This document shows positions 1-29,515 of a DNA stretch of 29,515 nucleotides, piece after piece (position 1 is the first letter of the stretch; each line of letters starts with the position of its first letter). A model generated the notes under the pieces. That model worked only from the letters and a program-made list of their open reading frames with translations. It ran no database searches and had not been told where the DNA came from. The DNA comes from a virus. Position numbers and translations under genes: made by a program. The stretch is taken from IMG/VR virus record IMGVR_UViG_3300031669_000174, positions 1 to 29,515 of that record, one strand, 5' to 3'.

Positions 1-160
1 TCTTGATAGCCTGCTCGATGCTCTTGGGGTCGGCGTCCTTCACGCCTAGTGCGTTGGCCAGGAGTGCCCCGGCAGCACCTCCCAGCGGCCCGCCAAGAGC
101 CGCCCCGACGATGGGTGCAAACTTGCTAACGAACGGTTTGATGTTGTCCCAGGCGCTCAT
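1..160 (-). CDS. Holin, 3TM / gene-transfer-agent type (partial, C-terminus cut by window edge)
   Basis: Fifty-three codons are visible before the left edge. The N-terminus (MSAWDNIKPFVSKFAPIVG) runs into a Gly/Ala-rich hydrophobic segment containing ALGGPLGGAAGALLANALG, then a polar stretch starting VKDADPKS. This matches what I recall of the N-terminus of the 'Holin of 3TMs' family (gene transfer agent-type holins). Such proteins make inner-membrane lesions that release or activate the endolysin. The start ATG overlaps the endolysin TGA by one base (TGATG), so the two are translationally coupled and form a lysis cassette. The later transmembrane helices lie outside the window, so the assignment rests on the N-terminal signature and on its neighbour. 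Confidence 0.7.
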   Translation of the reverse strand, partial: MSAWDNIKPFVSKFAPIVGAALGGPLGGAAGALLANALGVKDADPKSIEQAIK

Positions 161-633
161 CAGTTATCCTCCGCTGCGTAAAGAAGATCCTTGGCGATGC
201 GACGCGCCCAGCCCTTGCCGAACGAGTCCCAGGTAGAGAGTGAAGTCATGAAGATGAGCCGCTGCGCTGCGAAGCGCATCAGCACATCGTTGAGGTCCAT
301 GCCTGCGAGAGCCGCCGCGCTCTGCGGCCCCCAGTGCCCGTCATCGGCCACGCCCACGGCAAGTTGGAGCTTGCGGATCGCCGTGCCGATCCCTGAGTTC
401 ACGGCGAAGTCGAAGCACTGGAACTTGATGGCCGGGTGAGCGTCTCCCAGCGGGTTCCAGAAGTCACGCAGGTAGATGGCCTTGGCCCCATCGAGTGTGA
501 GGTTGGCAATGTCCACGTCAGGGTAGGACCGTTTGCTGATGCCAAACTTGGTCTCACCACCAGGGTCGGTGGGGTTGTTGGTGTAGCCGCCCTCGCTGTC
601 AATGAGTCGGCTGAATGCTTGGTCGAAGTCCAT
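160..633 (-). CDS. Endolysin, GH108 N-acetylmuramidase with C-terminal peptidoglycan-binding domain
   Basis: A 157-residue protein. The N-terminal half carries the GH108 (former DUF847) signature: DSEGGYTNNPTDPGGETKFGI at residues 12-32, with Glu14 of the EGG motif as the expected catalytic acid. The C-terminal half (about 80-157: VNSGIG..AIRKLQ, VGVADDGHWGPQS, then an aromatic/Arg-rich tail) fits the small peptidoglycan-binding domain usually fused to it. Family members hydrolyse the glycan backbone of peptidoglycan. No signal peptide or N-terminal membrane anchor is visible, so export should depend on the holin encoded immediately downstream. A strong ribosome binding site, AGGAGG, sits about 5 bases before the ATG. 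The length is normal for the family. No spanin gene was recognised nearby. Confidence 0.9.
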   Translation of the reverse strand: MDFDQAFSRLIDSEGGYTNNPTDPGGETKFGISKRSYPDVDIANLTLDGAKAIYLRDFWNPLGDAHPAIKFQCFDFAVNSGIGTAIRKLQLAVGVADDGHWGPQSAAALAGMDLNDVLMRFAAQRLIFMTSLSTWDSFGKGWARRIAKDLLYAAEDN

Positions 634-737
634 GTCTGCCTCCTAGCCGCCACCTATACCAGCGTGGCGAGGGTTTTGGATCGGGTCATGGGGTGCTCCT
701 AGTTTTCCGCTTTATCGCCGCCTGTTTTCAGGGGTGC

Positions 738-758
738 TTGCACAAGGGTTGCACAAGG
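738..758. repeat. Short direct repeat between tail spike and endolysin
   Basis: TTGCACAAGG occurs at 738-747 and again at 749-758 (11-base period), immediately after the tail spike stop codon in transcription order. The remaining bases between tail spike and endolysin (634-759) hold a weak CCTG-AAAA-CAGG hairpin and the endolysin ribosome binding site, and no convincing gene. Confidence 0.6.
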
Positions 759-759
759 C

Positions 760-2757
760 TTACGGCGCAGCCTGAGAATGAGCCACGCGAGCTGAGGGAA
801 ACCGTGTCCCATAACAAATGCCATTCCCGCTTGGGGCCGTTCCATTTACTCTTACGGTTCCATCAGTGGGGTTTGTAGTGACGGTGAAGCAACTAGTCGC
901 TCCGATGTTTTGATCTGGAGACACAACATATCGGTATCCGTCCGAGTAAAATCCTGGAGGCAATGTGCAGATCACTGTGTTGTAAGCCGTTGCCCCGCCG
1001 CTGGTCTCTCCTAGAACAACTTCCTCAGTGCAGGGGTCTTTGAAGTATGTGATTGAAGTGTATCCACCGGAACTGGTAACACCAGTTTCGTGAGAGCAAC
1101 CGAAGTTTCCCTCTCCAGAGTCAGTGATGATCAGCTTGTCCTTCTTGTCATTGGCTGTGCTGGTAGCCCGACTGACGTTATCCGTGAAGATGTAGTTGTA
1201 GCTTGAGTTCGCAGTTAAGTAAATCTCCTGGCTGGCCGGAAGCTGGCCGACCCCAGAAAAGACATTGTTCCTGATCTTCGTGTCACTCGCGTAGTCAAGT
1301 CCCAACAGTGTCTCAACTAAGGGGCCACCTCCGAAGTTGTTCTCCTCAACCACACAATCCCTTGAACGATAGGGGGTGGTCTGGTTGTTGGACCCGCCAG
1401 TGATTTTGACCGTGTAGGCCGGGTGGGTGGGAGAAGTGTTCGCGCCCTGCTCCATCTGGTTGTTGCGGATGATGACCTGTGATCCGTTGATCACATGGAT
1501 CGCACCCTCGCCAAAGGTCATCGTGTTGCCCTCAACCCGGTTCTGGTAGGCTCCGAAAACGATGTCAAGTTCAATGCCGTAGTGCGTCGAGGAAATGATG
1601 CTGTTATTCAGGATGCGGTTCCCGTCCGCTACACCAGAGAGCAACATGCTCCCACTAAGGGTGCATTCCCTGATCGTGTTGAAGGCGAAGCCTCCAACGG
1701 CTTGGTAGGCATAGCCGCCTGAAGATTCGGTCGTGTAAAGGTTCAACCTCTCAAAGACTGAAGTGAGCATCACGTTATAGGTCGGACTGGTGGCGTCGAT
1801 GTATAGAGCGTGGAACCCGGTGTAGTTGTTGATCCCCAAGTCACGCATGGAGAAGTTGCGGACCTCGGACGCTCCATTGTTCCCTGCCGTTGTTACGGCA
1901 ATCTTGAGGATCGAAGTTGTGGGGGAGTTGCCAACCCCCTGGATATACGACTGCCGAGAGCCAGCGCCGTAAATATTGCGGTTCCTAACGAGCGTCAGAC
2001 AGGCATCTCCAGTCCCAGTCACATACCACGCACCAGCGGGGAAGTAAATCGGGTCCAAGCCATCGGAATCAAGCGCGGCCTGGATTGCAACGGTATTAGC
2101 TGCGGCTTTGCTGGTGTCGTTAGGAACCGCTCCGAAGTCCAGAACGCTTACAAAGTCGGCATTCTTCGCAGCCTGAGTCCTCGCCACCGCCCCCGTGTAG
2201 GGAGCGAGGTAGCCGATGAGGGAGGCGCCCATGCCGGTAGCCGTGCTGAGGAGATCCGCCGCGAGTTGAGCCGAGGCCGCAGCCAGCCAGACGAACTTCT
2301 TGCCCACGTTGCCCAGCACGTAGCCGTCGCCTCCAGGCTCGGGCACGGTCCAGTCAGCGGTTAGGCCCGAGATGGCCGTATGCAGGCTGCGGCTGAGCTG
2401 CTCCTGTGTCTGCTGCACCAGGCGGGTCAACTTATCGAGGGCACGACCGTAGACCGACGGCAGAAACGGACCGGTATCCTCCACCGCGACCGTTTGGGTC
2501 TCAGCAACCGCACAACGAATGAGCAGACCGTAGGCGCCCAAGTCTACCGTCAACACTACAGATCCGCTGGCACCACCCACACCGGTGACCGCGTAGTCCG
2601 TGGTCAGGATGAGCTTGCTTCCTACCACAAGGTTGGTGGTTAGGTCTGTCTTGTAGACCTCCAGGTCGGTGGCGTCGGTGATGGGGAAGTTGAACGGGAA
2701 GGTCGTGCCACCCGGACCCGGGTAGGAAACCTTCGTAGTTGTGGCGGTGAGGGTCAT
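760..2757 (-). CDS. Tail spike: T7-type virion-attachment domain plus parallel beta-helix
   Basis: A 665-residue protein. Residues 1 to about 130 resemble the N-terminal virion-attachment domain of T7-like tail fibres and spikes (TFPFNFPITDATDLEVYKTD, LTTDYAVTGV, then VYGRALDKLTRLVQQTQEQL), which binds the podovirus tail hub. From about residue 203 comes the classic pectate-lyase-like beta-helix opening (VLDFGAVPNDTSKAAANTVAIQAAL, then IYFPAGAWYV), followed by many short Asn/Gly-rich turns typical of a right-handed beta-helix to about residue 540, and then a C-terminal beta-rich tail. Such spikes trimerise and bind or depolymerise surface polysaccharide. I cannot identify the catalytic residues or the substrate. 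The start follows a GGAG ribosome binding site. The final 100 residues may be a trimerisation or receptor-binding tip. Confidence 0.88.
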   Translation of the reverse strand: MTLTATTTKVSYPGPGGTTFPFNFPITDATDLEVYKTDLTTNLVVGSKLILTTDYAVTGVGGASGSVVLTVDLGAYGLLIRCAVAETQTVAVEDTGPFLPSVYGRALDKLTRLVQQTQEQLSRSLHTAISGLTADWTVPEPGGDGYVLGNVGKKFVWLAAASAQLAADLLSTATGMGASLIGYLAPYTGAVARTQAAKNADFVSVLDFGAVPNDTSKAAANTVAIQAALDSDGLDPIYFPAGAWYVTGTGDACLTLVRNRNIYGAGSRQSYIQGVGNSPTTSILKIAVTTAGNNGASEVRNFSMRDLGINNYTGFHALYIDATSPTYNVMLTSVFERLNLYTTESSGGYAYQAVGGFAFNTIRECTLSGSMLLSGVADGNRILNNSIISSTHYGIELDIVFGAYQNRVEGNTMTFGEGAIHVINGSQVIIRNNQMEQGANTSPTHPAYTVKITGGSNNQTTPYRSRDCVVEENNFGGGPLVETLLGLDYASDTKIRNNVFSGVGQLPASQEIYLTANSSYNYIFTDNVSRATSTANDKKDKLIITDSGEGNFGCSHETGVTSSGGYTSITYFKDPCTEEVVLGETSGGATAYNTVICTLPPGFYSDGYRYVVSPDQNIGATSCFTVTTNPTDGTVRVNGTAPSGNGICYGTRFPSARVAHSQAAP

Positions 2758-2768
2758 GGGCGTGCTCC

Positions 2769-3035
2769 TTAGACGGTGGTGGAGTCGGTGAGGATGTTGT
2801 AGGAGACGAGTGCGGTGAGCAGTGAGGCCAGCGCCACATTACCACCACGTGATCCAGTGATGGTTGGCTTGGCCACGTAGGTGAAACCCAAGTTTACCTG
2901 GAAGTAAATTGCTGGGTGACCTTGCAGGGCGTCACTGTTGGCCGCGGTGGTTGAGCCAGTAAGCGGGTTGACGTAACCACCCGACCCACCGACATAACCG
3001 CCTCCGGGGTCTGACGTTGGTTGGAGGACTGTCAT
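2769..3035 (-). CDS. Small virion-associated protein (head-fibre/tail-fibre-like C-terminal motif)
   Basis: An 88-residue protein whose ATG overlaps the stop codon of the giant ejection protein by four bases (ATGA). The N-terminal third is Gly/Ser/Thr-rich (GGGYVGGSGGYVNP). The C-terminal half contains AKPTITGSRGGNVALASLLTAL followed by ..ILTDSTT. I recall very similar ITGSRGGNxALASLLTAL...ITDSTT motifs in small phage proteins often labelled head fibre or tail-associated, but I cannot confirm the family. Its position between the ejection protein and the tail spike suggests a minor structural protein or adaptor. No catalytic motif is visible. Confidence 0.65.
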   Translation of the reverse strand: MTVLQPTSDPGGGYVGGSGGYVNPLTGSTTAANSDALQGHPAIYFQVNLGFTYVAKPTITGSRGGNVALASLLTALVSYNILTDSTTV

Positions 3036-6000
3036 CGTTTGCTCCTTGGTTTGCCGACCATGGTGTTGTAGATGAGCTCGCCGGCATTGGCAGGATGCTC
3101 CTCACCGGTTTGGACGCGCCTGAGATACTTGGCTGAGGCCGCTGCCTGAGATGTGCCGCCAATCCCCAGCAGGGTGCCTAGTTCATCAAACGCCTTAACG
3201 AAGTAGTCTGGATACTCCTCCTTCCCGCTAGCCACCTTGACCGTGTCATCCACGAGGTTGATGCCCTTTTGCATAACGCTGACGATGGGCGACAACCGGT
3301 AGTCACCACCGAACCCAGTGCCGAACACCTTCGCGTCCATGGCATTCGCCACATCACGCACGATGGGGATGGGTTGGGTCCACGCCAGGGCCGCCTTGCG
3401 TGCTGCCCACAGCCGCTTGTCCTCGTTCGGTTGCGGGGTTTGGCCCTTGAGGGAGTCGCCGATGATGTTGGCCAAACTCATCATCACAGCGATGGCCGTG
3501 AACTGCGGAATGCTACCCGCGTGGACGGCATTACGGAGCAGACCATACTGGGCAGGACCGTCACCCATGAACATGGTGATGAGTTTCATCGCCTTGTCTG
3601 GGTTGCGCTGCGCAGCCAGTAGGTCCTTGGGGTTGCCGGCCATGAGGGTCAGTCGGACCGTGCGGTCAGCCATGCGGGCTGCGGTATCTGGGTCGTTACC
3701 CTTGCTGATGGCATCACGGTAGGACCCCAACCACGCCGGTTTCGAGATGAGGGCATCGATCATAGCCAACCCATGGAAGGCCTTGCGGTTCCACTCAGCC
3801 TTGAGACTGCCATCACCACGTAGGTGTTCCCACTGGGCGCGCATATCGCGGTCTAGGTTCTCAGGACGATGCTGCATCTCACCAGACAACGCGTGGATCT
3901 GGTTAGTGACATCGTTGGGGTGGCGCAAGAAGTCCATGAACGCACCAGCGAAGGTCGACACCGGAACACGATACTCACCAGGACCGACGACGCGGAACGT
4001 GTCTGTGAGCTGGACGATGACCGTGCTGTATTTGAAACCAAGCACCGATGCCACCAGGTTGCCACGTGCCGCGAGCATTGTGTCAGTGTAACGAGACGCG
4101 GCCTCAGGCATACGACTGGCACGGTCGTTCACAATGTTACGGAGCCACGGTGCCAGTTGCTTGTAGTAGGCCTCACCCACTGTTTCCTGCATTGACCTCC
4201 GCACCTCAGGGTTTCCAAGCAACCGATTGATGAGGATGACTGACTCGCGGTGGGTGAGGTCCTTGACGACACCGGAGGTATGGCTGAGCAGGGTGGTGTG
4301 GTAGTCAAGGCTTAGTGGGTAGATGGCACCGGTCCGCTCCTTGGTGTGACTCTGAGGCGTGATGGCCTTAGTGTAACCACCACCGTAGTCGAACAAGGCC
4401 GTGGCGTTGCTCTCCTGCTTGACGGCCACGGTTGAACGACCAGGTGCCCCGACTAGTGGGAAGTAACCACCATCCAGCGTCTCAGAGGTGCCATCCTTGA
4501 AGTTGACCGTAACCGGGACGCGTTCCTGCTTCTGCAGATCAAGACCCGTCATGCGTTTGTGGAGCGCCGCCACGTCTGGCCACAGCATCTCAAGGGTGTC
4601 CCAGGCGCCCTGCACGAACTTGGTGTCGTGGTGGTTCAGGTTCGAAAGGGCCGCATCCACGGTTGCAGGGGTGAACCCGAAGTCACTGTAACCCTCGATC
4701 AACTTCTGTCGGTTGAGGTCTGTGCCCATGTTGAAGAGCATGGTGATGATCTGCATACGGTTGAGATCACCCTTGACACCTGGAACAGTGAAGGTATCCA
4801 GCATGCTGTTCTGCTGTTCCTTCGGCATTTGGTCCATGGCCTCCATGAGTTTCTGGTTGACCTTGATGATGAGGTCGTAGTCAGCATTCTGGGCCTTCAC
4901 GATGGGGTCCCAGATGGCGCGGTGCCACGGTCCATTGGGGTCATTGCCATCAAGCCAGTTAATGATCTGCTCAGCCTTGACCATCTCGGAGTCGGCAGAC
5001 TGCAACTTGCGAATGGCCTTGTCCTTGGCGGACTCTGTGGAGTTGGGAAGTTTAAGGGGCGTCTCCTTGTTGTTAGCACGAGCCGAGGAGTCCAGTTCAG
5101 CCACCAGGTCCTTGTAGTCTACGCGCTTGCCGTCCAGCAGAACGTTGAACTCCTGGTAGGCCAGGTGTTTGATATTCTTGAAGGCATCAGACAGATCACG
5201 CAGGTCCGCGTTGGTCATCTGTTTGTGCGGAACCTTGAACCCCTCATCGAGAAGTTTATCTGCGATGACCGGTTCTTTGTTGTCAGCGAGTTGTGCATCC
5301 ACCCACTGCTGCAGGGTCTCCTTGCGCGGAGGGGCATTGGGATCCGCGTCGGCATAACCGAACCGTTGGAGCAGGGTGTTGACCTGCGCCTGGTAGGTTC
5401 CACCAGCCTTACCGAGGTTTCCCTGCACACGAGGTGAGGCGAGTTTCTTTGTCAGGTCTTCGAGTTTGTCGTCGGCGGCACGAGCACGCTTCGCCTCGAG
5501 ATACATGAAGTGGTTCAGAATCTCCTGGGTCTTAGCCTCAGCCGCATCAGCATATTTGTTCTTGCCCTGAAGGTCAAATGCTTCGCGGGCAAGGCGGCGC
5601 TGGGCCAGAAGATATTTGTTGGGGTCTGTGTTGGCAAGTGGTTGATGGTCTACGAAGGCAGAGGCCGCGATGCGGAAGGACCTCATGGGCGGTATCTCAT
5701 CCGCTGCGGCCTTACGTGCGGTGGTGTCCTGCTGGTTGGACGTCTTGTTGAGAAGTGCGCGATCCTGCTGGTTGGCGGTCTCATCCGCGCGGCGCTGCTG
5801 GTCGACCTCACGACCACGCATATTGCTCACGGTGTCAGCGGTCCGCTTCAACCGGTTGAGGCTGCGTAACTCAAGGGCCAGCACATCCTCACGCCGGGTG
5901 CTGTGCAGTTCATCGACGGCCTTGGCGCGCAGGGCCGCATCATCTGACATCAGATCCCCGTGTTCGGTCAGCATGCGGGCATTGGCCTCACGATCGATCC

Positions 6001-9000
6001 GTTTGCCGCGCGCCTCAAGCCCTGAGATGGCATTGATCAGGTCATTGCCTGAGTCGAAACCAAGCAACACAGCGGCCGCATCTGGGTCCATACCGCCGTC
6101 ATGGGTGTAGACGTAACCCTTGCCACGCCCTAGTTCCTTCAGCTTCTCCTCGCCGTAACGGTCGATGATGGCCTGGCGACTGAGCTTGACCTCAGTCCCA
6201 TCCTCGGTAGCGCCGGTGGTCAGGGCACGAAGGGCGATGTAGGCTGGGTCCTTGTCCAACTCATCGGCCACCTGGACCCGCTTCTCAGCAAGGTTCTCAC
6301 GCCAATCGCGGCGCTGCTGGTCAGCATGCTGCTTGGCGAGGGTGGTAAGGAGGCGCTCCTTGGCCGTGCTGATCTCATCTTGCTTAGCCTTGAGATAGAC
6401 CAGGAACTCCTTCTCACTGACACCCATGTCCTTTGCAGAGGTGAAGAGTGGTATATCACCAAGGGTCTTGCGTGCAGCCTCAATCTCCTGGTCGGAAGCG
6501 TAGAGTCGGTCGAAGACACCACGCACCTCATCGGTCATAGGAACGTGGAGCTGCTCGGCAGTCTTATAGATCTTCATGAGCCAGCCGCTGAACCGTTGAA
6601 ATGGCGTGCGCAGATCCTCAGACGGCGCCTTGCCCTCACGCATGTAGGTCTCGTGGGCACGGGCAAACTGCTCATGTTGATCTACGGTGAGAGGAGCATC
6701 GCCCTCAGCGCCAAGCCATTTGCGGATGACGCCATAGTCACTCTTCACCTGGTAGGACACGCCTTCCGTGCCGGACAACTCATGAAGCATCTCCAAGTAG
6801 AAGTGACCGAGTTCGTGGATGGGGGTGGACTTGTCATCATTGAGCAGGCCGAGGTTGAACTTAGTCTTTCCACCGTCCTGCTTCTGGAACTCGAGGTAGC
6901 CGCGTTCACCACCGTTACCGGCCGTCGGTGGCTGGAACAAGGCCTGGCCGGCCTCAATCTTGGCCTTCATCTCAGGCGTGATCTTGAGACCAAGTTGGTC
7001 GGTGTAGGTGGTATCTGCCGCACCACCCGCCTTCGGTGTTTCATCGGTGGCAACCTTCAAGGTTTCAAGTTTCCCACCACCCAACTTCTTTACCACGTCG
7101 TTCACAACCGAAGGAAGAAGTTTGTCGTAGAAGGCCTTCATGCCCTGGCCACCAAGGGTCATGAGTTCGTCCTTGCGAATCTCGCCGTGTTTCTCAGGGT
7201 CCGATGCGAGGATCTTCTCTGAAACCTCCTTACCTGCAACCTCCTCTAATGTCTTGCCAACGAGTTCATCGGGGTGGCGGGTGGCGGTCTTGATCACGCC
7301 GTCTTTGTCTACATTCATGTTGATGTTACCACCGTCCGCCTGCAATGCCACAGTGCGGTCACCCTCGCGGTTGGTGCGCCCGGACCAGCCAATAGCCGAG
7401 ACTGCCTGTGCGAGGTTGTAGCGGTCGGCGCTCTGCTGCCCCGTCACGAAGGCCACCTGGTCGAGCCCGTTGTCCACCGCATAGCGCAGAAGGCGCTTCA
7501 CCGCGAGGGACGTCCAGGCCTTGGTATCGGTGACGAAGGGGGCGGTGGGGACCTTTTTAGATTCCATCTCATTATTTAAGACCCACAACCATGCTTCATC
7601 CTCGGTCCTGAATCGAGGCCCTGGCATATTCAGATATTTTTGAGCGTGAAATCCTTGATTAGTGGGGTCATCAGACGGGGCGCTCCAATCGAATGGAGTT
7701 GATTCAACATGCCAACCGCTATCTTGGAGGATTTTGATCTGCTCATTGCGTGGAACATCGCCCTTAAATCCTTCCTTCCGCCCCTTCTGCGCCCAGTCAC
7801 TCTGCACCTCCTCGATGAACAACATTCGTTCCCCGTTAGGACCGGGTCGTTCATCAAGACGGACGTGGGCCAGGATGTTCTGCTGGTCGAAGTGGCTGGA
7901 CTGGAAGGACTCAGGTTTCCCCATGACCCCGGGAGGTAGAGGCTTCACGGGCAGTGTAAGGAGCACTTCCTTATAGTTGTCCTTAGGACCGGGGAGGGTG
8001 TAGTCTTGATACTTTGTGTCTGTGGTATTTGAATTAGATACGAGCTCGAAGAAGTGCGCCTCTAGATCGATCGCGGCAAAACGCGCGTTCGCAGCTTGGC
8101 GGCTAGTGATAAAACCAGAGTCCTCAGCAGCTTCAGTGAATTTAATCACATCACTAAGGGTCGCCGGGTCTCCGTCGATGGCAAACGGGTGACTCTGCGA
8201 ATAGGCCTCAGCAGGGGCCATGACGTTAATGTCACCCACACCCTCCAACTTCAGTACTGCGTTACGCAGTTCTTGAGTGGGCAGGAATTGCATGGGTTCA
8301 CCCTCGCCCAGGATCTTCTCCTCAACCCTGACACCACCCTCCTGGATGAACTGTCGCAGTTCATCGATGCCGGTCGTCTTGCCCTGAAGATCGAGGTAGT
8401 CGTTGACCCCAATGGCATCCATCTCAGCCTGCTTGAACTTGCCCTCCTTCTGGCGGGCAGCAAGCCAGGACCTGACCTGCTCCGTGTTCGCGGTGCCATC
8501 ACGTCCGGCCAACTTCTCGATGGCCGGGTCCTGCACAGCACGGTCCAAGGCGGAGTAGAACACAGGACCAGACTGGTAGAGCATCCGCCCCATGGGATCA
8601 CCACCGTCACCCTTGACGTCGATCGGACTGTTGAAGTCAGTATTCAGTAGGTCACTGATCGGCGTGCTGACCTTGACCCCATCCCAGATCGTGTTGGTGA
8701 AGCGGTTGCGCGTGCGCTCGATGCCCTCACTGTAGAGTTGGCCACCGCGCATCTTTCCACCAGCCACACCGTAGAGGTTCCCGTCTTTTAACTCGGGAAA
8801 CCTCTCCACAGCCAGTTGGCCCAGCGACTGCAGCAGATCGGTTCCAATACCGGGGATGCCAGTGTCTGAGGACTGATCCAACGTGCCGGTGTAGAGGTGG
8901 CCGTCTCGCACCTGCGCCGTAACCCACGCGTGGACCCCATCCTTGTAGACGCTGACCCCAAGCTGGTCGCCATCGACGTAACCGGTGGCGGGTAGACCTA

Positions 9001-11011
9001 GACGCGGGGTGGTAAGGTCGGTGCGCTCGGCACCTTTGAGGTCGCCGAGTTTGGTGAAAGCAAGGACTTCAGCGCCGTCCCGACCCTGGAGATCAGCGAC
9101 GCGGGCTGCTCGGACATCTTCATGTTCTGGCGCAGTGAGTCCTCGCGCTGCTTGGCCGCTGCCAGCATTGCCGCGAACCGGCCCCTGTGCTCGTCGTCCA
9201 TCGGTTGGAAGTCCATCTGATGCTCCTGGTGTCGGAAGGCCGCGTCCAATGTCTAACCTGGCGGCGATGTCCTTGGGGGTGATGAGGTCGGGTGTCTTTC
9301 CTGAAGCGCGCTCGGCGAAGTTAATAGCGAAGTTAGTGAAGATCTTGGACGTCGCATCGGCGGTCTTGGCAGCTTCACCACCGGCGTCCAGCAGCTGCTG
9401 CTTAATCTTATCCTGGATTGCCTCACGATCTGGGTGCGGAGTATCAGTTTCTGACATCTTCTGCAGTTGGTCCTTGGCGGCCTGGACATTCTGCACCAAC
9501 CGTTCCGCCTGGGCATCGGCCTCGTTCATCGTCAACCCGCCAGGCGTCAGGCGCACATCCTTGGCCAGACCATCGAAGTGGGGTGTATCCACGGTCGACG
9601 TCAGGAACTTGTCCACCGGCACACGCAGGTCAGTGGCTGTGGCGTTGGCCTCCTCGAAGTTACCGATGCCCATCTCCTGCGCCTTGGCCACAGGGTCCTC
9701 GCCCTGACCCTGCCAGTAGCGGGTGAACTCACGAGCCGGGATGGCAACCTCAGCACCATCTGCCAACTGAGCGAGGTGGTCACGGAATGCCTGAGGGTCC
9801 TCAGCCAGAACCCGAGACCGCTTCATCGTGTCAGCAAGGTCATTCATGTATTGCATATTCTGGTGAGACTTGACGAGACTGTCGCCGATGGCATTCACGG
9901 TATGGACGTTCTCGTATAGGGCGAAGGTGATGAACTGGTTCGACCATCCCTTCCACAGGTTACCGTCCGGCTCGTGCAGCTGGCGCAACGTGTTGTCGAT
10001 GGCAGTCATGCCCATGGACAGAGGCACCGCACGGGCCGTCTGTGTAGCGGCAGTCTTGAGAATACTCTGACCCTCAACGGTAACCGGACCAGGGACCTGC
10101 GTGAACAAGGCCAGGTTGGCCAACCCCGTACCAAGCCCCTCAACGGATGCCTTCCAAAGACTACCCGTCTTCGCCATCACCTCATCGAACTTGGCCTTGT
10201 CAGCGTTGAAGGCGAAGAGTGGTGCTGTGAACTTGCCACCAGCAACCATCGCACCGAGGGTGCCGACCATTCCGGGCACCTGTCCAAGGATGCTCGGCGC
10301 CTTGTAGAGCGGATTGTCGAACAGTTTACCAGTGGCCGGGTCCTTGAGTTGCTGCGGTGCAGATGCCATCTGGCCAGTACTTAGCAACCACTCGATTTTG
10401 TCCGCGGCCGCATGGACGAGAGCACCTGGATCCAACCACCACGGCAGACCACCACGGACCTTGGTAACCTCATCAGGTGAGGGGGTCAAAGATTTAGCAA
10501 ACTCAGTGAACGGACCGAAAAAAGCACGGTTGACGTCACCTATCTTGTCAGTGATGTCGGCCATGATTTCACCGTCACTAGACAGTTTGCTATTATAGAC
10601 CCCACGGTTGATGGCGTCTTGCTTCACAGCCTCGAGTTGCGATGCAGTAAGACCCTTGAAGTCACCGGCCTGAGTTCTTTTATCGAACTGATCCTCAAGG
10701 TCCTTGTAGGTTTCTAGGTCGTCGTGCATCGCGGCTGCGTTGAACGGGTTCGTGGCGATGGCGGTAGTCTTAGGATACTGACGGACGAAGGCGTTAAAAT
10801 CGAAGTTGCTCAACCTAGCCGCGCGGTTGAACCCCTGAGGATCCTGTTGCACCAGATCTGGCGTAACCCCCAATGCGCGTGCCGTCACCTGCTGGGACCT
10901 TGCCTGGGTGGGATCTTGTTGCACCCCGTAGGACAGGCCGGTCTGCAGACCGTTCACCTTCTCCAGGTCCTGTTGACTCTGTGCGAGGAGGTCGTCCAGC
11001 TGGTCAGGCAT
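3032..11011 (-). CDS. Giant polyvalent internal virion/ejection protein (gp16 position), with HExxH metalloprotease motif
   Basis: A 2659-residue protein filling 27% of the window, in the genomic place of T7 gp16. Segments I recognise from large polyvalent phage proteins, with rough positions: an N-terminal region (NPFNAAAMHDD near 92); a hydrophobic region about 230-390; a block at about 415-530 (AEVAIPAREF, LTMNEADA); FYSALDRAV to GVRVEEKIL at about 815-900; a YTLPG / SSHFD..NILAHVR / EVQSDWAQ / VTGQQSADRYN block at about 1000-1200; GLKITPEMKAKIEAG near 1345; HELGH at 1399-1403 (zincin-like HExxH); a long charged alpha-helical region at about 1480-1900; and a conserved C-terminal region (LFNMGTDLNRQK near 2094, GGYFPL near 2182, a hydrophobic segment near 2510). 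Known gp16-type proteins are ejected and help DNA cross the cell envelope. I see no lytic transglycosylase motif. The start ATG overlaps the upstream stop as TGATG. Confidence 0.85.
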   Translation of the reverse strand: MPDQLDDLLAQSQQDLEKVNGLQTGLSYGVQQDPTQARSQQVTARALGVTPDLVQQDPQGFNRAARLSNFDFNAFVRQYPKTTAIATNPFNAAAMHDDLETYKDLEDQFDKRTQAGDFKGLTASQLEAVKQDAINRGVYNSKLSSDGEIMADITDKIGDVNRAFFGPFTEFAKSLTPSPDEVTKVRGGLPWWLDPGALVHAAADKIEWLLSTGQMASAPQQLKDPATGKLFDNPLYKAPSILGQVPGMVGTLGAMVAGGKFTAPLFAFNADKAKFDEVMAKTGSLWKASVEGLGTGLANLALFTQVPGPVTVEGQSILKTAATQTARAVPLSMGMTAIDNTLRQLHEPDGNLWKGWSNQFITFALYENVHTVNAIGDSLVKSHQNMQYMNDLADTMKRSRVLAEDPQAFRDHLAQLADGAEVAIPAREFTRYWQGQGEDPVAKAQEMGIGNFEEANATATDLRVPVDKFLTSTVDTPHFDGLAKDVRLTPGGLTMNEADAQAERLVQNVQAAKDQLQKMSETDTPHPDREAIQDKIKQQLLDAGGEAAKTADATSKIFTNFAINFAERASGKTPDLITPKDIAARLDIGRGLPTPGASDGLPTDGRRAQGPVRGNAGSGQAARGLTAPEHEDVRAARVADLQGRDGAEVLAFTKLGDLKGAERTDLTTPRLGLPATGYVDGDQLGVSVYKDGVHAWVTAQVRDGHLYTGTLDQSSDTGIPGIGTDLLQSLGQLAVERFPELKDGNLYGVAGGKMRGGQLYSEGIERTRNRFTNTIWDGVKVSTPISDLLNTDFNSPIDVKGDGGDPMGRMLYQSGPVFYSALDRAVQDPAIEKLAGRDGTANTEQVRSWLAARQKEGKFKQAEMDAIGVNDYLDLQGKTTGIDELRQFIQEGGVRVEEKILGEGEPMQFLPTQELRNAVLKLEGVGDINVMAPAEAYSQSHPFAIDGDPATLSDVIKFTEAAEDSGFITSRQAANARFAAIDLEAHFFELVSNSNTTDTKYQDYTLPGPKDNYKEVLLTLPVKPLPPGVMGKPESFQSSHFDQQNILAHVRLDERPGPNGERMLFIEEVQSDWAQKGRKEGFKGDVPRNEQIKILQDSGWHVESTPFDWSAPSDDPTNQGFHAQKYLNMPGPRFRTEDEAWLWVLNNEMESKKVPTAPFVTDTKAWTSLAVKRLLRYAVDNGLDQVAFVTGQQSADRYNLAQAVSAIGWSGRTNREGDRTVALQADGGNINMNVDKDGVIKTATRHPDELVGKTLEEVAGKEVSEKILASDPEKHGEIRKDELMTLGGQGMKAFYDKLLPSVVNDVVKKLGGGKLETLKVATDETPKAGGAADTTYTDQLGLKITPEMKAKIEAGQALFQPPTAGNGGERGYLEFQKQDGGKTKFNLGLLNDDKSTPIHELGHFYLEMLHELSGTEGVSYQVKSDYGVIRKWLGAEGDAPLTVDQHEQFARAHETYMREGKAPSEDLRTPFQRFSGWLMKIYKTAEQLHVPMTDEVRGVFDRLYASDQEIEAARKTLGDIPLFTSAKDMGVSEKEFLVYLKAKQDEISTAKERLLTTLAKQHADQQRRDWRENLAEKRVQVADELDKDPAYIALRALTTGATEDGTEVKLSRQAIIDRYGEEKLKELGRGKGYVYTHDGGMDPDAAAVLLGFDSGNDLINAISGLEARGKRIDREANARMLTEHGDLMSDDAALRAKAVDELHSTRREDVLALELRSLNRLKRTADTVSNMRGREVDQQRRADETANQQDRALLNKTSNQQDTTARKAAADEIPPMRSFRIAASAFVDHQPLANTDPNKYLLAQRRLAREAFDLQGKNKYADAAEAKTQEILNHFMYLEAKRARAADDKLEDLTKKLASPRVQGNLGKAGGTYQAQVNTLLQRFGYADADPNAPPRKETLQQWVDAQLADNKEPVIADKLLDEGFKVPHKQMTNADLRDLSDAFKNIKHLAYQEFNVLLDGKRVDYKDLVAELDSSARANNKETPLKLPNSTESAKDKAIRKLQSADSEMVKAEQIINWLDGNDPNGPWHRAIWDPIVKAQNADYDLIIKVNQKLMEAMDQMPKEQQNSMLDTFTVPGVKGDLNRMQIITMLFNMGTDLNRQKLIEGYSDFGFTPATVDAALSNLNHHDTKFVQGAWDTLEMLWPDVAALHKRMTGLDLQKQERVPVTVNFKDGTSETLDGGYFPLVGAPGRSTVAVKQESNATALFDYGGGYTKAITPQSHTKERTGAIYPLSLDYHTTLLSHTSGVVKDLTHRESVILINRLLGNPEVRRSMQETVGEAYYKQLAPWLRNIVNDRASRMPEAASRYTDTMLAARGNLVASVLGFKYSTVIVQLTDTFRVVGPGEYRVPVSTFAGAFMDFLRHPNDVTNQIHALSGEMQHRPENLDRDMRAQWEHLRGDGSLKAEWNRKAFHGLAMIDALISKPAWLGSYRDAISKGNDPDTAARMADRTVRLTLMAGNPKDLLAAQRNPDKAMKLITMFMGDGPAQYGLLRNAVHAGSIPQFTAIAVMMSLANIIGDSLKGQTPQPNEDKRLWAARKAALAWTQPIPIVRDVANAMDAKVFGTGFGGDYRLSPIVSVMQKGINLVDDTVKVASGKEEYPDYFVKAFDELGTLLGIGGTSQAAASAKYLRRVQTGEEHPANAGELIYNTMVGKPRSKR

Positions 11012-12798
11012 CAGTGTCCCCTTTGGGCGGAGGTCGGAAGGCTGGGCGTGGTTGTCAAACTGAGCTTCGGCTTGTAGTTGCCGTTGGCGTCAATGATGCC
11101 CTGCTGCCTTGCGTTATAGTAGAGCTGGTAGAGCAAGGTTGGGTCGAGTCCGCGGTAGTCCTGCGCCTTTCCGCCTGACTGCAGGAACTGTGCCTTGGCT
11201 TTGGTCTCCATGTCTGCGGCAAACTGTGCCGGGATGGTTGCACCACTGCTGCGCAATTCGAACACGCGCTTGGTATCATCACCATACCAGTGTTTATCCG
11301 TGACTACCTTCTGAACAAGCAGGGCGATGAGTTTCTTGGTGTTGTCCAAGGACCATTCCTGGCCAGACGCTTGCTGCGCTTCTTTGAGTTGGGAACGAAT
11401 GCTGGCAACCGCGGTATCCTCATCCGGCGAAAGCTTCGCGGTGTTCTTGATGACACCGGCCTGCTGAAGAGACGTGAGCAGGAGGTCGCTGTCCACATGG
11501 GTCTGCGCAACCTTGGCAGGGGTGGCCCGCATGTGGTTAATTTCGTTCATCGCCTTAAGGGTGTTCTGCAACCCGAGTTCACCCTGTTTCGCCCGCACCT
11601 GGCTGTCGGTCAAACTCAGCACGTTGGGGTCAGTCATCAGTTTCCAGTAGGCAACCCGCTGGGCGGAGATGGTCGCGGGATCGGTAGGGACGGCCCGCTC
11701 GATCTGCTCGCGCTTCATGTAGTCCAGCATCGATGCCTGCATCTTCTGAGGCATTGAGAGGTATGGTTGCGATGTGGTCACGGACCCGATGCTGTGGGTC
11801 TTATTCCAGATCCCGAAACTCGCATCAGAATTGGTAGACACCTGCTGCTCCGTCTGCGCTGAGTGCAGATTCACTCGGTCCTTGAGCTCAGCCTCGGCCA
11901 GCGTCTTCTGCTCGGGCGTAAGACCCCCACTCCTAACCCTGTCCGTCAGGATGCTGTTTGCATCGGCGATCCTGATGGACCCATCGGGGTTGGTAGTCTG
12001 CTTGACCACGTCATCCGCTGCGGCAAGGGCGGCAAGGTTGTCATTACCAGTTTTGGTGACCGATGTCAACCGTTCATAGTCCTGGGCGGTGACAAGGTTC
12101 TTGTTCTTTTCCAAGTAGGCTTGCGCCGTCGGGGCCAATCCCTTCTGAAGAGCGGCCGTGACAGTGGCGCTGACCACGGGAGACGTGAGTTGCGTGACGA
12201 ACGCGGTCTTGGCGTCACCCGTCTTGCCCTGTCGTTCAGCCTCCAGAGCCGCGGCGGTCTCAGTGGTCTGCACGTTGGTGCTGTTGACGATCTCCGTGGA
12301 CGGGTCTAACGCGGCCGCCTGCGCCGAAACCTTGGAGGTTCCGATCACTGTGTCCATGTGGAACACATCAGTCTCGTGGTTGAGATGCGCTTGGGCCTGC
12401 GCTTCGAACTGCGTATAGTGAGGCATGACCTTGGCGGTGAAGAGTCGTTGTGCCCCGCCACTCAGGTCCTTGGACAGTTCGTCTTGCTTGTCCTTCAAGG
12501 CCTGCATGGCCGCCTGGTCGGGGGTCAAACCGGTGTTAGGGTCCGGCTTGAGGGCCGCCTCACCGTGGACCTGACCAAGGTTTCCTAGTGTGGTGTTCTG
12601 AAACTCAAGATACTTGTAGAGGGTATTCTCGGATACCGCGTTGTCAGCACGGAACTGGACCTCTGACATGTCGCGCCCGAGATTAGAAAGTCCCTGACCG
12701 ATTGCCGCACCTGGGTTCGGCGCCTGCACGTTGAGCATCCCGCCAGGGGCACCTTGAGATTGAATCTTGGGCGTATCGTAGACCGGAAGTTGCGGCAT
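11011..12798 (-). CDS. Internal virion protein, gp15-like
   Basis: A 595-residue, mostly alpha-helical, Gln/Ala/Lys-rich soluble protein with no membrane segment or catalytic motif. It lies between the gp14-like and giant gp16-position genes, the place of T7 gp15, which forms part of the ejected core and trans-envelope channel. The N-terminus (PQLPVYDTPKIQSQGAP, then GLSNLGRDMSEVQ) resembles other podovirus proteins in this slot. The assignment rests mainly on synteny and composition. I chose the ATG at 12798, which overlaps the upstream TGA as TGATG; a GTG one codon earlier (12801) is possible. The C-terminal stop overlaps the next ATG in the same way. Confidence 0.7.
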   Translation of the reverse strand: MPQLPVYDTPKIQSQGAPGGMLNVQAPNPGAAIGQGLSNLGRDMSEVQFRADNAVSENTLYKYLEFQNTTLGNLGQVHGEAALKPDPNTGLTPDQAAMQALKDKQDELSKDLSGGAQRLFTAKVMPHYTQFEAQAQAHLNHETDVFHMDTVIGTSKVSAQAAALDPSTEIVNSTNVQTTETAAALEAERQGKTGDAKTAFVTQLTSPVVSATVTAALQKGLAPTAQAYLEKNKNLVTAQDYERLTSVTKTGNDNLAALAAADDVVKQTTNPDGSIRIADANSILTDRVRSGGLTPEQKTLAEAELKDRVNLHSAQTEQQVSTNSDASFGIWNKTHSIGSVTTSQPYLSMPQKMQASMLDYMKREQIERAVPTDPATISAQRVAYWKLMTDPNVLSLTDSQVRAKQGELGLQNTLKAMNEINHMRATPAKVAQTHVDSDLLLTSLQQAGVIKNTAKLSPDEDTAVASIRSQLKEAQQASGQEWSLDNTKKLIALLVQKVVTDKHWYGDDTKRVFELRSSGATIPAQFAADMETKAKAQFLQSGGKAQDYRGLDPTLLYQLYYNARQQGIIDANGNYKPKLSLTTTPSLPTSAQRGH

Positions 12799-13271
12799 CA
12801 CTTCCCCTTCTTACCAGACCCCGTAGACGAGGTATTGTAGGCGGATCCGAACCCGGTGAGGGCCGTGCCAATGGCACCGGTCGTGCCCATCAACGCTGCA
12901 GCATCACCAGCGTAACCAAGACCAGCGGCTTGGTTCTTGTAACCCCACGCTTCACGTAGAGCGTTGGTTCGGAGGGTCAAGGCATCGACAGTCCCCATCT
13001 CATTCGTTTGGTCGATCACCTTGCCGAAACTCTGTGACTCCACCGCTGCACCGCTTGCTCCCGCCGCCGCGGTCTGTGAGGCGACCAACTGTCGCACCTT
13101 CGACTGCTGGATCTGCTCAGCAGAAGATCCTCGCACCAGTGCATCAGATGCCTGGTAGTTGGCGACCATGGCGTTGCGGTTATCGATTGCCTGCTGGGTC
13201 TGACCCTGCTGGTATTGACCGGCGGCACTGATGACCGTGCCTACGGCCATGACGGCAAGTGGGCTACACAT
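12798..13271 (-). CDS. Internal virion protein, T7 gp14-like
   Basis: A 157-residue Ala/Gly/Gln-rich protein. A hydrophobic N-terminal stretch (PLAVMAVGTVISAAGQ) is followed by a helical Gln/Ala/Arg region (QAIDNRNAMVANYQ, SKVRQLVASQTAAAGASGAAV), the usual look of T7 gp14-type core proteins. In T7, gp14 is ejected first and forms a pore in the outer membrane. The real start is the ATG at 13271, which overlaps the gp13-like stop codon (ATGTGTAG). A longer reading frame upstream gives a low-complexity Arg/Ser extension inside gp13 and is not credible. Length is close to, but shorter than, T7 gp14 (196 residues). The C-terminus is Gly/Ser/Lys-rich. Confidence 0.75.
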   Translation of the reverse strand: MCSPLAVMAVGTVISAAGQYQQGQTQQAIDNRNAMVANYQASDALVRGSSAEQIQQSKVRQLVASQTAAAGASGAAVESQSFGKVIDQTNEMGTVDALTLRTNALREAWGYKNQAAGLGYAGDAAALMGTTGAIGTALTGFGSAYNTSSTGSGKKGK

Positions 13272-13734
13272 GGTGGCCCTCCAAGGTGAATGGGTGGAAG
13301 GGGAGATTGAAGGGTCCGTAAGGTATCGTCGGGTGGATCGTGAAGCCGAGCCAACTGAGCCAACGGATGGCACGCGCATTGCGCGCATCGACGTAGTTGA
13401 CCAGGTTCAACCAATCGCCCAGCACAGCCTGTAGACTTGGCCGGCATCGACGGATGAACATCGTTGCATAACGGTCCAGTCGCGTGGTTCCGACCAACCA
13501 TGGGGCACCCAGTCCAGTGGCCGCGGAGATGGGTGTAACCCCGAAGGCACAGATCGGTTCACCGTCCACCACAGCAACGAGGGCGTTGGAGAAGCGATCA
13601 CCCATGTCAAGCGCCTGTTCAGGTGTCATGCGACCCGCTGCCCACAGTTCAGCAATGTCCGCCTCACGGGTATTGATCGCCACGGCCGCAAGCAACTCAG
13701 GGGTAGCGGGGAGGATGTCGATTCTACGCTCCAC
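13264..13734 (-). CDS. gp13-like virion assembly protein (GNAT-like fold)
   Basis: A 156-residue protein of the phage Gp13/DUF2833 type: ADIAELWAAG near the N-terminus, a core VAVVDGEPICAFGV, then GAPWLVGT and a C-terminal DARNARAIRWLSWLGFTI, which resembles the end of a GNAT acetyltransferase fold. In T7, gp13 is needed for proper assembly of the internal core; enzymatic activity is not established for the family. It begins inside the end of the gp12-like gene. The best start is GTG at 13734, about 9 bases after a GGAGG ribosome binding site; TTG at 13737 is an alternative. It ends overlapping the gp14-like start by eight bases. Confidence 0.8.
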   Translation of the reverse strand: MERRIDILPATPELLAAVAINTREADIAELWAAGRMTPEQALDMGDRFSNALVAVVDGEPICAFGVTPISAATGLGAPWLVGTTRLDRYATMFIRRCRPSLQAVLGDWLNLVNYVDARNARAIRWLSWLGFTIHPTIPYGPFNLPFHPFTLEGHHV

Positions 13735-16603
13735 CAAAGGACACCTCCGGGATGATGGCCGAAAGACCGAAGGGTGTAGGACCGGTATGGCGGATCAAGG
13801 TCGTGCCGTTCTTATCCCACGTCGAGTTAATCCGCAGATCCACCAGGTCCGTCATCACGTTGGGCGCGGTGAAGTTGTCCGATACGAACCGCGTCTTCTG
13901 CTTGAGCAGGTGGTTTGCGTCAGGTCCTGCCCAGAAGGTGCGACTCTCATTCACCACCACGCGCAGGGTCGTGACCAACTTCATCTTGTCGCGCATGGTC
14001 TCACCAGGCGTCTGAGGCGCGATAGCCAAGGTCTCTACGTCTGAGTAGAAGGGTAGCCCATACTGCACCACCACAGCAGGTGGTGTCATGGTGATGGTCC
14101 CGTCCCCCGCTACTACCTGCTGGGCATACTCCTCGCCGTCACCCAGTATGTCCAGGGTCTCTCCGATGAGCCATGATGCCACTACCTTAGCCTTTGCCAG
14201 ACCCCAGGTTCCTACGGCCACGTTCCGGTCGGCCGCGGGGATGGTGCGATCGACGGTGCAATGTGCGTTGTAGTTGTCCACGAGGCTGGTAATGGTGCAG
14301 CGAATGGGCAGTCCGTCGGTGGGCGAGATGAGGACAATGACGTCACCTACCGCGGCGAGACTTCCGCTGAATGGCACCGTGACCGCGATGCTACCGGTGA
14401 TGGTAAGACCAAGGTCGACGTTGTCCCAGGTCGTGCCACCAGACAGTGTCATGGTGGAGGACCAGGTGGTGTTGCTGGACCGACGGCCGTCCCAGGTCGT
14501 GCCACAATCCACGAAGAACCCGTCACGGATGTCGGTCACGATGCGAGTGTCGAACCGTTCGATGAACCGCTTGGTCACACCATTGATGACACGACGCACC
14601 ACGGCGTAGAGGACGTCCTCCTGGCCTTCACTCACGCAGCACACTGACTCATAGAAACCTTGGGTGGCATGCCAGTGCCACGCGACTACCTGCTGCTCAC
14701 GTAGGTAGGTCAGGCCAAGCAACACCCCGTCGTCACGCACCATCCATGCGCAATGGAGAGGAGCCCTTTGAAAGGTCCAGTCGACGATGTAGTGACCATC
14801 GATCAGATGCGACCCCTTAGCCGTAAGGTTGTCGCCTGTGTAACTGTCGCTTGCCCACTGGTAAGAGAGGTCATGAACAACTTGGCCCTTGTTCTCCACG
14901 TAGAGGGTTACCATGCCGATGCCGATGGGAGGTAGATCTGAGGCACCGTCGTAACCCTGCAACTTCACACTCACATTCGATGGAGTGAGCACATCAGTCG
15001 CCTGCCCGGTGCCAGTGACCCACACCGATCCGGTGGTCAACACCAGCAACTTACCGATCTGGACCATGGACTTGATCTGGTTGACCTCTGAACTCCCCAT
15101 CGTGAAGACGACCGAATCGGTGTCAAGGATGGGGTTCGTCTCATTGAAGTTGGAATAATCGTTTGTATTGCTGGTCCAGATAGTGTCAGGTGCCAGGGGC
15201 GTGCCGGCAAAGCAAAGACGCTGCTGGTAGTAGGTCACCGCAGACGGATACCCAGGACCACCAATAGATGAATCACCGAACGCGCCGAATGCCCACTTGT
15301 AGGACGCTGAACCAACGGTTCCAACAGGTGGCTTGAAGCTACTCACTTGAAGATGACTTGTGTAGGGCCAGGCAAACAGGATCGTATTCGCGTCCACCAC
15401 AGAGAAACTCGTTGTGTATGGAAGATAAACGCCAAATGCTGTATCGTAGAAGGTTGCCAATGTGGTGCCGTAAAGACCGACCGTAAGACCGTGCGCTACG
15501 GCTGTTCCGAGAGTGTTGCCAGCGACGTCCGCACTACGCGCCGTGATGTTGATGGACCCGGCGAACCCAGCACTTGTGGTGCCGTCGGGCAGACGGCTCA
15601 TCACGTCCGCCGTAGCCGATAACCCACCAACTGCAGTGGCCGTGATTTTAGCCACACCAAACCCATTATGCAGATAAACCCAGTCTACACCACCGTCATT
15701 CCACCGGTCTTCAGTGCCGATCGGGATGTTGGTCCCTGTGGTCCCAGCAGTAAGCGCCTTGTAATAATTACCGTTCGCACGCCGCACATCATTGATCGCC
15801 ACGACCTTACCAGGTTCCCACGCCTGACCGAAATCCTTCTGCTCAAGGTAGAAAAGTTGACCAATCTGAGTCGAGTTGAAGATCGCCTTGTTGGCCGTGA
15901 GTGTCACCGTGCCCACGTTGGCTGAGGACCAAACTGAACTGGTCTTGTCAACGTTCACATCTTGGAATGGACCTGAGTTCAACGTCTGCGGTTGGAAGGT
16001 CCATTTGACGTCAGAGTAGCGACTCAACTGAGACGGTGGTGTCTGCGGTTGCACGAAGGTCATCACATCTGCGGACTGCGTGCGTTTGATGGTGGTCTGT
16101 TGAGGCGCGGTGTAGGACGTCTTCAGCTCAAGAATACCGGTGCCACCGGGTTGAAGCATCGTCAAAGCATACCAGTTGCCCGCGGCCAGGTCCGTGGCAA
16201 AGGTGCCTGAGACATGCGGCACCAAACAGTAGTAGATCACGTTGGCCTGCATGACATAGTCAGCGAGTGCGTAGTTCGTAGCGGTCAACCATGCAGTGGT
16301 AGCCACATTGCTCACCGTCTGCTGGACACCATTACTTACGATGCGCAGATACCCAACGCCAACCTCAACCACATAGGTCTGCTGGTTGTTGAAACTGAAC
16401 GGCATGACCCGCGCCGCACCATCATTCTTGACCTCGCACACGTAGCGCGACCCTGACCGGTTCATGACACCGCCGTAAGGTTTCACGATCGTGTTGTAGC
16501 AGGTCTTGAGGCTGTTCTTATACCACGCCAGATCCACCATCCCGTAGAGGGTCGGCGGCAACTCACCCCCTGACAGGGATGCTTGGATCAGGGACAGACT
16601 CAT
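13724..16603 (-). CDS. Tail nozzle / tail tubular protein B (T7 gp12-like)
   Basis: A 959-residue beta-rich protein. The N-terminus (LSGGELPPTLYGMVDLAWYKNSLKTC, then PYGGVMNRSGSRYV, and VMPFSFNNQQTYVVEVG) is the diagnostic opening of gp12-type nozzle proteins. Further recognisable pieces are PSAVTYYQQRLCFAGTP and DTIWTSNTNDYSNFN around residues 455-480, LVLTTGSVWVTGTG, and VRDDGVLLGLTYLREQQVVAWHWH around 630. Six copies of this protein form the distal podovirus tail tube. It is longer than T7 gp12 (794 residues), with extra beta domains in the middle and C-terminal thirds. It overlaps the gp11-like gene by four bases (ATGA), and its last 14 bases or so overlap the gp13-like gene. Confidence 0.9.
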   Translation of the reverse strand: MSLSLIQASLSGGELPPTLYGMVDLAWYKNSLKTCYNTIVKPYGGVMNRSGSRYVCEVKNDGAARVMPFSFNNQQTYVVEVGVGYLRIVSNGVQQTVSNVATTAWLTATNYALADYVMQANVIYYCLVPHVSGTFATDLAAGNWYALTMLQPGGTGILELKTSYTAPQQTTIKRTQSADVMTFVQPQTPPSQLSRYSDVKWTFQPQTLNSGPFQDVNVDKTSSVWSSANVGTVTLTANKAIFNSTQIGQLFYLEQKDFGQAWEPGKVVAINDVRRANGNYYKALTAGTTGTNIPIGTEDRWNDGGVDWVYLHNGFGVAKITATAVGGLSATADVMSRLPDGTTSAGFAGSINITARSADVAGNTLGTAVAHGLTVGLYGTTLATFYDTAFGVYLPYTTSFSVVDANTILFAWPYTSHLQVSSFKPPVGTVGSASYKWAFGAFGDSSIGGPGYPSAVTYYQQRLCFAGTPLAPDTIWTSNTNDYSNFNETNPILDTDSVVFTMGSSEVNQIKSMVQIGKLLVLTTGSVWVTGTGQATDVLTPSNVSVKLQGYDGASDLPPIGIGMVTLYVENKGQVVHDLSYQWASDSYTGDNLTAKGSHLIDGHYIVDWTFQRAPLHCAWMVRDDGVLLGLTYLREQQVVAWHWHATQGFYESVCCVSEGQEDVLYAVVRRVINGVTKRFIERFDTRIVTDIRDGFFVDCGTTWDGRRSSNTTWSSTMTLSGGTTWDNVDLGLTITGSIAVTVPFSGSLAAVGDVIVLISPTDGLPIRCTITSLVDNYNAHCTVDRTIPAADRNVAVGTWGLAKAKVVASWLIGETLDILGDGEEYAQQVVAGDGTITMTPPAVVVQYGLPFYSDVETLAIAPQTPGETMRDKMKLVTTLRVVVNESRTFWAGPDANHLLKQKTRFVSDNFTAPNVMTDLVDLRINSTWDKNGTTLIRHTGPTPFGLSAIIPEVSFGGA

Positions 16604-17271
16604 CGCAGCACCCCATACTGATCGGTGAGGCCGTCGGGCGGGAGCGGGCCGGTAAGACCACGGATGGCGAGCAACTCGCTCATTGGCTGCACGTCACCCT
16701 GTCCTTCGTTCATCATCTCCGCAGAAGCGATGCTGAGTTCACGGTAGAACCCACCCATGAGGTTGGTGGCCACATCGGGCTTCAAGGACAGAGGTGTGCT
16801 GATCTCAGCACCAAGACGGTAGGCCAGGGCAGACGTGGCCATGGGTCCCCACAGGTTGAGGTCAACAACCCGGGCCGTGTAGACCAACTCAGGCGTCTCC
16901 ATATCCGTGTAGATCTCCCGCGCGGTGCCATCTGTTCCAATCTGGAACGGGATCTTCATGTCTTCGCGCGGGTTGCGAAGCCCAGGGTAGGTGATGTATC
17001 GTGCGTTGAGGCAGTCAGACGGGTAGGCGTAACGGTAATGCCAGTTGGCGGGCGGGGTTCCCTTGTCGGTGAGCAGCAACCGGGTGGTGGCAAAGGTCCA
17101 TGGAGCGGACATCAGCACGTAGTCCAGGATCATGTCATAGAACAGACGGCAGACCATTGCCTCCTTGGTTTGTTCCTTGACATCCTGGACAGTGGCGAAC
17201 GTGTTGTTGGGTGCGTTGAACACACCACACCGCGCCAACGCCATATTGAAGACATCCACCTGTGCCGCCAT
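16600..17271 (-). CDS. Head-tail adaptor / tail tubular protein A (T7 gp11-like)
   Basis: A 223-residue protein with the gp11-type signature: DVFNMALARCGV at the N-terminus, helical KEQTKEAMVCRLFYDMILDYVL, SAPWTFATTR, and a WHYRYAYPSDCLNARYI motif near residue 80, followed by YTARVVDLNLWGPMATSALAYRLGAEIS. These proteins form the dodecameric adaptor ring between portal and nozzle and include the helices that open and close the tail channel. The length is slightly above T7 gp11 (196 residues). The ATG follows a GGAGG ribosome binding site, and the stop overlaps the nozzle gene by four bases. The synteny of adaptor followed by nozzle supports the call. Confidence 0.9.
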   Translation of the reverse strand: MAAQVDVFNMALARCGVFNAPNNTFATVQDVKEQTKEAMVCRLFYDMILDYVLMSAPWTFATTRLLLTDKGTPPANWHYRYAYPSDCLNARYITYPGLRNPREDMKIPFQIGTDGTAREIYTDMETPELVYTARVVDLNLWGPMATSALAYRLGAEISTPLSLKPDVATNLMGGFYRELSIASAEMMNEGQGDVQPMSELLAIRGLTGPLPPDGLTDQYGVLR

Positions 17272-17283
17272 CCGAGCCTCCTG

Positions 17284-17544
17284 TTACTGCTTCCAGTTCT
17301 TGGCCTTGGTGTTCTTCTGCTCAGAGGCCGCCAACTCACTGAGGGTGGTCGGTTCCTGAACCTTGCTCACTGGTTCATCAGGTGGCACCTCGTGGGCGCG
17401 CGCCCAGTTGAGGGTCTTGTCCGCCAGACTTTCGACCACGTGCAGGATGTCACCGCGCATGCGCATGCCGCCGTCATGGAAACAGGTTCGCAGCACCCGC
17501 ACCTCGACAAGTGCCTCTTCTTTGATGTCATTGAGCTTTGTCAT
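17284..17544 (-). CDS. Hypothetical protein between the capsid and connector modules
   Basis: An 86-residue polar protein (MTKLNDIKEEALVEVRVLR...) that I do not recognise. The first half is predicted alpha/beta with a FHDGGMRMRGDILHV segment; a MRxGDxV-like pattern of this kind is seen in small phage proteins of unknown role. The second half is Pro/Glu/Lys-rich and probably disordered. The ATG at 17544 is preceded by AAGGAGACACGAC, a good ribosome binding site. The upstream alternative start (17571) would run into the 17567-17643 hairpin and is unlikely. It lies just 12 bases before the adaptor gene and just after the branched RNA element, so its expression may depend on how that element is processed. 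Confidence 0.6.
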   Translation of the reverse strand: MTKLNDIKEEALVEVRVLRTCFHDGGMRMRGDILHVVESLADKTLNWARAHEVPPDEPVSKVQEPTTLSELAASEQKNTKAKNWKQ

Positions 17545-17566
17545 GTCGTGTCTCCTTGAAAGACCG

Positions 17567-17643
17567 ACCACCCTCGTTTCAGGTCAGGATCGGGCTTAGC
17601 CCGTCGACCTCAGTCGGCTTGTGGGATCCGAAACGAGGGTGGT
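17567..17643 (-). promoter_or_regulatory. Large branched hairpin (14-bp perfect outer stem) between capsid-cement and connector genes
   Basis: The perfect inverted repeat ACCACCCTCGTTTC (17567-17580) and GAAACGAGGGTGGT (17630-17643) encloses 49 bases. Inside, GGATC (17587-17591) can pair with GATCC (17625-17629), CGGGC-TTA-GCCCG (17591-17603) forms a hairpin, and CGAC-CTCA-GTCG (17605-17616) forms another. An alternative pairing AGGTC (17581-17585) with GACCT (17606-17610) is possible. In the late transcript it follows the cement stop codon and ends about 22 bases before the next ATG. There is no run of U after the stem, so it is not a standard intrinsic terminator. It could be an RNase III processing or attenuation site separating highly expressed capsid genes from low-copy connector genes. 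Confidence 0.8.
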
Positions 17644-17662
17644 GTAGTCATGGTTCAGTCGC

Positions 17663-18106
17663 CTAGATCAGCGCGGCGGTGGCGGTCCACTGGTTGGGAT
17701 CGTTGGTCAGGAAGCAGTCCAACGAACCACCGGTGATGGCGGCACCGATGGTGTGCTGGATAACGCCGAGGAACTGCTCATAGGTAGCCTGAGGGAGCTG
17801 CACGGCGCAGATCCGCGTGCCGGCCTTCGCGTTGGCGAGGGCGATGGTCTGGCTGATGAAGAGCGTGGTCTGGCTACCATCAACCGCGATGGCGGCCTGG
17901 CTGTCACTAGCGAGCTCGATGCTGATGGAGCTGCCCGCGCCCGTAAGGTCCGCCTTGATGACCGCCACGAAGTAGATGTCGCTGTCGTTACCGGGGTAGT
18001 CCTTCGTGGTGCGAAGGTCGATAACGTCACCAATGAGGTAGAGACCGGCGCCACCACCGTTGGGGGTGACGCCAGCGCAGAAGTTTCCGAGCTTGTCGAG
18101 GATCAT
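17663..18106 (-). CDS. Capsid cement/decoration protein, Bbp16 family
   Basis: A 147-residue protein beginning MILDKLGNFC, with the order GLYLIGDVIDL, DIYFVAVIKADLTGAGSSISIELASDSQ, TLFISQTIALANAKAGTRICAVQLP and CFLTNDPNQW. This matches the Bbp16-type cement proteins of BPP-1-like phages, beta-barrel dimers that sit on the outside of the capsid and lock capsid subunits together. It follows the major capsid gene by 12 bases with a strong AAGGAGAGG ribosome binding site, the same gene order as in BPP-1. The length is typical. No membrane or catalytic features are expected or seen. Confidence 0.87.
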   Translation of the reverse strand: MILDKLGNFCAGVTPNGGGAGLYLIGDVIDLRTTKDYPGNDSDIYFVAVIKADLTGAGSSISIELASDSQAAIAVDGSQTTLFISQTIALANAKAGTRICAVQLPQATYEQFLGVIQHTIGAAITGGSLDCFLTNDPNQWTATAALI

Positions 18107-18118
18107 GTTGGCCTCTCC

Positions 18119-19120
18119 TTAGTTCAGGCTGGTTTCGGTGGAGAGGAGGGCATCCGTGCGAAGCACGGGAATGCCATCGAACATGGTGACATGCTTGCCA
18201 CCAACGGTCTCCTCAGTGAGGTTGTAGGCGACCTTCTTCAACTTCTGAAGTCGCAGGAAGGTGAGGGCCTTGCGGTTCATGCAGAACACAGGGCGGCAGG
18301 CGCCCAGGTTGGGGATGAGTTCCTCGGCCTGCACCATGAGGTTGACGAGGTCCGCGCCGGTGCTGAGGTCAGCGGTCAGGAGCGAACTGTCGATCGAGTG
18401 GATGCGGACGTTGTAGCGCCAGTCCTGCACGGTGAGACCAAGGTCCCAACGGTAGTGGCTGAGGTAACCTTCCATGAAACCGGTGCCACCATTGAAGTTC
18501 TGCAGGGTCATCTGGCCCTTGTCCTCAACCTGCAGACCAGCCTGGCTGCCCTTGGGGTAGATGCCGTAGGTCTTGTCAGGCGCGAAACCGAGTAGCCAGA
18601 TCGACATGCAGTCCGTCTGACCGTTGAGACCACCACCGTCGAGAAGGTTCTCAGCATTGGGGGCAGTCTTGCTGTTGTAGCGAGGTGTGAACCCCGTGAA
18701 ACTTTCGGGCACAAGGTTCTCATTGCCGTAGAACAGGGTGCTCACGGCCTTCTGACCCATGGCCTCGATGAACGCCTTATCCTCAGAGAGGCGGAAGGCG
18801 GCGGTGTTTCCGTTCAAGTCGGCCAAGGCCTTGTCGATGGCGGCATAGGCTTCAAGCATACCGCAGGAGTCGATCACAGGGATCGTCTCGCTCTTGTCCG
18901 ACGCGACGACGCCGTAGAGCTTGCGGAAGTTGACCGTGGGCAGGTAGGTGCGGACGATGGACTTGTGGCCGGTAGGCAGGTTACCCTGGACATAGGCCAT
19001 GTAGTCGAGGACCGGGTTGACCCCGTTGAGGATCTCAGCGACGACGCCGATTCGACCGTCACCTCCGGTCCGTTTGGCCACGTCGAGAAGCGTGGGGAAG
19101 TTGTTGGTAAGGGTTGCCAT
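18119..19120 (-). CDS. Major capsid protein, BPP-1 (Bbp17) type
   Basis: A 333-residue HK97-fold-type capsid protein. The recognised pattern is: TNNFPTLLDVAKRTGGDGRIGVVAEILN at the N-terminus, YVQGNLPTGHKSIVRTYLPTVNFRKLYGVV, an ID..GMLEAYAAIDKALADLNG segment, FRLSEDKAFIEAM, TLFYGNENLVPESFTGFTPRYN around 130-150, and DWRYNVRIHSIDSS around 245. This is the capsid family of BPP-1-like podoviruses. The ribosome binding site AAGGAG lies about 9 bases before the ATG. It follows the scaffold gene by 12 bases and precedes the cement gene, giving the standard scaffold-capsid-cement order. No capsid maturation protease gene was recognised nearby, as expected for this lineage. Confidence 0.92.
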   Translation of the reverse strand: MATLTNNFPTLLDVAKRTGGDGRIGVVAEILNGVNPVLDYMAYVQGNLPTGHKSIVRTYLPTVNFRKLYGVVASDKSETIPVIDSCGMLEAYAAIDKALADLNGNTAAFRLSEDKAFIEAMGQKAVSTLFYGNENLVPESFTGFTPRYNSKTAPNAENLLDGGGLNGQTDCMSIWLLGFAPDKTYGIYPKGSQAGLQVEDKGQMTLQNFNGGTGFMEGYLSHYRWDLGLTVQDWRYNVRIHSIDSSLLTADLSTGADLVNLMVQAEELIPNLGACRPVFCMNRKALTFLRLQKLKKVAYNLTEETVGGKHVTMFDGIPVLRTDALLSTETSLN

Positions 19121-19132
19121 GATGATGGCTCC

Positions 19133-19789
19133 TTAGGACTTGTTCATGTTGGGGAACAGGACGGAAGCATGATCAGTCTCACTGATCGGTCCGCCTGCCA
19201 CAGGGGTGTCTTCTTGACCGGCCTTCCCAAGCTTGGCGAAGGTGCGGAGAAACTCAGGATGGTTGCCCAATCCCGTCAACTCCACGAAGGCTTTGAACTC
19301 AGGCGTGGACCACTTGGCGAACCCGGCCTGAGCCAGTTTCTGCGTCGCTTCCCACTGCTTGCCACCGATCTCCTTGTCAGTCTTCGATGCCTCGAGCCAC
19401 GCCTCGGTCTGCTTAGCAGCCGCGGCTTGGTTCATGGCGACCTGGGCGTCGGCCAGCTTCTGAGCACCTTCATTCGTGATGCCTAACTCCTTGAGGACAG
19501 GACTGATCGCGGCCAACGCATCGGCATCAATCGTCACACCCTCAGGAGCCTTGATGTCGTAGGTCTCAGGCACCACGGATTTCGCATCCGACTTGGTCTG
19601 CTCGTCGCCCTTGGTTTCTTCAACCTTCGCACCCGTGTCATCAACGAGTTTGTCTTCGACCTTCACCTCGTCAGTCTTGACCGTGGTTTCTGGCGTCTTC
19701 CCCTGGTCGGGAAAGAGCGATGCGGCCTGGTCGGTCGCGGTGTCACCGGTAGTTTGTGTGTTCCCGGTGGTGGTTGTTTCGTCAGCCAT
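19133..19789 (-). CDS. Scaffolding protein
   Basis: A 218-residue, highly acidic, low-complexity protein. The first 75 residues are Thr/Asp/Glu/Lys-rich (MADETTTTGNTQTTGD..., VKTDEVKVEDKLVDD) and probably disordered. The second half is helical (LAAISPVLKELGITNEGAQKLADAQVAMNQAAAA), with a KEIGGKQWEATQKLAQAGFAKW motif and a short C-terminal tail. This composition, and the position directly before the major capsid gene, are typical of podovirus scaffolds, which nucleate procapsid assembly and then leave. The right start is the ATG at 19789, overlapping the Bbp19-like stop by eight bases (ATGGCTGA). A longer upstream reading frame is shadow sequence. Confidence 0.87.
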   Translation of the reverse strand: MADETTTTGNTQTTGDTATDQAASLFPDQGKTPETTVKTDEVKVEDKLVDDTGAKVEETKGDEQTKSDAKSVVPETYDIKAPEGVTIDADALAAISPVLKELGITNEGAQKLADAQVAMNQAAAAKQTEAWLEASKTDKEIGGKQWEATQKLAQAGFAKWSTPEFKAFVELTGLGNHPEFLRTFAKLGKAGQEDTPVAGGPISETDHASVLFPNMNKS

Positions 19790-20150
19790 TGGCTGCCTCC
19801 TTGTTGGAAAGGTCCTCAAGTTGCATTTGGGCGTAAGCCTTTGGATCAGCGAAGGCAATCTCCTCGATGATCCTGTTACCAATGGCGGCCTCACCCGTCA
19901 GTCGCGCCATGGTCAGAGCGTTCGTGTTGAACGGATCCTGGTGGGTGCGGCACATCCCAATCAGGCGGTAAAGCAACCTGCGTCCTTCAGGCAGGGCAAG
20001 GACGGCCAGCATGTCATTGTTGGTGCGCTGCTGCTCGGTGAGACCCTGGGTCTTGCGCTGCTTCACCGACTTAACATCACCAGCATCGAATTTGCTAGGT
20101 TCCACCGGTGGGGCGGGCATCCTCAGGACGACCTCAACCTTGCCGCTCAT
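19782..20150 (-). CDS. Bbp19-like phage protein
   Basis: A 122-residue protein whose C-terminal 70 residues show the Bbp19-like pattern: LALPEGRRLLYRLIGMCRTHQDPF, then a TGEAAIGNRIIEEI..ADPKAYAQMQLE ending. This small domain is encoded next to portal and scaffold genes in BPP-1-like phages; its function is not established in the work I know. The N-terminal 50 residues are polar and Lys/Gln-rich. It overlaps the upstream membrane coiled-coil gene by four bases (ATGA) and the scaffold gene by eight, which implies coupled translation within the head module. Confidence 0.8.
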   Translation of the reverse strand: MSGKVEVVLRMPAPPVEPSKFDAGDVKSVKQRKTQGLTEQQRTNNDMLAVLALPEGRRLLYRLIGMCRTHQDPFNTNALTMARLTGEAAIGNRIIEEIAFADPKAYAQMQLEDLSNKEAANG

Positions 20151-20500
20151 CGCTTCTGCCCCCGCTCCAAGATCCGCGTGACCTTGTCGTCCAGGTTGTC
20201 AAGCTTGCGGTTGACTAACCCCATGCTGGAACGGGCGTCGACGTCCTGGCGCTCATTGATCATCTTCTCCTGCTTGACCGCCTCGTCCACGGAGCTGATC
20301 TTCAGGTCCTGCGTATTGAGGCGCCCAAGCAACCACATCAACGCGGAGATGAGCATCCCGAGCATGATCAACAGGTTGCCCAGGTCGATGCTTTTGTTGA
20401 CGTGCCAGCGTCGACGGTTGCCATGTAGCATGCTACTGAACGCGTCATCATATCCATCATAGTCCTCAGGAATGATAGGAGTGTTTCCACCTGGCGTCAT
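20147..20500 (-). CDS. Membrane-anchored coiled-coil protein in the head module
   Basis: A 117-residue protein with one predicted transmembrane helix (about residues 38-59, IDLGNLLIMLGMLISALMWLLG), preceded by a basic RRRWHVNK flank and followed by a polar helical, coiled-coil-like tail (SVDEAVKQEKMINERQDVDARSSMGLVNRKLDNLDDKVTRILERG). The N-terminal 30 residues are acidic. I do not recognise a named family. The architecture resembles holin-like, inner-membrane spanin-like or superinfection-exclusion proteins, but it lies between portal and Bbp19-like genes, so an ejection-related or minor virion role is also possible. It overlaps both neighbours by four bases (ATGA). Confidence 0.7.
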   Translation of the reverse strand: MTPGGNTPIIPEDYDGYDDAFSSMLHGNRRRWHVNKSIDLGNLLIMLGMLISALMWLLGRLNTQDLKISSVDEAVKQEKMINERQDVDARSSMGLVNRKLDNLDDKVTRILERGQKR

Positions 20501-22224
20501 GCGCCACCTCCAGGAGCTGCCTGCTGTGGGGTCTGCATCCGGCCGAGCAGCTGTGCCAGCGCATTGTTGTCAGAGACGTTGGACTGGCTGAGGGTCTTGG
20601 CGGTGTTGGCGGCGGATGCGGCTTGTTGTGAGGCAGCTTCAGCCTGTGCCTGTTGGGCGCGCGCGGCACGGATCTGATCACGAACCGCTTCATCATTAAA
20701 GAGTTCAGGTGGTGTGCCGTTCATGTCTGAGTAGACGGTGATGACGTTGTCCGCATTGAAGTTGTCACGAATCTCAGGAAACTCCTGCATAAGACCACCC
20801 GCGAAGGTCATGGTCCGTTCGATACTGTTGATCCCGATCGCCTTCATCGCCTGGCTCATGGGGCTGATGTATTCGATCATCAGGTTCTTGCCAACGAGTT
20901 CCGGTGGAGGCGGCGGGATGATGGGTGATCCGTTGAGCCTGCCCTCCCAATACGGACGACTCTTGTCGGTCACGATCTGCGTGTATCGCCCGACGATCGG
21001 GTCAAGCGCCTCGTCGTTGAGTCGCAGGTAGGCGGGCCCAAGTGCCAGCAGTTTTTCTTCCTGCCTCGCCATGATCTCCGTGGCGGTTGCTTCGCGGTCG
21101 AGACTGGACACGAGCAAGAACAGATCCTTGTAGAAGGCACTGTCAATGCGACCCTGAACCTCGCGGATGTCCTCAAGCAGATACTGCATTCCACCAAGTT
21201 GGGTCTGGTAGGTCGTCTGGATCCCCTGTTGTCCAGTCATCACGTCGATGTAGGTGACACCGCCAGGCAGGTTGGAAACACCGGTGCCCTTCTTCTCAAG
21301 TGAGGTAGGTGCTGAGGTGGGCGGGTTCACGTGTTTGTCAATGACTGTGACCTTGCGACGCTGCTCAAGTTGCAGAGCCATGATGTCACCAAGCGCCACC
21401 ATGCCTGGGCAGTTGGAACCGTAGCTGTCCTCACCCGTGACCTCCCATCGAGGCGCGATGAGCGGATTGCTGTCGAACCCAGCCTTGCGAAGATACTTGT
21501 CCGGTTCGCTACCCTGCTCGTAATAAATCGAGCGCATGGGTTTCTTGGTGATGGATCCAGGTTGGTAGTCGGGGTTGGGTTCCATCACGCGGACAACCGT
21601 GTGCCATTGGTCGTAGGCGCCGGTGTCATACTGACCACGCACCTCGAGGCTGCATTGGTTGTAGCCAAACATCCCAACCAACTGGCTCGTGGTCATCTGA
21701 AAGTTGCGGTAGATTGAGTCCACCATCAACCGACCACTGAGACCCAGGTAGTAGCTGCCAACCGGGTAGTGGTAGCAACGTGCGGTAGTCTGGTCGTCCT
21801 TAAAGATCTCGAAGGCAGAGGTGGCGAACCCACTGATGTCCTGGTAGACCATGGGCAGAACCGTGTAGAGGTTCGACTTAAGCATCACACCCGAGACCGC
21901 CTTGCGCACGGTGTCGAGGTAGGCACGCGTTTTGTGCCACTTGTTCAGGTCAGGATCCTCAGTCTTGTATTGGAACCACGGCTTCGTAGGGTTGGTCGCA
22001 GATGACATGAACCCAGCACTGAGCACGCGACTCGCGAGGGTAGCGGTACAGTCGTTGATCTTTGGATTCCGCTTGTTGCCTTGGTTGCGGTCAAAAACGA
22101 GGAACCGTGAAGCACGCGGCAATAGGTAGTCAGCAATGTCCATGTAATGACGCTGCCAAGTAGAGAACTCGGTCTTGAACGCGCTCAGTCGCTGGTTGTA
22201 GTGGTCACGCTCAGACATCGCCAT
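20497..22224 (-). CDS. Portal protein (T7-type head-tail connector)
   Basis: A 575-residue protein of the podovirus head-tail connector family. Recognisable pieces are MSERDHYNQRLSAFKTEFSTW..HYMDIADYLLPRASRF at the N-terminus, RVLSAGFMSSATNPTKPWF near 70, FATSAFEIFKDD near 130, PVGSYYLGL and NCPGMVALGDIMALQ, and TATEIMARQEEKLLALGPAYLRL around 385-405. The last 60 residues are Ala/Gln-rich. Twelve copies would form the portal ring for genome packaging and ejection. The true start is the ATG at 22224, preceded by GGGGGCC; a second ATG two codons later is possible, and the longer upstream frame overlaps the preceding small gene and is rejected. The length is close to T7 gp8 (536 residues). Confidence 0.92.
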   Translation of the reverse strand: MAMSERDHYNQRLSAFKTEFSTWQRHYMDIADYLLPRASRFLVFDRNQGNKRNPKINDCTATLASRVLSAGFMSSATNPTKPWFQYKTEDPDLNKWHKTRAYLDTVRKAVSGVMLKSNLYTVLPMVYQDISGFATSAFEIFKDDQTTARCYHYPVGSYYLGLSGRLMVDSIYRNFQMTTSQLVGMFGYNQCSLEVRGQYDTGAYDQWHTVVRVMEPNPDYQPGSITKKPMRSIYYEQGSEPDKYLRKAGFDSNPLIAPRWEVTGEDSYGSNCPGMVALGDIMALQLEQRRKVTVIDKHVNPPTSAPTSLEKKGTGVSNLPGGVTYIDVMTGQQGIQTTYQTQLGGMQYLLEDIREVQGRIDSAFYKDLFLLVSSLDREATATEIMARQEEKLLALGPAYLRLNDEALDPIVGRYTQIVTDKSRPYWEGRLNGSPIIPPPPPELVGKNLMIEYISPMSQAMKAIGINSIERTMTFAGGLMQEFPEIRDNFNADNVITVYSDMNGTPPELFNDEAVRDQIRAARAQQAQAEAASQQAASAANTAKTLSQSNVSDNNALAQLLGRMQTPQQAAPGGGA

Positions 22225-22225
22225 G

Positions 22226-22423
22226 TCAGGCCCCCAACACGGTCTTAGGTGCCGTGGATGAAGCAGCGTTGAACCCACCGGCTAGGATGGTCGACTGGCG
22301 ACCACCCATTGCAGCACGACGCTGCCGGTCACGATCGATGGCGGCCACAACCGCCGGGTCTGATGGGGTCGCCGCTGCAGGTGGCGGTGTGGCAGATGGG
22401 ATGCTCGGTCCACCAAGGCACAT
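22226..22423 (-). CDS. Small conserved phage protein between terminase and portal
   Basis: A 65-residue protein: MCLGGPS at the start, a Pro/Ala-rich linker, an alpha-helical DPAVVAAIDRDRQRRAAMGGRQSTILAGG, and a C-terminal PKTVLGA. I recall the same pattern (MCxGG..., RQ.R....G..STILTGG, KTLLG) in small proteins next to the portal gene of other podoviruses; no function is assigned to them. It starts two bases after the large terminase stop, with its ribosome binding site (AAGGAG) embedded in the terminase C-terminal codons, and stops one base before the portal ATG. The conserved Cys2 is notable but there is no lipoprotein signal peptide. Confidence 0.75.
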   Translation of the reverse strand: MCLGGPSIPSATPPPAAATPSDPAVVAAIDRDRQRRAAMGGRQSTILAGGFNAASSTAPKTVLGA

Positions 22424-22425
22424 GG

Positions 22426-23913
22426 TTACTCCTTCATCGCGAATGGATCGTAGGCGCCAGAATCCTGGTGCTTAGTTTGAACAGGAAAACCGAAGTCATC
22501 ACGCCTGCCTGGTGCTACGGGAAAGGCGAACGTAAGGGCGACGGCGTCAGCACGGTCAGGTGAGCGACCGAGTTCTTCACGCACCTCCTCCTTCTCGTTG
22601 ATCTTGAGCTTGTCCCCGTTGTAGCTGTAGGTGATGGCGAGTAGTTCGTCGCGCAGCATGGTCTCGCCCTTGGGGATCGAGCCGCCCGCCTTCACCCACT
22701 TCGCCATCTCAAAGATCATCTCAGAGCGCTTGTTGAAGTAGTGATGGTCGTTGCTGCGGCCGGAGAAGTAGACCTCTGTGCATTGACGATTCATTGTGGT
22801 GCGCAGGCAATCGACCACGCCTGCGCCGTATCCACCCGTCGCATCCACGAACGTGGCGTCATCTTGGGCGGCATCCTGCTCCTGCGCCACCTGCTGGGCG
22901 ACAAGCACAGAGTCTGGGATGTGCATAGGTTTCAATGGGAAGAGCACATTCCCATGCCGATGCGCGATGACGGAGTCGTCCAGTCCTTGGCGCGCCACAT
23001 CCACACCAAGGATCTTGGCGGCGAACTCGAACTGCCCCTTCTTGTAGACCCGCGCCATTGCGGCATCGACCTCAGCAGCGGTGAGCAACGCGTTCACGTC
23101 TGCGGATGGGAACTGACCAAGCACGCGGATCTTAGCGAAGTCAGACTCAATCCCATAGTCGTCAAGCCACGCCTGCAGCTGCGTCTTGTTCGTCATGCGC
23201 GCCGTGCGGCTATCGATCTGCCTGGTATTCCACCGGTGCTTGAAGCGGCCAAAACATTCGCGGAAGCGACCGCGGCTTCTGGTGGGGTTGCCGAACGCGC
23301 ACCAGATAATCTGCGTGCCCTCATCAGTCAGGGCGCCCTCAGCAACCTCCCAGATGCCATCAGGAATGGCCGAAGCTTCGTCGAAGACAAGCAAGACACG
23401 CTTGCCTTTGTTGTGGAGTCCTGCGAACGCCTCAGTGTTGCGCTCAGACCAAGGCACCATGTCCACGCGCCAGGTCTTGTCATGGTCCTTGGTGGTGCTG
23501 AACAAGGCCGTGGCGGTGAACTCGAACCAATGGCGGTTGATGGCGAGGCGATGCCACTTGGCAAGTTCTGACCAGGTCTTTGTTTTCAACTGGGTCTCAG
23601 TGTTCGCGGTGACGATGCCCTTGGTATCCTCCATCGTAGACATTGCCCAATAGATGATCCACGCCACCAAAGCAGATTTGCCAATGCCGTGACCCGATGC
23701 CACCGCCTCCTGAATCGCCTCGGTGGGGGTGAGCAGCCCCATCTTGATGTCATTGAGAATATCGCGCTGCCAGTCGTCGGGTCCGTCAGGGAACTTCTCG
23801 AGTTCTCCATTCTCGCCCCATGGGAATGCCAACAGCACGAAGGCGAGCGGATCGGCCCGGCAGTCCATCACCAGGTCAATGAGCTCCTCTTCAAGCTGCA
23901 GGTAGTCAGTCAT
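22426..23913 (-). CDS. terL: Terminase large subunit (packaging ATPase-nuclease)
   Basis: A 495-residue two-domain motor. The ATPase domain has Walker A SGHGIGKS (73-80, Lys79) and Walker B VLLVFDEAS (Asp178, Glu179), with a GNP coupling-like motif at 208-210. The RNase H-like nuclease domain has its first acidic residue at GVDVARQG (Asp305), a second at VDATGGYGAGVVD (357-368), and the C-terminal SPDRADAVAL motif (Asp453/Asp456). All key residues are present, so it should be active. TerL packages DNA into the procapsid and cuts the concatemer. It is somewhat shorter than T7 gp19 (586 residues). Its ATG overlaps the small terminase stop by four bases. Confidence 0.96.
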   Translation of the reverse strand: MTDYLQLEEELIDLVMDCRADPLAFVLLAFPWGENGELEKFPDGPDDWQRDILNDIKMGLLTPTEAIQEAVASGHGIGKSALVAWIIYWAMSTMEDTKGIVTANTETQLKTKTWSELAKWHRLAINRHWFEFTATALFSTTKDHDKTWRVDMVPWSERNTEAFAGLHNKGKRVLLVFDEASAIPDGIWEVAEGALTDEGTQIIWCAFGNPTRSRGRFRECFGRFKHRWNTRQIDSRTARMTNKTQLQAWLDDYGIESDFAKIRVLGQFPSADVNALLTAAEVDAAMARVYKKGQFEFAAKILGVDVARQGLDDSVIAHRHGNVLFPLKPMHIPDSVLVAQQVAQEQDAAQDDATFVDATGGYGAGVVDCLRTTMNRQCTEVYFSGRSNDHHYFNKRSEMIFEMAKWVKAGGSIPKGETMLRDELLAITYSYNGDKLKINEKEEVREELGRSPDRADAVALTFAFPVAPGRRDDFGFPVQTKHQDSGAYDPFAMKE

Positions 23914-24446
23914 GATTGATCCTCGTCCTTCCGCTTACGCGCCTTAGCGAGGCGGTCAGCAAGATCGAGGTTCATGTTCATGTTGATGTTCTCAGTGCGC
24001 TGCCGATATTTGTCAGGGCAGTTAGCAGAAAGCAGGAAGGCAATGAGCGTGTTGCTATACACGCGCTTGGTGCCAACGAGCGCACCACCCTGGTAGATAG
24101 GTTCGTCGACTCCCTGGTGGGCGCGTCTGTGTGCCTCAGCCTCAAGCGCCTCGATGCCACACTTCATGGCCTCCTCATTGGCGGCCTTGTAGACGGGATC
24201 GAAGTGGCGGCGGTCGTAGTCTGATTTGATACTGATGCCGGACTTTTCACAAGCCATGACGCGGTTGGCGTGGTGGGTGAGTTCCTCAAGCAGGATTCCC
24301 CACCGCTCTTCGCTGATCTTGGGTTGAATGTAGCTTCCCTTCGCAGGACCTCGTTTGCCGGGATCAGACGTAACCTTCTGCGCGTGTCCCCGTCGCTTTG
24401 GCGGCAGCGCAACGGGCTCAGTTTTCTTCGGTGGTTTAGGGCTCAT
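23910..24446 (-). CDS. terS: Terminase small subunit
   Basis: A 178-residue protein. The basic Pro/Lys-rich N-terminus (about 1-45) is followed by a helix-turn-helix-like region (LLEELTHHANRVMACEKSGISIKSDYDRRH) and the typical small-terminase oligomerisation region EALEAEAHRRAHQGVDEPIY, then GGALVGTKRVYSNTLIAFLLSANCPDKYRQR. It ends in a charged helix. It recognises packaging DNA and loads the large subunit. It is the first gene of the leftward late operon, so its upstream region (24447 onward) should hold the late promoter. The start ATG is preceded by GAGG about 8 bases upstream; the next gene overlaps by ATGA. Confidence 0.9.
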   Translation of the reverse strand: MSPKPPKKTEPVALPPKRRGHAQKVTSDPGKRGPAKGSYIQPKISEERWGILLEELTHHANRVMACEKSGISIKSDYDRRHFDPVYKAANEEAMKCGIEALEAEAHRRAHQGVDEPIYQGGALVGTKRVYSNTLIAFLLSANCPDKYRQRTENINMNMNLDLADRLAKARKRKDEDQS

Positions 24447-24575
24447 GGTAATACCTCGTTATCACTTAATTCTATGTCGCGCCTACACCAAATGACCACG
24501 CGTGTAAACACCTTTGTGAGCTTAGCACAATGTTGTAGAGTCACCTAGAACGTGGTCCTTGCACGCTTTGATGGG

Positions 24576-24587
24576 TGTGCATGCACA
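24576..24587. repeat. 12-bp perfect palindrome TGTGCATGCACA (double octamer site)
   Basis: TGTGCATGCACA is fully self-complementary and contains the octamer TGTGCATG on both strands, overlapping. A further single copy (TGTGCATG, followed by CG) lies at 24626-24633, and a one-mismatch reverse copy (TATGCACA) at 24675-24682. It looks like a binding site for a dimeric protein. Confidence 0.75.
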
Positions 24588-24640
24588 ACTTGGGTCATCT
24601 ACAAGCACATATCCAAAACGATGCTGTGCATGCGTAAGTA

Positions 24641-24750
24641 GTGAAAAAAAAGTAGATAGATACAGTTCTACACATATGCACAATCTTTTCTCTATTCTAA
24701 TTAGAGAAAAAGTAAGTAATATAGTAGTATAAAAATAGATAATATATAAG
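24641..24750. other. AT-rich island (possible DNA unwinding element)
   Basis: By direct count this 110-base stretch has about 25 G or C bases (23%), in strong contrast to the surrounding GC-rich genes. It has an A-run at its left end and TATATAAG at its right end, with several TATAAT-like hexamers on both strands. It is flanked on both sides by TGTGCATG octamers. This is the expected look of a duplex-melting element beside initiator sites, although strong promoters could give similar composition. Confidence 0.65.
24685..24712. repeat. Inverted repeat inside the AT-rich island
   Basis: CTTTTCTCT (24685-24693) and AGAGAAAAAG (24703-24712) form an eight-base perfect stem (TTTTCTCT/AGAGAAAA) around the nine-base loop ATTCTAATT. 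It could form a hairpin on either strand and might serve as a terminator separating divergent transcription, a primase or initiator site, or an operator. Confidence 0.65.
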
Positions 24751-24765
24751 GGTTTTGGAAGTATG

Positions 24766-24801
24766 TGTGCATGTGTGCATGTGTGCATGGATGTGTGCAA
24801 C
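24766..24801 (+). repeat. Tandem octamer array (iteron-like): TGTGCATG x3 plus a variant
   Basis: Three perfect head-to-tail copies of TGTGCATG occupy 24766-24773, 24774-24781 and 24782-24789. After a four-base spacer there is a variant TGTGCAAC at 24794-24801. A reverse-orientation copy (CATGCACA) lies at 24835-24842. The array borders the right side of the AT-rich island and lies about 180 bases upstream of the first early gene. Confidence 0.85.
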
Positions 24802-24846
24802 CATGTCCCTGGTTACATCGCGGAGCCCTACCTACATGCACACGCA

Positions 24847-24860
24847 CACATACGTATGTG
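24847..24860. repeat. 14-bp perfect palindrome CACATACGTATGTG
   Basis: CACATAC/GTATGTG is a perfect dyad five bases after the reverse octamer at 24835-24842. It shares the CACA/TGTG ends of the octamers but has a different core (TACGTA), so it may bind a different dimeric regulator. Confidence 0.7.
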
Positions 24861-24952
24861 CGGCAGGCCGATTTGGCGCTTACGCGCGGGTTGCATCATG
24901 GCCTGCGTCAAGTCGGTTTTCCGTATTTCCGCGGTTTACCCGGGTCTGTATT

Positions 24953-24958
24953 TATAAT
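24953..24958 (+). promoter_or_regulatory. Candidate -10 box (TATAAT) for the early operon
   Basis: A perfect TATAAT lies 25 bases before the ATG of the first early gene, in the context GTATTTATAATAATATC. No good -35 hexamer is present at 16-18 base spacing, so activation by a protein bound at the upstream palindromes or octamers is plausible. The same TTTATAATA core occurs before the 27474 gene. Confidence 0.4.
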
Positions 24959-24983
24959 AATATCGAATGCCTCGAGGTAATCT

Positions 24984-25310
24984 ATGGGCAAGCACCGATC
25001 CAAACCGCCTACCCCTGCGGCCACTGGTCCGTTCATCCCAGATGAAGGGCAGAGACCCAAGAAGAACGATGGCGCCCGTCGTCATTGGGACAAATATCGC
25101 GAATCTCAGCGATTCCAGGTGCTCACCACCGAGGACGGCCAGGACACCGAGGTGGTCGTTGACAGTTACGAAGAACTTGCCCAACACCTCAATCTAAGTA
25201 TCAGCACGCTTCGTCAATACTTTGCCGGCGGCGGCGGTAATTTCAAAAGAACCTTTGAGGGCAAGATCGTCATCGTTACGCGCGGAAGGACGGCGCCCAA
25301 TGGCCGTTAA
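24984..25310 (+). CDS. HTH-like small early protein, candidate regulator or replication accessory factor
   Basis: A 108-residue protein. The first 45 residues are Pro/Lys/Arg-rich (MGKHRSKPPTPAATGPFIPDEGQRPKKND) and probably disordered and DNA-contacting. The C-terminal part has a compact domain: VVDSYEELAQHLNLSISTLRQYFAGG followed by beta-type NFKRTFEGKIVIVTRG. The helix-turn-helix pattern (SYEELAQHLNLSISTLRQYF) plus a short beta-hairpin resembles the NUMOD1-like HTH modules attached to phage proteins, but I cannot name a family. It is the first gene right of the control region; CGAGG about 7 bases upstream serves as ribosome binding site. Its end overlaps the primase-helicase start by 11 bases, so the two are co-translated. 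Confidence 0.65.
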   Translation: MGKHRSKPPTPAATGPFIPDEGQRPKKNDGARRHWDKYRESQRFQVLTTEDGQDTEVVVDSYEELAQHLNLSISTLRQYFAGGGGNFKRTFEGKIVIVTRGRTAPNGR

Positions 25311-27393
25311 GACCCCAATCCGTAAGGTCAACGGTCATTCAAATCGCGCCTCTGCCACCATGATCCTAGCGGAGGAGAAACTAGCCTCCTCAGGTCTTAC
25401 CCTCGTCGATGCGGATCTACTTCATATTGATATTCTTGAAGCCGGTCAACTTCCAGACGTTTACGGCAAGCCCAAGGACCAGCGACCAACTTTACTGTTC
25501 AATTATATCCACCCCATCACGGGTCAGCCACTCACCCACCAACCCAAGTTCCCACCCGCTAGTCGTGCGAGGTTCTTAGGTGGTGCCGCTGGATTCGGTG
25601 GCCAGGTGGAGAAGCAACTTAGATACATCGGCCCGCCCAACCTGCCGCCGGCTGCTTACTACCCCACCAACATCGACTGGCTTAAGGTCGTCAACGACAT
25701 CAATATTAAACTCATCATTACCGAGGGCGAACTCAAGGCCGCCAAGGCCTGTAAAGAAGGGTTCCCGACCATAGGCCTTGGTGGTGTCTGGTCCTTCCGT
25801 AGCACGAGGTTCGGCTGCGGCATGGTCCCCAGCCTTGAACTCGTGAACTGGGCCAGGCGTGAGGTGGTCATTCTGTTCGACTCGGATCTTAGGACCAACG
25901 ATAACGTCTGCGCCGCTGTGAATGCTTTGACCAAGTTGCTGACAGGTGAAGGTGCTGTCGTTAAAGTTGGGTTCATCCCAGCAGACGGCGACGACAAGAT
26001 AGGTCTCGACGATCTTCTTGTCCGACCAGGTGGGAAGCAGCAACTTATCAATATCCTTGACGGCAGTCAGCACTTAGGCTACTCAAGGCCTTTATGGGCC
26101 CTCAATGACCGGTATGTCTTTGTGAATCGTGGCGGCTACGTGCTCAATCGCCAAGGCCCTGGAATCGATGCTATCCAACCAACCCCATTCGTGAATGCTA
26201 TCGAAGCGACCCTCAGTTGCGTGATGCAAGAACTTGACGACGAGGGGCGCATCAAGCAGAAGGCTGTCTCTGCTGCCAAGGAGTGGATTCACTGGCCTCT
26301 ACGAGCTGCGGTCTCCAGTCTTACCTACCTGCCAGGTGAACCGCGGATCATCGAAACGGAGGGGGACCCCTACGGCAGATGGAATCTTTGGGGTGGTTGG
26401 GGCTGCAGCCCGGTCAAAGGAGACGTGAAACCGTTCTTAGATCTGGTCGATTTTCTTTTTACTGGGGCCACGGAGGCCGAGAAACTATGGTTCATCCGCT
26501 GGTGCGCCTATCCCATCCAACACCCAGGCACCAAGTTGGCATCGGCCGTGGTGCTGCATGGCGAGGAGGGCATCGGTAAGGGTCTGCTGGCCCACGGTCT
26601 CAGCCTTGTCTACGGCCAGAACTTCCTTAAGATTGGTCAGGATGAACTTGAGAGCCCGTTCAACAGTTGGTTGGCCCATCGACAGTTCATCTTTGGGGAT
26701 GAGGCAACTGGGTCAGAGCACCGTAAATATGCAGCCAAGCTCAAGGGTCTTATCACATCTGAGACGGCGATGATCAATGAGAAGTATGACAAAAAGTTCG
26801 AGCTCGTGGTCTGCGCCAACTTTCTCTTTGCCTCGAACGATGCAGATGCCTTTACGATGGACGACAAAGACCGTCGTTACTTCGTGCATGAAGGTCCGGC
26901 CCAACCACGTGAGCATGCTTTCTACGCTAAGATCAGCAACTGGTTAAAGAAGGACCCACTTGCCGGCCCCAACCTTTTCTACTATCTCCTGCACCAGGTG
27001 GACCTAGGGAGCTTTGAACCATTTGACCGGCCGCCTGTAACCCAGGCGAAGCGCGCCATGATCGAGGCCACAGCACCAGACATCCTCACATGGTGCCGAC
27101 AACTCATCACAGAACCGGAACTAGCCCTGCTACCTGGGACACCGACCTGCGACCTTATTACCTCAACCCAAGCTGTGGCCCATTTTGAATACCACCATAA
27201 TCCCGCGAAGCCAACCAGCAAGAATTACATGACAAAGATGCTCCGCAAGGCGGGCGCGGTGCAGGCATGCAAGAACATGATCATCGTAGATCCGAGTGGG
27301 CGGCGGTCGCGTTACCTCGCTATCAGGAACCAGGAACTTTGGCGGAACGCATCACAGGACCGAGCCCAAAGGTATCTCAAAACCGTTAAATAA
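25300..27393 (+). CDS. Primase-helicase: TOPRIM-like domain (DUF3854-type) plus SF3-like helicase (DUF5906-type)
   Basis: A 697-residue protein. A TOPRIM-like core has LIITEGELKAAKACKEG (about 138-155, catalytic Glu), VVILFDSDLRTND (about 189-201, DxD) and DDKIGLDDLL (about 228-238). This is followed by a linker and an AAA+/SF3-type helicase with Walker A HGEEGIGKG (about 421-429), Walker B FIFGDEA (about 463-469), a sensor-like VVCANFLFASND (about 503-514) and basic DDKDRRYFVHE (about 521-531). This is a common layout for phage and plasmid replicative primase-helicases that prime and unwind at an origin. The chosen ATG (25300) overlaps the preceding gene; an upstream frame start at 25222 reads antiparallel low-complexity sequence and is rejected. 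No polymerase gene is visible, so it probably lies further right. Confidence 0.87.
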   Translation: MAVKTPIRKVNGHSNRASATMILAEEKLASSGLTLVDADLLHIDILEAGQLPDVYGKPKDQRPTLLFNYIHPITGQPLTHQPKFPPASRARFLGGAAGFGGQVEKQLRYIGPPNLPPAAYYPTNIDWLKVVNDINIKLIITEGELKAAKACKEGFPTIGLGGVWSFRSTRFGCGMVPSLELVNWARREVVILFDSDLRTNDNVCAAVNALTKLLTGEGAVVKVGFIPADGDDKIGLDDLLVRPGGKQQLINILDGSQHLGYSRPLWALNDRYVFVNRGGYVLNRQGPGIDAIQPTPFVNAIEATLSCVMQELDDEGRIKQKAVSAAKEWIHWPLRAAVSSLTYLPGEPRIIETEGDPYGRWNLWGGWGCSPVKGDVKPFLDLVDFLFTGATEAEKLWFIRWCAYPIQHPGTKLASAVVLHGEEGIGKGLLAHGLSLVYGQNFLKIGQDELESPFNSWLAHRQFIFGDEATGSEHRKYAAKLKGLITSETAMINEKYDKKFELVVCANFLFASNDADAFTMDDKDRRYFVHEGPAQPREHAFYAKISNWLKKDPLAGPNLFYYLLHQVDLGSFEPFDRPPVTQAKRAMIEATAPDILTWCRQLITEPELALLPGTPTCDLITSTQAVAHFEYHHNPAKPTSKNYMTKMLRKAGAVQACKNMIIVDPSGRRSRYLAIRNQELWRNASQDRAQRYLKTVK

Positions 27394-27420
27394 TTCGTAA
27401 AAATGACGGTTTTCTTGGTT

Positions 27421-27426
27421 TATAAT
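27421..27426 (+). promoter_or_regulatory. Candidate -10 box (TATAAT) upstream of the 51-residue gene
   Basis: A perfect TATAAT lies 28 bases after the primase-helicase stop, in the context GGTTTATAATAGACC, inside a short AT-rich stretch. A -35 hexamer at standard spacing is poor (AT-only sequence). It would drive the small gene at 27474, which has a terminator-like structure right after it. Confidence 0.4.
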
Positions 27427-27473
27427 AGACCCACCGACGGACCGTGTGCCGTCTCAACCACAAGGAGGCCTAC

Positions 27474-27629
27474 GTGGCCATCGACATCAAGGAAACCAAG
27501 ACCAAGCTGAAGGAACTCAACAAGGACCGGAAGCTCAATGCCCGCGAGCTGGCCAAGCTGCAGAAGATCGACGGTGCTCTCGCCACCAAGATCGGCAAGT
27601 TTGAAGCCAAGCTGGCCGCCGCCGAGTAG
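27474..27629 (+). CDS. Lysine-rich small helical protein (51 residues)
   Basis: A GTG-start reading frame with a near-consensus ribosome binding site (AAGGAGG, 27462-27468) 5 bases upstream. The product is almost entirely charged alpha helix: IDIKETKTKLKELNKDRKLNARELAKLQK then IDGALATKIGKFEAKLAAAE, with heptad-like hydrophobics suggesting a short coiled-coil hairpin. I do not recognise a family. It sits in its own transcription unit: a TATAAT box 48 bases upstream and a terminator-like structure 13 bases downstream, which suggests strong independent expression. Small, early, basic helical phage proteins are often host-takeover or DNA/RNA-binding factors, but that is inference. An upstream ATG at 27444 lacks a ribosome binding site. 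Confidence 0.6.
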   Translation: MAIDIKETKTKLKELNKDRKLNARELAKLQKIDGALATKIGKFEAKLAAAE

Positions 27630-27642
27630 GTCCTGGCCACTC

Positions 27643-27700
27643 ACTCCGCCGCTCGTTGGGTTGTGCCCAAGGCGAGAACCTGATGAGCGGCGGAGTTTTT
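27643..27700 (+). terminator. Intrinsic terminator-like structure with 12-bp stem and branched loop
   Basis: ACTCCGCCGCTC (27643-27654) pairs perfectly with GAGCGGCGGAGT (27685-27696), followed by a T-run (27696-27700). The 30-base loop itself contains TTGGG-ttgtg-CCCAA (27656-27670) and a weak AGG/CCT pair (27670-27672 with 27679-27681), so it can fold as a multi-branch junction. The next gene starts 13 bases after the T-run with an AAGGAG site directly behind it, so it could act as an attenuator rather than a full stop. Confidence 0.75.
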
Positions 27701-27712
27701 CAAGGAGCATCC

Positions 27713-27937
27713 ATGCGTTGCTACACCGTCAAGGCCTTAGGTAAGGACGCACGACCGGTTGGTATCCGCTATGCCGGCACCGCGGCCGATGCCAAGACAA
27801 CCCGCGAAGAGTTGATGACCGTCTTCGGTCTCAACAAGAAGGATGTGGTCATCGATACCGCCGTCATCGAGACCCAGAAGGATGACCTGCTGGTGTTCAT
27901 CAACGACCTCTTGCGGAAGCAGGACAAGGCGGTGTAA
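27713..27937 (+). CDS. Hypothetical protein (74 residues)
   Basis: MRCYTVKALGKDARPVGIRYAGTAADAKTTREELMTVFGLNKKDVVIDTAVIETQKDDLLVFINDLLRKQDKAV. The alternating beta and alpha pattern (N-terminal strand CYTVKAL, strand VGIRYAG, helix TREELMTVFG, strand VVIDTAVIET, helix LVFINDLL) suggests a small alpha/beta fold. I do not recognise the family. The ATG at 27713 follows an AAGGAGCATCC site placed just after the terminator-like structure; an upstream TTG inside that structure is unlikely. The GTG of the next gene follows its stop by one base, so it is co-translated with the DUF6378-like protein. Confidence 0.65.
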   Translation: MRCYTVKALGKDARPVGIRYAGTAADAKTTREELMTVFGLNKKDVVIDTAVIETQKDDLLVFINDLLRKQDKAV

Positions 27938-27938
27938 C

Positions 27939-28214
27939 GTGGCGAAGCAAAGAAAATCAGTCCTTACTGAGGCCGAGTCCTTGGTCAATGGGCCTCGGCA
28001 GGCGGCATACGGCAGCCCCGCTGACAACTTCAGTCGGTGGCGTGATATGTGCCGCGCGACCGGACGGCCGGGGCTCGCAGACGTGACCGCCGAGGACCTG
28101 GCCGTCGCCATGGTGCTGCTCAAGATCGCCCGCGATACGGGTAGCCCCAAACGCGACAATGCCGTGGACGGCGCAGGTTACTTCGATGTGCTCGACCAGG
28201 TGCGAGGGTTGTAG
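27939..28214 (+). CDS. DUF6378-like phage protein
   Basis: A 91-residue protein from a GTG start (27939) one base after the previous stop. It shows the DUF6378 pattern: LTEAESLVNG.RQAAYGSPADNFSRWRDM near the N-terminus, DVTAEDLAVAMVLLKIARDTGSPKRDNAVDGAGYFDVLDQV at the C-terminus. The family is common in phage early regions and is predicted all-alpha; I believe a link to MazG-like nucleotide pyrophosphohydrolases has been suggested, but no activity is established here. It overlaps the next gene's GTG by one base. Confidence 0.8.
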   Translation: MAKQRKSVLTEAESLVNGPRQAAYGSPADNFSRWRDMCRATGRPGLADVTAEDLAVAMVLLKIARDTGSPKRDNAVDGAGYFDVLDQVRGL

Positions 28215-28450
28215 TGACCTCTGCTGAGCTCAAGGCCTGGTGGCATGACCGACTGTTGGTTATCCACCCGGATGTGGGCGGTGACCCCGATGCCTTTCCG
28301 AGGCTTCTGGCTGACTACCAGGCGCGACTGGTGCAGGCTCTAGCGGTGGAGGGGCATTGCCCCATCTGCAAGGGCACGGGCAGGGTGGTGGAGGAGCGCG
28401 GGTTCAACCGGCTCACCCTGCCCTGCCCGCAGGGATGTAAGAAGACCTGA
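28214..28450 (+). CDS. Mini J-domain-like protein with a DnaJ-type zinc-ribbon
   Basis: A 78-residue protein from a GTG start whose G is shared with the preceding TAG stop. Residues 4-40 contain the J-domain hallmark HPD (about 18-20) in a HDRLLVIHPDVGGDPDAFPRLLADYQ context, like the helix II-HPD-helix III half of a J domain. Residues 49-75 form a CPICKGTGRVVE..CPQGC element (Cys49, 52, 71, 75), like one zinc-binding repeat of the DnaJ Cys-rich domain. DnaJ proteins recruit and stimulate the host Hsp70 chaperone DnaK, so this could direct it to phage complexes. The J domain is truncated: helix I is not obvious. Function is inferred. Confidence 0.75.
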   Translation: MTSAELKAWWHDRLLVIHPDVGGDPDAFPRLLADYQARLVQALAVEGHCPICKGTGRVVEERGFNRLTLPCPQGCKKT

Positions 28451-28485
28451 CACTTAGATCCTTGAAAGAATCTTGAAAATAATGA

Positions 28486-28521
28486 TTTACAACGCTACGG
28501 ACGATGCTACATTGATGCTAC
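28486..28521 (+). promoter_or_regulatory. Candidate promoter with overlapping direct repeats
   Basis: TTTACA (28486-28491) and TACATT (28508-28513) are spaced by 16 bases, a fair sigma70-type match. The octamer GATGCTAC occurs twice (28503-28510 and 28514-28521), overlapping the -10 and the expected start site, which suggests an operator. Two TTGAAA hexamers (28462, 28472) lie just upstream. The 104-base gap (28451-28554) holds nothing else except a small CGCC/GGCG hairpin. Confidence 0.4.
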
Positions 28522-28554
28522 GCCACCTACGGCGTTCTGACAGGAGCGAGCATC

Positions 28555-28665
28555 ATGCAAAGCAACGCGGTTCTTCTTTCCTACCTCATCTGGTCGATGG
28601 TGCTCGGCCAGTTCGTGGTGGTTCAGGCACCAAGTTACACCGTGGCCAAGAGGATGGTGCGATGA
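28555..28665 (+). CDS. 36-residue membrane microprotein
   Basis: MQSNAVLLSYLIWSMVLGQFVVVQAPSYTVAKRMVR. A single hydrophobic segment (about residues 5-24) is followed by a basic C-terminal tail (AKRMVR), consistent with an inner-membrane microprotein. The ribosome binding site AGGAG lies 8 bases before the ATG, and its TGA overlaps the ATG of the next gene (ATGA), which strongly supports it being real despite its length. No family is recognised. Possible roles include superinfection exclusion, antiholin-type control or host membrane modulation; none is shown by the sequence. Confidence 0.6.
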   Translation: MQSNAVLLSYLIWSMVLGQFVVVQAPSYTVAKRMVR

Positions 28666-28826
28666 CCGTCCGCCGCTCTGACCTACTCAACATCTACCTC
28701 CGTGCGTGCTGCGTCGATGCGATTGACATCACGAACCACGCCGCAAAGGACACCCCCATCGCCACTACCATCGTCAAGGACTGCGAAGAGAGCATCGACG
28801 CCCTTGCTACCCTCACTTTCAACTGA
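28662..28826 (+). CDS. Hypothetical protein (54 residues)
   Basis: MTVRRSDLLNIYLRACCVDAIDITNHAAKDTPIATTIVKDCEESIDALATLTFN. It overlaps the preceding microprotein gene by ATGA and is followed within 30 bases by a well-placed start of the next gene. Predicted helical with three cysteines (CC near 16-17 and one near 41); the pattern is too short for a motif. I do not recognise it. A longer upstream frame (from 28473) runs through the candidate promoter and the microprotein in another frame and is rejected. Confidence 0.55.
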   Translation: MTVRRSDLLNIYLRACCVDAIDITNHAAKDTPIATTIVKDCEESIDALATLTFN

Positions 28827-28853
28827 CATCTTACACCTTACAGGAGAACTACT

Positions 28854-29243
28854 ATGGCCATCAAGACCTGCCTCAACCGTGATGCCGCAACCCGCTTCCT
28901 CCGCAAGAACGGGGTAGCGAAGGAGTTCTACAACCAGCTCATCTATACCAACGGCCGTAAACTCTGCATTAATGTGGAGGACATGCTGGCCCTCCTGAAG
29001 CCCAAGACCAAGGCCGTTGTGGACGTGCCGAAGGTTCTCTCCCCCACCGAGCAATATGCCCTCAAGGGAAACCTCAAGCGTGATGCGAAGATCGAGGGCA
29101 AGAAGTTGGGCACCGCCGCTCAGATCCGGCAGTTGATCAAGGACGGGCGCAGCAACGAGGAGATCCGCACCGTGTTGAACCTCCCTGAGACCAAGCGGCA
29201 CTATCCTCAATACTACCGCAACCAGCTTAGCAAGGAGATTTAA
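28854..29243 (+). CDS. HTH-containing early protein
   Basis: A 129-residue basic protein. The N-terminal half ([47 protein letters not shown]) is alpha/beta. The C-terminal region is a helix-turn-helix type: [39 protein letters not shown], which I have seen in other phage early proteins of unknown role (IRxLIxxGxSNxEIxxxxx..D.kRxYPxxYRxxL). This suggests DNA binding or a dimerisation module. An AGGAGAA ribosome binding site lies 8 bases upstream of the ATG. The pentapeptide-repeat gene starts one base after its stop codon. Confidence 0.6.
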
Positions 29244-29244
29244 G

Positions 29245-29511
29245 ATGGCGATGCGACGATACACCCCCGAAGAGATCCAGCAGGTGCTAGCCGATCACAA
29301 GAAATGGCTGGCAGACGAAGGCGGATCCAGGGCGGACCTCTCCGGGGCGAACCTCTCCGGGGCGAACCTCTCCGGGGCGGACCTCTCCGGGGCGGACCTC
29401 TCCGGGGCGAACCTCTCCGGGGCGGACCTCTCCGGGGCGGACCTCTTCGGGGCGGACCTCTCCGGGGCGAACCTCTTCGGGGCGGACCTCTCCGGGGCGA
29501 ACCTCTCCTAG
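29245..29511 (+). CDS. Pentapeptide-repeat protein
   Basis: An 88-residue protein with a helical N-terminal part ([30 protein letters not shown]) and then twelve A(D/N)L(S/F)G pentapeptides, the core of a right-handed quadrilateral beta-helix. Family members such as Qnr and MfpA mimic DNA and bind gyrase; many phage copies are uncharacterised, so gyrase, nuclease or transcription-factor mimicry are all possible. A GGAG ribosome binding site precedes the ATG by 8 bases. The stop TAG interrupts the DNA repeat, and the following bases (GCGA) continue the same repeat register, so the gene could be a shortened form of a longer array. Twelve repeats give three coils, shorter than most known active members. 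Confidence 0.85.
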
Positions 29512-29515
29512 GCGA
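29331..29515. repeat. 15-bp tandem repeats encoding the pentapeptide array
   Basis: Eleven consecutive 15-base units of the form TYCGGGGCGRACCTC fill 29341-29505, with a partial unit before (29331-29340) and a degenerate partial unit after (29506-29515, TCCTAGGCGA instead of TCCGGGGCGA). Variation is limited to A/G in the sixth-last position (Asn or Asp) and C/T in the second position (Ser or Phe). The near-perfect identity indicates recent expansion and potential for copy-number change by slippage. Confidence 0.9.

Follow-up and report, generated by a model that had tools for sequence, protein, structure and literature searches.

The linked genes of tailed phages have to supply several hundred subunits for the shell as against roughly twelve for the connector, and the locus described here raises the question of how such a step in expression could be set. 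The window, by which we mean the full 29,515-base record, is that of a podovirus akin to Bordetella phage BPP-1; its late genes lie on the minus strand in the order terminase, portal, protease, major capsid, cement, an 86-aa gene and tail/adaptor. The major capsid protein (MCP) gene (18119..19120, minus strand; phrog_212) is followed by the cement protein gene (17663..18106, minus; Pfam Bbp16 PF21190, phrog_427), by the small 86-aa gene (17284..17544, minus), which matches BPP-1 bbp15 and BcepC6B gp10 by position and partly by sequence and for which a Pfam search returned no match, and by the tail/adaptor protein gene (16600..17271, minus; phrog_394, BPP-1 bbp14-like). Gene order and spacing suggest that the MCP, cement and downstream genes form one transcription unit. 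The small and adaptor genes are 12 nt apart, and the 118-nt gap between the cement and small genes harbors a stem-loop at 17567-17643. A first-pass annotation had placed this element at the boundary between head and tail expression, and the stem does follow the MCP and cement genes; it had also described the stem as lying between cement and connector genes, of which the upstream half holds, but the next gene is the small one, which is no identified connector, the adaptor gene coming second.

Structure of the stem-loop

On the mRNA (minus) strand, the element consists of an outer stem of 16 pairs, with its 5' arm at 17643-17628 and its 3' arm at 17582-17567, that encloses a 45-nt loop; the paired arms were mapped to 17567-17585 and 17625-17643. 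The perfect 14-bp stem reported at first pass was recovered as 14 Watson-Crick pairs, to which the transcribed strand adds a G-U and then a G-C pair, and it lies beyond all shuffles: when the 118-nt gap was dinucleotide-shuffled 400 times, the stem score was never equaled. The minimum free energy (MFE) is -40.1 kcal/mol on the minus strand (z -5.19; 0/200 shuffles as low) and -42.9 kcal/mol on the plus strand (z -5.51). By stem score the element ranks first among 735 windows on the minus strand of the record, and is outscored in the same record by a plus-strand hairpin at 27643-27696. The latter is intrinsic-terminator-like, with 20 pairs followed by TTTTTC, and abuts the next plus-strand gene at its Shine-Dalgarno sequence and ATG (27713); inspection by eye found no such hairpin upstream of the L003 relative of that gene.

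The interior of the loop is less certain than the outer stem, because the minus-strand MFE structure has an ensemble frequency of 0.12 and the centroid carries a single hairpin. The claim of at least two internal hairpins is therefore matched by the MFE structure and not by the centroid: a weakly supported 4-bp hairpin (17605..17616, minus) is missing from the latter, while a 5-bp hairpin (17591..17603, minus) keeps its core there. Searches of Rfam gave no hit, either for the window at gathering thresholds or, at E <= 1, for 241-base stretches spanning the elements of the window and L003, and a search of one literature library found no paper on the post-cement stem element of the window.

Replacement of sequence in the nearest relative

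Related loci compared with the window are given L-numbers. The nearest, L002 and L003, represent a single virus (identity 100% across 7983 nt) whose MCP is 71% identical to that of the window, so that the stand-alone form of the stem is known from only one independent close relative. As a protein-pattern query against viral contigs, the L003 MCP recovered L002 and L003 only, and the adaptor protein gave zero matches. In L003, whose small-to-adaptor gap is 9 nt, a stem of 19 pairs that closes a 47-nt loop spans +13..+97 after the cement stop, as compared to +19..+95 in the window, and its MFE structure follows the same plan, with an outer stem plus two loop hairpins. The flank CUUUC(C)AAGGAGACAC, upstream of the small gene, is common to both viruses; in the window, the 3' flank of the stem reads CGGUCUUUC, then the Shine-Dalgarno sequence AAGGAG, with no proper U-run, and CUUUC and the AAGGAG of the small gene occupy 17552..17562 (minus), the L003 counterpart being CUUUCC-AAGGAG. 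A DNA pattern for the CUUUC-AAGGAGACAC flank matched L002/L003 and three other loci, in which upstream folds, judged by eye, gave no comparable long stem after the cement gene.

Counted from the base up, 11 of 16 stem pairs differ on both sides between the window and L003, one differs on one side, and four are the same. The two viruses share 73% DNA identity in the cement gene and 76.5% in the MCP gene, while outside the flanks the gap aligns at 67.6%, which is at chance level (shuffles: mean 60.8, maximum 76.1). As the flanks match, the gap is near chance and 11 of 16 pairs have changed on both sides, it appears that pairing was retained or regained while the sequence was replaced. Pairing is kept in the closest relatives; its loss in relatives would have counted against the first-pass reading. 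The chance-level alignment also makes it possible that the two stems are separately acquired elements.

The fact that the stem pairs on both strands could also point to a DNA element, such as a mobile inverted repeat, a recombination site or a cruciform, with no role as RNA. We consider this extremely unlikely: among 108 viral loci bearing the exact 14-nt arm, none has the other arm within 200 nt, and the L003 stem requires G-U pairs, which function on the mRNA strand only. A mobile element was rejected, whole-element copies not having been found elsewhere among these 108 loci. An integron attC site was likewise set aside; attC sites carry a GTTRRRY motif, which does not occur at the base of this stem.

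Long-loop stems across the family

The family comprises 129 loci, 121 of which have a callable cement gene; 84 remain after removal of near-duplicates, and 83 of these have enough sequence. An MCP match was present in 91 phage records, of which 8 were taken for examination; gene starts in relatives were chosen by script rather than curated, and L006 and L050 end before the post-cement region. Long-loop stems that begin no more than 30 nt from the cement stop were scored in the 83 loci against 60 random placements per locus. Six loci exceeded all of their own placements, where about 1.4 are expected, and L002 (rank 1), the window (2), L005 (3) and L004 (7) each did so. Stems with at least 15 Watson-Crick pairs and a loop of at least 30 nt were present after the cement gene in L002, the window and L005 among the 84 loci; one more, a 19-pair stem in L016, was discounted as a probable assembly artefact, the ORFs of that contig being repeated in inverted order. 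L210 also scored high in the random-placement test, with a z of -0.62 for the folded stretch, whose coordinates are an estimate. In L228, a very stable fold (2450-2590, z -5.86) covers the beginning of the small gene, a short distance past cement.

L004 and L005 are the next relatives by MCP identity (64% and 62%). Their long-loop stems, of 12 pairs at +25 nt (z -6.9 for the stem region) and 15 pairs at +4 nt (z -4.4) after the cement stop, respectively, overlap the start of the gene directly after cement, which is glycosyltransferase-like (Pfam PF00535), and may for this reason serve translation, or another purpose, there. In both loci (L004 5092-5166, L005 4838-4904) the glycosyltransferase-like start codon pairs with codons roughly 10-20 downstream, its AUG being opposite the CAU of a KDESH/KNEAH stretch.

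Terminator-like hairpins at the head/tail step

In most relatives the small gene begins about 10-20 nt after cement, and the gap comes later, before the adaptor gene. This small-to-adaptor gap is at least 35 nt in 27 of 34 dereplicated loci in which it was measured and is below 150 nt; the best hairpin lies beyond shuffles in 17 of the 27, and 13 of these 17 are followed by a U-tail. Tail scores reach at least 3.3 in 25/27 such gaps and exceed the background 99th percentile (3.41) in 24/27. The BPP-1 hairpin, CGGGGGC-TTCGT-GCCCCCG-CTTTTTC, is an example, although its stem, scored without the tail, stays within the range of shuffles (9/100). MCP-to-cement gaps behave differently from these: they are at least 35 nt in 29/84 dereplicated loci, with a hairpin beyond shuffles in 11 of the 29, a U-tail in 0/11, and all 17 scored tails at or below 3.05. 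In L040, L058 and L081, hairpins of 17-18 pairs with 4-nt loops and no U-tail lie about +325 after the cement stop, between the small gene and the next.

The stem of the window could accordingly be read as a weak or degenerate intrinsic terminator, an attenuator with partial read-through. The hairpin is GC-rich, as that of an intrinsic terminator would be, and stands at the step where relatives bear terminator-like hairpins. It is followed by CUUUC, and if the stem is extended by GAC/GUC pairing, seen by eye and unpredicted by the fold, the UUUC adjoins it and the tail score rises to 3.53. As folded, the tail scores are 1.9-2.6 in the window and 2.72 in L003, against a background 95th percentile of 2.92 and the values of at least 3.3 in 25/27 relatives, and both group with the tail-less class; the script did count the window as having a U-tail in the cement-to-small class, from the four T of GTCTTTC, an assignment that is not followed here. 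A terminator scan of 11000-29515 lists nothing at the stem, in line with the earlier remark that a U-run is lacking, and the TTTTT of the 27643-27696 hairpin indicates that this phage does carry U-tailed ones. The stem is not a canonical intrinsic terminator, and a degenerate one is distinctly unlikely.

The BPP-1-like hairpins resemble the stem in giving structure to the head/tail step within the same phage group, but have short loops and U-tails and mostly follow the small gene, whereas the stem of the window has a long loop and no U-tail and precedes it. The presence of such hairpins in relatives, at this same step but one gene later, strengthens the case for a boundary role. A gap before the adaptor is missing from the window, L003 and L004 (in L004 the genes overlap at this point), and the post-cement stem thus looks like a replacement, in this clade, of the terminator-like hairpin of most relatives. 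The family can do without the element, as L190, L213 and L230 lack both a stem after cement and a gap between the small and adaptor genes. A comparable arrangement is that of T7, in which the terminator Tphi follows the major capsid gene. In the T7-like phage LUZ100, a strong terminator is described directly after the MCP gene (PMC10134795), so that control of expression at the post-capsid step is itself common; terminators of this type occupy the same place in the expression program as the stem of the window, but stop RNA polymerase, while the stem has no U-tail.

Cleavage and translation as possible alternative roles

A serious rival reading is that the stem serves as an RNase III site, and that its cleavage would separate the capsid-cement message from the distal message in the manner of the T7 R sites. 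A long GC-rich stem is present in both the window and L003, and R1.1 of T7, as described in PMC6121014, is a comparable structure of 60 nt, so that the two share the character of an intergenic phage RNA fold of 60-80 nt. However, R1.1 has a small, asymmetric 4/5 internal loop (PMC6121014), while the 16-pair stem is capped by a multibranch loop. Furthermore, the continuous helix, of 16 pairs in the window and 19 in L003, falls below the 22-nt double-stranded criterion given in PMC5371410, coaxial stacking of the inner hairpins aside, and a T7-like RNase III site is for this reason possible but not favored; we regard it as unlikely.

The stem could also act on translation: a start codon or mini-ORF at its base would let it govern reinitiation past the cement stop. 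A putative coding mini-ORF of 13 codons (MTTPPSFRIPQAD; 17610..17651, minus) begins 11 nt past the cement stop in the window and traverses the 5' arm, and one of 12 codons in L003 begins at +12 and does likewise. The next gene of L005 has its AUG buried in the stem, with an unpaired probability of 0.0005, and the L004 stem begins at the AUG, although this AUG is unpaired at 0.58 in a fold that omitted the stem end. In addition, small-gene starts are less accessible than MCP and cement starts across 63 relatives (p 4e-6 and 8e-8, respectively). Against this, the two mini-ORFs have no sequence in common, and an open stretch of 12-13 codons is no rarity by chance; the small-gene Shine-Dalgarno sequence lies outside the stem and is fairly open, being unpaired at 0.42 in the window and 0.60 in L003; and adaptor starts are no more open than small-gene starts (p 0.38, 50 loci), in keeping with a general signature of low expression. 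Translational control is thus very doubtful. A broader form of it would have a fast-evolving post-cement stem replace the head/tail terminator in the clade by acting on ribosomes that leave the cement gene, which would reinitiate or fail at the AUG at the stem base, that of the mini-ORF in the window and L003 and of the glycosyltransferase-like gene in L004 and L005. This is a long shot; if it were true, stem folding would set how far the distal genes are translated and also how well the capsid message survives.

Proposed protection of the capsid-cement message

The reading we prefer, to which we give about an even chance, is that the intercistronic stem-loop after the capsid-cement pair sets the drop in expression mainly by protection of the 3' end. 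The stem would sit in a late polycistronic mRNA between the capsid-cement pair and the minor head-tail genes, where a long GC-rich stem could block 3'-to-5' exonucleases; after downstream decay or cleavage, the capsid-cement message would outlast the distal part, and endonuclease processing nearby may assist. A stable stem between two genes, with no U-tail, is the structure of an intercistronic mRNA-stability stem-loop. Protection of the upstream message fits best because the element has no U-tail, lies within an operon, and is preceded by equimolar shell genes and followed by those of minor proteins; in BPP-1, the two shell proteins are reported as equimolar, at seven each per asymmetric unit (PMC3863775). 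Differential mRNA decay within operons, pufBALMX included, is treated in PMC5927463, and the puf and malEFG stem-loops cited there resemble the present one as stable hairpins that, within a polycistronic message, separate the gene of an abundant product from that of a scarcer one; they differ in that the stem of the window lies in a phage late operon and has a branched 45-nt loop. The stem would then alter mRNA abundance by protection rather than by cleavage or termination, and probably helps to yield far more shell protein than tail protein.

The head/tail step is apparently marked in two ways within one phage family, by a U-tailed hairpin in most members and by a long, tail-less stem in one clade. 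These two markings would offer a natural comparison of termination and RNA stability as means to set the stoichiometry of the virion.

Follow-up and report, generated by a model that had tools for sequence, protein, structure and literature searches.

PICI origins, Gram-negative and Gram-positive, are built from two sets of iterons that flank an AT-rich region, a layout described as unique to PICIs, and their iteron sequences differ between elements (PMC6092414). The C-terminus of SaPI Rep reads iterons located downstream of rep, the C-terminus of Cch2 is likewise a reader, and the primases of SaPIs are of the AEP type (PMC7581432). P4 alpha has a winged-helix origin-binding domain (Yeo 2002, as cited in PMC4234260), and NrS-1 has an N-terminal AEP PrimPol that recognizes TTTGGTTA or GTGA/GTGG (PMC8718748), which are priming sites, unlike an iteron origin. 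For most uncultivated phages the site where replication starts is not known, and full-text searches of an open-access library gave us no description of origins of such a kind for phages with DUF3854-DUF5906 primases.

Here we examine a 29.5-kb IMG/VR record, the whole of which was analyzed and is referred to as the window; it is classed as linear and is therefore probably a fragment. At 24576-24848, a cluster of short repeats surrounds an AT-rich island, and the start of a primase-helicase gene lies about 0.5 kb downstream. On the combined sequence evidence from the window and its relatives, we consider it probable that the phage initiates replication at this cluster, an origin of the P4-alpha / SaPI-Rep / PICI type. 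The first-pass annotation had proposed an iteron-type origin or switch at this site. An origin is the best-supported reading and has independent comparative support, while the switch stands as a rival, and both the virion type and the candidate binding proteins that it had put forward needed correction. The features of the region are as follows, with offsets given from the island center:

23910-24446, minus strand: terminase small subunit TerS (PHROG 4044), the divergent gene that forms the left border of the region
24576-24587: 12-bp palindrome TGTGCATGCACA, made of two overlapping iterons (24576-24583 on the plus strand, 24580-24587 on the minus strand)
24602-24609, minus strand: near-match iteron TGTGCTTG, one mismatch
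24625-24632, plus strand: iteron TGTGCATG, left of the island at about -79
24640-24760: AT-rich island, the proposed DNA unwinding element (GC 0.24 over 24640-24759, about 120 bp)
24675-24682, minus strand: near-match iteron TGTGCATA, one mismatch, within the AT island
24766-24789, plus strand: three TGTGCATG iterons in perfect tandem (24766, 24774, 24782), on the right side of the island at +62 to +85
24794-24801, plus strand: degenerate iteron TGTGCAAC, two mismatches; TGTGCAA is the form found in the closest relative, L026
24835-24842, minus strand: iteron TGTGCATG in inverted orientation, at about +131
24841-24848, minus strand: near-match iteron TGTGCGTG, one mismatch
24984-25310, plus strand: HTH-like protein of 108 aa, between the candidate origin and the primase gene
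25300-27393, plus strand: candidate initiator, a 697-aa primase-helicase with DUF3854, an SF3/DUF5906 helicase and a C-terminal winged-helix-like domain
27154-27324, plus strand: codons of residues 619-675 of that protein, a winged-helix-like segment and proposed iteron reader

An exact count on both strands found TGTGCATG seven times in the window, at 24576+, 24580-, 24625+, 24766+, 24774+, 24782+ and 24835-, all within 24576-24842. This count and the shuffles below bear out the first-pass annotation's report of seven exact octamers in about 270 bases, and its impression that the octamer is absent elsewhere holds for the whole record; six of its coordinates stand as given, and one was off by a single base (24626, in fact 24625). 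The triple perfect tandem and the 12-bp palindrome were also as it described, and where it had claimed at least two near matches there are four (24602-, 24675-, 24794+ and 24841-), giving 7 exact and 4 near copies, or about eleven sites, in 24576-24848. In dinucleotide shuffles of the whole window, the octamer count had a mean of 1.83 and a maximum of 5, and 7 or more copies occurred in 0 of 100; when 24550-24870 was shuffled alone, the mean was 0.11 and the maximum 2, and none of 5000 shuffles held 7 copies. With one mismatch allowed, 36 matches were found across the window versus 36.2 expected, and because this looser form is not enriched, the signal is one of local clustering. A low-complexity TG-rich microsatellite, or chance, might produce repeats of this sort, given that the triple tandem has a dinucleotide-rich flavor and that some unrelated database matches (L013, L014) are plain TG-rich repeats. 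However, the local shuffles never reached seven, the copies are dispersed over 270 bp in both orientations, and the core is conserved in L026, and we regard this explanation as scarcely credible.

GC content is 0.24 in the island (24640-24759) versus about 0.58 for the window, and iterons are present both to its left and to its right, in agreement with the earlier claim that the octamers flank an AT-rich island. The plus strand of the island is purine-rich right of center, and a similar trend is seen on average in relatives. Cumulative GC skew reaches its maximum at 22,564, away from the cluster and with a sign the reverse of that at a bacterial bidirectional origin, a reading that is confounded by the divergent gene orientation and the incomplete genome. 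A promoter and terminator scan of the region gave no signal above chance, and an Rfam scan returned only low-complexity miRNA artefacts (mir-297) below the gathering score.

The main rival to the origin reading is that the repeats form an operator array only, in which a phage regulator, either the HTH-like protein of 108 aa or another whose gene lies beyond the fragment, would bind the octamers to set the activity of divergent promoters located in the AT-rich gap, with replication starting elsewhere. Divergent transcription units separated by an AT-rich gap are where operators are expected, an HTH-like gene lies adjacent to the cluster, and dimeric regulators typically have sites like the 12-bp palindrome. 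Against this, sigma-70-like promoters in the island did not exceed chance in the promoter scan, and the comparative results given below also speak for the origin reading. We consider an array of operators unlikely.

The genes on either side of the cluster bear on what kind of phage this is and on what might bind the repeats. TerL, on the minus strand to the left of the region, is nearest to those of Pseudomonas UFJF_PfDIW6, phiV10 and epsilon15 type phages and is 47-49% identical to the phiV10 and epsilon15 proteins, so the premise of a T7-like virion module fails. Homologues of the 108-aa HTH-like protein were detected in the loci of only 10 of 83 relatives (11/84 counting the window); it is therefore probably not a conserved initiator, and we rejected it in that role. 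Its gene also went undetected in most of the relatives in which island and iterons are retained, which argues against an operator array. The first-pass annotation had named the proteins at 24984 and 28854 for a DNA-binding test, and the likely initiator is instead the primase-helicase at 25300-27393, through its C-terminal domain.

The DUF3854 part of this 697-aa protein contains a Toprim-like motif (ITEGE...FDSD), the motif from which we assign it as Toprim, and the Toprim-type residues E142, D194 and D196 are invariant in 38/38 aligned sequences. So are the GxGK of Walker A and the aspartate of Walker B (38/38). By sequence, the helicase part best matches the NrS-1 helicase (E 3e-25), which is also the closest solved structure to the protein: its AF2 model (pLDDT 90) gave fold matches to the NrS-1 helicase (6k9c, E 8e-22), the SaPI5 primase-helicase (7ola, 2e-10) and PriRep1 (7pds, 5e-10). 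The C-terminal 104 residues were modeled with a pLDDT of 96.5 and a winged-helix-like topology. Foldseek searches of the PDB with this domain alone gave weak matches (best E 0.1) that were mostly to winged-helix DNA binders; the P4 alpha structure 1KA8 was absent among the matches listed.

In its order of Toprim-like primase, SF3 helicase and C-terminal winged-helix-like domain, and in the short iterons of the candidate origin, the window resembles the P4 alpha system, although its protein belongs to another sequence family (DUF3854/DUF5906, with no D5_N match) and no second crr-like element was seen. The likeness to SaPI Rep and the SaPI5 primase-helicase lies in the SF3-type helicase and its fold matches, and we propose that it extends to the iteron-reading C-terminal domain of SaPI Rep; the differences are an AEP primase versus the Toprim-type motifs of the window protein, and the position of the origin. 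PICI origins lie 3' of rep, whereas the site in the window precedes the primase by about 0.5 kb, and PICIs are satellites, whereas the window comes from a tailed phage whose virion module is epsilon15-like. We accordingly do not class the site as a PICI origin, as it lies 5' of the primase gene and not immediately 3' of rep.

The closest relative, L026, has a primase 52% identical to that of the window, keeps the HTH gene beside it, and has an AT island 3.3 kb upstream of the primase. Repeats of the form CTGTGCAA/CTGTGCGG lie on both sides of this island, in a geometry similar to that of the window. The 12.7-kb locus contains 5 copies of TGTGCA, the core taken from the window's word, and 4 of them are confined to 340 bp around the island (1/5000 shuffles), as are 6 of the 8 copies of TGTGC[AG] (0/5000 shuffles). 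Gene order is rearranged between the two loci, with the HTH-primase pair kept together. An evident homologue, by eye, of the 129-aa protein encoded at 28854-29243 (+) of the window is found at 2509-2934 (+) in L026, where the origin-like island lies on one side of it and the HTH gene on the other.

These loci also bear on the idea that the repeats are TerS binding sites (cos/pac), for which it can be said that TerS is the next gene in the window and that a terminase-like operon adjoins the island region in many relatives. In L026, however, the gene facing the repeat region is unrelated to the window's TerS and the TGTGCA core is kept, and in another relative, L079, the neighbor is ParB/DNA-methyltransferase-like and 9 repeats are still present. 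On the evidence of these two loci we rejected the TerS-site idea; iteron similarity, moreover, follows the primase C-terminal domain (below), and a packaging site is very improbable.

We compared the candidate origin with a family of loci that carry related primases, 80 of them from IMG/VR and the others from three phage genomes, obtained by alignment search (84 loci with the window). Dereplication gave 58 representatives, of which 54 had enough upstream sequence for the island test. Searches for close relatives via the primase alone in viral and genome contig collections found none, a search for the exact palindrome-plus-flank pattern was also empty, and a distant nucleotide search in phages matched the primase gene only. 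The AT maximum of the locus, taken over 90 bp, falls upstream of the primase by no more than 1.6 kb in 58/84 loci including the window, and among dereplicated loci in 37/54 versus 7.5 expected. Significant 7-mer clusters were present in 20/58 island segments versus 21/232 control segments of the same loci (p 6e-6), with only about a third of individual relatives passing the repeat test. The comparison with related phages that the first-pass annotation had called for thus shows a similar layout recurring with words that differ by lineage: TGTAGCG, TGTAACA, GTAATAG (9 copies in L079), GTTGCCT (7 copies in L094), TGTATCT, GTAACAG and TGTGCAT. The copies mostly flank the island on both sides, with L026, L079 and L094 among the examples, and in many loci they recur about 55-100 bp to the left and 20-115 bp to the right of the island center.

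In L079, a gene at 957-2582 (-) with ParB-like and DNA-methyltransferase-like PHROG matches faces the iterons in place of the terminase gene. Partition loci commonly contain short repeated words close to replication genes, and with such a neighbor in L079 the repeats could be read as a partition or recombination site (parS-like, or an attachment or resolution site). Yet no ParA/ParB or integrase was recognized among the scanned window proteins, and this reading, which we hold to be exceedingly improbable, leaves the co-variation of the repeats with the primase C-terminus unexplained.

That co-variation was assessed at 28 loci by partial Mantel tests of iteron 6-mer similarity against primase domain identity. 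Iteron similarity correlated best with the identity of the C-terminal domain; the effect was 0.41 with the SF3 domain controlled (0/500 permutations) and 0.31 with the N-terminal domain controlled (2/500 permutations). This control removes shared ancestry only partly, and four loci had their island positions assigned manually. In the converse test, with the C-terminus controlled, the SF3 and N-terminal domains added nothing (-0.18 and -0.01). Since the iteron word tracks the C-terminal domain in this way, the analysis points to that domain as the putative iteron reader, and the co-divergence of the two would account for each lineage having a private word. A repeat word that tracks the primase C-terminus more than the other primase domains also weighs against an operator array.

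In a comparison with unrelated viruses, the tandem word TGTGCATGTGTGCATG, fixed beforehand, was searched in 2.9 million viral contigs. It matched 15 loci, and 7/15, from four lineages, lay in gaps beside primase/helicase genes:

L012/L022: TGTGCATGTGTGCATG in the gap by a VapE gene
L018-L020: TGTGCATGTGTGCATG in the gap by a VapE/DUF5906/PriCT_2 gene
L023: TGTGCATGTGTGCATG in the gap by a DUF5906/PriCT_2 gene
L017: TGTGCATGTGTGCATG in the gap by a Prim-Pol/AAA_25 gene

The L018 contig stops short of the gene, which was placed through segment identity with L019 and L020, and the tandem matches in coding or TG-rich DNA (L011, L013, L014, L016, L024 and L025) were not counted. A reversed 16-mer used as a control matched 16 loci, with 0/16 in such gaps (Fisher p 0.002 by locus); by lineage the contrast was weaker (4/12 vs 0/14, p 0.03). 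The queries used to detect neighbors include proteins from the tandem loci, which favors the tandem set, so Pfam was also run on 10 neighboring proteins of the 16 control loci; it found a single DUF5906 gene, at L127, where the match is in coding DNA and lies about 0.9 kb away. A scan for octamers separated by a two-base gap returned mostly unrelated matches (integrase genes, coding and low-complexity DNA), with only L145, L150 and L165 adjoining primase genes, and so carries less weight than the perfect tandem.

One of these, L165 (IMGVR_UViG_3300012983_002170), has seven TGTGCATG in 8.2 kb of sequence, and all seven flank an AT-rich stretch 3' of a P4-family primase. The identical octamer thus surrounds an AT-rich island beside a primase-helicase gene in both genomes, but in L165 the primase family is another (D5_N, NrS-1-like HBD, Pox_D5), the position is 3', and the iterons have a 10-bp spacing (TGTGCATGGC), unlike those of the window. 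The octamers of L165, L145, L023 and L019 all lie 3' of primase genes and not at a divergent promoter, and this too argues against an operator array.

A point on the other side is that other words outnumber the octamer in L019 (GTAGTCA) and L022 (GTAAACC). Arrays of such words surround AT-rich DNA by the primase-helicase gene at 4080-4360 in L019 (GTAGTCA, 8/10 of the locus's copies), at 1450-1640 in L022 (GTAAACC, 8/9) and at 1860-2260 in L023 (TGTGCGG, 8/10), and are likely further origins of the same style.

Taken as an origin, the cluster would work as follows. The C-terminal domain of the primase-helicase would bind the iterons, and the helicase would assemble to the left and right of the island in the manner proposed for SaPI Rep; this AT-rich DNA would then melt and be threaded into the SF3 rings, after which the Toprim-like primase domain would prime. 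Iteron binding here, next to where early and late genes diverge, may in addition control how the primase operon is transcribed, and such autoregulation via the same sites is compatible with the origin reading. More broadly, we tentatively suggest, with somewhat less than even confidence, that the window represents a widespread and undescribed class of tailed-phage origin that sits upstream of DUF3854-DUF5906 primase-helicase genes and keeps the architecture of its AT-rich core, with the iteron word diverging from lineage to lineage in step with the recognition domain at the initiator's C-terminus, and also that TGTGCATG was adopted independently by unrelated primase-helicase families (window and L165). 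If the origin reading is correct, an AT-rich island with lineage-specific iterons and a DUF3854-DUF5906 primase beside it would be an origin signature for dozens of lineages, the layout described as unique to PICI satellites would extend to tailed phages, and natural initiator-iteron pairs would allow a direct test of the winged-helix recognition code.

Several other genes of the window and its relatives were noted. The late genes include one at 3032-11011 (-) whose 2659-aa product has an LPD22 "large polyvalent protein" domain, and 27843-28214 (+) encodes a DUF6378 protein of 123 aa, a length at which its PHROGs label of phosphofructokinase looks doubtful. A pentapeptide-repeat gene (Pfam PF00805) at 29245-29511 (+) reaches the end of the record. 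Long repeat arrays of the GTGCCAACCTGG type, which resemble pentapeptide-repeat genes, lie downstream of the primase in L032, L036-L038, L049, L052, L060 and L064, about 5.5-6.4 kb past the primase start.
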